64,000 bases of DNA from NCBI RefSeq assembly GCF_900096945.1, contig NZ_FMKA01000002.1, positions 124,001 through 188,000 on the forward strand, read 5' to 3'. The translations under genes were made by a program, and so were the position numbers. This document shows positions 1 through 64,000 of this stretch, piece by piece. Numbering within the stretch: position 1 is the first letter of the stretch; each line of letters starts with the position of its first letter. This stretch comes from Anaerobium acetethylicum (GTDB lineage Bacteria; Bacillota; Clostridia; Lachnospirales; Lachnospiraceae). Below the pieces are notes generated by a model, which was given only the letters and a program-made list of their open reading frames with translations, was not told the DNA's origin and ran no database searches.

Positions 1-379
1 AGGCAAGGAGATAGTCAACGACCATCTGCTGAAAGCTAATGATATAGGGATCGATCATCAGCTGAAGAAGTCCGTATGCAAGACCTGTCATAAGCCCTAT
101 TCTTAAGCCGTACCAGTATCCGATCAGACAGATGAAGAACATGCTGAAGAGGGTTACAGAGCCGCCCATAGGCAGGTGGAACAGCTTGAGCATGGAAGTG
201 ACCATGGCCATTGCGATTGCGAGTGAGGAGAAGACCAGCTGCTTCGTCTGCATGCGCTGCTTTTCCCTTCCTTTGCTGATAAACCCGATCGCAAGGATGA
301 GTGCTGCGATAACGACGATGATTGCGATGTAGCCAGGTGCTTTTAACGAAGTTGCATTTTTAACAAAAAAATTGAACAT
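1..379 (-). CDS. thiT: Energy-coupled thiamine transporter ThiT (S component), C-terminus beyond window edge
   Basis: This gene is absent from the ORF track because it runs off the left edge. Reading the minus strand from the ATG at 377-379 gives about 126 residues starting MFNFFVKNATSLKAPG. A first membrane segment is followed by the ThiT hallmark HLPMGGSVTLFSMFF and by YGLLQLMIDPY. ThiT is the membrane substrate-binding subunit of an ECF transporter and binds thiamine. The start is set by an AGGAGG-type site (387-394 on the plus strand). A TPP riboswitch and a good promoter lie directly upstream, which independently supports thiamine as the ligand. The rest of the gene cannot be seen. Confidence 0.9.
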   Translation of the reverse strand, partial: MFNFFVKNATSLKAPGYIAIIVVIAALILAIGFISKGREKQRMQTKQLVFSSLAIAMAMVTSMLKLFHLPMGGSVTLFSMFFICLIGYWYGLRIGLMTGLAYGLLQLMIDPYIISFQQMVVDYLLA

Positions 380-428
380 AAAAAAATCCTCCTTAAAAAA
401 ATAAAATTCTACAGGAGGAGACTACTTT

Positions 429-513
429 GGTGCTTCCTTACGCCGGCATTAACCGTGTCAAGTTTTGAGGGTCAGCATGAAACATGCTTTCTCAGCCAAA
501 GGCTCCCCTAGCA
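429..513 (-). promoter_or_regulatory. TPP riboswitch (THI element) in the thiT leader
   Basis: On the minus strand the leader carries the THI-box landmarks in order: CTAGGGGAGCC, then TGGCTGAGA, then GACCCT, then GGTTAATGCCGGCGTAAGGAAGCA. These are the conserved pyrimidine- and pyrophosphate-binding parts of the TPP aptamer. No separate long T-run terminator is obvious between the aptamer and the thiT ribosome site, where a CTCCTCC tract occurs. Control of translation start is therefore plausible, but that last point is inference. Confidence 0.93.
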
Positions 514-539
514 ATATAAACTGCTATTAAGTTAAAACC

Positions 540-568
540 ACTATATAAGGATTTTAAAAAAAAGTCAA
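540..568 (-). promoter_or_regulatory. Sigma-A promoter for thiT
   Basis: The minus strand reads TTGACT (563-568), a 17-base spacer and TATAGT (540-545). This places the transcript start just upstream of the TPP aptamer. Confidence 0.75.
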
Positions 569-615
569 CAATAAAAAGGAAATTTCAATAAAAAGAGAGA
601 AATGATGAACGGGTG

Positions 616-644
616 TTCCGCTTGAACGTTTCATGTGCTATAAT
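616..644 (+). promoter_or_regulatory. Extended -10 promoter for the acyl-ACP thioesterase gene
   Basis: TGCTATAAT (-10 at 639-644, with TG one base upstream) has only a weak -35 (TTCCGC at 616-621). The ORF-track start at 633 overlaps this promoter, which argues for the internal ATG at 681 as the true start. Confidence 0.55.
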
Positions 645-680
645 AGAAGCCAAAACAGTTTTTGGACGAGGAATAAAAGA

Positions 681-1385
681 ATGTATACATTTAACAGCAG
701 GGTAAGGTACAGCGAGACGGGATTGGATGGAAGGCTTTCGCTTGATTCACTGGTGAATTATTTTCAGGATTGCAGCACGTTCCAATCCGAGGACAACGGA
801 CTTGGCCTGGATTTTTTAAAAACCAGGGGAAAAGCCTGGGTATTATCATCATGGCAGATTGTAGTAGACAGATATCCGGAACTTGGAAGAGAGATCAGGA
901 CAGGAACGTGGGCATATCAATTCGACGGCTTCTATGGCAGCAGGAATTTTGTCATGGAAGATGGAGAGAGTGGATATGCGGCATATGCAAATTCACTATG
1001 GGTCCTGGTGGATCTTGCAAGCGGACGTCCGGTCCGTGTGACGGATGATGTGGTTGCAGGCTATCAGATGGAACCGAGAATCGAGATGGATTATGCTTCG
1101 AGAAAAATCGTGATTCCTGCAGAAATGGAAAAATGCGGGCCGTTTCCTGTCAGACGGTACCATATAGATACAAACAGGCATGTCAATAACGGCAGGTACA
1201 TACAGATGGCCAGGGAATTCATTCCCGATGATTTCAGGACAGGCCAGATCCGTGCGGAATATAAAAAAGCAGCGGTCTACGGGGATCTTATTTTCCCGGC
1301 AGTATCTGAAAAAGAAGGCACATATGTGGTGACGCTTTCAGACAGTTCTGGAAAGCATTTTGCAGTTGTTGAATTTGGAATATGA
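681..1385 (+). CDS. Acyl-ACP thioesterase (FAT family)
   Basis: The protein of 234 residues from the ATG at 681 begins MYTFNSRVRYSETGLDG, the usual N-terminus of bacterial FAT-type thioesterases (two hot-dog folds in tandem). The second hot-dog contains DTNRHVNNGRYIQMA, which holds the Asn/His residues typical of the active site region. It hydrolyses acyl-ACP to free fatty acid and ACP in the cytoplasm. The start was moved from 633 to 681 because the upstream part overlaps a -10 element and a GACGAGGAA ribosome site precedes 681. It stands alone between thiT and the S1 protein; a co-transcript with the latter is likely given the 46-base gap. Confidence 0.88.
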   Translation: MYTFNSRVRYSETGLDGRLSLDSLVNYFQDCSTFQSEDNGLGLDFLKTRGKAWVLSSWQIVVDRYPELGREIRTGTWAYQFDGFYGSRNFVMEDGESGYAAYANSLWVLVDLASGRPVRVTDDVVAGYQMEPRIEMDYASRKIVIPAEMEKCGPFPVRRYHIDTNRHVNNGRYIQMAREFIPDDFRTGQIRAEYKKAAVYGDLIFPAVSEKEGTYVVTLSDSSGKHFAVVEFGI

Positions 1386-1431
1386 CAAACAATAGAAGCC
1401 GGCTGAAGCCGGGCAGATAACAGGAGATACT

Positions 1432-2268
1432 ATGATAGAATTAGGAAAAAAGCAGAAGCTTATGGTAGTGAAAGAGGTTGAGTTCGGAGTTTATGTGGGG
1501 GAACACAAGGATGACGAAGATCGCATCCTTCTTCCTAAAAAGCAGGTTCCGGCAGGAACCAAACCGGGAGACGAGATTGAAGTATTCGTTTATAAGGATT
1601 CCAAAGACAGAATTATATCGACGACAAATGAACCGAAACTGCAGATTGGGCAGGTTGCCCTGCTGAAAGTGGTTGAAGTGGGGACGATAGGTGCCTTCCT
1701 TGACTGGGGGCTTGAAAAGGATCTTCTTCTTCCTTTCAAGGAACAGACGAAGAGAGTGCGCCAGGGAGAAGAATATCTGGTTACCCTTTATGTCGACAAG
1801 AGCAAGAGGCTTTGTGCGACAATGAAGATATATGAATGTCTCAGAAACGATTCCCCTTATCAGAAGGATGACAAGGTCATGGGAATGGTATATGAAATCA
1901 GTGAGGAATTCGGAGCTTTCGTGGCTGTTGACAACATTTATTCCGGTCTGATACCTAAGAAGGAGATGTTCGGAAATATCCAGGTGGGGGATAGTGTCGA
2001 AGCAAGAGTCACCGCCGTAAAAGAGGACGGAAAACTGGATCTGAGCATAAGGGAAAAGGCTCATCTTCAGATGGATACTGATGCAGAGGCTGTCATGAAG
2101 GTCATTGAATCATATGAGGGGATTCTGCCCTTTAATGACCGTGTATCACCGGAAATCATCAAAATGGAATTCGATATGAGCAAAAATGCTTTCAAAAGAG
2201 CTGTAGGAAGGCTTTTGAAGGAAGGAAGAATAGAAATTACCGAAAAGAATATCAAAAAGATCAAGTAA
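1432..2268 (+). CDS. cvfB: S1 RNA-binding protein, CvfB/YitL family
   Basis: The protein of 278 residues has repeated S1-like OB folds (for example GAFLDWGLEKDLLLP and GAFVAVDNIYSGLIP) followed by a C-terminal winged-helix segment ending GRLLKEGRIEI. This layout matches CvfB (conserved virulence factor B)/YitL. Family members bind RNA and influence regulation of virulence or stress genes; the target here is unknown. The start ATG at 1432 has CAGGAGAT at good spacing. Confidence 0.85.
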   Translation: MIELGKKQKLMVVKEVEFGVYVGEHKDDEDRILLPKKQVPAGTKPGDEIEVFVYKDSKDRIISTTNEPKLQIGQVALLKVVEVGTIGAFLDWGLEKDLLLPFKEQTKRVRQGEEYLVTLYVDKSKRLCATMKIYECLRNDSPYQKDDKVMGMVYEISEEFGAFVAVDNIYSGLIPKKEMFGNIQVGDSVEARVTAVKEDGKLDLSIREKAHLQMDTDAEAVMKVIESYEGILPFNDRVSPEIIKMEFDMSKNAFKRAVGRLLKEGRIEITEKNIKKIK

Positions 2269-2346
2269 TCAGGTGCAACATCAATGACCACGAAAGAAGG
2301 CATCTGAGTGGTTGACTATATTGAAAAAACGCAGGAGGAATACAGA

Positions 2347-2721
2347 ATGAAAACAGTTATCAGCACAGACAAAGCGCCGGCAGCAATAGGACCATACTCA
2401 CAGGCCATCGAGGTAAACGGAATGGTATATTCGTCAGGCGTTATCCCGGTAGTGCCTTCGACGGGCGAGATTCCGGAAGGCATCGAAGCACAGGCAGACC
2501 AGGCAATCGGCAACCTCATAGCGCTTCTGGAAGCAGCAGGTTCAGGAGCTGAAAAGGTTGTGAAAACGACAGTCTTTATCAAAGATATGAATGATTTTGG
2601 GAAAATCAATGAAATCTATGCGAAATACTTTACGGGAAGCTTCCCGGCCAGATCATGCGTGGAAGTTGCAAGGCTTCCAAAAGACGTGCTGATCGAAATA
2701 GAGGCTATCGCCCTGAAGTAG
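2347..2721 (+). CDS. ridA: RidA family enamine/imine deaminase
   Basis: The protein of 124 residues from the ATG at 2347 (AGGAGGAA upstream) begins [20 protein letters not shown] and ends with [17 protein letters not shown]. These are the two RidA/YjgF signature regions, including the Arg that binds the substrate carboxylate. RidA hydrolyses reactive 2-aminoacrylate-type intermediates made by PLP enzymes. The track start at 2308 (GTG) was rejected because the strong ribosome site lies just before 2347 and the family usually starts at this Met. The length is normal for the family. Confidence 0.92.
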
Positions 2722-2750
2722 CACAAGGTTATGTTTATTGCAAAAAGTGT

Positions 2751-2778
2751 TTGCAATGCATATGTTTTCATATATAAT
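2751..2778 (+). promoter_or_regulatory. Promoter for the HPr-like small protein
   Basis: TTGCAA (2751-2756), a 16-base spacer and TATAAT (2773-2778). It gives a short leader before the ATG at 2809. Confidence 0.6.
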
Positions 2779-2808
2779 TATAGGTGAAGCAGGAAAGGAG
2801 TGAATAGG

Positions 2809-3045
2809 ATGAAAGTTCAGAATATTACAAACATTGAGGGCTTTTTTAAAGTTGTTGATGGCTGCCAGGGAAAAGTAGAACTGGTTACAGGTGAAGGAGA
2901 CAGATTAAACCTTAAGTCTAAGTTATCACAGTATGTATCGATGGCAAATATCTTTTCAGATGGAGTGATTGCCGAATTAGAGATAATCGCATACGAAAAG
3001 GAAGATATCGATAAGTTAGTAGCTTTTATGATTAGTGATCGCTAA
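2809..3045 (+). CDS. HPr-like small protein without the phosphoryl-accepting histidine
   Basis: This 78-residue protein starts at the ATG at 2809, placed 8 bases after AGGAAAGGAG; the track start (GTG 2800) lies inside that site. The pattern IEGFFKVVDGCQGKVELVTG, then KSKLSQYVSMANIFSDG, resembles the HPr fold. It lacks the His-containing loop seen in the true HPr elsewhere in this window (GLHLRPAG). It has its own promoter and a strong terminator, so it is a single-gene unit. The family assignment is by pattern only and the function is unknown; it could be a Crh-like regulatory partner or an unrelated small fold. Confidence 0.6.
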   Translation: MKVQNITNIEGFFKVVDGCQGKVELVTGEGDRLNLKSKLSQYVSMANIFSDGVIAELEIIAYEKEDIDKLVAFMISDR

Positions 3046-3050
3046 TGCAG

Positions 3051-3098
3051 ATTGAGGTAATGATCTTAGAAAATAAGAAAATTACCTCGATTTTTTTT
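3051..3098 (+). terminator. Rho-independent terminator after the HPr-like gene
   Basis: ATTGAGGTAAT pairs with ATTACCTCGAT across a 17-base loop and is followed directly by a run of eight T. Confidence 0.9.
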
Positions 3099-3146
3099 GC
3101 TTATCCATTATTGGAAATTACATGCTAAACAAAAAAGGGAGAAAAT

Positions 3147-4124
3147 ATGAAAAGCATTAGAAATGTGAACAGACTTTTTTTAACCTTTGTTCTTATATAT
3201 GTGTTACTCTATGTAGTCCAGACTTTCATGAAAATCGAGATTCCGCTTACTGTAAATGCCAGCCTCCTGCTCAGTCAGGCACTGGTGCTGGTTCCAACGG
3301 GAATCTGGCTGGTTGCTGGAAAGACGAAAATAACGGAGCTTGTGCCGTTTAAAAAAATCAGCATTTCAACAGTATTTATGGTTATTTTATTCACGTATCT
3401 GATGATGCCTCTTATCACGGTCATTAATGCAATATCAATGCTGTATTCAACAAACCTGGTGAGTGAGACGACCGCTCTCATGACGGAAAATCCGCTTTGG
3501 CTGAATGTTCTTCTGATGGCTGTCATACCAGCAATCAGCGAGGAATTCGTATTCAGAGGTATTTTCTACCAGACATACCGCCGTAAAAATGTGATACAGG
3601 GTGCAATAGGATGCGGAATCGTTTTCGGGCTCATGCATATGAATTTCAACCAGTTTTCATATGCGCTTGTACTGGGACTGATCTTTGCGTTCCTGATAGA
3701 GGCGACAGGCAGTATATTTGCACCTATGATAGCGCACTTTATAATCAATAATAACAGCGTTGTGCTGATGGAGCTTCTTGCCAGGATGCAGAAGGCGGAT
3801 GTGTTTCAGACGGATGCAGCGGGAGAATCGGCGCAGATGATACAGACGGTATCAGATGTCCCTGCCCAGCAGATGGCTTATATGATTGTCATGTTGATGA
3901 TTGCAGCCACATTTACGACACTGATGGCAGTCGCTGTTTATCTATGGATTACGAGGAAGTGCGGAACTTCAGAACATATAAGAGGGATATTCATGCCAGG
4001 AGTATTCATGCCAGGAGTATTCAGGCGGGCGGACGAATCAAAGCCGCGCACTATTGTTTCAGTGCCGTTTCTGATTGCTGCAGCCATAAGCATCATGTTT
4101 ATGATTATGACTGAGATGATGTGA
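3147..4124 (+). CDS. CPBP family intramembrane metalloprotease
   Basis: The protein of 325 residues has about eight hydrophobic segments. The CPBP (CAAX protease and bacteriocin-processing) motifs are visible: AISEEFVFRGIFYQ with the EExxxR signature, a later FGLMHMNFNQF His motif and a third motif around APMIAHFIINN. Members cut or bind substrates in the membrane; in Firmicutes they appear in bacteriocin immunity and surface-protein processing, but no such partner is beside it. A 15-base perfect tandem duplication near the C-terminus gives FMPGVFMPGVF. AAGGGAGA precedes the ATG at 3147. Confidence 0.85.
   Translation: MKSIRNVNRLFLTFVLIYVLLYVVQTFMKIEIPLTVNASLLLSQALVLVPTGIWLVAGKTKITELVPFKKISISTVFMVILFTYLMMPLITVINAISMLYSTNLVSETTALMTENPLWLNVLLMAVIPAISEEFVFRGIFYQTYRRKNVIQGAIGCGIVFGLMHMNFNQFSYALVLGLIFAFLIEATGSIFAPMIAHFIINNNSVVLMELLARMQKADVFQTDAAGESAQMIQTVSDVPAQQMAYMIVMLMIAATFTTLMAVAVYLWITRKCGTSEHIRGIFMPGVFMPGVFRRADESKPRTIVSVPFLIAAAISIMFMIMTEMM
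3989..4018 (+). repeat. Perfect 15-base tandem duplication inside the CPBP gene
   Basis: ATTCATGCCAGGAGT occurs twice back to back and adds five residues in frame in the loop before the last membrane segment. A third, degenerate start (ATTCAGG) follows. Confidence 0.95.
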
Positions 4125-4138
4125 AAAAAACAGGTATC

Positions 4139-4167
4139 TTGTTATATTTCCAAAAGTATTGTATAAT
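4139..4167 (+). promoter_or_regulatory. Promoter upstream of the WecG/TagA-like gene, with a long leader
   Basis: TTGTTA (4139-4144), a 17-base spacer and TATAAT (4162-4167). The start codon is at 4386, so the predicted leader is about 210 bases. Within it CAGC-N8-GCTG (around 4235-4252) could form a small hairpin. I see no known riboswitch or convincing reading frame in the leader. Confidence 0.6.
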
Positions 4168-4385
4168 TTTGAGTGACTATTCGGAAACTTATGGAGAAAT
4201 ATCAAACAGGAAAATAAAATGCCGGAAAAAGGGGGCAGCAGCTCTGAACGGCTGTATATAATTTGAAAAGCACGTAAAAACAGCTTGCGTAAGATGGCGG
4301 CAGATTGGTGACAACCATATTACATAATGACACGTGACAATTACAGAAAAGGTGATTATTGAAGGGATAATCGTAAGGTGGAAAT

Positions 4386-5060
4386 ATGAGTAAAAAAATT
4401 AGTGTACTGGGAGTTTCAGTAGACAATTACTCAGTCGAAGAGGCGATGGTTTTGATAGATGAGTACCTCAAAAATGATTACATGAATACGATTGGCTATG
4501 TTACTGAGGAAATGCTGATTGTTGCAGACGAGAATCCGGAAGTAAAGGTGAAGATTGAAAATCTCGATATGACGGTGATCGGTAAAAGCGAAATACTTGA
4601 TGTTGCCGGAATAACCGATCCTCAGAGGATACAGGAGACAGAAGAGGATTTGTTTATAAAGGAGTTCATCAGACATGCGGCAGAAAAAGAGGAAAGTGTC
4701 TACATCCTGAGCGAAAACCTTCAGATCGTAGAGGAGATTGAGCATTATTTCGAAAGGCATCAGGTAAATCTTGAAGTTGTGGGAAGCTGTGTCATTGAAA
4801 GTGGCATGGGAGATGACGACAGGGTCATAAATGAAATCAACAGTTATGCCCCCGATATTATCATGGCATTTATGGAATCGCCATTTCAGGAAGAATTCGT
4901 ATTCAGCAACAAAGGAAAACTTTGTTCTAAAGTATGGCTTGGAATGGGCATGAATCTTGGCATCATTAAAAAGAAGAACTGGCTTGTTTCCAAGGTTGGC
5001 AAAGAACTTTTCAGAAGAAAAGTTGCAAAATTTAACAGCAGATGCGAGAGTGACTCGTAA
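4386..5060 (+). CDS. Degenerate WecG/TagA/CpsF-like protein (GT26 relative)
   Basis: This 224-residue protein follows the WecG/TagA/CpsF layout: an N-terminal VLGVSVDNYSVEEAM, a middle Rossmann-like VYILSENLQIVEEIE and a C-terminal SPFQEEF then WLGMGMNLGII. True members transfer ManNAc to a lipid-linked GlcNAc for teichoic acid or enterobacterial common antigen. The usual Asn-Pro-type motif and the ADG catalytic stretch are not recognisable; TVIGKSEIL lies where ADG is expected. It may therefore be an inactive or retasked relative. It is immediately followed by yitT, 22 bases downstream, and is likely co-transcribed with it. Confidence 0.7.
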   Translation: MSKKISVLGVSVDNYSVEEAMVLIDEYLKNDYMNTIGYVTEEMLIVADENPEVKVKIENLDMTVIGKSEILDVAGITDPQRIQETEEDLFIKEFIRHAAEKEESVYILSENLQIVEEIEHYFERHQVNLEVVGSCVIESGMGDDDRVINEINSYAPDIIMAFMESPFQEEFVFSNKGKLCSKVWLGMGMNLGIIKKKNWLVSKVGKELFRRKVAKFNSRCESDS

Positions 5061-5082
5061 AGCGAAGGACGTGTGGCGGAAT

Positions 5083-5964
5083 ATGGAAATGCCGGCAAAT
5101 CGATCTGTATATGCAGATTATCTGTTTTTGTTAATCGGTTCGGGACTGATGGCTTTCGCCATTCAGACTATCTATTCTCCAGCAGATCTTGTAACCGGCG
5201 GCTTTACCGGTGTGGCAATCATCGTTAAGAGTATCAGCGGCAAATGGATGGACAGCGGCATTCCACTTTGGCTTACCAATACCATCCTAAATATCCCGCT
5301 GTTTATTGCAGCGATACGCATCAAGGGAGTCCGCTTTCTTGGCAGGACTGGATTTGCTACGCTGGCGCTGTCCGTGTGGCTTTATCTGATCCCGGATAAG
5401 CCCATGATGACAGATGATCTGGTGCTTGCATCTTTGTTTGGCGGAGCGATCAGCGGTGCGGGAATGGGCCTTGTTTTACTGGCACGGGGAACCACAGGGG
5501 GAACTGATATGCTGGCCGTGCTGGTACAGCATTACATGAAGCATTACACGATTGCCCAGGTCATGCAGGTTATTGATGCGGCGGTTGTCCTGGCAGGAGC
5601 ATTTCTGTTCGGAATCAGCAATGCATTATACGCCGTAATCGCAATCATTGTGGTATCCAGGATTACAGATGGAATTATTGAGGGGCTTAAGTTCTCAAAA
5701 GTCGCTTATATTATTACCGACAGATATGAAGAGGTCGCCGCAGCGATTATGAAAGAAACGAACAGAGGTGCGACAGGCCTGATCGCAAAGGGGATGTATT
5801 CGGGAAAATACAGGAATATGCTCTTTTGTGTCGTTTCCAAAAAGGAGATTGTCCTTCTGAAGGAAATCGTTATCAATACGGATCCTGATGCTTTCGTTAT
5901 CGTAACGGATGCAAGGGAAGTTCATGGGGAAGGATTTATCGAGCACAGGAAACAGGGCGTTTGA
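5083..5964 (+). CDS. YitT family membrane protein (DUF161 + DUF2179)
   Basis: The protein has about five N-terminal membrane segments (SPADLVTGGFTGVAIIVKS is the DUF161 signature). It ends with a cytoplasmic DUF2179 domain of roughly 80 residues (GATGLIAKGMYSGKYRNML). The family is abundant in Clostridia; transport has been proposed but no substrate is established. The ORF-track start at 4957 lies deep in the upstream gene. ATG 5083 gives 293 residues, a typical length, but ATG 5089 (GGCGGA in front) is equally possible. A strong terminator follows at 5997. Confidence 0.85.
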   Translation: MEMPANRSVYADYLFLLIGSGLMAFAIQTIYSPADLVTGGFTGVAIIVKSISGKWMDSGIPLWLTNTILNIPLFIAAIRIKGVRFLGRTGFATLALSVWLYLIPDKPMMTDDLVLASLFGGAISGAGMGLVLLARGTTGGTDMLAVLVQHYMKHYTIAQVMQVIDAAVVLAGAFLFGISNALYAVIAIIVVSRITDGIIEGLKFSKVAYIITDRYEEVAAAIMKETNRGATGLIAKGMYSGKYRNMLFCVVSKKEIVLLKEIVINTDPDAFVIVTDAREVHGEGFIEHRKQGV

Positions 5965-5996
5965 ATTTCAGAAGAACATGTATATCATGTGTGATT

Positions 5997-6039
5997 GAGG
6001 AAATGCATAAAAAATATTGTATTTCCTCTTTATTTTTTT
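5997..6039 (+). terminator. Terminator after yitT
   Basis: GAGGAAATGCA and TGTATTTCCTC pair around a 10-base loop and are followed by TTTATTTTTTT. Confidence 0.9.
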
Positions 6040-6071
6040 GTGATTTTGCATTAATATATTATATAGATTGG

Positions 6072-6077
6072 TATAAT
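6072..6077 (+). promoter_or_regulatory. Extended -10 promoter for the CdaR-type regulator
   Basis: TTGGTATAAT contains an extended -10 (TG-N-TATAAT). The best -35 candidate (TTGCAT at 6046) is 20 bases away, so the call rests on the -10. Confidence 0.5.
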
Positions 6078-6083
6078 CTGTAG

Positions 6084-6200
6084 AAAAACAGGGAACCGAG
6101 TTGTGGAAGTTGCATAGGGATATGCTGCAGGACGGAAAGTCGAAGCAAAATAATATTTGCGGACAGGCATCATAGCGGACCGGAATATCCACTTAAATAA
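6084..6200 (+). ncRNA. Candidate structured leader RNA upstream of the CdaR-type regulator
   Basis: The leader can fold with an outer GTGGA/TCCAC stem enclosing a GCATA-GGGA-TATGC hairpin, a GAC-GGAAA-GTC hairpin and an alternative GTC(GAA)GCAAA/TTTGC(G)GAC hairpin. It matches no riboswitch class I can recognise by its conserved core. There is no T-run after it; the AAAAGGAG ribosome site comes about 15 bases later, so any control would more likely act on translation. This is a hand fold only. Confidence 0.35.
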
Positions 6201-6217
6201 TAAAAAGGAGTGAAAAT

Positions 6218-7306
6218 ATGATATCAAATCAAATACTTCAGAACACGATTGAAGGGTTAAAAGGAATTACCAGAATTGATTTATGTATAATGGACACGGA
6301 GGGAAAAGTGATGGCTACGACCTTCGGGGAGGCGGAAATCTACGAAAAATCCGTCCAGTCCTTCGTGGAATCTCCTGCAGACAGCCAGGTAATCCAGGGC
6401 TGCCAGTTCTTCAAGGTCTTTGACGACCGCCAGCTGGAATACATCCTGCTTGCGAACGGAGGAAGCGATGATGTATACATGGTAGGGAAAATCGCAGCCT
6501 TTCAGATACAGAACCTTCTGGTTGCGTATAAAGAACGTTTCGATAAGGATAATTTCATCAAAAACCTTCTGTTGGATAACCTGCTTCTTGTCGACATATA
6601 TAACAGGGCTAAGAAACTGCATATTGAAACAGATGTCCGCAGGGTCGTATTCATAGTCGAAACGCCTAATGATAAAGGAAGCAATGCACTTGAATCAGTA
6701 AGGAGCCTTTTTGGCGGAAAGACCAAGGACTTCATAACAGCAGTAGACGAAAAGAATGTGATCGTGGTTAAGGAAGTGACAGGAAGCGAGGGATATGAGG
6801 ACCTGAACAAGACGGCCAAAGTAATCCTTGATTCCTTTGGATCTGCAAGCGCCGGGGACGTCCATATTGCTTACGGAACAATCGTAAACGATATTAAGGA
6901 AGTTTCGAGGTCATACAAGGAAGCAAGAATGGCACTTGATGTCGGAAAGATATTCTTCAGCGACAGGGACATCATTGCTTACAGCGCATTGGGAATAGGA
7001 CGTCTGATCTACCAGCTTCCGATTCCGCTCTGCAAGATGTTCATCAAGGAAATTTTTGACGGAAAATCAACAGATGATTTTGATGATGAAACACTGATCA
7101 CCATCAATAAATTTTTCGAAAACAGCCTTAATGTATCTGAAACATCAAGACAGCTCTATATCCACAGGAATACGCTTGTGTATCGTCTTGACAAGCTTCA
7201 GAAAGCCACAGGGCTTGACCTCAGGGTGTTTGAAGATGCGATAACCTTCAAAATTGCACTTATGGTCGTAAAATACATGAAATATATGGAAACATTGGAT
7301 TATTAA
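6218..7306 (+). CDS. CdaR/PucR-type transcriptional regulator (sugar-diacid regulator family)
   Basis: This 362-residue protein has an N-terminal diacid-recognition-like region, a central GGDEF-like segment and a C-terminal PucR helix-turn-helix. The last is clear from LNVSETSRQLYIHRNTLVYRL. Family members are activators that respond to small molecules such as diacids or purine breakdown products. The inducer cannot be read from the sequence. It sits 21 bases before ftsE, which suggests co-transcription with, or local control of, the division block. It has a long leader (see 6084-6200). This is not the YbbR-type CdaR found at 31.6 kb; the shared name is a coincidence. Confidence 0.85.
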   Translation: MISNQILQNTIEGLKGITRIDLCIMDTEGKVMATTFGEAEIYEKSVQSFVESPADSQVIQGCQFFKVFDDRQLEYILLANGGSDDVYMVGKIAAFQIQNLLVAYKERFDKDNFIKNLLLDNLLLVDIYNRAKKLHIETDVRRVVFIVETPNDKGSNALESVRSLFGGKTKDFITAVDEKNVIVVKEVTGSEGYEDLNKTAKVILDSFGSASAGDVHIAYGTIVNDIKEVSRSYKEARMALDVGKIFFSDRDIIAYSALGIGRLIYQLPIPLCKMFIKEIFDGKSTDDFDDETLITINKFFENSLNVSETSRQLYIHRNTLVYRLDKLQKATGLDLRVFEDAITFKIALMVVKYMKYMETLDY

Positions 7307-7327
7307 GAGTTTTAACAGGAGGCAATT

Positions 7328-8014
7328 ATGATAGTTCTTGAAAATGTAAGCAAATCCTATTCAACCGGGGCACCGGCATTGAATGGGGTAAGCCTGCACA
7401 TCAATGAGGGTGAGTTTGTATTCATCGTAGGGAACAGCGGTTCGGGGAAATCAACGCTTATCAAGCTTCTCTTAAAGGAGCTGGAACCGACAGAAGGGCA
7501 GATACTGGTCAACAACAAGCTATTGAACAAAATGAAGAGGAAGCAGATACCTAAGTACCGCAGGCAGATCGGTGTCGTATTCCAGGATTTCAGGCTGCTC
7601 AAAGACAGAAATGTATATGAGAATATTGCATTTGCCCAGAGGGTAATCGAAAAGCCTTCTAAAACAATCAGACGACAAGTGCCTATGATGCTTTCTATGG
7701 TAGGCCTTGCAGAAAAATACAAATCATTTCCACGTGAACTTTCGGGAGGAGAACAGCAGAGGGTTGCTTTGGCCAGAGCCCTTGTGAATAATCCGTCAAT
7801 CCTGCTGGCTGATGAGCCTACAGGAAATCTGGATCCGAAAAATTCATGGGAAATCATGAAGCTTCTTGAAGAAGTAAATGAAAAGGGCACCACTGTCCTT
7901 GTCGTAACTCATAACAGGGAAATCGTGAATGCCATGAAGAAACGCGTAATCACCATGAACCGCGGAGTCATTGTAAGCGACGAAGAGGAAGGTGGTTATT
8001 TGTATGAGGATTAG
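7328..8014 (+). CDS. ftsE: Cell division ATP-binding protein FtsE
   Basis: The ATPase of 228 residues has Walker A GNSGSGKSTLIKL, the Q-loop VFQDFRLL, signature LSGGEQQRVALARAL, Walker B ILLADEPTGNLD and the H-loop VVTHN. With FtsX it forms an ABC-type complex that activates peptidoglycan hydrolases at the septum or side wall. ACAGGAGGCAAT precedes the start. It overlaps ftsX by 11 bases, the usual coupling of this pair. Confidence 0.97.
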   Translation: MIVLENVSKSYSTGAPALNGVSLHINEGEFVFIVGNSGSGKSTLIKLLLKELEPTEGQILVNNKLLNKMKRKQIPKYRRQIGVVFQDFRLLKDRNVYENIAFAQRVIEKPSKTIRRQVPMMLSMVGLAEKYKSFPRELSGGEQQRVALARALVNNPSILLADEPTGNLDPKNSWEIMKLLEEVNEKGTTVLVVTHNREIVNAMKKRVITMNRGVIVSDEEEGGYLYED

Positions 8015-8912
8015 TACGATCACATATACCCTTAGACAGGGTCTTAAAAATATTCGCAGGAACAAGATGTTTTCGCTTGCTTCGATAGCGACCATGGCCG
8101 CATGCATCTTTATATTCGGACTTTTCTTTTCAGTAATCCTGAATTTCCACGGAATTGTGAAGAGTGCAGAGGCTGGAGTAGGTGTTACTGTATTTTTCGA
8201 CGAAGGGCTCAGTGAGGAACAGATCAAGGAAATAGGCAGCACCATCGAAAAAAGAGCAGAAGTCTCAAGACTGGTCTATGTGTCTGCGGAAGAGGCATGG
8301 CAGAACTTTAAAGAGGAATACTTCAAGGATGCGGGAGATCTTGCGGAGGGATTTGCAGAAGACAACCCTCTTGCCAATTCAGCCAACTATGAAGTTTATC
8401 TGAACGACGTTTCCATGCAGCAGTCTCTGGTTACTTACCTGCAGTCGATTGAGGGTATCAGGCAGGTCAACAAGTCTGAAGTGGCAGCGAATACCCTTTC
8501 GGGCTTTAACATGCTGATCGGTTACATATCAGCAGCAATCATAGCAATTCTTCTTGCAGTATCTGTTTTCCTTATCAGCAATACGGTTACAATCGGTATT
8601 GCCGTCCGTAAGGAAGAAATTAAAATCATGAAATTGATAGGCGCAACGGATTTCTTCGTGAAAGCACCGTTTATCGTGGAAGGCGTACTGATCGGACTTG
8701 TGGGCTCAGCCCTTCCCCTGGTTGCGCTGTATTATCTCTATAACAATGTGATTGGATTTATCGTAGACCGTTTTGATATGCTGACAGGATTTGTTACTTT
8801 TATTCCGGTCAACCAGATATTCGCCATACTGATCCCCTTATCACTGGCTTTGGGCGTTGGAATCGGATTTATCGGCAGCTTTTCGACTATCAGGAAACAT
8901 TTGAAAGTGTAG
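8004..8912 (+). CDS. ftsX: Cell division membrane protein FtsX
   Basis: The protein of 302 residues starts MRISTITYTLRQGLKNIRRNKMF, the standard FtsX N-terminus. One membrane segment follows, then a large extracytoplasmic loop (about residues 50-160) and three C-terminal segments with the MacB/FtsX-type VRKEEIKIMKLIGAT loop. It passes the FtsE ATPase signal to an outside hydrolase. The track start at 7992 was moved to 8004 because GGAAGGTGG lies just upstream. The next gene, an M23 peptidase with a coiled coil, is the natural partner. Confidence 0.95.
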   Translation: MRISTITYTLRQGLKNIRRNKMFSLASIATMAACIFIFGLFFSVILNFHGIVKSAEAGVGVTVFFDEGLSEEQIKEIGSTIEKRAEVSRLVYVSAEEAWQNFKEEYFKDAGDLAEGFAEDNPLANSANYEVYLNDVSMQQSLVTYLQSIEGIRQVNKSEVAANTLSGFNMLIGYISAAIIAILLAVSVFLISNTVTIGIAVRKEEIKIMKLIGATDFFVKAPFIVEGVLIGLVGSALPLVALYYLYNNVIGFIVDRFDMLTGFVTFIPVNQIFAILIPLSLALGVGIGFIGSFSTIRKHLKV

Positions 8913-8928
8913 ACGGGAGGATTAGTAA

Positions 8929-10128
8929 ATGAAACAAATAATGAAACGCTTCTGCTGCTTTTTGCTTGCAGCAGTCATGGTGGGCTCTTTTGCGATTTCT
9001 TCAAATGCAACCAGCATCAAGGATGCAAAAAAAGAAAAGGAAAGTCTCCAGGAGGACCTTGAAAAAGCAAAGGAGACGATAGATGCTCTTGAGGGTGAAA
9101 AGAAAGATATCGAAACCTATGTCAAAGGCCTGGATACGCAGCTGAATGAGCTGTCCGCAAGCATCGATTCTCTTAAGTCGGAGCTGAAAACAAAAGAAAA
9201 CAATCTGGAACAGAAAAGGATTGAACTTGAGCAAGCCAGAGTGGCCGAGGAAGAACAGTATCAGGCTATGAAGAAAAGGATAAAGTATATGTATGAAAAA
9301 GGAGATGCAGCATATATTGAGCTTCTTTTCAGCGCTGAGAATATAGCGGATATTATGAACAGGGCGGACTATATAGCCCAGATATCCGAATACGACAGAA
9401 ATATGCTCCTGAGGTATCAGGATACGAAAGAGAGCATTGCCCAACAGGAAAAGGATCTGGAAAAGGAATGTAAGGAAATCGAGGCAATGAAGGGCGAGCT
9501 GGTCGGTCAGCAGTCCTCGGTTGAGAACCTCATTACCGAAAAGTCCAGTGAGATAGAAAAGTACGAAGCATCGATTGAAGACACTGAGCAGCTTGCAAAG
9601 GAATATGAAGAAGAAATAGCAGAACAGGATGCAATCATAAAGGAACTTGAGGCGGCGGCAGCTCTTGCGAAGAAGAAGGCGGAAGAGGCGGCAAAAGCAA
9701 AAGGACAGGCAGCCACGACCGTTAAATATGACGGAGGAACATTTGCATGGCCATGCCCGAGCAGTTCCAGGGTCACAAGCGAGTATGGAAACAGAATACA
9801 TCCCACCCTCGGCGTTCTTAAGTTTCATAACGGAATCGACATAGGCGCCCCGACAGGTTCAGCCATCGTTGCGGCTTATGGCGGAACTGTCATCAGTTCG
9901 GCTTACAATGATACAATGGGAAATTATATAATGATAGACCATGGAAACGGACTTTATACGATCTACATGCATGCATCGTCGCTGCTCGTATCGTCAGGTC
10001 AGAGCGTTTCAAAGGGGCAGACGATCGCCCTTGTTGGATCGACGGGAAGATCGACAGGACCGCATCTGCATTTCGGCGTGCGACTCAATGGCAGCTATGT
10101 TTCGCCATGGAATTATCTGTCGCAGTAA
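8929..10128 (+). CDS. Secreted coiled-coil M23 peptidase (EnvC/PcsB-like architecture)
   Basis: The protein of 399 residues has a signal peptide (cleavage near SSNATS), a long charged coiled coil (about residues 28-250, rich in Glu/Lys heptads) and a C-terminal LytM/M23 domain. The zinc motifs are present: HNGIDIG (H and D), an MHASSLL His and HLHFG. It is therefore predicted to be an active endopeptidase, unlike Escherichia coli EnvC. The coiled coil is the part that contacts the FtsX loop in related systems. The spacing from ftsX is 16 bases, so it is in the same operon. Confidence 0.93.
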   Translation: MKQIMKRFCCFLLAAVMVGSFAISSNATSIKDAKKEKESLQEDLEKAKETIDALEGEKKDIETYVKGLDTQLNELSASIDSLKSELKTKENNLEQKRIELEQARVAEEEQYQAMKKRIKYMYEKGDAAYIELLFSAENIADIMNRADYIAQISEYDRNMLLRYQDTKESIAQQEKDLEKECKEIEAMKGELVGQQSSVENLITEKSSEIEKYEASIEDTEQLAKEYEEEIAEQDAIIKELEAAAALAKKKAEEAAKAKGQAATTVKYDGGTFAWPCPSSSRVTSEYGNRIHPTLGVLKFHNGIDIGAPTGSAIVAAYGGTVISSAYNDTMGNYIMIDHGNGLYTIYMHASSLLVSSGQSVSKGQTIALVGSTGRSTGPHLHFGVRLNGSYVSPWNYLSQ

Positions 10129-10156
10129 CGCAGCACAATATATCAGGGTAAACGAC

Positions 10157-10181
10157 AAAGCGGATTATTCATATCCGCTTT
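10157..10181 (+). terminator. Weak terminator-like hairpin between the M23 and S41 genes
   Basis: AAAGCGGAT and ATCCGCTTT form a perfect 9-bp stem with a 7-base loop, but only a short, broken T-tract (TCGTTAT) follows. It may allow partial read-through into the S41 gene. Confidence 0.5.
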
Positions 10182-10195
10182 CGTTATATCCAAAA

Positions 10196-10239
10196 TCAGC
10201 ATAAGAACGCCTCGCGGGACAGGTATTCTGAACAGTTAC
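10196..10239 (+). repeat. Dispersed intergenic repeat, copy A
   Basis: The core TCAGCATAAGAACGCCTCGCG followed by GACAGGTATTCTGAACAGTTAC is shared with copies at 42539 (same strand) and 19437 (opposite strand). TCAG near the start can pair with CTGA near the end. Confidence 0.75.
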
Positions 10240-10322
10240 ACAAGACATACTAAAGCTAATCTGACATGGAACGGCAACGCTGGCTGTATCCGGAGGGCAG
10301 AGGTACAGGATAAGGAGAAGAA

Positions 10323-11567
10323 ATGAACGAAAAACATAGATTTTTAAAAGGGTTTCTGGCAGGGTTCGGAGCAATGCTCCTGCTTGTCATAGCCGGGGTG
10401 TCGGCTGTGATATTTTTCAATATCCAGTCGATTACTACATGGCTCAGGAATGCATCTGCGGTTTCAACTGAGAATGCAGAGTCAGTAACAAGCGATTCTG
10501 TAATCAGCAAGGCAGACAGAATCATGAGCATTATAGATGCCAATTTTTTAAATGAGGCAGATGAAGAACAGATGATAGAGGGAATGTACAAGGGGCTTGT
10601 TGACGGGCTTGAGGATCCTTATTCCGTTTATTTTGATGCTGAAGAATACCAAAGCATGATGGAAAGCACGAATGGAATCTACGGCGGAATTGGCGTCACG
10701 GTAAGCCAGGATCCGGAAACAGGAATCATCACCCTTGTGAAGCCTTTCGAAGGAAGCCCGGGAATGGAAGCGGGAATCCTGCCAGGCGACATACTTTACA
10801 AAGTCAATGGCGAGGAAGTGACAGGCGAGGATCTTTCGGAAGTGGTGGCAAAGATAAAGGGTGAAGAGGGAACGAAGGTCCTGCTTACCATAGTTCGTGA
10901 AGGCGAAGCAGATTATATTGATGTCGAAGTGGTGAGGAGACAGATAGAGGTTCCGACCATTGCATCAAAGATGCTGGAAAATAATATCGGATATATCCAG
11001 ATTGTTGAGTTTGACGAGGTTACGCCAGACCAGTTCAAGGAAGCCCTAAGCAGCCTTGAAAAACAGGGGATGAAGGGACTCGTTGTGGATCTCAGGGATA
11101 ATCCGGGAGGTCTGCTCAGTGCGGTGAATGAGATACTGGATCAGTTTCTCGCAAAAGGGCTGATTGTATATACGGAAGACAAAAACGGCAAGCGGGAGGA
11201 ATATCTGTCCGACGAAGAGCATCAGTTCAATAAGCCTCTTGCTGTGCTGGTCAATGGAAACAGCGCATCCGCTTCGGAAATCTTTTCAGGAGCCATTAAA
11301 GACTATGGAATTGGAACCCTGATTGGAACCACGACGTTTGGAAAGGGAATCGTACAGACCGTCGTCGATCTTGGCGATGGAACCGCGATGAAGCTGACAA
11401 TTTCAAAATACTATACACCAAAGGGAAACAATATACATGGCATCGGCATAGAGCCTGATATTGCGCTTGAGCTGGACGATGCGGTCAGACAGAAAGCCGT
11501 CATTACAGAGGAAGAAGATAACCAGCTGCAGAAGGCTTTAGAAGTCTTGAATGAAAAAATAAAGTAA
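10323..11567 (+). CDS. S41 family C-terminal processing protease (CtpA/CtpB-like)
   Basis: The protein of 414 residues has an N-terminal membrane anchor, a PDZ domain (about residues 110-190, GIGVTVSQDPETGIITL onward) and an S41 protease core. The catalytic Ser is in NGNSASASEIFSGA and the Lys in TTFGKGIVQT. These enzymes trim or activate cell-surface proteins. Its place after ftsEX and the M23 peptidase fits a role in turning over the septal hydrolase complex, which is inference. ATAAGGAGAAGAA precedes the ATG. A strong terminator ends the unit. Confidence 0.93.
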   Translation: MNEKHRFLKGFLAGFGAMLLLVIAGVSAVIFFNIQSITTWLRNASAVSTENAESVTSDSVISKADRIMSIIDANFLNEADEEQMIEGMYKGLVDGLEDPYSVYFDAEEYQSMMESTNGIYGGIGVTVSQDPETGIITLVKPFEGSPGMEAGILPGDILYKVNGEEVTGEDLSEVVAKIKGEEGTKVLLTIVREGEADYIDVEVVRRQIEVPTIASKMLENNIGYIQIVEFDEVTPDQFKEALSSLEKQGMKGLVVDLRDNPGGLLSAVNEILDQFLAKGLIVYTEDKNGKREEYLSDEEHQFNKPLAVLVNGNSASASEIFSGAIKDYGIGTLIGTTTFGKGIVQTVVDLGDGTAMKLTISKYYTPKGNNIHGIGIEPDIALELDDAVRQKAVITEEEDNQLQKALEVLNEKIK

Positions 11568-11580
11568 AATAATATAGAGG

Positions 11581-11632
11581 GCCAGGCGCCCCGGACAATC
11601 TTTTTTATATGTTCGGGGCGCCTGGCTCTTTC
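11581..11632 (+). terminator. Strong terminator after the S41 protease gene
   Basis: GCCAGGCGCCCCG pairs perfectly over 13 bp with CGGGGCGCCTGGC and is followed by TCTTTCTGT. The next 60 bases (to 11700) hold a weak similarity to the dispersed repeat and no gene. Confidence 0.88.
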
Positions 11633-11708
11633 TGTATCGAGGTTGTTATGTGCTCTGTGAGCTGCTATTCACCCTGTGATTCGTAACACGCTGCACGCAC
11701 CGGTTTTC

Positions 11709-11748
11709 CGAACAAGTGTTTGAAAAATGATATGCGGTATGCTATACT
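11709..11748 (+). promoter_or_regulatory. SOS (LexA/DinR) operator overlapping the uvrB promoter
   Basis: CGAACAAGTGTTTG (11709-11722) fits the Gram-positive LexA box CGAACRNRYGTTYG. It overlaps the -35 TTGAAA (11720-11725), which is followed by a 17-base spacer and TATACT (11743-11748). Binding would block RNA polymerase until DNA damage. Confidence 0.88.
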
Positions 11749-11794
11749 TGTTTTAAAACTATGTACCAATTATTTTACGCAGGGAGGAATCGGG

Positions 11795-13780
11795 ATGGAC
11801 CTTTTTAAACTTGTATCTGAATACAGCCCCACCGGGGACCAGCCTCAGGCGATCAAGGAACTTGTACAGGGATTTAAGGAGGGTAACCAGTTCGAGACGC
11901 TTCTGGGCGTTACCGGGTCGGGAAAAACCTTCACTATGGCGAATGTTATCCAGGCTCTGAATAAACCTACTCTGATCATTGCCCATAACAAGACGCTGGC
12001 AGCACAGCTTTACGGGGAATTCAAAGAATTTTTTCCTGAAAATGCCGTGGAATATTTCGTCAGCTATTACGATTACTATCAGCCGGAGGCTTATGTTCCG
12101 TCGACTGACACCTATATAGAAAAAGATTCAGCAATCAATGAAGAGATAGACAAGCTCAGGCATTCAGCCACGGCGGCACTTGCAGAACGCAAAGACGTGA
12201 TCATCGTGGCAAGCGTTTCCTGTATATATGGTCTTGGAAGCCCCATTGACTACCAGGAAATGGTCATCTCCCTCCGTCCGGGAATGACGAAGGACAGGGA
12301 TGATGTGATCCGGAAGCTTATTGAGATACAGTATGCAAGGAACGAGATGGATTTCAAGCGGGGCACTTTTCGTGTCAGGGGGGATGTCCTGGAAATTTTC
12401 CCTGCAACTTCAGGGGAGCTGGCTATCAGAGTCGAATTCTTCGGTGACGAGGTGGACAGGATTACGGAAATTGATGTGCTGACAGGCGAGATCAAGAATA
12501 CCCTTGGGCACACAGCCATATTTCCGGCTTCCCATTATGTGGTTTCAAAAGAAAAAATTGAGCAGGCAGCAGCTGAAATAGAAAAAGAACTGGAGGAACG
12601 GGTCAGATATTTCAAAAGCCATGACAAGCTTCTCGAGGCTCAGAGGATATCAGAGCGAACCAATTTTGACATAGAGATGCTCAGGGAGACGGGATTCTGT
12701 TCAGGGATAGAAAACTATTCAAGACATCTGACGGGACTCGCACCTGGAAGCAGCCCACATACGCTGATCGACTATTTTCCGGATGATTTCCTGATTATTG
12801 TCGATGAGTCCCATATCACGATTCCACAGGTCCGTGGAATGTATGCGGGGGATCAGGCCAGGAAGACGACCCTTGTCGACTTTGGATTCAGACTTCCGTC
12901 AGCTAAGGACAACCGCCCGCTGAATTTTTCGGAATTTGAAAGCAAAATCAACCAGATGATGTTTGTATCGGCAACACCTTCGGTTTATGAAAAAGAGCAT
13001 GAGCTCTTAAGGGCAGAGCAGATCATCAGGCCAACGGGGCTTCTTGATCCGCTTATATCTGTGCGCCCGGTTGAGGGTCAGATTGACGACCTGATCGGTG
13101 AGGTCAACAGGGAAGTCGCCAGAAAGAACAAGATACTCATAACCACTCTGACAAAACGGATGGCAGAAGATCTGACCGCTTATATGAGGGAAGTGGGAAT
13201 CAGGGTCAGATACCTTCATTCCGATATTGATACCATGGAACGTTCGGAAATAATCAGGGACATGCGCCTCGATGTATTCGACGTGCTTGTTGGTATCAAT
13301 CTCCTTAGGGAAGGACTGGACATTCCGGAAATCACCCTTGTGGCCATTCTGGATGCGGACAAGGAGGGATTCCTCCGTTCTGAGACATCCCTTATCCAGA
13401 CGGTAGGCCGTGCAGCGCGTAATGCTGAAGGCCGGGTAATCATGTATGCAGACAGGATAACGGCTTCCATGGAAGCTGCCATCAGGGAGACCAACAGAAG
13501 AAGGGAAATCCAGGAGGTATACAACCGGGAGCACGGCATCACGCCAAAGACGATTCAGAAGGCTGTAAGGGACCTGATCAGCATTTCGAAATCTGTGGCC
13601 CGTGAGGAATACCGTTATGAGAAGGATCCGCAATCCATGGACAAGAAAGAAATAGAGAAACTGATAGCCAGGGTATCGAAGAAAATGAAGCAGGCAGCAG
13701 CAGAATTGAACTTTGAAGCGGCTGCGGAGCTGAGAGACAAGATGACAGAACTGAGAAAGCAGCTTGACGAAATAGGATAA
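11795..13780 (+). CDS. uvrB: Excinuclease ABC subunit B
   Basis: This protein of 661 residues starts [33 protein letters not shown] directly upstream favours ATG 11795 over the track start. The helicase motif I is [14 protein letters not shown]. The DNA-gripping beta-hairpin is [20 protein letters not shown]. The C-terminal UVR domain ([22 protein letters not shown]) binds UvrC. It verifies damage loaded by UvrA in nucleotide excision repair. It is controlled by an SOS box and followed 18 bases later by uvrA, so the two are probably co-induced. Confidence 0.98.
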
Positions 13781-13798
13781 AAAGACAGAGGTAGAAGC

Positions 13799-16717
13799 AT
13801 GGAAAATATAAATGAGAATGAAAAGCCTGACAAAAAGCGCAACAGGCAGTATATAAAGATAAGAGGCGCAAACGAGAATAACCTGAAGAACATCAGCCTG
13901 AACATACCAAGAAATGAGTTCGTGGTCCTGACGGGGCTGAGCGGTTCCGGAAAATCATCCCTGGCATTCGATACCATCTATGCAGAAGGACAGCGGAGAT
14001 ACATGGAGTCTCTTTCATCCTATGCGAGACAGTTCCTTGGACAGATGGAGAAGCCCAATGTGGAAAGCATCGAGGGACTTTCGCCTGCAATTTCCATAGA
14101 CCAGAAGTCGACAAACAGGAATCCGCGTTCAACTGTAGGAACGGTTACGGAGATCTATGATTATTTTAGGCTTCTCTATGCAAGGATAGGCGTTCCGCAC
14201 TGTCCTCAGTGCGGAAAGGAAATTAAAAAGCAGACTGTCGACCAGATGACAGACCATATTCTGGAGCTGCCGGAAGGCACGAAGATACAGCTCCTGGCTC
14301 CAATCGTCAGGGGGCGTAAGGGTGAACATGCAAAGATTTTCGAACATGCCAGAAAGAGCGGCTATGTCCGTGTCAGGGCGGATGGGAATCTTTATGAGCT
14401 TTCGGAAGAAATCCGGCTGGATAAGAATAAAAAGCATAATATTGAAATTATCGTAGACAGGCTGGTGGTGAAGCCGGGAATCGAAAAGAGGCTTACGGAT
14501 TCTATCGAAAGCGTTCTTGCGCTTGCCGATGGAAGGATGATTGTGGATGTGATCGGAGGAGAGCCTGTCAATTTCAGCCAGAGCTTTGCCTGTCCGGACT
14601 GTGAGATCAGCATCGATGAGATAGAGCCGAGGACGTTCTCCTTCAACAACCCCTTCGGAGCCTGCCCGGCCTGCTTCGGACTGGGATACAAGATGGAATT
14701 TGACGAGGACCTTATGATTCCCGACAAGTCCCTGAGCATCGCAGAGGGTGCAATCGCGGTTATAGGATGGCAGTCCTCTACCGACAAATCCAGCTTTTCA
14801 CGTGCCCTTCTGGAGGCGCTTTCCCAGGAATATAAATTCGACCTGAATACGCCTTATGAGAAGCTGCCGGAAAAAATAAGGAACCTTATTCTTTACGGAA
14901 CCGACGGCAGGGAAGTGAAGGTGTATTACAAGGGACAGAGGGGTGAAGGCGTCTATGACGTGGCATTTGAAGGCCTTATCAAGAATGTGGAAAGGCGCTA
15001 CCGGGAAACCTCTTCCGACACCATCAAGCAGGAGTATGAGACATTCATGCATATAACCCCGTGCTCCGAGTGCGGCGGCCAGCGTCTGAAAAAGGATGCC
15101 CTGGCGGTAACGGTTGACGGAAAAAATATTCATGAGGTTACCTCTCTGTCCATCGGGCAGCTTATGGAATTCCTGGAGAATATTGAACTGACAAAAACCC
15201 AGCATCTGATCGGGGACCAGGTCCTGAAGGAAATCAAAGAAAGAGTCGGTTTCCTGATCAATGTGGGTCTGGACTATCTGACCCTTTCGAGAGCCACAGG
15301 CTCCCTGTCCGGCGGCGAAGCCCAGAGAATCAGGCTGGCGACCCAGATAGGATCCGGTCTTGTGGGTGTCGTATATATACTGGATGAGCCGAGCATCGGC
15401 CTTCACCAGAGGGATAACGACAAACTCCTGAAGACCCTGAATCACCTGAGGGACCTTGGCAATACCCTGATAGTCGTGGAGCATGACGAGGATACCATGT
15501 TTGCGGCCGACCATATTGTGGATATCGGCCCAGGCGCAGGAGAACATGGTGGAGAAGTGGTTGCCGAAGGAACAGCAGAGGAAATCATGGAGAATGAAAA
15601 CTCGGTAACAGGTGCCTACCTGAGCGGCCGTATCAGGATCCCGGTGCCGGAAACAAGACAGAAACCTACGGGATTCCTGACGATACTGGGAGCCAGAGAG
15701 AATAATCTTAAAAACATTGATGTAGATATCCCCCTGGGGATCATGACCTGTGTGACAGGCGTATCCGGTTCAGGGAAAAGCTCGCTGATTAATGAAATCC
15801 TTTACAAACGTCTGGCAAGAGATCTGAACCGTGCAAGGACGATTCCGGGAAAACATGCGGATATGAAGGGGATTGAACTTCTCGATAAGGTCATCGATAT
15901 CGACCAGTCTCCGATCGGAAGGACTCCAAGGTCAAATCCGGCAACATATACGGGTGTTTTCGACCAGATCAGGGATCTTTTTGCTGCTACTGCTGATGCA
16001 AAGGCAAAGGGATACAAAAAAGGCAGATTCAGCTTCAATATAAAAGGCGGACGCTGTGAAGCCTGCAGCGGCGACGGAATCCTGAAAATAGAGATGCATT
16101 TCCTTCCTGACGTGTACGTTCCATGTGAGGTCTGCCAGGGAAAACGCTATAACAGGGAGACTCTGGATGTCAGATATAAGGGAAAGAGCATCTACGACGT
16201 TCTGGATATGACAGTTGAAGAAGCCTTGACGTTTTTCGAAAACGTGCCGTCCATACGAAGGAAGATAGAGACTCTGAATGATGTGGGGCTTTCCTACATC
16301 AGGCTTGGACAGCCTTCCACGACCCTTTCCGGCGGCGAGGCCCAGAGGATCAAGCTTGCAACAGAGCTGAGCAGACGAAGCACCGGAAAGACCATCTATA
16401 TACTTGACGAGCCTACGACAGGGCTGCATTTTGCAGATGTCCATAAGCTGATCGAAATCCTTCGCCGCCTTACGGACGGCGGAAATACAGTTGTCGTAAT
16501 TGAACACAACCTGGATGTGATCAAGACAGCTGACTATATTATCGATATAGGTCCTGAAGGCGGCTACAGGGGCGGAACCGTAATTGCGGAAGGAACCCCG
16601 GAAGAGATTGCTAAGAATCCGGTATCCTACACGGGAAAATATGTCGCCCAGTATCTGTCGGACAAGAAACATGTTTTTGACAGGGAGCTGGATGATGATG
16701 GACAAAGTCCTGAATAG
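13799..16717 (+). CDS. uvrA: Excinuclease ABC subunit A
   Basis: The protein of 972 residues has two ABC ATPase modules: Walker [14 protein letters not shown] near residue 42 and [13 protein letters not shown] near residue 650. The two signatures are [12 protein letters not shown] and [12 protein letters not shown]. The zinc-binding [30 protein letters not shown] and [16 protein letters not shown] pairs are in their usual places. It finds helix-distorting lesions and loads UvrB. The ribosome site (AGAGGTAG) is weak, consistent with coupling to uvrB. A 13-bp terminator follows. Confidence 0.98.
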
Positions 16718-16731
16718 CTAAAAACATAAAC

Positions 16732-16775
16732 CAGGACGGCCCGGGATTATTGAATCCGGGCCGTCCTGATTTGTT
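16732..16775 (+). terminator. Terminator after uvrA
   Basis: CAGGACGGCCCGG and CCGGGCCGTCCTG form a perfect 13-bp stem followed by ATTTGTTATATTTG. Confidence 0.88.
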
Positions 16776-16889
16776 ATATTTGTTTGGTACATCTATTAAT
16801 ATAACTTTCAAATGTGTTCATTTTATGTTTTAATTATAAAAACAGCGTGAACCAGTAAACATCAGGTTTTAAGAAAGGGTTGAACGATA

Positions 16890-17525
16890 ATGAAGAGCAT
16901 GAACAAGAGCGCAAAGAAACTGATGGTGATCATACTGATCGTTGCAGCATCCATAGGAATGGTGGGGTGCGCCTGGATACAGAGCAAGGTGACGGACATT
17001 AAGGGCAGGCTGATCGGCAACTCCTTCACAATCAGCCAATACGACAATTATGGAGTGAATTTCCTGACTGTTGAGGGCAAGAGAGTGGATGTTGGCGGAA
17101 TCACGGTTGAAGTGCCATCTGTAAACAGCGACGGTACTACAGAAACCGCATACGAGCTGTCATCGGTGCTTGATATCACGGTGGATGGAAGCAACATGAA
17201 GACAACAGGAAATACGGTGATTTTCGTGGAAAAGGGATTAAAAAGGATAGATGACTTTGAACTGCCAGAGTATGTGGAGTCATCCGGCGGTACCATAACC
17301 TCAATCGACAGAAATATCAATAAACTTCAAAATATTGCCGGGAACAGCAAGATTATCGTGATCAGTTCGCAATTGGGGGTGCCGATTGAAGTATATGGCG
17401 GAGACGATGTATATACTGAAATACCAAGTGACCTGCCGAAAATGACAAAGCTGAATATTGATGGAAAAGCACTTTATGTGCACAGGGCAAATTACGTAAT
17501 TCTGGATGCGGATTTGCTGGATTAG
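16890..17525 (+). CDS. Predicted lipoprotein, DUF5052-like
   Basis: The protein of 211 residues has a lipoprotein signal peptide with lipobox GMVGCAW (Cys about residue 27). A mostly beta-rich domain follows, with FTISQYDNYGVNFLTVEGKRV near its start. This fits the DUF5052 family of clostridial lipoproteins, whose function is unknown; I make the family call from memory of its pattern. It would sit on the outer face of the membrane. It stands alone between two terminators. AAGAAAGGG precedes the ATG. The about 115 bases upstream are AT-rich without a clear promoter pair. Confidence 0.72.
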   Translation: MKSMNKSAKKLMVIILIVAASIGMVGCAWIQSKVTDIKGRLIGNSFTISQYDNYGVNFLTVEGKRVDVGGITVEVPSVNSDGTTETAYELSSVLDITVDGSNMKTTGNTVIFVEKGLKRIDDFELPEYVESSGGTITSIDRNINKLQNIAGNSKIIVISSQLGVPIEVYGGDDVYTEIPSDLPKMTKLNIDGKALYVHRANYVILDADLLD

Positions 17526-17560
17526 GAAATATGATTATGGAAAAATAGTGAAGCAGTGAC

Positions 17561-17605
17561 AAAAAAAGAACCCCCTGGCTCTCGTTCATGAGAAGAAGGG
17601 GGTTC
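17561..17605 (-). terminator. Terminator for the minus-strand cyclophilin gene
   Basis: On the minus strand GAACCCCC pairs with GGGGGTTC around a 22-base loop and is followed by seven T. It also lies 3' of the plus-strand lipoprotein gene and may serve both. Confidence 0.85.
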
Positions 17606-17630
17606 GTATTGGGTGGTGCTATCTGCATGA

Positions 17631-17674
17631 ATAACGATTCAGGACTATGCTGGATAGTGGTTCTGAAAAGTTAT
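17631..17674. repeat. Long imperfect inverted repeat overlapping the cyclophilin stop codon
   Basis: ATAAC-N2-TTCAG-N-ACTAT-N5-ATAGT-N4-CTGAA-N2-GTTAT is a nested inverted repeat of three 5-bp blocks. The TTCAG/CTGAA and ATAAC/GTTAT blocks are reminiscent of the dispersed intergenic repeat, without its CCTCGCG core. The TAA of the minus-strand gene (17671-17673) lies in its right arm. Confidence 0.6.
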
Positions 17675-18201
17675 CTGCATGAATTCTTTTCTGGTTCAGG
17701 ATATTCCTGTCCGAAAAGTTCAACTGTCACTGTTTTGATAACCTGTGGTTCAAGTGGACGGTCGTTGTAATCCGCAGCGCATTCAGCGATTTTGTTTACA
17801 ACTTCAAGGCCTTCAGTGACCTGTCCGAATGCAGCATACTGTCCGTCAAGATGAGGAGAGTTTTTATGCATGATGAAGAACTGAGATCCTGCCGAGTTAG
17901 GATTCATAGACCTGGCCATTGATAAAACGCCTGGCGCATGTTTCAGGTTGTTTGTGAATCCGTTCATTTTGAATTCACCATTGATGCCGTATCCCGGGCC
18001 GCCCATTCCGCTTCCTTCAGGACATCCGCCCTGAATCATGAAGCCGTTGATGACGCGGTGGAAAATAAGACCGTCATAAAAGCCTTTCTTGATAAGGCTG
18101 ATGAAGTTGTTGACTGTATTCGGTGCGATTTCAGGATAAAGTTCTGCCTTTATGATGTCGCCATTTGCCATTTCGATTGTAACTAATGGATTCTGTGCCA
18201 T
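17671..18201 (-). CDS. Peptidyl-prolyl cis-trans isomerase, cyclophilin type
   Basis: This protein of 176 residues starts MAQNPLVTIEMANGD. The cyclophilin core is clear: FHRVINGFMIQGGCPEGSGMGGPGY with the catalytic Arg, then PNSAGSQFFIMHKNSPHLDGQYAAFG. The protein has no signal peptide, so it acts in the cytoplasm as a folding helper. The ORF-track start at 18435 would add an unrelated 78-residue leader across a promoter. AAAGGAAG lies upstream of 18201 on the minus strand. It is transcribed away from the GNAT gene. Confidence 0.95.
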   Translation of the reverse strand: MAQNPLVTIEMANGDIIKAELYPEIAPNTVNNFISLIKKGFYDGLIFHRVINGFMIQGGCPEGSGMGGPGYGINGEFKMNGFTNNLKHAPGVLSMARSMNPNSAGSQFFIMHKNSPHLDGQYAAFGQVTEGLEVVNKIAECAADYNDRPLEPQVIKTVTVELFGQEYPEPEKNSCR

Positions 18202-18283
18202 AATAATTCTTCCTTTCGTTTTTGGAGTTTTTGTTTGAAGCAGCCAGCCACAAGGGACTGATTTGACCCGCTTCATAATTGTC

Positions 18284-18312
18284 ATTGTATCGGAAAAACA
18301 GGGCATAGTAAA
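18284..18312 (-). promoter_or_regulatory. Promoter for the cyclophilin gene
   Basis: The minus strand reads TTTACT (18307-18312), a 17-base spacer and TACAAT (18284-18289). Confidence 0.6.
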
Positions 18313-18320
18313 GTGAAAAA

Positions 18321-18349
18321 TGTGAAAAACATAAGGCCTGTGGTATAAT
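18321..18349 (+). promoter_or_regulatory. Promoter for the HAD-remnant/GNAT gene
   Basis: TGTGAA (18321-18326), a 17-base spacer and TATAAT (18344-18349) with an extended TGG. It is divergent from, and only a few bases away from, the cyclophilin promoter. Confidence 0.6.
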
Positions 18350-18391
18350 TCTGTTACTAAAGTCCACGCTGCAGACAGTAGTAACACGCTT

Positions 18392-18434
18392 TGCGATGCG
18401 CAGAAATGGCCGCAATTCGTCATTTCGCGCTGCA
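18392..18434 (+). promoter_or_regulatory. Strong hairpin in the GNAT leader next to the ribosome site
   Basis: TGCG-GCGC-GAAATG pairs with CATTTC-GCGC-TGCA, giving about 14 pairs with two small bulges (AT and A) and a 12-base loop. It ends seven bases before the GGGAGGAAAGG ribosome site and lacks a T-run, so it is not a terminator. It could affect RNA stability or ribosome access. Confidence 0.55.
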
Positions 18435-18458
18435 AGCCACGGGAGGAAAGGACAGGAT

Positions 18459-19316
18459 ATGCTTAAGGGAGTCGTTATCAATATTGAAAAAGAGGACCTC
18501 ACTGAAATCGCAGGAATTGAAATATTCACGGAAAGCCTGGGGATGACAGGGGTGAAAATAAAAAAACAGTCACTGGAAGAAAAGGGCGCAGTCAGTCTGG
18601 AGCCTGGAGAGCAGCCAAATGAATGGGTGATGATTGCTGACAGCATGAAGGGAGTCCGTGCAGCCAGTAAGGCTGGGATCCCATGCATAGGCTATCAGAA
18701 GCCGGGGCCGGATTCTGAATACCTGCAAGGGGTCCTGTACATCATAGAAGGGTTTGAAGAAATAGATTCCGAATGGGTCAATAATGTGTACAAGAGAAGC
18801 AGGGGTGAACCCTGGACAATCGCTGAAACGGACAGGCTGATCATCCGCGAGATGACCCTGGATGATGTGGATGATCTATGGAAACTATATGAAGATCCTG
18901 AAATCACCCGGTATATGGATGGACTCAGCGGCGACAGGGGGAAGGAAACGGAACTGATGGCGGCTTATATAAAGATGATGTACGGATTTTTCGAATACGG
19001 GCTGTGGGCTGTTGTGGAAAAATCCACGGGCAGGCTTGCTGGCCGGGCCGGGCTCTCGAACAGGGAGACGGAGGATGGTATGGAGGTCGAGCTTGGATAC
19101 ATGGTGGGACTGCCGTTCCAGAAGCAGGGATATGCATACGAAGCCTGCACGGCAGTGCTGGATTATGCAAAAAATATCCTCTGCCTGGACAGAATCGCTT
19201 GCTATATCAGGGAAGGAAACATCCCTTCCATCAGACTTGCAAAAAAGCTTGGGTTCAGGTTAAGGGGAAAAACAGAAAACGGAGATACCCTGGCATATGA
19301 GATTGAGCTGGTTTAA
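18459..19316 (+). CDS. GNAT acetyltransferase with N-terminal HAD-phosphatase remnant
   Basis: The protein of 285 residues starts at the ATG at 18459 behind GGGAGGAAAGG. About residues 1-110 resemble the C-terminal part of a HAD phosphatase: VMIADSMKGVRAASKAGIPCIGY looks like motif IV with its Gly-x2-Ala-Ala-x2-Ala-Gly pattern. No N-terminal DxDGT nucleophile motif is present. Residues about 125-285 form a RimJ/RimL-type GNAT domain (TDRLIIREMTLDDVDDLW; then GYMVGLPFQKQGYAYEA for acetyl-CoA; SIRLAKKLGF). The acetyl acceptor is unknown. The fusion suggests a retasked HAD fold as a sensor or docking piece. Confidence 0.82.
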   Translation: MLKGVVINIEKEDLTEIAGIEIFTESLGMTGVKIKKQSLEEKGAVSLEPGEQPNEWVMIADSMKGVRAASKAGIPCIGYQKPGPDSEYLQGVLYIIEGFEEIDSEWVNNVYKRSRGEPWTIAETDRLIIREMTLDDVDDLWKLYEDPEITRYMDGLSGDRGKETELMAAYIKMMYGFFEYGLWAVVEKSTGRLAGRAGLSNRETEDGMEVELGYMVGLPFQKQGYAYEACTAVLDYAKNILCLDRIACYIREGNIPSIRLAKKLGFRLRGKTENGDTLAYEIELV

Positions 19317-19436
19317 TCAATCATATCAAAGGGGTGAAAACAAAGCAAAAAAAGACAAAACAATGTAATAACGAAAAAACATGCCTCGAAAACAAAATAG
19401 GTGTGGTAAAGGTGGGGATGCCGGTGTAAAATAAAA

Positions 19437-19481
19437 GATAACTGTTCAGAACTCTTGTCATGCGAGGTGTATTTATGCTGA
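19437..19481 (-). repeat. Dispersed intergenic repeat, copy C (reverse orientation)
   Basis: On the minus strand it reads TCAGCATAAATACACCTCGC then ATGACAAGAGTTCTGAACAG and TTATC. It aligns along its full length with copies A and B. It lies in the 243-base gap before parA. Confidence 0.72.
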
Positions 19482-19485
19482 ATTT

Positions 19486-19510
19486 GCATAAATACCCGGG
19501 ATATTTATGC
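19486..19510 (+). promoter_or_regulatory. Perfect hairpin upstream of parA
   Basis: GCATAAATA and TATTTATGC pair perfectly around CCCGGGA. The left arm can pair instead with TTTATGC at the edge of repeat copy C, so two mutually exclusive folds exist. No T-run follows. The rest of the 19317-19559 gap holds an A-rich stretch without a clear gene or promoter. Confidence 0.55.
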
Positions 19511-19559
19511 GGCGGAGGATGAGTGTTTTTAAAAAAGCCGGAAAGGATGTATTGGCAAA

Positions 19560-20348
19560 ATGGAAACAAAAGTGATATGTTTTGCAAACAACAAGGGAGG
19601 CAGCGGAAAATCGACGACCTGCTCAAATATCGGATACGGGCTTACCCTGCTTGGGAAAAAAGTCCTGCTGATTGACGGGGATATGCAGCTCAACCTGTCC
19701 CTGGCATTTTTTGCAGAGGAAAAGGTCCTGGAGTTTGCAAGGGGCGAAAAAAACCTCTACCACGCAATCAGGGATAAGAAGGATCTTTCGGAATTCATAC
19801 TGAATACAGAGTACGAGGGCCTTGACCTTGTTCCCTCATCGACCCTGATGAGTTCCATAGAATATGAGCTTTTTACAAAATGGCAGAGGGAATATATCCT
19901 GAAGAAATGTCTTGAAAACGTGAAGGCATCAGGGGTATATGACTATATCCTCATTGATGCGCCTCCGACGCTTGGCGGCTGGGTGATGAACATCCTGTGC
20001 GCTTCGGACAATCTGATCATTCCGGTTGAAGCAAGTCCATGGGGGCTCTTCGGACTGGCCAACATGTTCGAATTCCTGAATGAAGTGAAGCAGATTGCTC
20101 CAGACCTTTCCCTGATGGGCATCGCAATCACCAAGGTTGACGAAAGGAAGAACTATTTCAAGCAGACGATCGAGACCCTTCAGGAGATCGACAACGTCCA
20201 TCTGTTCAGTTCCTATGTACGCGTCGACAGTTCCGTGGAATGGGCCCAGGACAACAGCAAACCTGTCATAGCCTACAAAAGGAGCAGCAGGAGCGCGAAG
20301 GAATACATGAGCCTTGCAGAGGAGGTAAACAGCTATGGCAGTAGGTAA
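19560..20348 (+). CDS. ParA/Soj-family ATPase
   Basis: The protein of 262 residues has the deviant Walker A FANNKGGSGKSTTCSNIGYGL, Walker A' (LLIDGDMQLNLS) and Walker B DYILIDAPPTLGG. These are the marks of ParA-type partition ATPases. Such proteins position DNA or protein cargo with a ParB partner. It overlaps the ParB-like gene by 14 bases. No plasmid replication gene, parS-like array or integrase is in view, so this is an orphan chromosomal pair. GGAAAGGAT lies some 15 bases upstream of the ATG, a slightly long spacing. Confidence 0.88.
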   Translation: METKVICFANNKGGSGKSTTCSNIGYGLTLLGKKVLLIDGDMQLNLSLAFFAEEKVLEFARGEKNLYHAIRDKKDLSEFILNTEYEGLDLVPSSTLMSSIEYELFTKWQREYILKKCLENVKASGVYDYILIDAPPTLGGWVMNILCASDNLIIPVEASPWGLFGLANMFEFLNEVKQIAPDLSLMGIAITKVDERKNYFKQTIETLQEIDNVHLFSSYVRVDSSVEWAQDNSKPVIAYKRSSRSAKEYMSLAEEVNSYGSR

Positions 20349-20865
20349 GGGAAGCATCATAAGGGCAACAAATGCCAGTGCGGCAGCAGAAGAGAAAAAT
20401 AAAAAGGCAGCCATATCTGCAGGGGCAGAGACGGCAGCGAAGGAAAAGAGAAAAACGGCTGAACATCAGGCGGCAGCGCTGGCATCGGTAAGGAACCCCC
20501 TGGCCGAAATACCGCTTGCTGAGATCCATCAGGTTCCGGAAAAATGGATGGGACGCAGAAGAAATGCCGGCTCCGTTTCAGAGCTTGCGGAATCAATCAG
20601 AAGGCATGGCATGATAGAGCCGGTGATTCTCCGCCAGATGGAAGACAATAGGTTCCAGCTCCTCTCGGGATACAGGCGCTTTTGCGCAGTACAGGAGCTT
20701 GGCCAGAGCACCATTACTGCAAGGGTGCTCGAAGGGGTAGCGGATCAGGAAGCACAGGAAATTTATAATGATCTCCATGGAATCGCTGAGAGAAGTAGTA
20801 TGCACGAAGCTAAATTCCAGGCAATATCAATGGTATCGGGAACTCTTCCCGACTATCTGCTTTAG
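20335..20865 (+). CDS. ParB N-terminal-domain protein lacking the HTH
   Basis: The protein of 176 residues starts inside parA (CAGAGGAGGTAAACAGCT upstream). Residues 1-55 are a low-complexity Ala/Lys/Glu tail. About 58-140 are a ParB-N/CTPase fold: IPLAEIHQVPE, then SVSELAESIRRHGMIEPVIL and the CTP-motif GYRRFCAVQELG. The protein then stops after about 35 more residues, so the parS-binding helix-turn-helix and dimerisation domain of a full ParB are missing. It could be a truncated gene or a ParB-like adaptor that meets ParA through its basic N-terminus. Confidence 0.8.
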   Translation: MAVGKGSIIRATNASAAAEEKNKKAAISAGAETAAKEKRKTAEHQAAALASVRNPLAEIPLAEIHQVPEKWMGRRRNAGSVSELAESIRRHGMIEPVILRQMEDNRFQLLSGYRRFCAVQELGQSTITARVLEGVADQEAQEIYNDLHGIAERSSMHEAKFQAISMVSGTLPDYLL

Positions 20866-20929
20866 TAAAACCACCTGAAATGACAAATGTTGAATTTTGT
20901 TGTTTTGGGTGTTTTTATATTTAATCATA

Positions 20930-20958
20930 TTGCTTTGTGTTGGTTTGTGTATTATAAT
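20930..20958 (+). promoter_or_regulatory. Promoter for the iron alcohol dehydrogenase gene
   Basis: TTGCTT (20930-20935), a 17-base spacer and TATAAT (20953-20958). The predicted leader is about 110 bases; its TTCTATAGTTACACAGGA stretch is weakly like the right end of the dispersed repeat. Confidence 0.65.
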
Positions 20959-21075
20959 GGTGTCAGACAAAGGCTTTGTAGCAGCGATCCAGGACTAAGC
21001 GTTCTATAGTTACACAGGATGCACCAAAATTGCTGAACCAGCAAAGATATTTCATGCAGTGGGGAGAAAATAAAG

Positions 21076-22221
21076 ATGAACAGCTTTGACATAAAAACGA
21101 AAATATATTTTGGAGAGAATGCCCTGGACAGGCTTCTGAACATTCCATATAAGAAGGTCCTTGTGATAACCGATCCTTTTGTGGTCAAGAGCGGCATGAT
21201 TACGATGATCACCTACCGCTTAGAGGAGGGCGGGACCGAATACGAGATTTTCAAGGATGTTGTCCCCGACCCTCCCATCGAAAAAGTAGTTACAGGAGTG
21301 CAGAAGCTCCTTGAATACCAGCCGGAAGCGATTGTTGCAGTAGGCGGCGGATCGGCTATAGATTCGGCAAAGGCGATTAAGGAATTTGCCGTGCGAATCG
21401 GAAATATGGGCGACATCGGGCTTATCGCAATACCGACTACCAGTGGTACCGGTTCCGAGGTAACGGCGTTCTCTGTTATTTCAGATCCGGAAAACCAGAT
21501 CAAGTATCCCATGGTTTCAGACAGCCTCATACCGACCGAGGCGATACTGGATGCGGAGCTTGTGAAAAGCGTGCCGCCTGCCATAACGGCGGACACGGGA
21601 ATGGACGTACTCACCCACGCCATAGAAGCATATGTGAGCATAAACAACAATGAATTTTCAGCAGCGCTTGCAGAAAAATCAATAGAAATCTGCGGTGTAT
21701 GGCTCCTGAGAGCATATCTGGACGGAAACGACATGCATGCCAGAAAGAAGATGCATGTCGCTTCATGCCTTGCCGGTCTTGCCTTCAATTCGGCCAGTCT
21801 GGGCCTGAATCATGGAATGGCCCATCCCCTTGGGGCTAATTTCCATATACCTCATGGCCGGGCAAATGCCATGCTTCTGCCTCATATTATCGAGTTCAAC
21901 AGCGACATCAATATACACAGTAAGAGCCGTGACCACTATCTGCCGGCGGTAAGGAAGTACTGCAATATAGCAAAGCTTCTCGGTCTCAATAACTTCAACG
22001 AGATCACGACGGTGCGCGCCCTTGTAAACTGGATACAGTTCATGCTCAAGGAGATGAATATTCCGATTTCCGTATCACAGACCGAAAAAGTGACAGAAGC
22101 AGAATATATGGCGAAGCTGGATGTGCTTGCTGAAGCAGCGCTGAAAGACGGATGCACGGCAACGAATCCAAGGATACCAGCAAAAGAGCAGATCGTTGAA
22201 ATCTACAGGAAGCTCTGGTAG
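21076..22221 (+). CDS. Iron-containing alcohol dehydrogenase (PduQ/1-propanol dehydrogenase-like)
   Basis: This protein of 381 residues is a complete group III Fe-ADH. It has the NAD-binding VAVGGGSAIDSAKAIKEF, the PTTSGTGSEVTAFSVI loop and the metal-binding TGMDVLTHAIEAYVS and LNHGMAHPLGANFHIPHGRANA. It interconverts an aldehyde and an alcohol with NAD(P)H. The exact substrate is unclear; fermentative ethanol or propanol formation is the usual role. AGTGGGGAGAAAATAAAG precedes the ATG. A terminator follows, so it is a single-gene unit. Confidence 0.93.
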   Translation: MNSFDIKTKIYFGENALDRLLNIPYKKVLVITDPFVVKSGMITMITYRLEEGGTEYEIFKDVVPDPPIEKVVTGVQKLLEYQPEAIVAVGGGSAIDSAKAIKEFAVRIGNMGDIGLIAIPTTSGTGSEVTAFSVISDPENQIKYPMVSDSLIPTEAILDAELVKSVPPAITADTGMDVLTHAIEAYVSINNNEFSAALAEKSIEICGVWLLRAYLDGNDMHARKKMHVASCLAGLAFNSASLGLNHGMAHPLGANFHIPHGRANAMLLPHIIEFNSDINIHSKSRDHYLPAVRKYCNIAKLLGLNNFNEITTVRALVNWIQFMLKEMNIPISVSQTEKVTEAEYMAKLDVLAEAALKDGCTATNPRIPAKEQIVEIYRKLW

Positions 22222-22256
22222 GATTCACATCTTCATAATTTATAAAAACAATCAGG

Positions 22257-22295
22257 CACGGGCCGGGAAAACATATTCCGGTACCGTGTTTTTTT
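22257..22295 (+). terminator. Terminator after the alcohol dehydrogenase gene
   Basis: CACGG/CCGTG with an inner CCGG/CCGG block forms the stem and is followed by seven T. Confidence 0.88.
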
Positions 22296-22303
22296 GTTTT
22301 CAA

Positions 22304-22345
22304 AGGAAAGTTCATTCTATGTCATCTCATAGGAAAGTTCATCCT
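22304..22345 (+). repeat. Direct repeat of a ribosome-site-like 15-mer
   Basis: AGGAAAGTTCATTCT (22304-22318) and AGGAAAGTTCATCCT (22331-22345) match at 14 of 15 positions with a 27-base period. The first copy is placed as a Shine-Dalgarno site for the small ORF at 22319. Confidence 0.8.
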
Positions 22346-22441
22346 GTGAAATCAAAAAAAGCTCCATGTGGGACATGTGTTTATGAGATGGGGAAAAATG
22401 GAGAAAAAAATAAATGTGAAAAATCTGCGAAACTACTTTAA
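22319..22441 (+). CDS. Possible small basic Cys-containing protein (40 aa)
   Basis: The ATG at 22319 is 8 bases after AAAGGAAAG and opens a 40-codon frame, MSSHRKVHPVKSKKAPCGTC onward. It has about a dozen Lys/Arg residues and three Cys (CGTC pair plus one). The ORF track merges it with an upstream extension that crosses the terminator. I recognise no family. In its favour are the well-placed ribosome site and compact basic composition. Against it are the small size, the duplicated upstream element and the lack of a separate promoter. Confidence 0.3.
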   Translation: MSSHRKVHPVKSKKAPCGTCVYEMGKNGEKNKCEKSAKLL

Positions 22442-22465
22442 AAACAAATGGTTTTTATATATAAT
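22437..22465 (+). promoter_or_regulatory. Promoter for mreB/mbl
   Basis: TTTAAA (22437-22442), a 17-base spacer and TATAAT (22460-22465), giving a leader of about 70 bases. Confidence 0.55.
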
Positions 22466-22539
22466 GTAGAAAGATGCGTTTAATTAACAGAACTATTGGA
22501 AAATTGAAAATAGACCAATGAATTTGAAAGGGGTACAAT

Positions 22540-23529
22540 ATGTTATCAACTGATATTGGAATCGATTTAGGAACAGCTAGTATACTTGTGTATGTAAAAG
22601 GCAAAGGGGTTGTATTAAAGGAACCTTCAGTAGTAGCTTTCGACAGAGATACGAATAAGATAAAAGCAATCGGAGAAGAAGCAAGGCTTATGATCGGAAG
22701 GACGCCGGGAAATATTATCGCGGTCAGACCTTTGAGACAGGGTGTTATCTCTGATTACTCAGTAACTGAAAAAATGCTTAAATATTTCATTCAGAAAGCG
22801 CTCGGCAAGAAGCCTTTCAGAAAGCCGAGAATCAGCGTATGTGTACCGAGCGGGGTTACGGAAGTTGAAAAGAAGGCAGTTGAAGATGCAACTTACCAGG
22901 CAGGCGCAAGGGAAGTTTCCATCATTGAAGAGCCTATTGCAGCAGCAATCGGTGCGGGAATCGATATTTCCAAACCATGCGGAAATATGATTGTTGATAT
23001 AGGCGGTGGAACTTCAGATATCGCAGTTATTTCCCTGGGCGGCACTGTAGTCAGCACGTCAATCAAAATCGCAGGCGATGATTTCGACGAAGCGATCGTG
23101 CGTTACATGCGTAAAAAGCATAACCTTCTGATTGGTGAAAGAACTGCAGAAGACATCAAAATCAAAATCGGTTCAGCATACAAGAGGGCGGAAGTGGCAA
23201 CAATGGACGTCAGAGGACGTAACCTTGTTACCGGCCTTCCAAAAACGATTACGGTCACTTCAGATGAAACGGAAGAGGCTTTAAGGGAAGCTACTTCACA
23301 GATTGTGGAAGCAGTACACAGCGTTCTGGAGAGAACACCACCTGAACTTGCAGCGGATATAGCAGACAGGGGAATCGTTCTTACAGGCGGCGGATGCCTC
23401 CTTCAGGGACTGGAAGAACTTATTGAAGAAAAGACAGGAATCAATACGATGACAGCGGAAGATCCGATGACTGCAGTAGCAATCGGAACCGGAAAATATG
23501 TTGAATTCCTCAGCGGAAAAAGAGACTAA
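22540..23529 (+). CDS. mbl: Rod shape-determining actin homologue MreB/Mbl
   Basis: The protein of 329 residues has the actin-fold phosphate motifs IGIDLGTASILVYVKGKG and NMIVDIGGGTSDIAVISLGG, and the adenosine motif GIVLTGGGCLLQGLEELI. It polymerises on the inner membrane and guides lateral wall synthesis. I prefer the Mbl-type label because the following genes are flgF and flgG homologues, the same order as mbl-flhO-flhP in Bacillus subtilis; sequence alone does not separate Mbl from MreB. GAAAGGGGTACAAT precedes the start. Confidence 0.93.
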   Translation: MLSTDIGIDLGTASILVYVKGKGVVLKEPSVVAFDRDTNKIKAIGEEARLMIGRTPGNIIAVRPLRQGVISDYSVTEKMLKYFIQKALGKKPFRKPRISVCVPSGVTEVEKKAVEDATYQAGAREVSIIEEPIAAAIGAGIDISKPCGNMIVDIGGGTSDIAVISLGGTVVSTSIKIAGDDFDEAIVRYMRKKHNLLIGERTAEDIKIKIGSAYKRAEVATMDVRGRNLVTGLPKTITVTSDETEEALREATSQIVEAVHSVLERTPPELAADIADRGIVLTGGGCLLQGLEELIEEKTGINTMTAEDPMTAVAIGTGKYVEFLSGKRD

Positions 23530-23562
23530 TCATATTCAGAATAAAAAGCAGGAGATAATCGG

Positions 23563-24333
23563 ATGGTAAAAGGTTTATATACAGCACATACTGGAATGAT
23601 CAATCAGCAGAACAGGCTCGATGTCCTTACCAACAACCTGGCTAATTCGGCAACGAACGGCTACAAGAAGGAAGGGGCTACATCGCAGTCTTTTGATTCT
23701 GTCATGGCAGCTAAGATCAAAGATTCTTCAGAAGCCTTTGCCGCCAGAAGACTTGGCGGAATGAACATGGGCGTCAAAGTTGGAGAAACCTATACCGATT
23801 ACAGCCAGGGTTCTTTTAAAGTCACAGAGAATACCTATGACTTGGCATTGGAGGGGGATGGATTTTTTGCCATTTCCTTTACCGATCAGAACGGCGGGCA
23901 GTCCGTCAAATATACCAGGGACGGATCATTTACCCTTTCGAGCGAAGGGTATCTTGTAACCAAGGATGGGGACTATGTACAGGGCAGTAATGGAAATATC
24001 CGGATAAATGTTTCGGCGGACGTTGAAATTGACAGCCTTGGCAATATTTATGAAAATGGAATTCTTGCCGATAAAATAAGTGTAGTTGATTTTGAAGACA
24101 GCAGCTATTTGGAAAAATACGGCGAGAATATGTACAATCTGACAGAAGGCGGAACATTCAGGGTGTCTGAAGCTATCGTGCATCAGGGATATCTCGAAAC
24201 ATCGAATGTGAACGTCATTAGGGAAATGGTAGAAATGATCAATGTCACCCGTGCTTACGAGACAAACCAGAAGGTGATACAGACCATTGACGAAACCCTT
24301 GATAAGGCAGTCAATACAGTCGGAAGAGTATAA
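23563..24333 (+). CDS. Flagellar basal-body rod protein FlgF/FlhO type
   Basis: The protein of 256 residues has the flagellar rod/hook N-terminal signature MVKGLYTAHTGMINQQNRLDVLTNNLANSATNGYKKEG. The C-terminal motif SNVNVIREMVEMINVTRAYETNQKVIQTID completes the coiled-coil ends that stack in the rod. It is a part of the axial rod of the flagellum. It follows mbl by 33 bases. A partial copy of the dispersed repeat lies just behind it. Confidence 0.9.
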   Translation: MVKGLYTAHTGMINQQNRLDVLTNNLANSATNGYKKEGATSQSFDSVMAAKIKDSSEAFAARRLGGMNMGVKVGETYTDYSQGSFKVTENTYDLALEGDGFFAISFTDQNGGQSVKYTRDGSFTLSSEGYLVTKDGDYVQGSNGNIRINVSADVEIDSLGNIYENGILADKISVVDFEDSSYLEKYGENMYNLTEGGTFRVSEAIVHQGYLETSNVNVIREMVEMINVTRAYETNQKVIQTIDETLDKAVNTVGRV

Positions 24334-24345
24334 ACGCAGGTATCC

Positions 24346-24377
24346 AGAGCCGCTGTTTCGTGAGGCGTTGTTATGCA
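24346..24377 (-). repeat. Partial dispersed repeat, copy D (reverse orientation)
   Basis: On the minus strand TGCATAACAACGCCTCACGA followed by AACAGCGGCTCT aligns with the left two-thirds of copy A (GCATAAGAACGCCTCGCGGGACAG). The adjoining TTATGCA-N4-TGCATAA is a perfect 7-bp hairpin. Confidence 0.5.
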
Positions 24378-24421
24378 GGTATGCATAAGAACCCCAATTT
24401 TTCAGAGAGAGGTACACGAAT

Positions 24422-25237
24422 ATGATGAGAGCACTATGGTCAGCTGCTTCAGGCATGATTGCCCAACAGACCAGCGTTGACACGATTTCCAATAACCTCG
24501 CCAATGTAAATACGACAGGTTATAAAACAGAGACTGCGGAATTTAAATCCCTGCTCTATCAGACATTACAGACCAGGAGCACAAGTGCGAACGGTTCTGA
24601 CAAGCCGGTTCCAGCCCAGGTCGGACTTGGTGTGCGAACAGCTTCCATCACTTCCCGAATGAGCCAGGGAGCCCTGACTGCTACGGAAAGCGATACTGAT
24701 TTCGCCATTTCCGGTTCAGGATTCTTTGCTGTAAGAGGAGAGGATGGGGAAACCTATTATACCAGAAACGGTGACTTCAACTATATGGTCGGAACGAACG
24801 GCATGATGCTTGCAAACAGCGCCGGGCTTCCTGTGCTTGACTCGAATGGTAATGCCATCGAATTCGGTCCGGAGATAGACACCAGCAAGATCACCATCAG
24901 CGAGACAGGACAGCTCATGTATCCTGATGAGACGAACAATCCACAGTCGCTTGGATTTTCCATTGGAATTTTCCAGTTCAGCAATCCGGCCGGACTTGAA
25001 AAGACTTCCGGAAGCCTTATGAAAGAAACGGCAGCTTCGGCTGCGGCAATCAATGAAGCGACGGGACTGAATATCGTAAAAAGCACGATCAGCCAGGGCT
25101 ACCTTGAGTCGTCCAACGTGCAGGTAGTTGACGAGATGGTAAACATGATTGTGGCACAGCGGGCTTACGAAATGAATTCAAAGGCAATCCAGGCGGCTGA
25201 TGACATGCTCAGCCAGGCGAATAATTTGAGAAGGTAG
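24422..25237 (+). CDS. Flagellar basal-body rod protein FlgG/FlhP type
   Basis: The protein of 271 residues has the N-terminal motif MRALWSAASGMIAQQTSVDTISNNLANVNTTGYK, a central DFAISGSGFFAV domain and the C-terminal SNVQVVDEMVNMIVAQRAYEMNSKAIQAAD. This is the distal-rod FlgG pattern. The ATG at 24422 is directly followed by a second at 24425; either could be used behind GAGAGAGG. It is paired with the upstream FlgF-type gene. Confidence 0.92.
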   Translation: MMRALWSAASGMIAQQTSVDTISNNLANVNTTGYKTETAEFKSLLYQTLQTRSTSANGSDKPVPAQVGLGVRTASITSRMSQGALTATESDTDFAISGSGFFAVRGEDGETYYTRNGDFNYMVGTNGMMLANSAGLPVLDSNGNAIEFGPEIDTSKITISETGQLMYPDETNNPQSLGFSIGIFQFSNPAGLEKTSGSLMKETAASAAAINEATGLNIVKSTISQGYLESSNVQVVDEMVNMIVAQRAYEMNSKAIQAADDMLSQANNLRR

Positions 25238-25244
25238 GCGGGAT

Positions 25245-25604
25245 ATGACATCGATTGGCAGTTTGGGTTCTGCATATCAGGCAGATATCTATAATAAAAC
25301 AGACAGGACGGATAAACTGGAAGACAACCTTTCGGGAAATCTGTCTTCGAAAGCGGATGAAGAGCTGATGGAGGTCTGTAAGGATTTTGAGGCATACTTT
25401 ACAGAACAGGTATTCAAGGCAATGAAGAAGATGGTCCCTGAGAGCGGGGAATCATCTTCGTCCATAACCCAGATGTCGGACTATATGGAGGACAGCCTCT
25501 ACCAGAATTATGCAGAAGCTGCTTCAGACGGCGAAGGGATGGGGATTGCCCAGACTCTTTACGACCAGATGAAAAGGAATTCATGTTTTTTCATGCAAGC
25601 ATGA
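25245..25604 (+). CDS. FlgJ N-terminal (rod-binding) domain protein
   Basis: The protein of 119 residues has an unstructured start and the rod-binding domain ELMEVCKDFEAYFTEQVFKAMKKMVP then YAEAASDGEGMGIAQTLYDQM. It lacks the muramidase half found in proteobacterial FlgJ, as is usual for Firmicutes. It caps or scaffolds rod assembly. It begins 8 bases after flgG. The last residues (RNSCFFMQA) look slightly run on compared with the family. Confidence 0.85.
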   Translation: MTSIGSLGSAYQADIYNKTDRTDKLEDNLSGNLSSKADEELMEVCKDFEAYFTEQVFKAMKKMVPESGESSSSITQMSDYMEDSLYQNYAEAASDGEGMGIAQTLYDQMKRNSCFFMQA

Positions 25605-25647
25605 AACACATGACTTTGGGACCCTGGTATCATAATATATAAATATG

Positions 25648-25676
25648 AGCTGTCTCACACAGAGGCAGCTTTTTTA
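25648..25676 (+). terminator. Terminator after the flagellar rod genes
   Basis: AGCTGTCTC and GAGGCAGCT form a 9-bp stem with one mismatch and are followed by TTTTT. Confidence 0.8.
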
Positions 25677-25740
25677 GCTCATAGGCGGGTGCCTGTAAGA
25701 GAAAAATGCTTCCTGTGGAAGTGCACTCATAAAAAAGGAT

Positions 25741-27966
25741 GTGAATCAGGAATTGGAAACTTTTGAAGGTTATGTTGAACATATCATATACAGAAATGCC
25801 GATAATGGCTATACGGTAATGAATGTCGTCGGAGACGGCGAGGAAATAACCTGTGTGGGAAGTTTCCATTATATTGGTGAAGGCGAGCTCATCTCTGTTG
25901 AAGGGAGCTATATCGAGCATCCGACCTATGGGCAGCAGCTTCAGGTCGAAAAGCTGGAAATAAAAGCGCCGGAGGACAGGGTGTCGATTGAGAGATATCT
26001 GGGTTCGGGTGCTATAAAAGGCATTGGAACTGCCCTGGCTGCCAGGATCGTAAGGCACTTCAAGAACGACACCTTCCGCATAATCGAGGAGGAGCCGGAG
26101 AGGCTTGTCGAAATCAAGGGAATCAGCGAGAGGAAGGCAAGAGAGATAGCTGAGCAGATCGAGGACAAGAAGGATATGCGCAAGGCCATGATATTCCTTC
26201 AGCAGTACGGCATTTCGACTTCCCTTGCGGCGAAGATATACAATCATTACGGCCCTGCCACCTACAAGGTGGTCAAGGAAAATCCTTATAAAATGGCGGA
26301 TGACATTGAAGGGGTAGGATTCAGGATAGCGGACGAGATTGCGGCGAAGGTAGGAATCCATACGGATTCGGACTTCCGGATACGAAGCGGCATTTTATAT
26401 GCCCTCGTCCAGGCGGCGGCAGACGGCCATACCTATCTTCCGGAGACGGAACTTCTGGGGAAGACCAGCGGTCTGCTTGCAGTTGACGCAGCCCATATCG
26501 GAAAGCATATCATGGATCTGTGCATAAATAAGAAGCTTGTCATCAAGTCCGAAGGGGAACGCAAGGATATTTATGCATCCCAGTACTACTATCTGGAACT
26601 GAACACGGCAAGGATGCTTCATGATCTGGATGTCAGCTGCGATATTCAGGATTCCGTGATCCAGACGGGGCTGAAGGCCATCGAAAGGGAATCGGACATC
26701 ACGCTTGATGAAATGCAGAGGGCAGCGGTATCGGAAGGAGTAAGACATGGACTGATGATCATCACCGGAGGTCCGGGAACAGGAAAAACAACTACCATCA
26801 ATGCCATGATCAAGTATTTCGAACGGGAAGGGCTGGATATTCTCCTTGCGGCACCGACCGGAAGAGCCGCCAAGAGGATGACCGAGACAACCGGATATGA
26901 GGCACAGACGATACACCGCCTTCTTGAAATCACCGGAATACCGGACGATGCAAACCCGAGGATCAATTTTGAAAGGAACGAACAGAACCCGCTGGAAGCG
27001 GATGTGGTCATCATAGACGAAATGTCCATGGTGGATATCCATCTGATTCATGCCCTGCTTCGGGCGGTAACTGTGGGAACCAGGCTGATACTGGTAGGCG
27101 ACGTAAACCAGCTTCCGTCAGTCGGACCGGGAAGCGTCCTGAAGGATATCATCAATGCCGGAGTGTACACTGTGGTCAAGCTTACCAAGGTCTTTAGGCA
27201 GGCAGTGCAGAGTGATATCATTGTAAATGCCCATAAGATCAATGCGGGGGAGAGGGTGGTTCTGGATAATAAGAGCCGCGACTTCTTCTTCCTGAAGAGG
27301 CAGGATCCAAATGTAATCATCAGCATACTCATCCAGCTGATCCAGCAGAAGCTGCCGCCATATGTGGATGCCACATCCTATGATATACAGGTCCTTACAC
27401 CAATGAGAAAAGGCAATCTGGGAGTCGAACGGCTCAATACCATACTCCAGGAATATCTGAATCCAAAGTCTCCCTCAAAAAGAGAAAAAGAGTATGGCCA
27501 GGGGCTTTTCCGCGAAGGCGACAAGGTCATGCAGATAAAGAACAACTACCAGATAGAATGGGAGATCCGCAGCAAATACGGAATTCCTGTAGAAAAGGGA
27601 ACCGGAGTATTCAACGGCGACATGGGGATCGTGAAGGAAATCAATACCTATGCGGAAACCGTAACAGTCGAATTCGATGAATCCCGGCAGGTGGAATATG
27701 CGTTCAAACAGCTGGAGGAGCTTGAACTGGCGTATGCGATAACCATACACAAGTCTCAGGGCAGCGAATATCCAGCAGTCGTGATTCCGCTGCTTACAGG
27801 TCCAAGGATGCTGATGAACAGGAATCTGCTGTATACGGCAGTCACACGAGCCCGAAAATGCGTCACGATCGTTGGAAGTACAGAGACCTTCCAGATGATG
27901 ATTGACAACGAAAGCGAGCAGAAGAGGTATTCGGGGCTCAAAGAAAGGATTCTGGAAATTTCATAA
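25741..27966 (+). CDS. recD2: RecD2-type SF1B DNA helicase
   Basis: The protein of about 741 residues has an N-terminal OB domain (TFEGYVEHIIYRNADNGYTVMNV), helix-hairpin-helix repeats near residues 85-190 and an SF1 helicase core. Motif I is ITGGPGTGKTTTINAM, motif II VVIIDEMSMVD and the last motif YAITIHKSQGSEYP then LLYTAVTRARK. It unwinds DNA 5' to 3' and aids repair without RecBC. The start is uncertain: GTG 25741 lies inside the AAGGATGTGA ribosome site, so TTG 25753 (737 residues) may be the real start. Confidence 0.94.
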   Translation: MNQELETFEGYVEHIIYRNADNGYTVMNVVGDGEEITCVGSFHYIGEGELISVEGSYIEHPTYGQQLQVEKLEIKAPEDRVSIERYLGSGAIKGIGTALAARIVRHFKNDTFRIIEEEPERLVEIKGISERKAREIAEQIEDKKDMRKAMIFLQQYGISTSLAAKIYNHYGPATYKVVKENPYKMADDIEGVGFRIADEIAAKVGIHTDSDFRIRSGILYALVQAAADGHTYLPETELLGKTSGLLAVDAAHIGKHIMDLCINKKLVIKSEGERKDIYASQYYYLELNTARMLHDLDVSCDIQDSVIQTGLKAIERESDITLDEMQRAAVSEGVRHGLMIITGGPGTGKTTTINAMIKYFEREGLDILLAAPTGRAAKRMTETTGYEAQTIHRLLEITGIPDDANPRINFERNEQNPLEADVVIIDEMSMVDIHLIHALLRAVTVGTRLILVGDVNQLPSVGPGSVLKDIINAGVYTVVKLTKVFRQAVQSDIIVNAHKINAGERVVLDNKSRDFFFLKRQDPNVIISILIQLIQQKLPPYVDATSYDIQVLTPMRKGNLGVERLNTILQEYLNPKSPSKREKEYGQGLFREGDKVMQIKNNYQIEWEIRSKYGIPVEKGTGVFNGDMGIVKEINTYAETVTVEFDESRQVEYAFKQLEELELAYAITIHKSQGSEYPAVVIPLLTGPRMLMNRNLLYTAVTRARKCVTIVGSTETFQMMIDNESEQKRYSGLKERILEIS

Positions 27967-28028
27967 TTCTGCAGAGCCATATAGGGAAAAGCCATATAAG
28001 AGAGAGTCATTGGGGGAAAGGATTTTAT

Positions 28029-28751
28029 ATGCAAAAAAACGGACTGGCAGAAGCCATGGCCGAACTGGTCTATCCGAGGCACTGCCCGGTATGCCATGAA
28101 ATAATGCCTTATGGGACAGGGAAAGCCTGTGTCCCATGCAGAGCATCTCTGAGCTGCATCGGCGAACCAAAATGCAGGAAGTGCGGGAAGCCTGTAGACC
28201 AGGAAGAACAGGAATACTGCTTCGACTGCAGCAGGCAGAGTCATTCTTATGAGCAGGGAACTGCGGTCTGGCTCTATGATAAAAAAATGAAAGAATCAAT
28301 CTATCGTTTTAAGTATCACAACAAGCGGGAATATGGCGACTTCTATACAGAAGAGATCATGCGTCATTGCGGCAGCGATATACAGAGATGGAAGGCGGAT
28401 ATGATCATCCCGGTGCCCCTCCATAAATCGAAAATGAGAAAAAGGGGATTCAACCAGGCGGAATTAATTGCCCGCGGAATCGGCGAATCAACAGGAATAC
28501 CAGTCAGAAATGATATTGTGGTAAGGAACAGGAAGACCCTTCCGCAGAAAGAACTGAGCCTGAAGGAAAGGCAAATAAATCTAAAAAGGGCTTTTAAAAT
28601 AGTTGATAATGATGTAGAATTGAAAATAATTATACTGATTGACGATATTTATACAACAGGAAGTACAGTGGACGGAGTGGCAGAAGTTCTGCTTGAGGCG
28701 GGCGCCTCCCGTGTCTATTATGTCAGTATCTGCATCGGAAAAGGAATATAG
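28029..28751 (+). CDS. comF: ComF family phosphoribosyltransferase-like protein
   Basis: The protein of 240 residues has an N-terminal zinc ribbon (CPVCHEIMP, CVPC, CRKCGKP, CFDCSR) and a C-terminal PRT fold with the PRPP loop IILIDDIYTTGSTVDGVAEVL. ComFC-type proteins support DNA uptake and recombination, but in many anaerobes competence is unproven. No comFA helicase is beside it. It follows recD2 closely and precedes yvyF, the order seen in the comF-flgM region of Bacillus subtilis. Confidence 0.9.
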   Translation: MQKNGLAEAMAELVYPRHCPVCHEIMPYGTGKACVPCRASLSCIGEPKCRKCGKPVDQEEQEYCFDCSRQSHSYEQGTAVWLYDKKMKESIYRFKYHNKREYGDFYTEEIMRHCGSDIQRWKADMIIPVPLHKSKMRKRGFNQAELIARGIGESTGIPVRNDIVVRNRKTLPQKELSLKERQINLKRAFKIVDNDVELKIIILIDDIYTTGSTVDGVAEVLLEAGASRVYYVSICIGKGI

Positions 28752-28781
28752 CAGAGGCATCAGGAAAGGACGTGCAGATTC

Positions 28782-29204
28782 TTGGAAGTTAAAAATTGTA
28801 AAGGATGTAAAAAATTATTTAATTATATCGGGGGGGTCCAGTTGTGCCCCGTATGCAGAGAGGCTCTTGAGGATAAATTTCAAGCCGTTAAGAAATACAT
28901 TTATGAGAATCCAAAGGCTTCTCTGGTTGAAATATCGGAGGACAATGACGTATCGAATACCCAGCTCAGACAGTGGATACGGGAAGAGAGACTTATGTTT
29001 ACAGAGGATTCCGTAATAGGAATAGAGTGTGAAAACTGTGGGACCAGAATCAATACGGGACGTTTCTGCCGCAGATGCAAGGAGACACTTGCAAATACGC
29101 TGAACAGTGCATACCAGAAGCCTGCAGTCAGGGACGAACAGAAAAAATCACAGAACAGCGCAAGCAGGATGAGATTTCTTGAAGGATGGAACAACAGCAA
29201 TTAG
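28782..29204 (+). CDS. yvyF: YvyF-like flagellar-region zinc-ribbon protein
   Basis: The protein of 140 residues starts at TTG 28782 (AGGAAAGGA upstream). It has two zinc ribbons, CKGCKKLFNYIGGVQLCPVC at the N-terminus and CENCGTRINTGRFCRRC at the C-terminus. A winged-helix-like middle (YENPKASLVEISEDNDVSNTQLRQWIREERL) separates them. This is the layout of YvyF/TIGR03826 in the flgM operon of Bacillus. FlgM is not found downstream; two membrane proteins of unknown role follow instead. Confidence 0.83.
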   Translation: MEVKNCKGCKKLFNYIGGVQLCPVCREALEDKFQAVKKYIYENPKASLVEISEDNDVSNTQLRQWIREERLMFTEDSVIGIECENCGTRINTGRFCRRCKETLANTLNSAYQKPAVRDEQKKSQNSASRMRFLEGWNNSN

Positions 29205-29308
29205 AAATAGCAGCCCCGCATTTATAGAAAAAGGCGACGAGAGCTTTCGTAAGGCAGAGGCGGAATTGTTGACAGGCATCAATAACAGAAGGACAGGGAT
29301 TGTGACAT

Positions 29309-29764
29309 ATGTTAAATGAAGAGAGAATCAAGCTTATGACTAAGATGGCCATATATGAGAAGCGTGAAGGAAAAGAGATGCTTCCTGTTGGCGATTACTA
29401 CAAAAGCGATTATGTCAGTCTTAAAATGGTAACGACGGGCATCAGCATCACAATAGCATATATTCTTCTGGTTGTGCTCTGGGGTATTTCAAAAGCGGAA
29501 TACCTGATGGCAAACATCCATAAAATAGATCTGGCTTATCTGATCAAAAAAATAGCAGCCGGATATATTCTTCTGCTCCTTGCTTATCTTCTTATTTCCT
29601 TTATTGTGTACATGCTTAAATACAGGGCAGCAAAAAAGAGCTTGAAAAAGTATTATAAACAGCTGAAACAGCTCGGAGCGTTATATGAGGATGAAGCTAG
29701 TGTATCCGACAGCTTGGATGAAACGGGAGGAGGGCCTGATCATGACGAATTTACTGGTGTTTAA
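29309..29764 (+). CDS. Unknown two-segment membrane protein
   Basis: I do not recognise this 151-residue protein. It has a charged N-terminus (about 40 residues), two membrane segments (TTGISITIAYILLVVLW and AAGYILLLLAYLLISFIVY) and a basic cytoplasmic tail (KYRAAKKSLKKYYKQLKQL) ending acidic. The tail overlaps the next gene by 23 bases, so the two are translationally coupled. AAGGACAGGGATTGTGAC precedes the ATG. It lies upstream of cdaA. Confidence 0.75.
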   Translation: MLNEERIKLMTKMAIYEKREGKEMLPVGDYYKSDYVSLKMVTTGISITIAYILLVVLWGISKAEYLMANIHKIDLAYLIKKIAAGYILLLLAYLLISFIVYMLKYRAAKKSLKKYYKQLKQLGALYEDEASVSDSLDETGGGPDHDEFTGV

Positions 29765-30671
29765 AGAAAGAATTAAAAACTTCTATAACAAGTATGAGAT
29801 ATATGTTACGCCATTTTTGAAATTTATGCTGGCATTCATCGCGTTTGTGTTAATCAACATGAACCTGGGTTTTATGGAAAAGATCAATAATCCATTAATC
29901 GTATTCATGCTTGCGCTTTTATGCTCTTTTCTGCCTTTTGGCATTACCGCCGTTATGGCGGCTGGTCTGATCGTTGCTCATATATATGCCGTATCCCTTG
30001 AGGTTGCGCTTGTGACGTTGATTCTTATGCTGCTTATGTTTCTGCTCTACTACAGGTTTGCACCGAAAGATGGCTATCTGATCATACTGACTCCGATTTC
30101 GTTCGCACTGAATATCCCTTATGTGATGCCGCTTGCAGCCGGTCTTATGGGGACACCTATATCGGCAGTGCCGGTAGCCTTTGGAACGGTGATCTATTAT
30201 ATAATCAGGTATGTAAAAGATAATTCGACTGCTCTCAGCAATTCTGAAAGCGGCGTATCAGTAGAGAATTTCACCTACATAATCGACAGTCTTGTCAATA
30301 ACAAGACCATGTTCATAATTATCGCGGCATTCGTTGCTGCTACAACTGCAGTATATGTAATAAGACAATTCTCGTTCGATCATTCATGGTTTGTGGCAAT
30401 TGTTACAGGAGGATTGGCAGAGCTTCTGGTTATCATAGTAGGAATTCTTACGCTTGATATAGATATGAACTTCACATCACTGATACTCGGTGCTGCGGCA
30501 TCCTTTGCGATAGCGGCCGTACTGCGGTTCTTCATATTCAGTGTGGATTATACCAGGACGGAGTATGTGCAGTTTGAGGATGATGAATATTACTATTATG
30601 TCAAGGCGGTTCCGAAACTTGTCATAACGACACCAGAAAAGAAAGTAAAACATATCAATAAACAGAAATAG
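29742..30671 (+). CDS. Unknown polytopic membrane protein with acidic-tyrosine tail
   Basis: This protein of 309 residues starts MTNLLVFKERIKNFYNKY after GGGAGGAGGG. It has about nine hydrophobic segments and a soluble tail (VDYTRTEYVQFEDDEYYYYV, then AVPKLVITTPEKKVKHINKQK). I do not recognise a transporter or enzyme signature. It is coupled to the upstream small membrane protein and lies 60 bases before cdaA, with no clear promoter or terminator between, so a role linked to c-di-AMP or envelope state is possible but unproven. The ORF-track start (29685) was rejected. Confidence 0.8.
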   Translation: MTNLLVFKERIKNFYNKYEIYVTPFLKFMLAFIAFVLINMNLGFMEKINNPLIVFMLALLCSFLPFGITAVMAAGLIVAHIYAVSLEVALVTLILMLLMFLLYYRFAPKDGYLIILTPISFALNIPYVMPLAAGLMGTPISAVPVAFGTVIYYIIRYVKDNSTALSNSESGVSVENFTYIIDSLVNNKTMFIIIAAFVAATTAVYVIRQFSFDHSWFVAIVTGGLAELLVIIVGILTLDIDMNFTSLILGAAASFAIAAVLRFFIFSVDYTRTEYVQFEDDEYYYYVKAVPKLVITTPEKKVKHINKQK

Positions 30672-30731
30672 CGGCCTGGCCGCAAGGCGCAGGGCCGTTA
30701 CCATAAATATATTTGAAAGGATGTGACAACG

Positions 30732-31613
30732 TTGAATAATATTATGGATTTTATAGATAAATATTTAACACGGCTGTCCCTTCCTAAAGTCGGAGTTACA
30801 GATCTGGTGGAAATTGCCATATTGGCTGTTCTTGTGTATCAGATCATGCTGTGGATCAAGAACACAAGGGCATGGATGCTGTTAAAGGGCATCGTTGTCC
30901 TGGGTGTATTTATACTTCTTGCGTATATTTTCAACATGAATACAATTCTCTGGATTGCCAGCAAGACTATCAACGTGGCGATCATTGCAGTTGTAATCGT
31001 TTTTCAGCCTGAACTCAGGAAGGCTCTTGAGCAGCTTGGCAGAAGAAATTTCCTGTCTGCGATTTTTGCTTTCGACAACTCCAAAGAAGGCACTGAAAGG
31101 TTCAGCGACAGGACAGTCAATGAAATCGTAAAAGCGGTTTATGAGATGTCAAAAGTCAAGACAGGTGCATTGATTGTGGTTGAGCAGAACATCATGCTGA
31201 ATGAATACGAACGAACCGGCATACAGCTCGATTCGTTGCTTTCAAGCCAGCTGCTCATCAATATATTTGAGCATAACACGCCACTGCATGACGGTGCCAT
31301 TATTGTGAGGGGAAACAGGATCGTATCAGCTACCTGCTATCTGCCCCTTTCGGACAGCATGTCACTAGGCAAAGAGCTTGGAACCAGACACAGGGCGGCA
31401 GTCGGCATAAGCGAAGCTACCGATTCCCTGACGATAGTGGTTTCGGAAGAGACTGGGAAGGTATCAATTGCCATTGGAGGCGAACTGATCCGCAATATTG
31501 AAGCAGAAGTGCTGAAGAAATATCTGGTTTCAATCCAGAATAAATCAATGGACTTCAAACGTTTCAGGTTATGGAGAGGGAGGGCTAAAAATGAAAAAAA
31601 TGCTGACAAATAA
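30732..31613 (+). CDS. cdaA: Membrane diadenylate cyclase CdaA
   Basis: The protein has three N-terminal membrane segments and a DisA_N/DAC domain with the DGA motif (PLHDGAIIVRGNRI) and the RHR motif (LGTRHRAAVGISE). It makes c-di-AMP from two ATP. The start is probably TTG 30732: the GTG at 30723 used by the track lies inside AAAGGATGTGA, which reads as an extended ribosome site. The cdaR gene overlaps its end by 23 bases and glmM follows, the standard Firmicute operon. Confidence 0.95.
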   Translation: MNNIMDFIDKYLTRLSLPKVGVTDLVEIAILAVLVYQIMLWIKNTRAWMLLKGIVVLGVFILLAYIFNMNTILWIASKTINVAIIAVVIVFQPELRKALEQLGRRNFLSAIFAFDNSKEGTERFSDRTVNEIVKAVYEMSKVKTGALIVVEQNIMLNEYERTGIQLDSLLSSQLLINIFEHNTPLHDGAIIVRGNRIVSATCYLPLSDSMSLGKELGTRHRAAVGISEATDSLTIVVSEETGKVSIAIGGELIRNIEAEVLKKYLVSIQNKSMDFKRFRLWRGRAKNEKNADK

Positions 31614-32856
31614 TATTGGCCTTAAGCTTCTTGCGGTTTTTGCAGCATCCCTTCTGTGGCTTATTGTTGTGAATATAGACGATCCGGTCATTACCAAGAC
31701 TTTTACGGGGATTCCCGTTACGATAATAAATGATGAAGCGATTACTGAAAATGGTAAAGTCTACACAATACTGGAGGGAAGCGATACCGTAAGCTATACG
31801 GTCAGGGGAAACAGAAAAGTAGTGGACGGCCTGAGAAACACTGATTTTGTTGCAGTTGCAGATATGGAAGAGCTGATTTTCCTGGATACGGTGCCAATTA
31901 CCATAACCCCGACAAAAAATGCGGATAAAATAGATTCCGTATCGCAGACGCAGACCCTTAAGGTCAGTATAGAGGATGCGGATACCAAGCAGTTCCCTGT
32001 AACTGTCGTGACTTACGGAACACCGGCAGAAGGCTATGCGGTAGGTGAAACAAAAGCATCTCCGAACAGCATCAAGATCACCGGTCCGGTCTCAGTTGTG
32101 AAAAAAGTCAGCCAGGTAAAAGTTGAACTCGACGTTTCGAATATGAACGGGAATATGGAAGTGCAGCTCCAGCCTAAGCTTTATGACAGTGATGGAGAAA
32201 ATGTGGACGCAACAAGAATCACATTCAGCAACGATGGAATTACAGTTAATATGAACATGCTCAGGACGAAGAATGTGGATTTAAGCTTTGAAACGGAAGG
32301 GACTCCGGAGGATGGCTATGAGTTTGTCGGAATCAGCTACGAGCCGACCACGGTAACCATAGCGGGAACACGTACGGCGCTTGCGGAAATTTCCACAATT
32401 GACGTGCCGAAGGAAGCCGTAAATATAGCCGGAGCGACGGGTGATATAGAGGTGGTCGTAGACATACGGGAATATCTTCCTGAGACTGTCAGGCTTACAG
32501 ATGAAAGCTATGCCTCTGTTCTGGTAACTGTAAAAATAGAAAAACTGACATCTAAGACGTTGGAACTGCCTCAGACGAGCATTGCCATACTGAACCTTCC
32601 TGAAGGACTGAATATGAGCTATGCCGATACAGCTCCGGCAAAGATAACTGTCAGAGGACTTGGGGCTGACATGGAGCTTCTTACTATAGAACAGATAACA
32701 GCCCAGCTTGATCTTGACAACCTTGCGGCAGGCTCCCATTCGCTGCCTTTGAAGATAAAGGTTCCGGAAAAATACGAGGTCATAGGAGAAGCGGCAATGA
32801 ATATCATACTGAGCGCCCCGGAAGAAGTGCCTGAAACGACAGAAGAAGTGCAGTAG
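31591..32856 (+). CDS. cdaR: CdaA regulator CdaR (YbbR-domain protein)
   Basis: The protein of 421 residues has one N-terminal membrane anchor ([19 protein letters not shown]) and four YbbR-type repeats outside the membrane, with recurring patterns such as VKITGP or VTIAG followed by V. It binds CdaA and tunes c-di-AMP production. GGAGAGGGAGGG lies inside the end of cdaA. The length and repeat number match the family. Confidence 0.92.
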
Positions 32857-32906
32857 ATAAAAAGATAACTTTCAAAATAGGAATAGGAATCATGGAGGGA
32901 AAATAT

Positions 32907-34256
32907 ATGGCAAGATTATTTGGAACCGATGGCGTAAGAGGAGTGGCAAATTCAGAACTAACGCCTGAACTGGCTATGAAACTGGGACAGGCAGGAGCAT
33001 ATGTGCTCACCAAAGAGAATAAGCATAAACCGACTATCATTGTCGGATGCGACACCCGTATATCCGGAGGAATGCTTGCGAATGCAATGATGGCAGGGAT
33101 CTGTTCAGTAGGAGCGAATGCAGTATATGTTGGGATTCTTCCTACGCCAGCTGTGGCCTATCTTACGAGAAAGTACAAGGTGGATGCAGGAGTTGTCATC
33201 TCAGCATCCCATAATCCCATGGAATTCAACGGAATCAAATTTTTCAACAGCGAGGGCTACAAGCTTTCTGACAGCCTTGAAGATGAGATCGAAGTTCTCA
33301 TAAACAACGATATGCTTGACGTTCCGATGCCGACAGGATCAGGAATCGGAAGCGTTGAATACAGGCTGGATGCAAGGGAAGATTACATCAGGTTTGCAGA
33401 ATCCCTTGTAAAGGTTGACCTCAAAGGCATGAAAATCGTAGTGGACTGTGCAGAAGGCGCAGCACATTACACTTCAGTGGAAACTCTGAAGCAGCTTGGA
33501 GCAGAGCTGATTGCGCTTCATACGAATCCGGACGGAACAAATATCAATGCAAACTGCGGCTCGACCCATATGGAAGAGCTTATGGCCAGGGTCGTTTTTG
33601 AAGATGCCCACATAGGAATCGCATTTGACGGCGATGCTGACAGAATGCTGGCGGTTGACGAAAATGGTAAAATCGTAGATGGAGACCAGATCATGGCCAT
33701 CTGCGGAAACTATATGAAGGATCAGGGAAAACTTAAAAAGAACACCATCGTTGCAACTGTTATGAGCAACCTGGGCTTCACTTTAATGGCTAAGGAAAAC
33801 GGGATCAACCTGGAACGCACAAAAGTAGGGGACAGATATGTTCTTGAACATATGATGGGAATCGGAGGCAACCTGGGCGGAGAACAGTCGGGCCATGTCA
33901 TATTCTTGGACGAGAATACCACCGGAGACGGCCTGCTGAGCGCCCTTCACCTTCTGGAAGTAATGGTAGCCACAAAGAAACCACTTTCAGAGCTTGCTTC
34001 AATCATGCAGGTTCTGCCACAGGCCCTTGTCAATGCAAAAGTGCCTGTCCACAAGAGGGATAAATATATGGAATACCCTGAAATTGCAGAGGCAATCAGC
34101 GAGCTGGAACGGAAATTTGCCGGAGAAGGCCGCGTGCTGATCAGACCATCCGGAACCGAACCGCTTGTCAGGGTAATGATCGAGGGCAAAGATCAGAAAC
34201 AAATCGACGAAGAGGCTGGAAAATTAGCAAAATTAATTACAAAAACTATGCTGTAG
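32907..34256 (+). CDS. glmM: Phosphoglucosamine mutase
   Basis: The enzyme of 449 residues starts [15 protein letters not shown]. The phosphoserine loop is [17 protein letters not shown], the metal loop is [12 protein letters not shown] and the sugar-binding and phosphate-binding motifs are [10 protein letters not shown] and [13 protein letters not shown]. It converts glucosamine-6-phosphate to glucosamine-1-phosphate for peptidoglycan. The start was set at 32907 by GGAGGGAAAATAT, not at 32892. GlmM is known to bind and restrain CdaA in Bacillus and Lactococcus. Confidence 0.97.
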
Positions 34257-34310
34257 AATCTGGGAGATAACAGATGAAACAGATTTATAACAGTATCGGA
34301 GGAAAGATTA

Positions 34311-34574
34311 ATGGTAAGTCGCAAAGTAATTGTTCATAATGCAACAGGCCTTCACCTGAGGCCGGCAGGGATTTTATGTAAGGAAGCCATGAAATATAAA
34401 TCACGTGTTTCATTCGCATTCAGAGACAGTGTAGCAAATGCAAAAAGCGTGCTCAGTGTCCTGGGAGCATGCGTTAAAAGCGGAGATGAAATAGAACTGA
34501 TCTGTGAGGGTGAAGATGAAGAAACTGCATTAAAGGAGCTCATTGAGGCGATTGAAAGCGGACTGGGTGAATAA
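34311..34574 (+). CDS. ptsH: Phosphocarrier protein HPr
   Basis: The protein of 87 residues has the active-site His in NATGLHLRPAGILCKEA and the regulatory Ser region NAKSVLSVLGACVKSGDEI. It carries phosphate from Enzyme I to PTS sugar permeases, and Ser phosphorylation would feed catabolite control. Enzyme I (ptsI) is not nearby. It follows glmM by 54 bases with GGAGGAAAGATTA upstream, so it is probably the last gene of the cdaA operon. Confidence 0.95.
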   Translation: MVSRKVIVHNATGLHLRPAGILCKEAMKYKSRVSFAFRDSVANAKSVLSVLGACVKSGDEIELICEGEDEETALKELIEAIESGLGE

Positions 34575-34622
34575 ATATTCGGTTTAGGCTCTTAGGTGTT
34601 CCAAATATTCTTCCGTAATGGA

Positions 34623-34651
34623 TTGTAAAAAAAAATATTCAATGATATAAT
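34623..34651 (+). promoter_or_regulatory. Promoter for leuA
   Basis: TTGTAA (34623-34628), a 17-base spacer and TATAAT (34646-34651). Transcription would start near 34658, 250 bases before leuA. Confidence 0.78.
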
Positions 34652-34657
34652 CAGATT

Positions 34658-34910
34658 TACAATACCCGGAAATAGCCGGGATATTGAATTTATTTTAAGG
34701 GAATGATTAAGATGGGGCTAGGACAGTAAGCACAAAGTTATTTATCATCAAAAAATACAGCGTAATTTACCGACTCCATAGCTGTTAGTGGATTAAACGG
34801 CATATCAGCAGAATGCTCGAATATTTATGCAGGCATGACTGATAATAATTCCGGCGGAACTATTTCCGGCCGGTGAAGCGAAAACACATCAGAAAATGGA
34901 GGAAATGATT
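34658..34910 (+). promoter_or_regulatory. Long leader of leuA with hairpins and a mini-ORF
   Basis: CCCGG-N6-CCGGG forms a hairpin right at the 5' end. Next comes AAGGGA followed by ATGATTAAGATGGGGCTAGG and ACAGTAA, a mini-ORF of 5-8 codons with one rare CTA Leu codon. Near the 3' end CCGGCGGAA-N3-TTTCCGGCCGG can form an imperfect hairpin about 25 bases before the leuA ribosome site. No T-box (GGGTGGNACCGCG) and no T-run are present. The regulator is unknown; leucine control by peptide translation or an RNA element is a guess. Confidence 0.4.
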
Positions 34911-36575
34911 ATGTTAAACTATCAGAAATATAAAAGAGTACCTGTTATGAATTATCCTGAAAGGGAATGGCCTAATAAGCAGATCGAGAAGGCGCCTATG
35001 TGGTGCAGCGTCGATTTGAGGGATGGAAACCAGGCACTGATCGAACCAATGGTTGTTGAAGAAAAGATTGAAATGTTCAATCTTCTTGTGAAACTGGGAT
35101 TCAAGGCAATTGAAATCGGTTTCCCATCGGCTTCACAGATCGAGTATGATTTCTTAAGAGAACTCGTTGACAGGAAACTGATTCCTGATGACGTGACGAT
35201 CCAGGTTCTGGTACAGTGCAGGGAGCATCTTATCAAAAGGACTTTTGAATCCCTGGAAGGCATAAAGAATGCAGTTGTGCACATCTATAACTCGACATCG
35301 ACACTTCAGAGGGATGTCGTGTTCGGACTTGAAAAAGATGCAATCAAGCAGATTGCAATCGAAGGAACAAAACTCGTAAAGAAATATGCAGAAGAATTTC
35401 CGGGAAAAATCACACTTGAGTATTCGCCAGAAAGCTTCACGGGAACGGAACTCGACTATGCCCTTGAAGTCTGCACGGCTGTCCAGGAGACCTGGGAGCC
35501 TGACGAGGACAACAAGATCATATTCAACCTGCCGGCAACTGTCGAAATGACTACGCCTAACGTTTATGCAGACCAGATCGAATGGATGCACAGGCATTTC
35601 AAGGACAGGGAAAATATCATTATAAGCGTGCATCCTCACAACGACCGCGGAACCGGCGTAGCAGCTGCAGAACTTGCTCTGCTTGCAGGGGCTGACAGGG
35701 TTGAAGGAACGCTCTTTGGAAACGGCGAAAGAACTGGTAATGTTGATGTGCTGACAGTGGCATACAATATGTTCTCCCAGGGAATCAATCCGGAACTTGA
35801 ACTGGAGCACGTAAACGAAATCATAGAGATCTATGAAAGATGTTGCAAGATTCCTGTACATGTAAGACATCCTTACGCAGGAAAGCTTGTATTTACTGCA
35901 TTCTCCGGCTCACACCAGGATGCGATCAACAAGGGCATCAGGGCAATGAGGGACAGAGGACAGGAAATATGGGAAGTTCCGTATCTTCCGATCGATCCAT
36001 GCGACGTGGGAAGAGAATACGAACCGCTGGTACGTATCAACAGCCAGTCCGGCAAGGGCGGTGTGGCATTCGTTATGGATACCTATTTCGGATACAAGCT
36101 TCCAAAGCCTATGCACAAAGAATTTGCGGATGTCATCCAGAAGATGTCCGAACAGCAGGGCGAGGTTGCGCCTGACCAGATTATGGCCAAATTCGAGGAA
36201 GAATACCTCCAGGCAGCTGAACCTTTCGAATTCCTGAAGGTAAGGGTGGAAGATATCGGAGATACAGACAGCCATGCAAAACTGCTGTTCAAATATAACG
36301 ATGAAGACATACTCGCAGAAGCAGACGGAAACGGACCGATTGATGCCGTTAAGAACGCAATCGAGGAGCATGTCGGCATGGAACTGAAAGTTCTGGACTA
36401 CTCCGAGCATTCACTCGCAGTGGGATCGGATGCCAAGGCTGCCGCTTATATCCAGCTTATGGATAAGAAGACCGGAAACATCACCTATGGCGTTGGATTG
36501 AGCTCCAATATTACAAGGGCTTCCGTAAAAGCGATGTTCAGTGCGATGAACAGGCTTAGCAGGAAAGAGAAGTAA
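34911..36575 (+). CDS. leuA: 2-isopropylmalate synthase, long (LeuA2-like) type
   Basis: The enzyme of 554 residues starts at ATG 34911 behind GGAGGAAATGATT. The HMGL-like TIM barrel has the VDLRDGNQALIEPM metal/catalytic motif and HPHNDRGTGVAAAEL metal ligands. The C-terminal LeuA dimerisation/allosteric domain (about residues 430-550) would bind leucine. It joins acetyl-CoA to 2-oxoisovalerate, the first leucine-specific step. No other leu genes are in the window, so it is a stand-alone gene with its own leader and terminator. Confidence 0.95.
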   Translation: MLNYQKYKRVPVMNYPEREWPNKQIEKAPMWCSVDLRDGNQALIEPMVVEEKIEMFNLLVKLGFKAIEIGFPSASQIEYDFLRELVDRKLIPDDVTIQVLVQCREHLIKRTFESLEGIKNAVVHIYNSTSTLQRDVVFGLEKDAIKQIAIEGTKLVKKYAEEFPGKITLEYSPESFTGTELDYALEVCTAVQETWEPDEDNKIIFNLPATVEMTTPNVYADQIEWMHRHFKDRENIIISVHPHNDRGTGVAAAELALLAGADRVEGTLFGNGERTGNVDVLTVAYNMFSQGINPELELEHVNEIIEIYERCCKIPVHVRHPYAGKLVFTAFSGSHQDAINKGIRAMRDRGQEIWEVPYLPIDPCDVGREYEPLVRINSQSGKGGVAFVMDTYFGYKLPKPMHKEFADVIQKMSEQQGEVAPDQIMAKFEEEYLQAAEPFEFLKVRVEDIGDTDSHAKLLFKYNDEDILAEADGNGPIDAVKNAIEEHVGMELKVLDYSEHSLAVGSDAKAAAYIQLMDKKTGNITYGVGLSSNITRASVKAMFSAMNRLSRKEK

Positions 36576-36605
36576 GTTAATATTCAAATAATTAGTTAAT
36601 TTTAA

Positions 36606-36645
36606 GGCCTGACTTCAATAGTAATATTGAAATCAGGTCTTTTTA
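36606..36645 (+). terminator. Terminator after leuA
   Basis: CCTGACTTCAAT pairs with ATTGAAATCAGG (one mismatch) and is followed by TCTTTTT. It lies in the 295-base gap 36576-36870, whose remainder holds the rfbD promoter and no convincing gene. Confidence 0.88.
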
Positions 36646-36701
36646 TCAGCATGAATTTTAGCGGTTCGATGCAATATAAACGCACAACCCAGAAAAAGAA
36701 A

Positions 36702-36730
36702 TGGCAAGATTCAATAAGCAGTAGTATAAT
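36702..36730 (+). promoter_or_regulatory. Probable promoter for rfbD
   Basis: TGGCAA (36702-36707), a 17-base spacer and TATAAT (36725-36730). The leader to rfbD is about 135 bases and AT-rich. Confidence 0.5.
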
Positions 36731-36870
36731 GGATAGGGTTAACGGGTTAAACCTTAAAATGAAATATAAAAAAGCAACGGAATGGAAGCTGTTTTCCTCA
36801 AAGCGGAATACAAAGATTTTTTTGAAGATTTATTTGTTACTGCGGGAAAAGAAAGGATAGGGTAAATAAG

Positions 36871-37716
36871 ATGAAAAAGATTTTAGTTACAGGAAGTAAT
36901 GGACAGTTAGGAAGAGCTATTAATAAGGTGTTCGAAGGAAATAATGAAATTGAGATAGTAAATACCGATGTGGCAGAACTTGATATTACAAGTATTGATG
37001 CAACAATGGCATTTGTGAAAAATATCAGGCCATATGCAATCATAAACTGTGCGGCACATACAGGGGTTGATGCTTGTGAAACAGATATCGAAAATGCATA
37101 TAAAATAAATGCGATCGGACCAAGAAACTTAAGCATAGCGGCCACTGCTGCTGGTGCTAAAATAGTTCATGTATCAACAGACTATGTGTTTGAGGGGAAT
37201 GGAACCAGGTCATATACGGAATTTGATGCGACGAACCCGCAGGGGGTGTATGGAGCAACAAAACTTGCCGGAGAGAATTTTGTGAAGGAATTCTCAAAAG
37301 AATATTTCATCATTCGAACTGCATGGCTTTATGGGGATGGTAAAAATTTTGTAAAGACAATGCTCCGACTTGCAGAAACGAATGATAAGGTAAGGGTAGT
37401 AGGAGATCAGTTTGGTTCCCCTACAAGCACTGCAGAATTAGCAAGGATGATCGCACATCTTTTGCCAACGGAAAACTATGGTCTGTTCCACGGAACTTGT
37501 GAAGGCAGCTGCAGCTGGGCTGATTTTGCAAAAGAGATATTCAGACAGGCAGAGAAAAACACAGAGGTTGAAGCAATTACAACGGCAGAATATCCGACGC
37601 CAGCAAAGAGACCGGCATACTCCGTTTTAGATAACTTCATGCTTAAACTCACAACAGACTTTACATTTGCACAGTGGCAGGATGCGCTGACGGAATATAT
37701 GAAAGAGCTTGTGTAA
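36871..37716 (+). CDS. rfbD: dTDP-4-dehydrorhamnose reductase
   Basis: The protein of 281 residues has the Rossmann motif VTGSNGQLGRAINKV, the SDR catalytic pair in YGATKLAGE and STDYVFEGNG. It makes the last step to dTDP-L-rhamnose using NAD(P)H. It is separated from rfbB, rfbA and rfbC by three AT-rich genes with their own promoter, an arrangement that suggests insertion of the GT2/DUF2304 block into an rfb cluster. Confidence 0.95.
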   Translation: MKKILVTGSNGQLGRAINKVFEGNNEIEIVNTDVAELDITSIDATMAFVKNIRPYAIINCAAHTGVDACETDIENAYKINAIGPRNLSIAATAAGAKIVHVSTDYVFEGNGTRSYTEFDATNPQGVYGATKLAGENFVKEFSKEYFIIRTAWLYGDGKNFVKTMLRLAETNDKVRVVGDQFGSPTSTAELARMIAHLLPTENYGLFHGTCEGSCSWADFAKEIFRQAEKNTEVEAITTAEYPTPAKRPAYSVLDNFMLKLTTDFTFAQWQDALTEYMKELV

Positions 37717-37778
37717 ACTATTTGATCGAGGAAGTGATGGGATAATCATGGACCTGGTATTCTGCGTAAAAACCGATA

Positions 37779-37807
37779 TTGACCTTTAGTATAAAAATTA
37801 GTATACT
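37779..37807 (+). promoter_or_regulatory. Strong promoter for the GT2-DUF2304-GT2 block
   Basis: TTGACC (37779-37784), a 17-base spacer and TATACT (37802-37807). Confidence 0.7.
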
Positions 37808-37816
37808 TATTGATGT

Positions 37817-37846
37817 TTGAATTTCTAAGGCTTCAAAGGTTATAAT
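37817..37846 (+). promoter_or_regulatory. Second, tandem promoter for the GT2-DUF2304-GT2 block
   Basis: TTGAAT (37817-37822), an 18-base spacer and TATAAT (37841-37846). It would start transcription about 35 bases before the ATG at 37888. Confidence 0.5.
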
Positions 37847-37887
37847 AGGAAATCGAAATGTAAAGGATGAGAATGAGGAGACATTAC

Positions 37888-38610
37888 ATGAATATATTAA
37901 TAATAATACCTGCATATAATGAAGAAGGAAACATTGTGCGGGTAGTGGAAAATTTGAAGAGCAATTATTCGGATTACGATTATATTGTGGTTAATGACGG
38001 ATCCAAAGATAATACTTCGAAGATATGCCATAATAATAATTACAATATTATTGATCTGCCTGTGAATTTAGGGCTGGCAGGTGCGTTCCAAACCGGTCTT
38101 AAATATGCATATTTAAAAGGATACGACTATGCGATCCAGTTTGATGCAGATGGACAGCATCGTGCAGAATTTATTAAGACCATGTATGGCGAAATAAAAA
38201 AAGGATATGACATTGTAATTGGATCCAGATTTTTAGATGAAAAGAAGCCAAAATCACTGCGTATGCTAGGCAGTAATATGATATCAAAAGCGATAAAAAT
38301 GACAACGGGTGTAAGAATTCAGGATCCGACTTCGGGAATGAGGATGCTGAACAGAAACCTGATCCGGGAATTTGCGGTTAATCTGAATTATGGTCCAGAG
38401 CCGGATACGATATCCTATCTGATAAAACAGGGCGTAAAAGTATCCGAAGTTCAGGTGAGTATGGACGAACGAATCGAAGGAGAAAGTTATCTGACTTTTT
38501 CAAGGTCGATGAAATATATGTTGAGGATGATCATTTCCATTGTATTTATCCAGAATGTCAGAAGAAGAGACAAACGATTTGTTAGTGAGAGTGGAGGACA
38601 GAGCAAATGA
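37888..38610 (+). CDS. GT2 glycosyltransferase, DPM1/polyprenyl-phosphate-sugar synthase-like
   Basis: The protein of 240 residues starts MNILIIIPAYNEEGNIVRVV after GAGGAG (start moved from 37867). It has the GT-A motifs VVNDGSKDNTS and QFDADGQH, then DPTSGMRMLNRNLI. This is the DPM1-like group that loads a sugar from a nucleotide onto a polyprenyl phosphate. It lacks obvious membrane segments. The following DUF2304 gene overlaps it by four bases, a pairing common in surface-glycan loci. Confidence 0.85.
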   Translation: MNILIIIPAYNEEGNIVRVVENLKSNYSDYDYIVVNDGSKDNTSKICHNNNYNIIDLPVNLGLAGAFQTGLKYAYLKGYDYAIQFDADGQHRAEFIKTMYGEIKKGYDIVIGSRFLDEKKPKSLRMLGSNMISKAIKMTTGVRIQDPTSGMRMLNRNLIREFAVNLNYGPEPDTISYLIKQGVKVSEVQVSMDERIEGESYLTFSRSMKYMLRMIISIVFIQNVRRRDKRFVSESGGQSK

Positions 38611-38948
38611 CAGTAGTATTTAGAATCGTATTGATTGTTGCATCTATTGCAACGGCATATTTTATGCTGAAAAAAATACAGCAGTCAAAAGTGAAGATTG
38701 AGGATTCTATATTTTGGATCTTGTTTTCCGTGATGCTGATTGTTCTGTGCATAGTTCCGCAACTGGCGGATTTTATGGCAAAACTTCTTGGGATTAAATC
38801 CACGGTGAATTTTATATTCCTATTTATTATTTTCTTGTTACTGATAAAAAACTTTTTGCTTACAATTAAGATGTCCCAGCTTGGTCATAAGACGGAAGAA
38901 TTGATACAAAAAATTGCAATTGATGAAAAGTTAAGGGAGAAAGAATAA
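38607..38948 (+). CDS. DUF2304 small membrane protein
   Basis: The protein of 113 residues has three hydrophobic segments (VVFRIVLIVASIATAYFML, ILFSVMLIVLCIV, FIFLFIIFLLLIKNFLL) and a charged C-terminal helix. This matches DUF2304, typically found beside DPM1-like GT2 genes and thought to anchor or assist them. It overlaps the GT2 gene before (ATGA) and touches the next (TAATG), so the three are translated as a unit. Confidence 0.82.
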   Translation: MTVVFRIVLIVASIATAYFMLKKIQQSKVKIEDSIFWILFSVMLIVLCIVPQLADFMAKLLGIKSTVNFIFLFIIFLLLIKNFLLTIKMSQLGHKTEELIQKIAIDEKLREKE

Positions 38949-39775
38949 TGAAGCAGCCGATGATAAGTATATGTATCCCGGCATACAACAATGAGGGGTT
39001 TATTAAAGAAACAATAGAATCGATTCTGAATCAGACATATAAGAATTTTGAACTGATTGTTGTGGACGACAAATCCCGGGATAACACTGTAAAAGTAGTT
39101 GAAGATATTAAAGATGCACGTATAAAATTGGTTAAGAATGAAAAGAACTTAGGTATGGTAGGAAATTGGAACAGGTGTCTTGAGCTTGCCAATGGAGAAT
39201 ATGTTAAACTGATATGCGCAGATGATATTCTGTACCCGGATTGTGTTGCAAAAGAAGTAAAAGTCCTTGAACATTATCCGAATGTTAACATGGTTGTCAG
39301 CAATACTGCATTAGTCAACAATGATGGAAAAAAAACAGGCGAATTCAGACGATATTTCAAAAAAGGTGTTGTGAAAGGGAAAGAAGTTGTAAAAATGTCT
39401 TTGCTGATCCAAAACTTTTTTGGAGCACCGGTCAATACAATGTTCAGGAAAAAAGCACTTGAAAAATCCGGTAAATTTGATATCGATTTTACCTACATAT
39501 TGGATTTTGATTTATGGATCAGGATAGCAGCTTTGGGAGATATCTATATACTGAAGGAAACTTTGAATGGCTTTAGAATCAGAAATGATTCCAATACAGG
39601 GATGCTTATAAATACAAAACAGGATGTTTACGTTGATGAGCATAAGAGGCTTTTAGAAAAGTATATGCGGCTTGGAACAGTTAAATTTACAAAGTTTGAT
39701 TATAAGTTAAGCATTTTTATCAGAAAGATAAGAAACAGAATGATTAACGTGTACTTGAAATGCTTTGCAAAATAG
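38948..39775 (+). CDS. GT2 family glycosyltransferase
   Basis: The protein of 275 residues has the GT-A start ISICIPAYNNEGFIKETIESILNQTYKNFELIVVDDKSRDNTV and the acceptor-side motif LICADDILYPDC. It probably adds a sugar to the growing glycan in the cytoplasm. The sugar and linkage cannot be read. The gene is AT-richer than the rfb genes on either side, which hints at separate ancestry. Confidence 0.85.
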   Translation: MKQPMISICIPAYNNEGFIKETIESILNQTYKNFELIVVDDKSRDNTVKVVEDIKDARIKLVKNEKNLGMVGNWNRCLELANGEYVKLICADDILYPDCVAKEVKVLEHYPNVNMVVSNTALVNNDGKKTGEFRRYFKKGVVKGKEVVKMSLLIQNFFGAPVNTMFRKKALEKSGKFDIDFTYILDFDLWIRIAALGDIYILKETLNGFRIRNDSNTGMLINTKQDVYVDEHKRLLEKYMRLGTVKFTKFDYKLSIFIRKIRNRMINVYLKCFAK

Positions 39776-39794
39776 AGGGTTAAGTCATTAAACG

Positions 39795-39823
39795 TTGAAA
39801 TAACCAATATTAAATGATATAAT
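39795..39823 (+). promoter_or_regulatory. Promoter for rfbB
   Basis: TTGAAA (39795-39800), a 17-base spacer and TATAAT (39818-39823), about 45 bases before the ATG at 39868. Confidence 0.8.
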
Positions 39824-39867
39824 GTTACAAAAATATGAACAAGATAAGAATATTTGGAGGAAATGTA

Positions 39868-40944
39868 ATGAGAACTTATTTGGTAACAGGCGGAGCGGGA
39901 TTCATCGGATCGAACTATATTCACTATATGTTCAAGAAATACGACAATGAAATCAGAATCATCAACGTAGATGCGTTGACCTATGCAGGAAATCTGGAAA
40001 ATCTAAAAGAAGTAGAAAATAGAGACAACTATACGTTTGTCAAAGCCGATATCCGTGACAAGGAAGCAATCGGAAAGATCTTCGCAGAAAACAACATTGA
40101 CCGCGTTGTGCATTTTGCAGCAGAGAGCCATGTGGACAGAAGTATCCGCAACCCTGAAGTGTTTGTGGAAACCAACGTTTTAGGAACCCTTGTGATGTTA
40201 AATGAAGCAAAAAAAGCATGGGAACTGGAAGACGGAAGCTTCAAAGCTGACAAGAAATTCCTTCATGTATCGACAGACGAAGTTTACGGATCATTAGAGG
40301 AAGAAGGAACATACTTCTATGAAACGACTCCGATCGATCCTCACAGCCCTTATTCGGCAAGCAAGGCATCATCCGACATGCTTGTGAAGGCTTATATAGA
40401 TACCTACAAATTCCCGGCGAACATCACCAACTGCAGCAACAACTACGGTCCTTACCAGTTCCCGGAAAAACTGATTCCGCTTATCATCAACAACGCACTG
40501 CAGGGCAAGAAGCTTCCTGTATACGGAGATGGAAAGAACGTAAGAGACTGGTTATACGTTGACGATCATGCGAAGGCAATCGATATGGTTACGGAAAAAG
40601 GCAGACTTGGAGAAAGATATAATGTCGGCGGACATAACGAAAAGCAGAATATCGAAATTATCAACATCATTATAGAAACATTGCAGGAAATGCTTCCTGA
40701 AAATGATCCGAGACGTGCACATGTAACAACAGACCTTATTACTTATGTAGAAGACAGAAAAGGCCATGACAGAAGATATGCAATTGCTCCTGACAAGATT
40801 AAAGAAGAAATCGGCTGGGAACCTGAAACAATGTTCAAAGAAGGCATCAGACTTACAATCAAATGGTTCTTCGAAAATGAGGATTGGATGAAGAACGTCA
40901 CAAGCGGCGATTACCAGAAATATTATACAGAGATGTACAAATAA
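39868..40944 (+). CDS. rfbB: dTDP-glucose 4,6-dehydratase
   Basis: The enzyme of 358 residues starts MRTYLVTGGAGFIGSNYIHYMF after TTTGGAGGAAATGTA (start moved from 39835). It shows the NAD-binding GxxGxxG, the STDEVYGSLEEEG catalytic region and the YSASKASSD Tyr-x3-Lys pair. It makes dTDP-4-keto-6-deoxyglucose, the second step to dTDP-rhamnose. Confidence 0.97.
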   Translation: MRTYLVTGGAGFIGSNYIHYMFKKYDNEIRIINVDALTYAGNLENLKEVENRDNYTFVKADIRDKEAIGKIFAENNIDRVVHFAAESHVDRSIRNPEVFVETNVLGTLVMLNEAKKAWELEDGSFKADKKFLHVSTDEVYGSLEEEGTYFYETTPIDPHSPYSASKASSDMLVKAYIDTYKFPANITNCSNNYGPYQFPEKLIPLIINNALQGKKLPVYGDGKNVRDWLYVDDHAKAIDMVTEKGRLGERYNVGGHNEKQNIEIINIIIETLQEMLPENDPRRAHVTTDLITYVEDRKGHDRRYAIAPDKIKEEIGWEPETMFKEGIRLTIKWFFENEDWMKNVTSGDYQKYYTEMYK

Positions 40945-40965
40945 TTATCATAAGAAAACGTCGAC

Positions 40966-40988
40966 AGCAGTATCCTCGTGGTACTGCT
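40966..40988 (+). promoter_or_regulatory. Hairpin between rfbB and rfbA
   Basis: AGCAGTA and TACTGCT pair perfectly around a 9-base loop; only AGTTTACG follows, so full termination is unlikely. It may set the relative amounts of rfbB and rfbA transcript. Confidence 0.5.
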
Positions 40989-41021
40989 AGTTTACGTTAA
41001 AGAAAGCAGGAGGTTCTATTC

Positions 41022-41891
41022 ATGAAAGGTATTATATTAGCAGGCGGTTCAGGAACTAGATTGTATCCATTAACAAAGGCGATTTCAAAGCAGATCATGC
41101 CGGTTTATGACAAGCCGATGATCTATTATCCATTATCTACTCTGATGCTTGCAGGAATCCAGGATATTCTGATTATTTCAACACCAAGGGATTTACCTGT
41201 TTTTGAAGAATTGTTCGGAACAGGGGAACAGTTGGGACTGCGCATGTCCTATGCAGTGCAGGAATCCCCGAGAGGACTTGCAGATGCATTTATTATTGGT
41301 GAGGAATTTATCGGAGACGACAATGTGGCACTGGTGCTTGGAGATAATATTTTCTACGGCCAGAGCTTCTCGAAAGTACTGAAGAATGCAGCTTCAAGAG
41401 AAACAGGAGCTACCATCTTCGGTTATTATGTAAAGGATCCAAGAGAATACGGCGTAGTTGAATTCGATGAAGAAGGAAAAGCATTATCGATAGAAGAAAA
41501 ACCAGCTGATCCAAAATCAAACTATGCAGTACCGGGACTTTATTTCTATGACAACGACGTAGTTGAGATTGCGAAGAACGTGAAGCCGTCAGCGCGCGGG
41601 GAAATCGAAATCACAAGCATCAACAACGAATATTTAAGAAGAGGAACTCTTCATGTTGAAACATTAGGACGCGGATTCGCATGGCTGGATACAGGAAACC
41701 ATGATTCCCTCCTTGATGCAGCTGATTTCGTGGCTGCATTCCAGAAACGCCAGGGATTATACATCTCCTGTATCGAAGAGATAGCTTACAAGAGAGGCTT
41801 TATTACAAAAGAACAGCTTCTTGAACTTGCGCAGCCATTATTAAAGACGGAATACGGACAGTATCTGGTAGATGTTGCAAACGGACTTTAG
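41022..41891 (+). CDS. rfbA: Glucose-1-phosphate thymidylyltransferase
   Basis: The protein of 289 residues has the nucleotidyltransferase signature [23 protein letters not shown], the metal-binding [10 protein letters not shown] and [20 protein letters not shown]. It forms dTDP-glucose from dTTP and glucose-1-phosphate, the entry step to rhamnose. The length is normal and GCAGGAGGTTCTATTC precedes the ATG. Confidence 0.97.
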
Positions 41892-41964
41892 GATATCAGG
41901 AAGTCGCTGGCTGATGAAACTGCCAGTGCATCAAAACAATCAACATGGAAAGAGGTAATTGAAA

Positions 41965-42522
41965 ATGGGTCAGATAACAGTAGAAAAATGTGAGATAGAA
42001 GGATTAATGGTCATTGAACCAAAAGTATTCGGAGATGAAAGAGGATACTTCATGGAAACTTATAATTACAACGATTATAAGGCAGTTGGAATCGACCAGA
42101 ATTTCGTGCAGGACAACCAGTCAAGCTCAATAAGAGGTGTTTTGAGAGGCCTTCACTTCCAGAAGGATTTTCCACAGGACAAGCTTGTAAGGGTTGTCAG
42201 CGGAGAAGTATTTGACGTTGCAGTCGACTTGAGACCAGGCTCTGAAACTTTCGGAAAATGGTACGGGGTTATCCTTTCAGCAGAAAACAAAAAGCAGTTC
42301 TTCATTCCAAAGAATTTTGCACACGGCTTTGTCGTGTTGTCGGAATCGGCTGAATTTGCTTATAAATGCACGGATTTCTATCATCCAAACGATGAAGGCG
42401 GACTTTTATGGAATGACCCTGAAATAGGGATTGAATGGCCGATACCGGCAGACATGGAACTTGTAATTTCTGAAAAAGACCAGAAATGGGACGGAATCAA
42501 AAAAACTTTCGGAACAAAATAG
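41965..42522 (+). CDS. rfbC: dTDP-4-dehydrorhamnose 3,5-epimerase
   Basis: This cupin-fold enzyme of 185 residues has the signature VQDNQSSSIRGVLRGLHFQ with its active-site His, and IPKNFAHGFVVLSESAEFAYKCTDFYHP. It performs the double epimerisation before RfbD. The ATG at 41965 has AGAGGTAATT upstream; the track start is a TTG six bases earlier. Confidence 0.96.
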   Translation: MGQITVEKCEIEGLMVIEPKVFGDERGYFMETYNYNDYKAVGIDQNFVQDNQSSSIRGVLRGLHFQKDFPQDKLVRVVSGEVFDVAVDLRPGSETFGKWYGVILSAENKKQFFIPKNFAHGFVVLSESAEFAYKCTDFYHPNDEGGLLWNDPEIGIEWPIPADMELVISEKDQKWDGIKKTFGTK

Positions 42523-42538
42523 AATTAGTAACTAAAAT

Positions 42539-42582
42539 TCAGCATAAAAGCACCTCGCGAGACGGGGATTCTGAACAGTTAC
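42539..42582 (+). repeat. Dispersed intergenic repeat, copy B
   Basis: TTCAGCATAAAAGCACCTCG followed by CGAGACGGGGATTCTGAACAG and TTAC aligns with copy A with few changes. Flanking TAGTAACT and AGTTACTA, with inner TTCAG and CTGAA, give a long hairpin with the conserved CCTCGCG core in its loop. Confidence 0.78.
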
Positions 42583-42599
42583 TAGAATTATACATAAAC

Positions 42600-42645
42600 A
42601 ATAATATGCCCCCGATTTTTTCCAGCGGGAGGCATATTATTCTGT
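42600..42645 (+). terminator. Terminator-like hairpin after rfbC
   Basis: AATAATATGCC pairs perfectly with GGCATATTATT around CCCGATTTTTTCCAGCGGGA, whose CCCG/CGGG ends extend the stem. Only TCTGTAATT follows. Confidence 0.65.
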
Positions 42646-42688
42646 AATTAGAAAACAGGCATAAATACTCTTTATGATTATATAAAGA

Positions 42689-42711
42689 ACCGCCGGGATA
42701 CAGGCGGTTTT
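42689..42711 (+). terminator. Small hairpin just before wzm
   Basis: ACCGCC and GGCGGT flank GGGATACA and are followed by TTTTC, then the AGGAGGAAACA ribosome site. It could act as a weak attenuator. Confidence 0.4.
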
Positions 42712-42723
42712 CAGGAGGAAACA

Positions 42724-43512
42724 ATGAATATTATTAAAGATATATTTAAAAACAGGAAACTGGTCTTATATCTGTCAAAAAATGATTTTAAGACCAAGTA
42801 TGCCGGATCATACCTTGGAATAATCTGGGCTTTTGTACAGCCCTTAATTACAATACTGCTTTACTGGTTCGTGTTCCAGGTAGGATTAAGATCTCAGAAC
42901 GTCGGCGAGATCCCTTTCGTTCTATGGCTGATGGCAGGACTGATACCGTGGTTCTATTTTTCGGAATCGGTGATCAATGGGACAAACTGTTTCCTGGAAT
43001 ACAGCTACCTTGTAAAAAAGGTTGTATTCGACATCAAGGTGCTCCCTATCGTCAAGGTCATCTCTTCCCTTTATGTGCACGCCTTTTTCATCGCCCTTTT
43101 GGTTGTGGTATATACGGTAAGCGGAAGGTTCCCGGGACTGATCGCCATACAGCTGCTGTACTACACCCTGTGCATGATCATGCTTTCCCTTTCGCTGGTG
43201 TATTTCACATCAGCAGTTGCTATATTTTTTAAGGATGCGACGCAGCTCATCAATATCTTCATGCAGATCGGAGTCTGGATGACCCCTATTATGTGGAATA
43301 TTGCAATCATAAAGGGAAACCTGCTTTATGTGTTCAAGGCAAATCCGATGTATTATGTTGTGGAAGGCTACAGGGACACTATGATCAATGGAATCTGGTT
43401 TTTTGAAAAACCGTCTCTGACTGTCTATTTCTGGGTGTTTGTACTGGTCATGCTGATTTTCAGCAAATATGTATTCACCAGGCTGAAACCGCATTTTTCT
43501 GATTCTTTATAA
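42724..43512 (+). CDS. wzm: Polysaccharide ABC exporter, membrane subunit (Wzm/TagG/RgpC-like)
   Basis: The protein of 262 residues has six membrane segments and the ABC-2 polysaccharide-export pattern: FKTKYAGSYLGIIWAFVQPLITILLYWFVF, then IFMQIGVWMTPIMWN. It moves a lipid-linked glycan across the membrane with the ATPase encoded next. The location just after the rhamnose genes points to a rhamnose-containing polymer. Confidence 0.92.
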   Translation: MNIIKDIFKNRKLVLYLSKNDFKTKYAGSYLGIIWAFVQPLITILLYWFVFQVGLRSQNVGEIPFVLWLMAGLIPWFYFSESVINGTNCFLEYSYLVKKVVFDIKVLPIVKVISSLYVHAFFIALLVVVYTVSGRFPGLIAIQLLYYTLCMIMLSLSLVYFTSAVAIFFKDATQLINIFMQIGVWMTPIMWNIAIIKGNLLYVFKANPMYYVVEGYRDTMINGIWFFEKPSLTVYFWVFVLVMLIFSKYVFTRLKPHFSDSL

Positions 43513-43547
43513 TCGCGGCAGAATAAGAAAGGATATTGTGTAAAAAT

Positions 43548-44855
43548 ATGAGCGAGATAGCTATTAATATATCAAGTGTTTCCAAGGTTTATAAATTATA
43601 CGACAAGCCTACACTCAGGCTGAAGGAAGCCCTGAGCTTAAGCGGCAGGAAATACCATAAGGATTTTCCGGCGCTCCATGATGTGAGCTTTGATGTTAAA
43701 AAAGGTGACATGCTTGGAATCATCGGCAAGAACGGTGCGGGAAAGTCGACCCTCCTGAAGATCATCACGGGAGTCCTCTCTCCTTCAGGCGGAAACGTGG
43801 AAATCAACGGAAAGATTTCTGCCCTGCTTGAACTTGGAGCAGGCTTTAATCCTGAGTATACGGGAATTGAAAATATTTATCTGAATGGCCAGATGATCGG
43901 CTTTACCCGCGAGGAGATGGATAGCAAAATAGAGGATATCGTAAAATTTGCCGACATTGGGGATTTTGTATACCAGCCGGTCAAGACTTATTCAAGTGGT
44001 ATGTTTGCGCGTCTGGCATTTGCCGTTGCAATCAATGTAGAGCCTGACATCCTGATCGTGGATGAGGCTTTGTCAGTCGGAGACGTGTTCTTCCAGGCGA
44101 AATGCTACAAGAAGCTTGAAGATTTCAGAAACAGCGGAAAGACCATCCTCCTGGTTACCCATGACATGGGCAGCGTCATAAAATACTGCAACCGCGCCGT
44201 AATCATCAATGGCGGGGAAAAGATTGCCGAAGGCAGCCCTGTGGATATGGTCGATCTCTATAAGAAGATCCTGGTAGGCCAGTATGACGCATCGGAAGCG
44301 GAAGAAAACGAAGATTCAGAGGGTGCAGGAAAAGCAGGAACCAGCATCGATGAATTCGGACTGAAGGAAGGAAGCAGCTGGAAGGATTACATGCTGATTA
44401 ACCCGAATAACGTGGAATACGGAGACAGGCGCGCATCCATCATCGACTTCGGTATTTTCGATGACGAGGACCAGATTACGAATACTGTCTATAAACTCAG
44501 GAAATTCACCCTGAAACTGAAAGTGAAGTTCAATGAGGAGATTGAAAATCCGATTTTTGCGTTCAGCATAAAGGACATCAAGGGAACCGAAATTTCAGGT
44601 ACGAACACGATCATCGAAAAGGTGGATACGGGAATCGTCAAAAAGGGCGAAACCATTGAAATCGCCTTCAGACAGAAGATGATTCTGCAGGGAGGTCAGT
44701 ATCTCCTTCAGCTGGGATGTACGGGATTTGAAAATGACGCCCTTGTCGTGTTCCACAGACTGTATGACATTTGCTGTATAAGCGTCATTGCCGACAAGAC
44801 CACAGTGGGCTACTGTGATATGGATTCAAAAGTGACCTATAGGAAGGAGGATTAG
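43548..44855 (+). CDS. wzt: Polysaccharide ABC exporter, ATPase with C-terminal carbohydrate-binding domain (Wzt-like)
   Basis: The protein of 435 residues has an ABC domain in residues 1-240 (Walker A IGKNGAGKSTLLKII, signature YSSGMFARLAFAVA, Walker B ILIVDEALSVGD). An acidic linker follows, then a beta-rich Wzt_C-like domain (about 290-430, RKFTLKLKVKFNEEIENPIFAFSIKD). In Wzt systems that domain reads a modification at the end of the glycan chain before export. ATG 43548 is preferred over the TTG at 43536 used by the track. wzm lies 35 bases upstream. Confidence 0.92.
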   Translation: MSEIAINISSVSKVYKLYDKPTLRLKEALSLSGRKYHKDFPALHDVSFDVKKGDMLGIIGKNGAGKSTLLKIITGVLSPSGGNVEINGKISALLELGAGFNPEYTGIENIYLNGQMIGFTREEMDSKIEDIVKFADIGDFVYQPVKTYSSGMFARLAFAVAINVEPDILIVDEALSVGDVFFQAKCYKKLEDFRNSGKTILLVTHDMGSVIKYCNRAVIINGGEKIAEGSPVDMVDLYKKILVGQYDASEAEENEDSEGAGKAGTSIDEFGLKEGSSWKDYMLINPNNVEYGDRRASIIDFGIFDDEDQITNTVYKLRKFTLKLKVKFNEEIENPIFAFSIKDIKGTEISGTNTIIEKVDTGIVKKGETIEIAFRQKMILQGGQYLLQLGCTGFENDALVVFHRLYDICCISVIADKTTVGYCDMDSKVTYRKED

Positions 44856-44857
44856 AA

Positions 44858-47800
44858 GTGCAGAAAATCAAAAAAGCGGTGCTGTTGACGAAACTCTGCG
44901 TCAGGCAGCCTAAAACCATCATAAAAGGCTTCAGATATATAAAAAACAACGGTATGGACAACTTTCTGATCCACGTCAAAGGCAAGGCAAGCAACGAGAT
45001 GTTCAATGCCAGCAGGCAGATCCAGCTGGATGAAACGAAAAGCAGATACTACGATAAACTGAAATTTTCAATCATAATGCCGGTCTACAACGTAGAGATA
45101 AAGTGGCTTGAAAAGGCTATCGAATCGATAGAAGCGCAGAATTATATCAACTGGGAGCTATGCATAGCCGACGACTGCTCTACAGATCCAAGGGTCAGGG
45201 AATATTTGGATAGCGTTAAAAACGATGTGATTAAGGTGGTATTCCTTGAAAAGAACGGCGGCATATCGGCTGCAACCAATGAAGCTGCAAAAATGGCTGA
45301 AGGCGATTACCTCGTACTGATGGACAATGACGACGAGATATCCCATGATGCTTTGTTTGAATTCGCAAAGGCTATTAAAAATTCGGATGCAGACATCATC
45401 TACAGCGACCAGGATATCGTAGATATGGAAGGAAGCCACAGGGATCCGCTCTTTAAACCGGACTGGTCTCCTGACCTTCTGTTAAGCCAGATGTACATCG
45501 GCCACCTTCTTGGATTCAAAAAGGAACTTTTTGAAAAAGTCGGAGGTTTCAGAAGCGAATTCAACGGAAGCCAGGATTACGACCTGATGCTCCGTATGAC
45601 GGAACATACGAAAAAGGTTGCCCATGTTTCTAAGATCTTATACTCCTGGAGGGACCTTCCAAGTTCGACAGCGGCCAACCCGCATTCAAAGCCTTATGCG
45701 CAGACAGCCGGCCTCAATGCGATCCAGGACCATCTGGACAGGGTATACGGAAAAGGCAATGCAGAAGCAAAGGAAACAGCAGACCTGTTTGTTTATGATG
45801 TAAGATATAAGCTCAGGGAGAATGTAAAAGCCTCCATCATTATCCCGACGAAGGACCATGCAAAGCTTCTGGGCGACGTTGTGGAAAGCATCCAGAAAAA
45901 GACGGCATACAGAAATTTCGAAATCATAATCCTGAACAACAATTCAGAAGAAAAAGCGACTTTTGAATATTTCGATCAGGTTGTCAAGGAATATGACAAT
46001 GTCAGGGTTGAGGAAGCAAGCTACGAATTCAACTGGTCACGCCTGAACAATCACGGAATCAGGATCGCAGAAGGAGACGTGTTCATCTTCCTCAACAATG
46101 ATATGCAGGTGATTACAGAAGACTGGCTCGAAAGGCTTGTTGAGAAGGCAGTAAGGGAAGATGTCGGAACCGTGGGAGCACTTCTTCTGTTTGAAGACGG
46201 CACGATCCAGCATGCAGGCGTCATCGCAGCTATGGGCGGCTGGGCTGACCATGTATTCAGAGGCATGAATCCGGTACATTATGGTTCCCCTTTCATTTCC
46301 CCTATGGTTACAAGGAATGTGACGGCTTCCACAGGGGCATGTCTTGCAATTTCAAGGAAGACGATTGAAAAAATCGGAAACTTCGATGAAAAATTCATCA
46401 TCTGCGGAAGCGATGTGGAAATCAGCGTGCGTGCAAACCAGCACGGACTGGTAAATATCTATGATCCCTTTGCAAGATTATATCATTACGAATCGAAGAG
46501 CAGGGATTCCTATATTCCGCAGATCGATTTTGACCTTTCAGACAAGATGTACAAGGTATACCGCGAAGAGGGCGATCCTTATTACAACAGGCAGCTTGAC
46601 TACAACAGCTGCGTCCCGAAGGCGAAGAGCGGCGTCCAGGAAGCCCCTGAAACCGATCACAGCGGCATGAGGATAGAAGCGGCAGGTATTTCCAACATCG
46701 GATCAAATGTTGCGGAAATCACACCGTATAACTTCAGGCCATGCGCATACAACCGAAAAAGAATCAATCTTCTCGTACCTTCAATCAATCCGGAGCATGT
46801 ATTCGGAGGAATTTCCACGGCAATCAAGTTCTTTGAGGAATTCGTGGAAGAGATGGGATATGACAGCAGGATGATACTCACTGATGCGGAACCGGGCAAT
46901 GACGTGAAGGACGGTTACAATCCGAAATACACCTTTGTGGAGGCAGAAGAGGAAAGCCATGCAGCCCACCAGATCGTGCCCTACAGCAACAGGTACGGCC
47001 GCAGCATTCCAGTATCGGAAAAGGACGTGTTCATGTTCACAGGATGGTGGACAGCCCACTGCGCACAGGAAGCATACGAAGAGTTCGAAAAGCAGTACAG
47101 GATAAGGCCAAACAAGTTCATCAACTTCATACAGGATTACGAGCCGGGCTTCTATCCATGGTCTACAAGATTCCTTCTTGCAGATGCAACCTATAAGAAC
47201 CATTATCCGCAGATTGCCATATTCAACACAGGGCTTCTGAAGGAATATTTCGATTTCAACAAATATAAATTCTACAGGGAATTCGTATTTGAGCCGGTGC
47301 TCAACAAGACCCTGAAGGAAAGGCTCTACAAGGCTGACAGCATCATGCCGAAGAAGAAGCAGATACTCGTATACGGAAGACCGGGAACAGAGAGAAATGC
47401 ATTCGATCTGATTGTGGATTCCCTGAAAAAATGGGTATGGATGCAGTCAGACATTGCGGAATGGACAATCCTGTCGGCAGGAGAGAAATTCAAGGATATC
47501 CCGTTAGGGAACGGCAAGAAGCTTGAATCCGTAGGAAAGCTTACAATCGATGAATATGCAGACGTCCTGACTGACACGTACGCAGGGATTTCCCTCATGG
47601 CATCACCTCATCCGAGCTATCCGCCTCTTGAGATGTCAGTGTTTGAAATCAAGGTAATTACGAATACATATGCAAACAAGGATCTGAGCAGCTTCAACGA
47701 CAACATGGTCTCGCTCGACAATATCAGTCCGACGAATATCGCCAACAGGCTCCTGGAGATCTGCGAAAACTACAGTCCGCAGGTCAGACATGAACTGAAA

Positions 47801-47875
47801 AATAAAGACTATTGCGAAAACAGCAATATCTTCTGGTTTAAGGAAGAAGTCGGAAAGATACTGGAAGAAGAATAA
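44858..47875 (+). CDS. Multidomain glycosyltransferase: two GT2 domains plus a WsaF-like C-terminal GT
   Basis: The protein of 1005 residues starts at GTG 44858 after AGGAAGGAGG. About residues 65-300 are a first GT2 (SIIMPVYNVEIKWLEKAIESI, MDNDDEI). About 320-590 are a second GT2 (SIIIPTKDHAKLLGDVVESI, FLNNDMQV, GSDVEISVRANQHGL). About 640-1005 form a GT-B domain like rhamnosyltransferase WsaF (INLLVPSINPEHVFGGISTA, FTGWWTA, LVYGRPGTERNAFDLIVDSL). Three transferases in one chain suggest assembly of a repeating unit of a rhamnan-like polymer. It is two bases after wzt, so it is in the same operon. Confidence 0.9.
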   Translation: MQKIKKAVLLTKLCVRQPKTIIKGFRYIKNNGMDNFLIHVKGKASNEMFNASRQIQLDETKSRYYDKLKFSIIMPVYNVEIKWLEKAIESIEAQNYINWELCIADDCSTDPRVREYLDSVKNDVIKVVFLEKNGGISAATNEAAKMAEGDYLVLMDNDDEISHDALFEFAKAIKNSDADIIYSDQDIVDMEGSHRDPLFKPDWSPDLLLSQMYIGHLLGFKKELFEKVGGFRSEFNGSQDYDLMLRMTEHTKKVAHVSKILYSWRDLPSSTAANPHSKPYAQTAGLNAIQDHLDRVYGKGNAEAKETADLFVYDVRYKLRENVKASIIIPTKDHAKLLGDVVESIQKKTAYRNFEIIILNNNSEEKATFEYFDQVVKEYDNVRVEEASYEFNWSRLNNHGIRIAEGDVFIFLNNDMQVITEDWLERLVEKAVREDVGTVGALLLFEDGTIQHAGVIAAMGGWADHVFRGMNPVHYGSPFISPMVTRNVTASTGACLAISRKTIEKIGNFDEKFIICGSDVEISVRANQHGLVNIYDPFARLYHYESKSRDSYIPQIDFDLSDKMYKVYREEGDPYYNRQLDYNSCVPKAKSGVQEAPETDHSGMRIEAAGISNIGSNVAEITPYNFRPCAYNRKRINLLVPSINPEHVFGGISTAIKFFEEFVEEMGYDSRMILTDAEPGNDVKDGYNPKYTFVEAEEESHAAHQIVPYSNRYGRSIPVSEKDVFMFTGWWTAHCAQEAYEEFEKQYRIRPNKFINFIQDYEPGFYPWSTRFLLADATYKNHYPQIAIFNTGLLKEYFDFNKYKFYREFVFEPVLNKTLKERLYKADSIMPKKKQILVYGRPGTERNAFDLIVDSLKKWVWMQSDIAEWTILSAGEKFKDIPLGNGKKLESVGKLTIDEYADVLTDTYAGISLMASPHPSYPPLEMSVFEIKVITNTYANKDLSSFNDNMVSLDNISPTNIANRLLEICENYSPQVRHELKNKDYCENSNIFWFKEEVGKILEEE

Positions 47876-47897
47876 GAAAATATTAAAAAATGAGGAA

Positions 47898-47929
47898 GGC
47901 GGATTGCAGGTACAGCCTGCAGTCCGCCT
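47898..47929 (+). promoter_or_regulatory. GC-rich hairpin between the large GT and the methyltransferase gene
   Basis: GGCGGA-T-TGCAGG and CCTGCA-G-TCCGCC pair over 12 bp with one mismatch and a 4-base loop. GAATGC follows, without a T-run, so it is more likely a processing or stability element than a terminator. Confidence 0.55.
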
Positions 47930-47989
47930 GAATGCAAGCATAATCCCGGGAAGCCTGATGGCGGCGGAGGGAAACAGGAGGAGAATTGA

Positions 47990-48901
47990 ATGCCGGAAAT
48001 GATAGGCAATGCCAAAATAAATGATCAGTTCTATAGCGGTGTCGATGGCTATAGCGACGGAGATATAGAAGACGAATTATTGAACCTTGTAACAAATAAT
48101 TCTGATGTCATGGAGATACTGGCAGCTGAAAAACGCTGGCCGATACTTTACCACCTTTCTCCCGTGCGCCAGAATATTTTAGAATGGTACCCGTTCCGGG
48201 AGGGGGCAGAAGTCCTTGAAGTAGGTTCCGGATGCGGAGCAATCACAGGAGTCCTCTGCCGCAAGGCAGGGCAGGTCACCTGCATTGAACTTTCAAAGAG
48301 AAGATCCCTGATTAACATCAACAGGAACAAGGAATATAGCAATCTGGAAATCATGGTGGGAAACTTCAATGACATCAGGCTCGATAAGAAATACGACTAT
48401 ATCACTCTTATTGGAGTCATGGAATATGCAGGCTACTACACTTCGTCGGAATCGCCTTTTGTCAGCTTCCTGGAAAACATCAAGAAGATGCTGAAGCCAG
48501 ATGGGAAACTCCTGATTGCCATTGAAAACAAATTCGGCCTGAAATACTGGGCGGGAGCAAGGGAAGACCATACAGGCGTGTATTTTGACGGGATCGAAGG
48601 CTACCATGCTACGGAGAGCCAGGTCAGGACTTTTTCAAAGGACGAGCTGACAAAGATCATCAGGGATGCAGGCTATTCGGCAATCGAATACTACTATCCG
48701 TTCCCGGATTACAAATTCCCGACGCAGATTTTCTCGGATGACTATATGCCAAAGGCAGATGACCTGATCTGCAGCCGTGACAGTTTTGACAACAGCAGGG
48801 TACATCTTTTTGATGAGACCATGGTTTACAAAAACATCATAGATGCAGATAAATTTGATTTTTTCTCCAACTCGTTTTTTGTTGAAGTTGGAATAGAATA
48901 G
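47990..48901 (+). CDS. SAM-dependent methyltransferase, N-terminal half of an apparently split gene
   Basis: The protein of 303 residues is a class I methyltransferase: the SAM loop is VLEVGSGCGAITGVLCRKA and the later motifs are YDYITLIGVMEYAGYY and LKPDGKLLIAIENKFGLKYW. It ends abruptly at FFSNSFFVEVGIE. In related proteins, as I remember them, the chain continues with the segment that opens the next ORF. It might methylate a sugar on the polymer, in line with the end-reading domain of Wzt. AGGAGGAGAATTGA precedes the ATG. Confidence 0.82.
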   Translation: MPEMIGNAKINDQFYSGVDGYSDGDIEDELLNLVTNNSDVMEILAAEKRWPILYHLSPVRQNILEWYPFREGAEVLEVGSGCGAITGVLCRKAGQVTCIELSKRRSLININRNKEYSNLEIMVGNFNDIRLDKKYDYITLIGVMEYAGYYTSSESPFVSFLENIKKMLKPDGKLLIAIENKFGLKYWAGAREDHTGVYFDGIEGYHATESQVRTFSKDELTKIIRDAGYSAIEYYYPFPDYKFPTQIFSDDYMPKADDLICSRDSFDNSRVHLFDETMVYKNIIDADKFDFFSNSFFVEVGIE

Positions 48902-48914
48902 GACGTGGACAACT

Positions 48915-50255
48915 GTGAAGAAAATATATGCTAAGTTTACAAAGGAAAGAGCAGAACAATTTCAGATTGAGACAGGGATTTATAGAACCGAGACAGGGAA
49001 GAAAGTCATCAAGATGCCTCTGAACGAAAAATGCGAAAGCCACATAAAGAGGATTCATGAGAATTATCAACGCTATAAGGAATGCGGCAATGACATGCTT
49101 GCACAAAGCAGGCCTTTTGGAAAAGGCGTAGAATTCGAGTTCGTGACAGGTACAAGCTTCTGTACCAACCTGCTGAAACTGGCAGACGCTGGTGTTAAGA
49201 AGGAGTTTTTGGAAAAGCTGGCATCCTATAAGGATTATGTTGTGGCTTCAGCCAACGGAACCATTGCCCGGTTTCAGGCGGGCGCAGAGTTCGACGGTGT
49301 GTTCGGCACCCAGGATGGTCTGGAGAACAAGCAGGCGGGTAATAATCTTAATATCGATATGACCTTTGATAACATGATCGAGACTGCAGACGGCGGTATC
49401 AAGGTGATCGATTATGAATGGATATTCAATTTTGCGATACCTGTGGATTTTATCATCTACCGTGCTGTTTTTGCATTCGGCATGAAATACGGCACCAAGC
49501 TGCACCATTTCATAACGCTGGAAGAGATGTACGGAGTTTTCGGAATCAGCCCGGAAGATACGGTCGTGTACAGTAAAATGAACAGAAAATTTGCGGATTA
49601 TGTCAATGGCGGAGTTTCCTCCTATGACAGCATCCTGGAGCAATACAAGAAGACGACTTATGATCTGGATGAAATCCTGCCCCAGTATGAGTATTTTGTA
49701 CAGCTGTTTATCAACACAGGGGAAGGCTATTCCGAAAAGCAGAGCATAAAGGTCCAGATCAAAGAGAACCAGGGGATGTTCGAGACAGTCTTCGATTTAG
49801 GCGCATATCAGGATATCAGGGAACTTCGCCTTGATCCACTGAACGTGCCTGCGGATATTGAACTGCTGGAAATGACTCTGACTGACGAAAATGGGATTTC
49901 CAGAAAACCGGAAAGCATGGAGCATAATGCGGAAATTTTCACCGGAAAGCGCTTTGTCATCAGAGATGCAGATCCGCAATTTCTTATTCCGAATGAAGCA
50001 GGCATCGCAATCAGGAGCATGCATGTGAAATACAGGTTTGTCCTGAAGGATCTGGAGAAATACGAGGAACATGTACACATCGTTGAAGAGATGCTGGAGA
50101 CGGAAATAAACAGCCTGGAATCTGAAATCAGCAGATTGAAAGCGGAAATTGAAGAAAAGAACAAACTGGCAGACGAGCTGGATTACATTAAAGAAACAAA
50201 AGTATTTAAGCTTCTTTTGGAAAAGAAAGTAGATAATTGCTTTAGGGGAAAGTGA
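48915..50255 (+). CDS. Kinase-like/coiled-coil protein, C-terminal half of an apparently split methyltransferase gene
   Basis: The protein of 446 residues starts at GTG 48915 in a different frame, 13 bases after the methyltransferase stop. Its opening VKKIYAKFTKERAEQFQIETGIY reads as the direct continuation of the upstream protein. NLNIDMTFDNMIETADG then VIDYEWIFNFAIPVDFIIYR looks like the metal-binding end of a phosphotransferase-type fold. The last 60 residues are a coiled coil (MLETEINSLESEISRLKAEI). I do not assign a reaction. GAATAGGACGTGG is a possible but weak ribosome site. Confidence 0.7.
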   Translation: MKKIYAKFTKERAEQFQIETGIYRTETGKKVIKMPLNEKCESHIKRIHENYQRYKECGNDMLAQSRPFGKGVEFEFVTGTSFCTNLLKLADAGVKKEFLEKLASYKDYVVASANGTIARFQAGAEFDGVFGTQDGLENKQAGNNLNIDMTFDNMIETADGGIKVIDYEWIFNFAIPVDFIIYRAVFAFGMKYGTKLHHFITLEEMYGVFGISPEDTVVYSKMNRKFADYVNGGVSSYDSILEQYKKTTYDLDEILPQYEYFVQLFINTGEGYSEKQSIKVQIKENQGMFETVFDLGAYQDIRELRLDPLNVPADIELLEMTLTDENGISRKPESMEHNAEIFTGKRFVIRDADPQFLIPNEAGIAIRSMHVKYRFVLKDLEKYEEHVHIVEEMLETEINSLESEISRLKAEIEEKNKLADELDYIKETKVFKLLLEKKVDNCFRGK

Positions 50256-50294
50256 TGATTGTGACTTGATTGTGAAAAAAGAGAGGGGAGCAAA

Positions 50295-52529
50295 ATGCTA
50301 AAAAAGTATTGTAATAACGGTAGACTGCTGATGGGAGCGATTTTCATACTGCTTACACTGGCAGGTACTTTTCTGGCAGTATATTCGAATCCGGATTTTA
50401 TTTTGAATAAGCACATTGAAACCGGAAAAGTTGAATCAAGAATGCAGCTCGGGGAACTGCATAAAGGTGGGGAAATCCGGCAGACATTTCTTTGCAGTAA
50501 AGACAGACTGCTGGGTTTTGATTTGTATTTTGGTACATTTTCGCGACAAAACGCAGGCAACATCCTGGTAACACTGAATAACAGGACAAAAGACGCAACA
50601 ATCGAATCCTGGAAGGTTGATTGCAATTCTTTGGGAGACAATGCATTTACCAGGTTTACCTTATCAGAGGTCCTTCACGGTGTAAAGGATGATCAGTTGG
50701 AAATTATTGTTACATCTGATACTGGAAAAGCTGGAAATGCGGTAACATTGTTCAAGTTTGAGGATGACAGCGTCTTTCAAGAAGCCAGGTTATATCAGAA
50801 TGGAACAGCGCTTAAAGGAACGCTGCTTTTCTCTGTAGATTACAGGGTCGACACCCTGAACTGGAACAATGTATCAGGGATGATGACTTATATTATGCTG
50901 ATAGCAGCAGCGGCTTTTCTGGCTGTATGCGGCATATACAGATTTTTTTCATCCGCAAAGGCAGTGGAAGCAGTCAGGAACATAGAGAAAAACAGGAAGA
51001 AAATCATCTGGCTGATTATCACGGCCGCTTTTCTGGTGTGTATCAGCATTGCTGGTGAGGCATTCTGTTCCCGGATCATAGAAGGGAAAGAAAATTCACT
51101 GGGGACTTTTTTTAATGTTTTCAGATGGTTGTTTATATTTACTTTTGAGATCATGCTGTATTTGTTATTCCTGTATTATAGAAAAGGCATAAAATCAGTT
51201 GAAATCCTGTTTTTTGCTCTAGTGCTTTCCATTGGCGGACTCTTTGCATGTACGCTTCCTGTAACGGGCGATGTGTCATGGGATGATAAGGTCCATTACA
51301 GCAACGCCCTGCAGATGTCGAATCTTGCGGATTATGTCTACAACCAGGCTGATATAGATGTGATCAATGTCAAATACCCTCGGACATTCAATATGAAGCA
51401 GGCACAGGAAAATATTGAGAAACTGAATGCTTCCTATAATGATAAGGGCGTATTATCCTCAAACAAGGAATATAAACTTTTTTACAATCACATCGGTTAT
51501 CTGCCGGCGGCCTTAGCTATAGGTATGGGAAGAATGATGAACCTGCCTTTTCAGTATCTGTTCCTATTTGGAAAACTGGGAAACCTGATTGTCTATGCAG
51601 CTGTATGCTGTTATGGAATGAAGAAACTAAAAGGTGGTAAGATACTGTTTGCAGTAATTGCCATGTTACCGGCGAACATTTATCTTGCGGCAAATTACAG
51701 TTATGATTTCTGGGTAACCGGATTTATCATGATGGGGACAGCGTATCTGATTAGTGAATTGCAGCAGCCCGATAAAAAGCTTGAGAAGAAGGATTTTCTT
51801 ATAATGCTTGGAGGATTTGTGATAGGAATGGGGCCAAAGGCCATATATTTCTGCATGGTGTTCCTCTGTATGCAACTGGGGAGAACGAAATTCAAAACAG
51901 AAAGACGGTTCAGGCAGTACAGAACTGCTGTTATATGTGCCAGTATATGCGTAGCGCTAAGCTTTTTATTTCCCCTTATATTTTCGGCAGGGGCAAATAT
52001 TAACGATATCAGAGGAGGGGCTGGCGTCGATTCAGCCGGGCAGATAAAATTCATAATCACTAATCCCGTGCAGTATACGAAAATATTACTGAGCTTCCTT
52101 GGAAACAGCTATCTGAACATAGTCAATGCCCCGAGGCTGATCGGTAATATGGGGTATCTGGGAGTAGGGAAATTTTCGGTTCTGGCCATTATTCTTATGG
52201 CAGTGGCTGCCTGTGCAGACCGAAACAGTTGTGATACCGGTGTACTGACACATCCATTTCGTCTGAGTGTGTTAGGAAGCGCTTTCATTACGGTATGTCT
52301 GATTGCAACGGCTCTTTATGTTTCCTATAATCCCGTCGCTTCTGAAGGGATAGGGGGATGTCAGCCAAGATATCTGCTGCCTCTTGTTTTTGTTGTGGCA
52401 TACTGTCTTGGCAGCGGGAAAATCAAATTCGTAATAAATAAGCGGTTAATCAACAGTCTGCTGCTTGCCGCTTCAGGCAGCCTTCTATTATATGAATATT
52501 GGTCTGTGTATATCAGCCGGTATGTTTAG
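50295..52529 (+). CDS. DUF2142-like polytopic membrane protein, paralogue 1
   Basis: The protein of 744 residues has one N-terminal membrane segment, an extracytoplasmic beta-rich domain (about residues 35-185, REDOX-free and Cys-poor), then about ten membrane segments. LPVTGDVSWDDKVHYSNALQMS at the first large loop carries acidic residues where GT-C enzymes hold their catalytic Asp/Glu. DUF2142 proteins are predicted membrane glycosyltransferases. The next gene is a close paralogue. GAGAGGGGAGCAAA precedes the ATG. Confidence 0.75.
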   Translation: MLKKYCNNGRLLMGAIFILLTLAGTFLAVYSNPDFILNKHIETGKVESRMQLGELHKGGEIRQTFLCSKDRLLGFDLYFGTFSRQNAGNILVTLNNRTKDATIESWKVDCNSLGDNAFTRFTLSEVLHGVKDDQLEIIVTSDTGKAGNAVTLFKFEDDSVFQEARLYQNGTALKGTLLFSVDYRVDTLNWNNVSGMMTYIMLIAAAAFLAVCGIYRFFSSAKAVEAVRNIEKNRKKIIWLIITAAFLVCISIAGEAFCSRIIEGKENSLGTFFNVFRWLFIFTFEIMLYLLFLYYRKGIKSVEILFFALVLSIGGLFACTLPVTGDVSWDDKVHYSNALQMSNLADYVYNQADIDVINVKYPRTFNMKQAQENIEKLNASYNDKGVLSSNKEYKLFYNHIGYLPAALAIGMGRMMNLPFQYLFLFGKLGNLIVYAAVCCYGMKKLKGGKILFAVIAMLPANIYLAANYSYDFWVTGFIMMGTAYLISELQQPDKKLEKKDFLIMLGGFVIGMGPKAIYFCMVFLCMQLGRTKFKTERRFRQYRTAVICASICVALSFLFPLIFSAGANINDIRGGAGVDSAGQIKFIITNPVQYTKILLSFLGNSYLNIVNAPRLIGNMGYLGVGKFSVLAIILMAVAACADRNSCDTGVLTHPFRLSVLGSAFITVCLIATALYVSYNPVASEGIGGCQPRYLLPLVFVVAYCLGSGKIKFVINKRLINSLLLAASGSLLLYEYWSVYISRYV

Positions 52530-52609
52530 ACAGATGAAGAAAAAAGCAGAAGCGCTTTGGGCATCATGCGAAGAATAAAGCTTTAGAGAAAAGCGAGAGG
52601 AAAAATGAG

Positions 52610-54832
52610 ATGTTAAAAAAGTTTGGCGGAAATAAGAATATATTAGTAGGGGCTGCGCTGATACTACTGACATTAGCAGGATCTCTTTTGGGCATCTATT
52701 CTAACCCGAGTTTCATTTTCAAGCAGAATAGAGATGCGGAATTGGGAACAATCACAAAGCCGGTTGGGGAGATCACAGAAGAATCTGAAATCAGACAGAC
52801 ATTTTTATGCGGCCAGGATAAACTGATGAGCATCGAACTGAATTTCGGTACTTATGAGAGGATAAACAGCTGCATACTCAATGTGACTCTGAGCAATGAA
52901 ACTGAAAACAGAGTGATTGAATCGTGGAAAGTTGACAGCAGTACAGTTGTAGATAACTCATTTTATACATTTACATTGGCGCAAATTCTTGAAGATGCTG
53001 AAGGGGACCAGCTGGAAATTGAAATCCAGTCTGATGATGGAAGCATTGGAAATGCAGTTACAGTGCTTATGGCAGATGATGATGATGGAAGAACCTTGTA
53101 TATGAACGGCGCGAAAATGGAAGCCGATCTTGCAATGTCTCTGAACTATAAGTCATACTCACTGGCATATGATAATCTGATTGGGCTGGCCGGCTACATT
53201 TTTTTTGTTCTGGTGATCGTATTATTGGCCCTGTTCAAATTATACAGACTCAATATACCTGCAAAACTTAAGAAAGTTCCCGGGTACATTGAAAAAAACT
53301 GGAACAGAATTTTAGTGCTGTTCGCTCTATTTGCTATCCTGCTTGTATCCAGCATAATAGCGGAATCGTTTGTCTCCCGCATAATAAAGGGCAGTGTGAA
53401 TTCACAGGGCAGCTATTTTAATGCTTACAGATGGTCGTTAATATTTGCTGTTGAGCTTGCTTTATATGTGATCTTTCTATATCGCAGGAATATCATCAGG
53501 TCAGTGGAAGTGCTTTTCCTTGCACTGATTTTATGTACAGGAGGCCTTTTTGCCTTTACGCTGCCTGTGGCAACTAATATTTCATGGGATGACCAGATCC
53601 ATTTCAGCAATGTGGTAAAACAGTCCTATCTGACAAACTGCAAGTACACGCAGACGGATTATGATATAATTGATATCAGGTATCCGACTACCTATAATAT
53701 GAACGAAGCAGAAGAAAACCTGAATAAAATGAAAGTATTGTACAATGACGAAATTGTGCTGTCCTTTGATAAAGACTACGGTATTTTCTATTCAAGTCTT
53801 GGGTATATTCCAACTGCACTTACCATGCGAGTGGCGAGAACGGTGGGTATTCCTTTTGGTTATGTGTTCGTTCTTGGAAAACTTGCAAATCTTGCAGTTT
53901 ATGCGGCATTATGTTTCTACGGTATGAAACGTCTAAAGTGGGGAAAAATGATATTCGCCATAGTAGCGCTCCTGCCGACAAATATTTTTATTGCTACTAA
54001 TTACACTTATGATTACTGGGTTATTGGCTTCATCATGCTCGGGATGGCATGTCTGATAGGAGAACTGCAGCAGCCGGATAAGAGACTGGAGAAAAGGGAT
54101 ATCGCAGTAATGTTCGGCTCCCTGTTTCTGGGAATGGGGCCAAAGGCGATTTACTTTCCGATGATATTTTTATGCCTCCTTCTGAACAAATCAAAATTCA
54201 AGACGGAAAAGCAGCACAGGCAGTACTGGCTGGCGGTTTTTGGCATCGCATTTTTTGTTGCACTGAGCTTTGTGTTCCCGTTTTTGTTTGCCGGAAAGGG
54301 CGGAAATGATTTAAGAGGCGGGACAGATGTCAATTCTATTGAACAGGTGAAGTTTATACTGTTCCATCCGCTTCAATATACCAAGATCCTGCTTCATTTT
54401 TTCTTTGCTGATTACTTCAATATTGCCAATGCAGCTAAAGCTACAAGTAATATGGCATATCTGGGACTTGGAAGCCTTTCGTCCATATCACTTATCCTGA
54501 TGACAATTGCGGCTTTCCTGGACCGAAACAGCATGGATAGCAGGATTTTGAACAGAAAATTCAGGATAGTCGTGTTGGGGTGTTTATTCATAACCGCATC
54601 ACTGATCGCCACCGCGATGTATGTTTCCTTTACGCCAGTTGCTTCAGATGTGATCAATGGATGCCAGCACAGATATCTGATGCCGATGATTTTCATTGCG
54701 CTTTACTGCTTTGGCAGCGGAAGGGTCGAAAACAGAATGAACAAAAGATCGTTTAACAGCCTGATGCTGACAGCCGCCAGTGGTGTGATATTTTATGAAT
54801 ACTGGGTAATGTGCATCAGTAAATATTTTTAG
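52610..54832 (+). CDS. DUF2142-like polytopic membrane protein, paralogue 2
   Basis: The protein of 740 residues matches paralogue 1 throughout: ILLTLAGSLLGIYSNPSFIF against ILLTLAGTFLAVYSNPDFIL, LPVATNISWDDQIHFSNVV, MGPKAIYFPMIFLC and the ending YEYWVMCISKYF. It arose by tandem duplication. The conserved WDD-x2-H motif suggests both copies keep the same chemistry, perhaps on different sugars or acceptors. It is 80 bases after paralogue 1, with AGAGGAAAAATGAG upstream. Confidence 0.75.
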   Translation: MLKKFGGNKNILVGAALILLTLAGSLLGIYSNPSFIFKQNRDAELGTITKPVGEITEESEIRQTFLCGQDKLMSIELNFGTYERINSCILNVTLSNETENRVIESWKVDSSTVVDNSFYTFTLAQILEDAEGDQLEIEIQSDDGSIGNAVTVLMADDDDGRTLYMNGAKMEADLAMSLNYKSYSLAYDNLIGLAGYIFFVLVIVLLALFKLYRLNIPAKLKKVPGYIEKNWNRILVLFALFAILLVSSIIAESFVSRIIKGSVNSQGSYFNAYRWSLIFAVELALYVIFLYRRNIIRSVEVLFLALILCTGGLFAFTLPVATNISWDDQIHFSNVVKQSYLTNCKYTQTDYDIIDIRYPTTYNMNEAEENLNKMKVLYNDEIVLSFDKDYGIFYSSLGYIPTALTMRVARTVGIPFGYVFVLGKLANLAVYAALCFYGMKRLKWGKMIFAIVALLPTNIFIATNYTYDYWVIGFIMLGMACLIGELQQPDKRLEKRDIAVMFGSLFLGMGPKAIYFPMIFLCLLLNKSKFKTEKQHRQYWLAVFGIAFFVALSFVFPFLFAGKGGNDLRGGTDVNSIEQVKFILFHPLQYTKILLHFFFADYFNIANAAKATSNMAYLGLGSLSSISLILMTIAAFLDRNSMDSRILNRKFRIVVLGCLFITASLIATAMYVSFTPVASDVINGCQHRYLMPMIFIALYCFGSGRVENRMNKRSFNSLMLTAASGVIFYEYWVMCISKYF

Positions 54833-54877
54833 GCTGTTAACCACTCATAACAGTTTCCAGAATGAAAAGGAAGAAAT

Positions 54878-56731
54878 ATGGAAAAAAAAGTATCTAAAAA
54901 CGAATATAAAATCCAATGGAAGAAGCTTTTTAGCAGGCTGTCTCCTTATAATATAAAAAAAGGGCTGAAATACCTGTCACATTATGGTTTTAAGCAGTTC
55001 GCCGTTAAACTGACAGAACGTTTCCAGCCAGAGGAGATTCCATATGAGCCTTGGCTTAAACGGCATATGCCTGCGGAAGAGACACTCGAAAAACAGCGCA
55101 GAAAAGTCTTTGAAAAGGGTCCGAAAATCAGTATAATCGTGCCTGTATACAGGACCCCGGAGGAGTTTCTGAGGCAGATGATCGATTCGGTTCAGGCACA
55201 GACATATGCAGACTGGGAGCTCTGCATCGGAGATGGAAGCACATTCCGTACGCAGGAAGAGAATACTGTTAAGAAAGTCATGGATGAGTATATGGAGAAG
55301 GACAGCCGAATCCGTTACATGATACTGGAAGCGAACCGTGGCATAGCTGATAACACGAACGCAGCTATTTCATTAGCTTCCGGGGATTTCATTGCACTTC
55401 TTGACCATGATGACATCCTGGCACCAAATGCGCTCTATGAAATGGCAGCAGCAATTTCCAAAGACCATGAAATTGACGTTCTGTATACGGACGAGGATAA
55501 GGTGACCATGGATTTGAAGGAACACTTCCAGCCCCATCTGAAGCCGGATTTCAACATTGACCTTCTCAGGTCGAACAACTACATCTGCCATATGTTCGTC
55601 GTAAGAAATAGTCTGGCGAAGCAGATTGGGGGATTCAGAAAAGAGTTCGACGGCGCCCAGGATTACGATTTCATATTCAGGTGTACCGAAAAGGCCAGAA
55701 AAATCAAACATATACCCAAAATCCTTTACCATTGGAGGGTGCACAGAAATTCGACGGCAGAGAATCCGGCAAGCAAGATGTATGCATTCGATGCCGGTAA
55801 AAGAGCAATTGAGGCACATCTGGAACGAAGCGGAGCGAGGGGTACTGTCAGTCATACGCCGGATTTGGGATTTTACAGGGTCAGATATGAGGTGCAGGAT
55901 AATCCGCTGGTATCGATTATCATCCCGAACAAGGACAATGTAGAAATACTGGACAGATGCCTGGAATCCATCAGGAAAAAATCCACTTATAAGAACTACG
56001 AGATCATCATAGTGGAGAACAACAGCACCAAAGAGGAAACCTTTGCATATTATAAAAAAAATGATGGACAGGATAACATAAGAGTGGTCTATTGGAAAGA
56101 AGAATTCAATTATTCGCTCATCAATAACTTCGGCGTTTCGAATTCGAAGGGAGAATATATCATTCTTCTGAACAATGATACGGAAATCATTACGGAAAAC
56201 TGGATAGAAGAGTTTCTCGGGCATTGTCAGAGGCCGGAAGTAGGAATTGTGGGTGCAAAGCTTTATTATCCTGACGATACCATACAGCATGCCGGCACGA
56301 TTATCGGAATTGGCGGAATTGCAGGTCATGCATTCATCGGGATGCCGAGAGCGCATTCCGGCTATCTTCACAAGGCGTCCATACAGCAGGATTTGAGCGC
56401 TGTGACTGCAGCCTGCCTGATGATAAAGCGCAGCGCATTTAAAGAGGCCGGGGGATTCGAAGGAAGGCTGGCTGTGGCTTTCAATGATGTCGATCTTTGC
56501 CTGAAAGTCAGAAAAGCCGGGTATCTGGTGGTATATACCCCATATGCAGAGCTCTATCATTACGAATCCAAGACGCGGGGGGCAGAGGATACAAAGGAGA
56601 AGGTACGCAGGTTCCAGACGGAGATTGAGTATATGCGCTGTACCTGGACGGAAATATTGAAAAATGGAGATCCATTTTACAATAAAAATCTGACCTTAGA
56701 TAAGTGGAACTATTCGCTTAGGAAAAATTAG
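54878..56731 (+). CDS. Tandem GT2 glycosyltransferase (two GT-A domains)
   Basis: The protein of 617 residues has a first GT2 at about 85-330 (KISIIVPVYRTPEEFLRQMI, ALLDHDDIL, EDKVTMD) and a second at about 345-610 (SIIIPNKDNVEILDRCLESI, LLNNDTEII, FNDVDLCLKVRKAGY). It resembles the first 600 residues of the 1005-residue enzyme upstream, without the GT-B domain. A rhamnosyl- or glucosyl-transferase role in the same polymer is likely. AAAGGAAGAAAT precedes the ATG. Confidence 0.88.
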   Translation: MEKKVSKNEYKIQWKKLFSRLSPYNIKKGLKYLSHYGFKQFAVKLTERFQPEEIPYEPWLKRHMPAEETLEKQRRKVFEKGPKISIIVPVYRTPEEFLRQMIDSVQAQTYADWELCIGDGSTFRTQEENTVKKVMDEYMEKDSRIRYMILEANRGIADNTNAAISLASGDFIALLDHDDILAPNALYEMAAAISKDHEIDVLYTDEDKVTMDLKEHFQPHLKPDFNIDLLRSNNYICHMFVVRNSLAKQIGGFRKEFDGAQDYDFIFRCTEKARKIKHIPKILYHWRVHRNSTAENPASKMYAFDAGKRAIEAHLERSGARGTVSHTPDLGFYRVRYEVQDNPLVSIIIPNKDNVEILDRCLESIRKKSTYKNYEIIIVENNSTKEETFAYYKKNDGQDNIRVVYWKEEFNYSLINNFGVSNSKGEYIILLNNDTEIITENWIEEFLGHCQRPEVGIVGAKLYYPDDTIQHAGTIIGIGGIAGHAFIGMPRAHSGYLHKASIQQDLSAVTAACLMIKRSAFKEAGGFEGRLAVAFNDVDLCLKVRKAGYLVVYTPYAELYHYESKTRGAEDTKEKVRRFQTEIEYMRCTWTEILKNGDPFYNKNLTLDKWNYSLRKN

Positions 56732-56779
56732 GCTCTTCAGCAAAAAAATATATTATGCGATAAAACAAGGAAGGCTAAA

Positions 56780-57691
56780 ATGAACGATAAAAAAATTAAA
56801 GTGCTGCTTTCGACCTATAATGGAGCAAACTATATAAAAGAACAGATTGACAGTATTCTTGAACAGACTTATGGAAACATAGAAATATATGTAAGGGATG
56901 ATGGATCAAAGGATCATACCCTTAAGATTTTAGAGGAGTATGAAAAGAAGAAGCTCATTCATTTAGAAAAAGGACAGAATGCAGGGTTTATAAAGAGTTT
57001 CTTTTCATTGGTAAAAAACTGTGGGGATGCAGATTATTTTGCCTTTTGCGATCAGGATGACGTGTGGATGAAGGATAAGATTGAGCGGGCAATTAAAATT
57101 CTGGAGGGAAGGGATAGCACCAAGCCACTTCTGTATTTTTCGGATTATGAATTTTATGATGAAAAGATGAATTTTGTTGAGCGGGTGAAATCTTATAAGA
57201 AACCGCCTACATTTCGGAATTCTCTTGTGGACTGTATGTCTTTAGGGTTTAATAGCGTATTTAACCGCGTAGCATGGGAAAAAATGGCTGGGAATATTCC
57301 AGACCATTCCTGCGGACATGATTGGTGGACTTATATGCTGTGCGCAGGGCTCGGAGAGGTCATATATGACAGACAATCAACAGTAAAATACAGAAGGCAT
57401 GGAAAAAGCGTCAGTCCTGGAGGAATGGATTTTGTTAAATTCCAGCTTTGGAGAATCAAGAAATTTATTGTGAATGATTATTTTAAAAACGTGAGGCTGC
57501 AGCTCAGAGAATTTGAAAGTCTTTATGGAAAAGAACTTTCTGGTGAAAATCAAAAATTACTCGGATTGTTTACCGGTGAACGATATAATCTGATATCCGC
57601 ATTAAAAAAAGCATTTTATATGAAACCGTTCAGGCATAGGATATTTGATGAAATTGCAATCCGCTGTATGTTTTTGATTGGAAAGTTGTAG
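56780..57691 (+). CDS. GT2 family glycosyltransferase, rhamnosyltransferase-like
   Basis: The protein of 303 residues has IKVLLSTYNGANYIKEQIDSILEQTY, VRDDGSKDHTL and the FCDQDDVWMKDKI motif typical of rhamnosyltransferases of streptococcal and lactobacillar wall glycans. CGHDWWTYML follows. Acceptor and linkage are unknown. It is AT-richer than the preceding gene. Confidence 0.85.
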   Translation: MNDKKIKVLLSTYNGANYIKEQIDSILEQTYGNIEIYVRDDGSKDHTLKILEEYEKKKLIHLEKGQNAGFIKSFFSLVKNCGDADYFAFCDQDDVWMKDKIERAIKILEGRDSTKPLLYFSDYEFYDEKMNFVERVKSYKKPPTFRNSLVDCMSLGFNSVFNRVAWEKMAGNIPDHSCGHDWWTYMLCAGLGEVIYDRQSTVKYRRHGKSVSPGGMDFVKFQLWRIKKFIVNDYFKNVRLQLREFESLYGKELSGENQKLLGLFTGERYNLISALKKAFYMKPFRHRIFDEIAIRCMFLIGKL

Positions 57692-57698
57692 GAAAAAT

Positions 57699-58919
57699 AT
57701 GGTAAAGAAATCTGAATTTATATGGAATACCATTGCAAGTATAAGTGCTTCAGCACTGTCGGCAGTGCTGTTGCTAATCACCACCCGGATCAATGGCGTT
57801 GATGATGCAGGCATGTTTTCAATTGCGTTTGCTTCAGCAACCGTACTGAATGCAATAGCGGATTACGGGATGAGAGTTTTCCAGGTTACGGATACGGAAC
57901 GAAAATACGGATTTGATGTATATCTGAGTGCCAGGTGGGTCGTTGTTATGCTTATGATGGCAGCGGCGTTGATCTATACTTTTTTTAGCGGCTATACCCC
58001 CGTGAAGGCAGCTGTCTGCATCTGCTTAACAGGATTCAGATTTGTTGATGCTTTAAGTGAGACTTTTCAGGGTGAGTTCCAGTTGAATAACAGGCTTGAC
58101 ATAGCGGGAAAATCCGTTTTTTTCAGAATGGCAGCATCCATTTCAGTATTTTTAGCTGTTGATGGAATGACAAGGAATATTCTGATTTCCTGTCTTGCTA
58201 TGGTGGCAGCCAACCTGATTGTAATGTGCGTATTTGACGTAAAGCTTATAAAAAACTATGTAAAGTTGAGCATATCCAGGGAGACAGGCGCTATAAAAAA
58301 GGTTCTTCTTGAATGTTTTCCACTGTTTTTTTCGACTTTCTTAAACCTATATATAATCAATGCTCCCAAATATGCCATAGACAGAATGCTTTCATATGAA
58401 ATGCAGACATATTTCAATATATTATATCTTCCAACTTTTACGATCAATCTGATGAGCATCTTTGTGCTGAAACCGATGCTGCTTTCACTTGGAATTATGT
58501 GGAATGAGAAAAAATACAAAAAGTTTGGTGGCATTATTGCAAAAATGGCCTTATCAATTGTAGTTCTGACCTTTGTTGTGGAAGCAGGCAGTGCTCTTGT
58601 CGGAATTCCATTGCTTTCGATAATCTTTGGGGTTAATCTGGAACCATTTAAGAGTTCGCTTCTGATTTTGATCCTTTCAGGAGGTTTCTCGGCACTGTCG
58701 GTAGTCCTGTTTTATGCACTGACAACAATGAGATGCCAGAAAAAAGTGAGTTTTGCGTACATTGCAGCGGCTGTTGCAGGATTTATTCTTCCTGGCATAA
58801 TGGTTTCAGCTTATAAAATTACAGGAGCTGCGATATCCAGCGTTTTGATTTCAATAATCTTGTTTTTGGGACTTCTGATCATTTTCATTTACGAAGGAAA
58901 AAGGCAGATAAAAAAATAA
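57699..58919 (+). CDS. Polysaccharide flippase (Wzx/MATE-like)
   Basis: The protein of 406 residues starts MVKKSEFIWNTIASISASAL after GTAGGAAAAAT (start moved from 57678). It has about twelve membrane segments with the N-terminal Wzx pattern GVDDAGMFSIAFASATVLNAIADYG. Such proteins flip lipid-linked sugars. No Wzy polymerase is recognisable nearby and the locus already has an ABC exporter, so it may flip a smaller side-chain donor or unit. Confidence 0.82.
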   Translation: MVKKSEFIWNTIASISASALSAVLLLITTRINGVDDAGMFSIAFASATVLNAIADYGMRVFQVTDTERKYGFDVYLSARWVVVMLMMAAALIYTFFSGYTPVKAAVCICLTGFRFVDALSETFQGEFQLNNRLDIAGKSVFFRMAASISVFLAVDGMTRNILISCLAMVAANLIVMCVFDVKLIKNYVKLSISRETGAIKKVLLECFPLFFSTFLNLYIINAPKYAIDRMLSYEMQTYFNILYLPTFTINLMSIFVLKPMLLSLGIMWNEKKYKKFGGIIAKMALSIVVLTFVVEAGSALVGIPLLSIIFGVNLEPFKSSLLILILSGGFSALSVVLFYALTTMRCQKKVSFAYIAAAVAGFILPGIMVSAYKITGAAISSVLISIILFLGLLIIFIYEGKRQIKK

Positions 58920-58971
58920 TTGATAAAGAACATTTCTGTATCAGTCGATATAGGATTAGAGGGGTGACAGT

Positions 58972-59928
58972 ATGCATGAAGTATCAATCGTGATACCAAA
59001 TTACAACGGAATAAAGTTCATGGCTGACTGTCTGGATGCCCTGATGAAGCAGACCCAGGAAGACGTCGAAGTGATCGTGGTTGATAACTGCTCGAAGGAC
59101 GGCAGCGCCGAACTGGTTGAGAACAGCTATCCCTGGGCAAAGCTTGTGCGTCTCGAAGAGAACTTCGGATTTTCCAGGGCCGTGAATGAAGGTATCAGGC
59201 TTGCAGAAGCCCCCTACGTGATCCTGCTGAACAACGACACGGAAGTCCACATGGATTTCGCAGCAGAGCTTCTGAAGGGAATCAGAAAGTCGGATGACAT
59301 TTTTTCCGCCTCCTCCAAAATGATATCTTTTCATGACAGGGAGCGGATGGATGATGGAGGGGATCTGTATTGTGCCCTGGGATGGGCTTTCGCCAGAGGG
59401 AAGGACAAGAGCATCAGCCAGTATGAGCGGGAATGCGATATCTTTGCAGCCTGCGCGGGGGCGGCCATATACAGGAAATCCATATTCGATGAGATCGGAT
59501 ATTTCGACGAGGATCATTTCGCCTATCTGGAAGACATTGATATCGGGTACAGGGCGAAGATTTTCGGTTATCGCAACGTGTATATTCCCACAGCTGTGGT
59601 CTACCATGTGGGCAGCGGATCAAGCGGATCCAGGCATAATGAATTCAAAATAAGCCTGGCATCGAGGAATAGCATCTATCTCGTCTATAAGAACATGCCT
59701 CTGCTCCAGATCATCCTGAATCTTCCTTTCCTGACTGCCGGTTTTGCCATCAAGACAGCTTTTTTTGTAATAAAAGGCTTTGGGAAAGAGTATGTCGCCG
59801 GTCTTGTAAAGGGATTTTCAATGTCGGAAAAGGGGAAGAAGGTAACGTTCAGGTGGAGCCATTTTCTGAATTACTGCAGGATACAGCTTGAGCTTTGGGG
59901 CAATATGGTCAGGCTTATCAACAGGTAG
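58972..59928 (+). CDS. GT2 family glycosyltransferase, WbbL-like
   Basis: The protein of 318 residues has VSIVIPNYNGIKFMADCLDAL, VVDNCSKDGSAELV, NFGFSRAVNEGIRLAEAPYVILLNNDTEV and YLEDIDIGYRAKIFGY. This pattern is shared with rhamnosyltransferases such as WbbL, often acting early on a lipid-linked primer. One hydrophobic stretch near the C-terminus could tether it to the membrane. Confidence 0.87.
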   Translation: MHEVSIVIPNYNGIKFMADCLDALMKQTQEDVEVIVVDNCSKDGSAELVENSYPWAKLVRLEENFGFSRAVNEGIRLAEAPYVILLNNDTEVHMDFAAELLKGIRKSDDIFSASSKMISFHDRERMDDGGDLYCALGWAFARGKDKSISQYERECDIFAACAGAAIYRKSIFDEIGYFDEDHFAYLEDIDIGYRAKIFGYRNVYIPTAVVYHVGSGSSGSRHNEFKISLASRNSIYLVYKNMPLLQIILNLPFLTAGFAIKTAFFVIKGFGKEYVAGLVKGFSMSEKGKKVTFRWSHFLNYCRIQLELWGNMVRLINR

Positions 59929-60107
59929 GGGAGAGTTGTACCTGGCAGAAGACCAGACAATGTGGACAATACATTAAAAAAAGCGCATCCGTGTGGATAA
60001 AGAGCGGTATGGAGCCAGTAGTTATTTTATGAGTTCAGCATGCTTTGGGGAGCATGGGAAACAGGAAAAAATATAATCAGCAGTTAAGCAGTCCGGAGGT
60101 AGCATCT
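59929..60107 (+). promoter_or_regulatory. Intergenic gap before the amidase gene, with one hairpin
   Basis: I see no gene in these 179 bases. CATGCT-TTGGGG-AGCATG (about 60039-60056) is a perfect 6-bp hairpin. No convincing -35/-10 pair was found, and no terminator closes the glycosyltransferase operon, so read-through is possible. Confidence 0.4.
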
Positions 60108-62126
60108 ATGAAAAGTTTTAATAAAGTCTTATCTTTAGTATTAGCAATAGCCATATGTTTCAGCATGCTGGCAGTTCCAGCTTATGCATCAGGGACAGCC
60201 ACAGAGGTAAATAGCGGAATAATCGCCAGTGAAATCGCAATCGATTATATCTACGTGGAAAGTCCGGAGCTGACGGATTCAGGAATACAGAATATTCTTG
60301 TCAGTACCGATACGGAGCTGGCTGTACTGGAGAACGTGGGGTTAAGGGTTCAGAAAGACGGAAATGAAGTCGAGGTTTTGGAAGCAGACCAGAAAGCCGA
60401 CAACGTCCTTCTTTTTACAAGGGAATACAAGGAAGCAGAAGCAGGAAATTATAAGCTCCTGGGCATCACATACAGCCAGGATGGACAGAAATATGAAATC
60501 GGGATTACGGAGGAAGTCGGGTACTGCGTGAATGCAACAGCAGTGATGCCGGTTTCCGATTCCATCATAGAAGACACTGTAAGCGGGACCGCCGATGATA
60601 TTACAGGCGAAGCCATAGGCGAAGGCCTCAGCAATGCTGAGGAAATCATCGAAGTGCAGGAAGCTGTCGAGGAACAGGAAAAATCAGTGACAGAGGCCCA
60701 GGAGTCAGGAACTGCAGTAAATGCCGCAAGCGAACCTGTGATGCTGAAAGGGACGGGCAATGTGGTGGTCGTGCTGGATCCGGGCCATGGAGGTAGTGCC
60801 ACTGGTGCAGTGTACGGCGGACTCTATGAGAAAAACCTCAATCTGTCGATCGCGTTTTATATAAAGGAAGAGCTTGAAAAGTATGAAGGCATTGCCGTAT
60901 ATCTCACAAGAACCACGGATGTCGATGTAAGCTTCACAAACAGGGCAAATTTGGCAAAAAATGTTGGCGCCACATCTTTTGTCAGCATTCACATCAATGC
61001 ACTGGGAACCAGTACAGGAACTACAACAGCAGCAGGTGCAGAAGTCTTCGTAACCGGTTATACAGCCTTCAATGCAGGTTCTACCGATCTTGCAAACAGG
61101 ATTCTGGCAGAGCTTTCGAAAGTGGGCCTTTCCAGCAGAGGGGTCAAGATCAACAATGATGAAAATGGAAAATTCTATGACGACGGTACGCCCCAGGATG
61201 ACCTTGCGGTCATCAGATACAATATCCTGAATGGGATTCCAGCTATTCTCATAGAACATGGATTTATCAATAACGCACATGACTACAGCCTCCTTTCCAG
61301 CCCGACAAAGCTGAAGGAGATGGGAGTGGCGGATGCCACTGCAATCGCCCAGTATTACGGACTTTCAAGAAAGGGAGTACTGACGGAAGCCCAGCAGTCC
61401 CAGATCAGAAGCTTTGCTACGAGGCTTTATGAAAATGTGCTGAACAGGGAGCCGGAGACTTCGGGACTGGACTACCATTACAACAGACTAGCGACGGGAA
61501 GTGCAACCGGCGTGGATGTTGCGGAAGGCTTCGTGTTCAGTCCTGAATCCCTGAACAGGAATCTGGATGATTCCCAGTTTATCGAGATGCTCTACACGAC
61601 ATTCATGGACAGGGCATCCGACAGTGCAGGGATGAGCTACTGGCAGAGCGCTCTTGCTTCCGGAATGACGAGGAGAGGCATATTTGCAGGATTTGCTAAT
61701 TCAAATGAATTTACAAATATATGCCAGACCTATGGCATAAACAGAGGTACGGCAGCAGTAACGGAAGCAAGGGACCTGAATGCGGGAGTCACAAAATATG
61801 TATTCCGCTGCTATGAAAAGGCACTGGGCAGGACCGCAGAGGTCGACGGACTGAATTTCTGGTCAGAGCTGATTGTAAACAAAAGAATCACGGCCGAAGA
61901 AGCAGCCTGGGAATTTCTAACATCCGCTGAATTCCAAAACAAAGGTTATGTAGATGTGGATTATGTAAAAGTCTTATACAGTGTATTTCTTGACAGGGAG
62001 TGCGACGAGGCTGGACTGGTTTATTATATGGACAGATTGAATCGTGGAATCAGCAGGGAAGAGATATTTGATGGATTTTCAAATTCCCCTGAATTCCAGG
62101 GCCTCCTGGAGAGTTACGGTCTGTAG
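60108..62126 (+). CDS. Secreted N-acetylmuramoyl-L-alanine amidase with C-terminal DUF4214 module
   Basis: The protein of 672 residues starts MKSFNKVLSLVLAIAICFSM after GGAGGTAGCATCT, with a signal peptide cleaved near AYASG. An unknown N-terminal domain spans about 30-210. An Amidase_3 domain (about 220-415) follows with zinc ligands in VVLDPGHGG, the Glu of YEKNLNLS, SIHINA and the catalytic Glu of ILIEHGFINN. The last 240 residues are a DUF4214 module with repeated LNREP-type and NSNEFTNIC-type units. It cleaves the peptide stem from muramic acid in the wall. The track start (60045) was rejected. Confidence 0.92.
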   Translation: MKSFNKVLSLVLAIAICFSMLAVPAYASGTATEVNSGIIASEIAIDYIYVESPELTDSGIQNILVSTDTELAVLENVGLRVQKDGNEVEVLEADQKADNVLLFTREYKEAEAGNYKLLGITYSQDGQKYEIGITEEVGYCVNATAVMPVSDSIIEDTVSGTADDITGEAIGEGLSNAEEIIEVQEAVEEQEKSVTEAQESGTAVNAASEPVMLKGTGNVVVVLDPGHGGSATGAVYGGLYEKNLNLSIAFYIKEELEKYEGIAVYLTRTTDVDVSFTNRANLAKNVGATSFVSIHINALGTSTGTTTAAGAEVFVTGYTAFNAGSTDLANRILAELSKVGLSSRGVKINNDENGKFYDDGTPQDDLAVIRYNILNGIPAILIEHGFINNAHDYSLLSSPTKLKEMGVADATAIAQYYGLSRKGVLTEAQQSQIRSFATRLYENVLNREPETSGLDYHYNRLATGSATGVDVAEGFVFSPESLNRNLDDSQFIEMLYTTFMDRASDSAGMSYWQSALASGMTRRGIFAGFANSNEFTNICQTYGINRGTAAVTEARDLNAGVTKYVFRCYEKALGRTAEVDGLNFWSELIVNKRITAEEAAWEFLTSAEFQNKGYVDVDYVKVLYSVFLDRECDEAGLVYYMDRLNRGISREEIFDGFSNSPEFQGLLESYGL

Positions 62127-62157
62127 GAAAAAGTGACAGGAAGAGCAGGTGTATAAT

Positions 62158-63939
62158 ATGGATAAGATTTTCAGAATCAAGAAGATGGCTGGGCTGCTTG
62201 CAGTGACCATGCTGCTGGCATTCGTTACAGCTTTTTCGGGAATTACGGGGAGCGGTCTGAAGGCAGAGGCTGCCGATATGGAACAGCGTGCAGTCTGGAT
62301 TTCCTATCTGGACTATGCAGGCCTCAAGGACAAGAGCCAGGCTGAATTCACGGCAAACATAAATGCCATGTACGACAAAGCAAAGTCAGAGAACCTGAAT
62401 ACGGTAATCGTTCAGGTAAGGGCTTTCAATGACGCGATCTATCCATCCGCCTATTTTGGATGGTGCTCCTATATCACGTCGAATCCGGCCGGGCCTGGCT
62501 ACGATCCCCTTGCAATCATGATCGAAGCGGCACACAGTAAGGGACTCCGTTTTGAGGCCTGGATCAATCCTTACAGGATTGACTCAGCTACAATCCATAA
62601 TCCGGGATCAGTGGATACTATATACCTGATTGTCAACGGTGTTGAAGAAATCGTACGCAACTACAATGTGGATGGCATCCATTTTGATGATTATTTTTAC
62701 AAAGGTTATCCTGAAGTTTCGGTGGAACAGAAAAAAGCGAATGTCAACGAAATGATCAGGATTGTATACTGGAAAATCAAGACCATAAAGCCGGATGTGG
62801 AGTTTGGAATCAGTCCCCAGGGCAACATCGACAACTGCAGGGCTGCAGGGGCTGATGTGGATACCTGGCTCTCAAACAGCGGGTATATCGATTACATCAT
62901 GCCTCAGATCTACTGGACAGACAATTACGGAGCGGGCGGGGGCACAGCAATGTACAGCAGCCGGCTGGCGCAGTGGAACGCGCTGAATAAAAACAATACA
63001 AAGATGCATGTAGGGCTGGCACTTTACAGGGTGGCAGACAAATCAGCATACGATATCGGCTGGTCCACAAGCTCTGTGAACCTGCTTGATCAGGCAAACA
63101 TTGCTAAAAATGCCGGAGCGTCCGGATATACACTATTTCGATACAGCTACCTGAATGCAGCAGCTGCCCGGACGGAACTGGACAATTTGAAATCAGTTCA
63201 GGAAGACAGGAGCAAGGTCGAGGCATTCGTTACAAGGCTTTACAGAAATATTCTTGACAGGGAGCCGGATGCGGGTGGCCTGAAGTACTGGAGCGATGCT
63301 CTGCTATACGGAAATCAAACAGGAGCATCTGTGGCAGAAGGGTTCCTGTTCTGCAGTGAATTCGAACAGAAGAATATTGGGGATTCTCAATATGTGGACA
63401 TCCTTTACAGCACTTGTCTTGACAGGGCAGCAGATGCAGCAGGAAAGACCGTATGGCTGGAGTCCCTGACAGCCGGGATGTCTCGCAGAGGCGTGTTTGC
63501 AGGATTTATCAGTTCAAATGAATTTAAAGGCATCTGTCAGAATTGCGGAATTTCAGCTGGAAATGTTGCGCTGACAGAAGCAAGAGACCAGAATGCAGGT
63601 GTTACAAGGTATGTGTACAGATGCTACCAGCAGGCGCTGGGAAGAACGCCGGAAACAGAGGGGCTGAATTACTGGACCGGTCTTATCCTTAATAAGACAG
63701 TAACGCCTGAAGCAGCTGCAAAGGGATTCCTTGAATCAGCAGAATTCAGAAGCAAGAATTATTCTGATACGGAATATGTGAAGACCCTCTACAGACTGTT
63801 CCTGAACAGGGAATATGACGAAGGAGGCCTTGCGTACTGGCTGGAGAAACTGGCCGGTGGAAGCAGCAGGGAAGAAGTGATGTTTGGGTTTTCCAAATCG
63901 CCAGAATTTAACGGATTACTACAGAACTATGGATTATAA
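62158..63939 (+). CDS. Secreted glycoside hydrolase-like (GHL10/DUF187) protein with C-terminal DUF4214 module
   Basis: The protein of 593 residues has a signal peptide (cleaved near AEA-AD), a GHL10-type TIM barrel in about 40-340 (QRAVWISYLDYAGLK, LRFEAWINPYRI, GIHFDDYFYKG) and a 240-residue DUF4214 module. The module is strongly similar to the amidase C-terminus (for example RRGVFAGFISSNEFKGIC against RRGIFAGFANSNEFTNIC). GHL10 proteins are thought to act on peptidoglycan-type glycans; activity here is inferred. It follows the amidase by 31 bases. Positions 63940-64000 hold nothing I can assign. Confidence 0.9.
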   Translation: MDKIFRIKKMAGLLAVTMLLAFVTAFSGITGSGLKAEAADMEQRAVWISYLDYAGLKDKSQAEFTANINAMYDKAKSENLNTVIVQVRAFNDAIYPSAYFGWCSYITSNPAGPGYDPLAIMIEAAHSKGLRFEAWINPYRIDSATIHNPGSVDTIYLIVNGVEEIVRNYNVDGIHFDDYFYKGYPEVSVEQKKANVNEMIRIVYWKIKTIKPDVEFGISPQGNIDNCRAAGADVDTWLSNSGYIDYIMPQIYWTDNYGAGGGTAMYSSRLAQWNALNKNNTKMHVGLALYRVADKSAYDIGWSTSSVNLLDQANIAKNAGASGYTLFRYSYLNAAAARTELDNLKSVQEDRSKVEAFVTRLYRNILDREPDAGGLKYWSDALLYGNQTGASVAEGFLFCSEFEQKNIGDSQYVDILYSTCLDRAADAAGKTVWLESLTAGMSRRGVFAGFISSNEFKGICQNCGISAGNVALTEARDQNAGVTRYVYRCYQQALGRTPETEGLNYWTGLILNKTVTPEAAAKGFLESAEFRSKNYSDTEYVKTLYRLFLNREYDEGGLAYWLEKLAGGSSREEVMFGFSKSPEFNGLLQNYGL

Positions 63940-64000
63940 TCAAAATACTGTATTTGATAGGTGAAAATGGAAAATAACGGTTTTCAATTGACAAAGGAAT

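Follow-up and report, generated by a model that had tools for sequence, protein, structure and literature searches.

REP elements are not known to carry target duplications, and insertion sequences of the IS66 family have GTAA ends and 8-bp duplications. REP elements are palindromes of 20-40 bp that are tagged GTAG or CGTC (PMC3733652). Bacterial MITEs such as Correia/NEMIS, RUP, ERIC and RPE are shorter than 200 bp and non-coding, have inverted ends and target duplications, form stable predicted stem-loops, and are dispersed as intergenic copies; one of them, NEMIS, acts at the RNA level (PMC2229807).

The repeat family described here is like these MITEs in its length, lack of genes, ends, duplications, stem-loops and dispersal. 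It was noticed in a window of 64,000 nucleotides from Anaerobium acetethylicum (Lachnospiraceae), the whole stretch of DNA analysed, in which the initial annotation had recorded a family of 44-base hairpin repeats and proposed REP- or MITE-like elements or small structured RNAs. Taking the evidence as a whole, the repeats are very probably non-autonomous, MITE-like DNA transposons with a covarying folded body, a reading in which we infer both a transposase acting in trans and a part played by the fold.

Extent and distribution of the element

The three recorded copies of about 44 bases, at 10196-10239 (plus), 42539-42582 (plus) and 19437-19481 (minus), are correct in position and strand, and all of them lie between open reading frames, that is, outside genes as had been stated. 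A degenerate 43-base pattern of this right end (up to 3 mismatches) has 68 matches in the 4.6-Mb host genome and 0 when reversed, so that the repeat is beyond chance; the count exceeds the minimum of about ten copies that the initial annotation had set for its reading. A 31-base left end has 140 matches (up to 3 mismatches; control, 0). Alignment of the flanks revealed that most right-end copies extend about 100 bases leftward, and the 44-base unit is merely the right end of a non-coding element of 142-143 bp. This larger unit spans GTAACTATTCAGGACTACGTCCTTCATAGTC ... TTCTGAACAGTTAC and has imperfect inverted repeats, GTAACTATTCAGGA / TTCTGAACAGTTAC, at its two ends. Its body consists of two hairpins, P1 and P2, and lies between ends that pair with each other.

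Full-length copies of 142-143 bp, on both strands, account for 56 of the 68 right-end matches, and a BLAST-type search recovers more than 40 near-full copies. The full copies are 2 to 24 bases off the consensus, which indicates that the host family ranges from recent to old insertions. Others are internally deleted or lack one end. A LINE-like 5' truncation, suggested by the frequent right-end-only copies, was rejected because left-only copies are frequent as well. Altogether the host has well over a hundred copies, none with genes, and the family is short, non-coding, uniform in length and widely dispersed in the manner of a MITE. Most copies lie between genes; out of 42 examined, 10 overlap an open reading frame from mechanical prediction, which may reflect start extension. 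Orientation to the neighbouring genes shows a marginal trend and no rule beyond it. Five copies are nested in another, longer repeat (about 430-480 bp; L345 4892-5370 and L346-L349), which has inverted GTCAAAAGCC ends and several hairpins and carries the element in its middle at all five sites.

The window contains two members bounded by target-site duplications (TSDs) and four fragments. The copy at 42528-42582 (plus), whose right end matches the genome-wide family, had been listed as a plain 44-base copy. The repeat itself is real, but what stands there is a complete 55-bp miniature (GTAACT...AGTTAC), which by direct reading is flanked by a perfect 8-bp duplication, TAGAATTA, at 42520-42527 and 42583-42590. 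It is an internal deletion of the 143-bp form that kept the P2 3' arm and the right end. The extension of its ends to TAGTAACT/AGTTACTA, also recorded earlier, is genuine and consists of element end plus target repeat. The second miniature, at 17631-17674 (plus), had been described as a nested inverted repeat sharing only the end blocks. It is in fact a 44-bp family member, ATAACGATTCAGGACTATGCTGGATAGTGGTTCTGAAAAGTTAT, that consists of no more than the two ends and the left hairpin, with perfect 8/8 repeats of CTGCATGA at 17623-17630 and 17675-17682. When the window was scanned for TSD-bounded elements, 17631-17674 alone scored 8/8 in that scan (reversed sequence, 0; Markov controls, 0-1); two further 7/8 pairs have poor ends and were dismissed as chance.

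The fragments were placed with a covariance model. The copy at 10192-10239 (plus, E = 5e-7) retains the P2 3' arm, the conserved CGCCTCGCGGGACAG and the right inverted end; its left part is gone and a target duplication is absent. The copy at 19438-19504 (minus, E = 9e-9) has also lost its left part and retains the whole P2 hairpin and the right inverted end. A partial copy noted at 24346 (minus) is supported as a decayed P2/right-end fragment at 24344-24395 (E = 0.0008), located between two flagellar rod/hook-type genes (Pfam). The weak similarities noted at 11632-11653 and 20995-21015 find no support in the model and are probably chance. The fourth fragment, at 18381-18444 (plus, E = 1.4e-5), was absent from the initial annotation: it is a fossil of a Blautia/Murimonas-type subfamily, GTAACACGCTTTGCGATGCGCAGAAATGG...CATTTCGCGCTGCA, with words common to elements of other genera, and it lies in the leader of a GNAT acetyltransferase gene. 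Over 18381-18460 the fossil continues into CACGGGAGG directly before ATGCTTAAGG, and its conserved CTCGGGA motif may be the origin of the ribosome-binding site of the acetyltransferase gene.

Beyond the host, a DNA search found related elements in 14 of 299 genomes of the same family, the host counted, and stricter model settings found them in 10 of 392 genomes of the same order, all ten in the same family. Named records with relatives include Blautia, Oliverpabstia, Murimonas, Fusicatenibacter, Eubacterium sp. and other Lachnospiraceae; one carrier, G249, matches Murimonas intestini (Lachnospiraceae) identically over 1,621 bp. The layout is common to the host family and the elements of other Lachnospiraceae genera. 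Exact 12-base end words occur 137 and 256 times in two relatives (controls, 2 and 9), and the exact host right-end pattern had no match among the genome contigs. Many of the relatives' elements terminate in GTTAC rather than GTAA. A 94-bp GTTAC-type member with perfect 8-bp repeats is also present in the host (L264 317-410, G000:C34), so two subfamilies coexist there. A search of plasmids found no element and one of IMG/VR almost none. One full-length relative lies at 5093-5237 of MT836813.1 (H1, L380), a human fecal contig labelled Bacteriophage sp. that may be bacterial.

The sizes of bounded elements run from 27 to 233 bp. Those of 27-28 bp are nearly ends alone (L215 102-128, L227 101-127, L203 6497-6523, L212 2920-2946 and L173 5008-5035), are flanked by 8-bp repeats (7/8 at L215), and to our knowledge are among the smallest such elements. 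Such forms may represent the mobile minimum or may have arisen by collapse, since in some subfamilies the second arm of the left hairpin directly repeats the right end.

Insertion and the search for a mobiliser

Full copies end in terminal inverted repeats, GTAACTATTCAG / CTGAACAGTTAC. The TSDs that the initial annotation had proposed to look for were found; their length is fixed, as in a MITE, and is 8 bp. Direct 8-bp repeats around full copies are perfect in 31 of 56 and match at 7 or more of 8 positions in 39 of 56; when the left flank of one copy is compared with the right flank of another, 7 or more positions match in 0.26% of cases. Across all loci, 170 elements (a redundant count) of 22-260 bp combine perfect 8-bp repeats with good ends, compared with 0 in reversed sequence. 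The duplicated 8-mers are AT-rich and varied, with no fixed word. Furthermore, one locus in relatives is polymorphic for insertion. The relative G550 carries a 145-bp member flanked by TCATAGCA repeats; its sister species G636 aligns across the joined G550 flanks without a break at 96% identity, and its empty locus holds a single, slightly diverged target copy. A filled site in G550 and an empty one in G636 form the pair expected of transposition. The ends would be recognised, and the unit inserted, by a transposase of the DDE type that cuts with an 8-bp stagger and acts in trans.

These observations also bear on a possible origin as a REP/RAYT-type repeat, moved by a tyrosine transposase that acts on single strands. 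Short hairpin repeats in intergenic positions and both orientations fit such an origin, but 8-bp target duplications and inverted ends are foreign to that chemistry, and a unit of 143 bp falls, in length and composition, outside the GTAG/CGTC REP classes with their layout of short tagged palindromes (PMC3733652). This origin is almost certainly wrong. Of the initial 'REP- or MITE-like', the MITE half holds, on inverted ends, 8-bp TSDs, dispersed copies in both orientations and an empty site, and the REP half is dropped.

What moves the elements was sought in several ways. The 1.66 Mb of loci searched contained neither a transposase nor an autonomous element with such ends. Sampled regions of the relative G102 contained no autonomous element, and the complete genome of G550 contained no kb-sized pair of exact ends. 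The end pair of 4.6 kb at L176 involves an ordinary element and arose by chance. The only kb-sized TSD-bounded pair in all loci is a 1,022-bp composite at L008 522-1544 (G000:C33), in which an inverted deleted copy and a full copy enclose a toxin-antitoxin-like operon, with a Phd/YefM-type antitoxin gene and a second small open reading frame without a Pfam match. The target word ATCTACTT occurs there three times, and the composite may represent gene capture by an element pair. In the data examined the family is an orphan, though a parent in several copies could have escaped the draft host assembly. The transposase that is missing makes a concrete target, and a findable one.

Could the IS66 transposase be the mobiliser, with the family as an IS66-specific MITE? 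Judged by the ends, IS66 is the best guess: the host-family ends begin with GTAA and the duplication is 8 bp, both as in IS66. However, PF03050, the IS66 transposase, is absent from the host genome, so that IS66-like ends and the enzyme do not occur together there. IS66 copies sequenced in G102 share the GTAA start but end in GTAAACGTCAAACC and diverge from the element ends beyond it. Element ends were found at none of the IS66 loci examined, and the GTTAC ends of many relatives do not fit either. We consider an IS66 origin quite unlikely and keep to an orphan MITE-like family.

The two-hairpin fold

A covariance model, the check suggested by the initial annotation, was built, and both P1 and P2 show compensatory changes; the covariation and the conserved ends on which that annotation had made its reading depend are thus both present. 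In a MAFFT alignment of 28 elements, drawn from some ten genomes, P1 is paired in 98.2% of cells, with changes on both sides at 7 of 8 pairs, and pairing falls to 28-44% when the partner is slid. A second set, of 73 distinct non-host rows, gives 97.5% pairing in P1, and all 8 pairs there have double changes; its rows were aligned by the model, which biases them towards structure. In the upper stem of P2, double-changed cells number 27, whereas shuffling gives 8.5 on average and 17 at most; this alignment depends partly on a register fixed by flanking motifs. The loop motifs GCACA/GCGC and CTCGG/CACCTCGCGG are asymmetric and nearly fixed while the stem sequences vary. The consensus folds with z of -6.1 as DNA and -6.9 as RNA. 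What is claimed here is a conserved two-hairpin fold, whatever its function.

Covariation of this kind need not reflect selection. Template switching or arm-to-arm conversion could turn imperfect palindromes into perfect ones during replication, leaving P1 and P2 as functionless by-products. Double changes do far outnumber single-sided intermediates (46 versus 4 cells in P1, for example), and GT and AC intermediates are equally frequent in the host copies, which fits a strand-neutral DNA process. The asymmetric loops GCACA/GCGC and CTCGG/CACCTCGCGG have nevertheless not become palindromes, and across genera no other part is as conserved; among the host copies, the P1 and upper P2 stems vary far less than the loops, which correction by itself need not produce. 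We regard this account as a serious possibility, if a somewhat improbable one. Covarying hairpins in an ordinary MITE layout offer an unusual test between a selected fold and palindromes kept by replication errors.

A second account takes the element, spread by transposition, to encode a small structured RNA or to be an RNA hairpin module acting in cis (for example an RNase III processing site, a stabiliser or a regulator). The strong fold, the compensatory changes and the fixed loop motifs all agree with it, and NEMIS is a precedent (PMC2229807). In addition, a U-G wobble in lower P2, where the host consensus has U-A, is kept by 69 of the 73 non-host elements, a hint at the given strand. Selection on RNA of that strand should raise GT mismatches above AC. 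Distinct paired mismatches in the host copies number 27 GT and 23 AC, which gives no sign of selection on the RNA of one strand; P1 stems of other genera have 11 GT versus 5 AC, some from doubtful rows. The mismatch types favour neither strand clearly, and the orientation bias to neighbouring genes is only marginal. For ten element-bearing loci, Rfam gave nothing related up to an E value of 1, and for the window, at gathering cut-offs, nothing except, elsewhere, a TPP riboswitch (RF00059) at 418-519 (minus). The RNA account is rather unlikely. The elements may yet be small structured RNAs, as was suggested earlier, in that the fold is strongly conserved with compensatory changes.

For a transposon with a selected fold, the hairpins would act single-stranded, most simply in the replication or mobilisation of source copies; we infer this because the elements favour intergenic sites with no clear orientation to neighbouring genes. 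Miniatures without the full folded body are still TSD-bounded, so the body is dispensable for ending up as a bounded element, and these forms are possibly later deletions. A bolder version, which we think doubtful, has the mobiliser recognise the single-stranded fold (fold-guided cut-and-paste) or the element serve as a mobile riboregulator carried through Lachnospiraceae. If it were true, the partner enzyme would be new for GTWAC-ended elements.

Comparison with known repeats

Lachnospiraceae are dominant gut bacteria, and the family reaches tens to more than 100 copies in several of their genomes, where it would be expected to influence the regions between genes, disrupt assemblies and leave fossils in the leaders of genes. 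Literature searches on MITEs in Lachnospiraceae, Blautia or Roseburia retrieved no description of it, and searches with the printed end sequences retrieved unrelated papers only, apparently through chance matches to short sequences.

Several described repeats are similar in part. The bcr1 and other repeats of Bacillus cereus (100-400 bp) are likewise dispersed, with tens to 130 copies per genome and mobile features, but their mobility is tied to TTTAT repeats (PMC6542083), whereas the present family has other ends and varied AT-rich 8-mers at its flanks. Yersinia YPAL/RU-2, of about 168 bp, is also palindromic with empty and filled sites; it has duplications of 3 to 26 bp and internal inverted repeats (PMC2229807), in contrast to the fixed 8 bp and terminal repeats found here. 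The Caulobacter CIR repeats share two folded arms, a phylogenetically conserved structure and intergenic location, yet their arms are joined by a linker and their 5' and 3' ends are unpaired (PMC2229807), whereas here pairing inverted ends enclose P1 and P2. Compared with the bacterial MITEs, the family has an 8-bp duplication and GTWAC ends instead of TA-type ones (PMC2229807), occurs in many genera of one family, and combines covarying hairpins with no parent transposase found. It is apparently an undescribed orphan MITE family of Lachnospiraceae, of a known kind, in which the ends, the breadth and a covarying fold conserved to an unusual degree appear to be new.

Follow-up and report, generated by a model that had tools for sequence, protein, structure and literature searches.

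Adjacent methyltransferase and kinase-like genes in a rhamnose-glycan export locus of Anaerobium acetethylicum: a probable two-gene chain terminator

Gene layout and genomic context

The window analysed here is a 64,000-nt stretch of the Anaerobium acetethylicum genome, in which a methyltransferase gene (here MT) lies 13 nt upstream of a gene encoding a kinase-like protein (here KIN) that is in the +1 frame relative to it. As listed in Table 1, the pair lies downstream of genes for dTDP-rhamnose supply, a Wzm-Wzt ABC exporter and a large glycosyltransferase protein; two DUF2142 proteins and GT2 glycosyltransferases are encoded on its 3' side. The C-terminal end of MT reads ...FFSNSFFVEVGIE, and KIN opens with VKKIYAKFTKERAEQFQIE. 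An earlier note on this DNA had given the ends and coordinates of both reading frames, the gap and the change of frame correctly. The junction bases come from a single draft assembly of 105 contigs, as the genomes searched included no further strain or species of the genus.

Table 1. Features of the MT-KIN locus (window coordinates).
Feature	Position	Strand	Basis or remark
rmlD, two GT2, rmlB, rmlA, rmlC (dTDP-rhamnose supply)	36871..42522	+	Pfam
Wzm ABC-2 permease	42724..43512	+	Pfam ABC2_membrane 8.8e-15
Wzt ATPase with C-terminal Wzt_C carbohydrate-binding domain	43536..44855	+	Pfam Wzt_C 7e-40, ABC_tran 1.3e-24
Protein with two GT2 and WsaF-like rhamnosyltransferase domains, 1005 aa	44858..47875	+	Pfam WsaF_N 8e-65, WsaF_C 2e-48, GT2 x2
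MT, class I SAM-dependent methyltransferase	47990..48901	+	303 aa, separate gene
MT stop codon TAG	48899..48901	+	junction table and alignment; position as in nearest relatives (FFVE.G.E, then stop)
Moderate SD-like region (AGGACGTGG) before KIN start, overlapping MT stop	48900..48914	+	-8.3 kcal/mol
KIN, kinase-like, Ig-like and coiled-coil protein	48915..50255	+	446 aa, GTG start, separate gene
KIN kinase lobe, residues 1-243	48915..49643	+	AF2 model, alignment, Foldseek
KIN beta-sandwich (Ig-like, CBM-like), residues 260-377	49692..50045	+	AF2 secondary structure; profile match to Pseudomonas homologue
KIN long helix, predicted coiled coil, residues 380-427	50052..50195	+	AF2 model

When the KIN frame is read upstream of its GTG it yields NRTWTTVKKIY; the string RTWTTVKKIY given in the earlier note is thus correct as sequence, but a TAG at 48894-48896 closes the frame upstream of 48897. 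The MT and KIN frames are open together only at 48897-48898, and any shift between them must therefore fall within 48897-48901. The T6 run at 48875-48880 was also considered as a slippage site and rejected because both alternative frames reach a stop before KIN. The MT start is preceded by a strong SD sequence (-11.0 kcal/mol); the match before the KIN GTG is equalled by 6.7% of random window positions. At the homologous KIN starts of two near relatives (L024 and L025) a near-perfect SD, AAGGTGATCATC, with a value of about -14 is found in the same place, and an SD-like site precedes most split KIN genes in the family comparison. Because the MT stop lies so close to the KIN start, coupled re-initiation from the TAG to the GTG is likely.

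Wzm and Wzt genes followed by MT and KIN were found in 19 of the 20 relatives examined, some with a glycosyltransferase protein between as in the window; the remaining one is on a short contig with Wzt alone upstream. In Citrobacter and on a Pseudomonas plasmid, wzm and wzt are followed by a single-chain homologue. Literature on glucorhamnan and Lachnospiraceae loci yielded nothing on the MT-KIN pair.

Domain composition and relationship to known terminators

MT matches the Pfam families Methyltransf_12, Methyltransf_23 and Methyltransf_11, and its AF2 model (pLDDT 91, pTM 0.91) is a complete class I domain with its final strand at residues 295-301; Foldseek matches of this model in the PDB are class I methyltransferases. 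KIN has no family match in Pfam or NCBIfam, and single-sequence and profile searches against PDB sequences returned only chance-level matches (IpaD, JAK1; E > 0.01), so that its assignment as a kinase rests on fold search and motif conservation. The KIN model (pLDDT 90, pTM 0.57, the arrangement between domains thus being less certain) resembles macrolide, aminoglycoside and choline kinases as well as protein kinases, with E values of 5e-6 to 1e-4, and the description of the second ORF as kinase-like in the earlier note is borne out by these matches. Since MT is complete through its last strand and KIN begins with the kinase lobe, whose first strand spans residues 2-8, the gene border is also a domain border. 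K33, D148, N153 and D166 are invariant in 26 homologues, as are E168 and W169 beside D166, at a mean column identity of 27%, a pattern suggestive of a functional site for ATP and metal. K33, D148, N153 and D166 would be the expected beta3 lysine, catalytic aspartate, metal-binding asparagine and DFG-like aspartate.

The closest described system is ORF6-O7 of Klebsiella pneumoniae, in which the N-terminal part, ORF6-O7-N, consists of a methyltransferase, an unannotated kinase, an Ig-like CBM and a coiled coil (PMC11231755, J Biol Chem 2024). With a mimic of the repeat unit of the O7 glycan, which ends in rhamnose, as acceptor, this protein adds first phosphate and then the methyl group; its kinase activity is abolished by the D441A substitution (PMC11231755). 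The MT-KIN pair has the same module order. Its second protein carries, like the kinase-fold domain of ~223 aa in O7, a fold without a Pfam family but with the invariant residues D148, N153 and D166, followed by the modelled Ig-like domain and coiled coil. Both systems also pair a rhamnose glycan with an ABC exporter, the window Wzt bearing the cap-binding Wzt_C domain. The two differ in that MT and kinase form one polypeptide in O7 and two ORFs in the window, and in that the O7 chain ends in GT2 modules whereas the KIN chain has no GT modules.

Homology to the O7-type terminators was traced through the single-chain Pseudomonas protein WP_024686765.1 and the published residue numbers. WP_024686765.1 has Y28, Y66, G91, G93, E112 and Y158 at the positions published for ORF6-O7 (PMC11231755). 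MT is 37% identical to it (4e-51), and the SAM-binding Y66, G91, G93, E112 and Y158 of ORF6-O7 have their counterparts in Y54, G79, G81, E100 and Y146 of MT, each numbered 12 lower. Residues 442-723 of the Pseudomonas protein (kinase and Ig-like region) are matched by the KIN profile with 40 bits, and D148 aligns with Pseudomonas D443 (D441 in O7); the match to the Citrobacter homologue is weak, at about 2 bits.

The E. coli O9a terminator WbdD joins a methyltransferase, a kinase and a coiled coil, and its cap is read by the carbohydrate-binding domain of Wzt (PMC3482155). It differs from the window pair in being a single chain, the described parts of which lack an Ig-like domain (PMC3482155). 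WbdD was not matched by the MT or KIN profile among PDB sequences, and the top 50 fold matches of each model did not include it; its mode of action is like that proposed here, with sequence kinship undetectable in profile searches. The WsaF domains of the window glycosyltransferase and the dTDP-rhamnose genes also recall the S-layer rhamnan system of Geobacillus stearothermophilus. That rhamnan is ABC-exported and carries a methylated end in a Gram-positive organism, and WsaE of the same system joins a methyltransferase to rhamnosyltransferases; WsaE is not known to have a kinase part.

Split and fused forms and the nature of the junction

Searches covered 61 and then 397 genomes, mostly or wholly from the family of the source organism, and found KIN homologues in 20 and 203 of them, respectively, the window's own genome included. 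With the KIN protein as query, the related-locus search of genome contigs gave no match because KIN diverges too fast. The nearest homologous pairs (L002, L021, L023, L024, L025 and L026) are all encoded by two separate genes. In these pairs the MT stop codon follows the same final strand (FFVE.G..), with ends reading FFVEAGMD, FFVEAGLR, FFVEIRKE, FFVEIGKE and FFIEISR compared with FFVEVGIE in the window, and with L023 terminating slightly beyond it; their KIN genes start with ATG, GTG or TTG at or just upstream of KKIY/KKIF. The frame between the two genes is 0, +1 or +2, as expected of two separately started genes. Among these pairs MT is much better conserved (64-69% identity) than KIN (about 34-38%), and this holds for split and fused forms alike.

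The proposal in the earlier note that the second ORF continues the first is correct in that fused homologues exist: L027, from the same subclade (MT 65% identical), is a single MT-KIN chain that reads ...SYFIEVGQKENKEFSKFTKERKEEFQIET... across both parts, and its open frame of 721 aa is close to the predicted ~750 residues. The alternative expectation, that homologues are two genes with their own ribosome sites, holds for the six nearest pairs but not throughout more distant relatives, as 27 of 42 MT-KIN pairs are split and 15 fused. Split and fused forms are intermingled across the MT tree, with at least 10 changes between them, at least 3 being forced by branches with >= 95% support; this event count is approximate because four long-branch rows (L007, L010, L015 and L048) are present in the tree. 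The kinship with single-chain proteins seen by the earlier note is therefore real, yet fission and fusion recur in the family and the arrangement is not damage to the window gene.

The junction is the normal border of two neighbouring genes in one operon, split at a domain boundary, and the "real gene split" offered in the earlier note is apt if taken to mean two genes whose counterparts form one chain in some relatives. Breakage of a single-chain gene by a recent frameshift mutation or a sequencing error, the latter being another option of that note, is very unlikely, even though a fused homologue occurs in the same subclade and the assembly is a draft. Each of the six nearest pairs is two genes, with MT ending and KIN beginning at the same places, and in three of them (L002, L024 and L025) the second gene lies in frame 0 behind a stop, for which no indel origin is possible. 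An indel in the window would also be restricted to 48897-48901, and a single chain here would need about five more linker residues than L027 has. Programmed +1 frameshifting at GGAATAGAATAGG (48890-48902), yielding both a fusion protein and the shorter MT, would have a suitably placed stop and a precedent in the natural fused forms, but it is exceedingly improbable: the ribosome would have to shift with TAG in the A site and GAA in the P site, where the Glu tRNA would re-pair only poorly with AAT at +1, the junction has no CUU-UGA-C-like or other slippery signal, and the varying frame relation in relatives excludes a conserved programmed shift. As a gene border the junction is ordinary; its moderate interest lies in the pair being a split version of a terminator described only recently. 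An apparent frameshift is thereby removed from the locus.

Proposed function

MT and KIN probably cap a rhamnose-containing surface polysaccharide before its export, and we consider with good confidence that they are the two catalytic halves of the chain terminator of an ABC-exported rhamnose glycan. The pair would thus be an O7-type machine made as two polypeptides. In such a machine KIN would phosphorylate the non-reducing terminal sugar and MT would methylate the phosphate so added, possibly within a single complex; the Ig-like domain of KIN may hold the glycan, its coiled coil may set chain length and form the oligomer, and export would follow recognition of the capped end by the Wzt_C domain. 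An alternative with two genes is that MT alone caps the glycan, as the methyltransferase does in E. coli O8, with KIN serving as a non-catalytic scaffold and molecular ruler. Such a role would fit the far greater divergence of KIN between close relatives and its absence from Pfam and NCBIfam, but it is unlikely given that the putative active-site residues, including E168-W169, are invariant at so low a mean identity, and that the aspartate equivalent to D148 is needed for kinase activity in the O7 homologue (PMC11231755).

The chain-terminator assignment provides a likely function for two genes, one of which, KIN, is without a Pfam or NCBIfam model. The ORF6-O7 orthologues named so far are from proteobacteria and cyanobacteria, all with the three parts together (PMC11231755); if the assignment is correct, methyl-phosphate capping of the O7 type extends beyond these groups. 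On balance, though by a modest degree of confidence, we favour a widespread two-subunit methyl-phosphate terminator in which MT and a kinase-ruler are made separately and assemble, and whose modules have repeatedly been fused and split within one bacterial family. The natural fused and split forms offer a ready system in which to ask whether control of glycan length requires the two activities to be tethered.

Several further features of these loci were observed. In many relatives (L056 (G116), L061, L063, L064 and L037) the KIN open frame is extended by a GT2 glycosyltransferase, an arrangement shared with Klebsiella ORF6-O7, and four module layouts occur in the family: MT|KIN, MT-KIN, MT|KIN-GT and MT-KIN-GT. 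In the window, the two DUF2142 membrane proteins directly behind KIN are in tandem (50295-52529 and 52610-54832; 744 and 740 aa). The neighbouring amidase_3 and GHL10 glycosyl hydrolase proteins (60045-62126 and 62149-63939) have four DUF4214 matches each, and DUF4214 is perhaps a cell-surface repeat tied to the glycan of the pair. One genome, G018, carries two diverged MT-KIN pairs on separate contigs (L002 on G018:C111 and L021 on G018:C281), suggesting either two capped glycans or mixed assembly.
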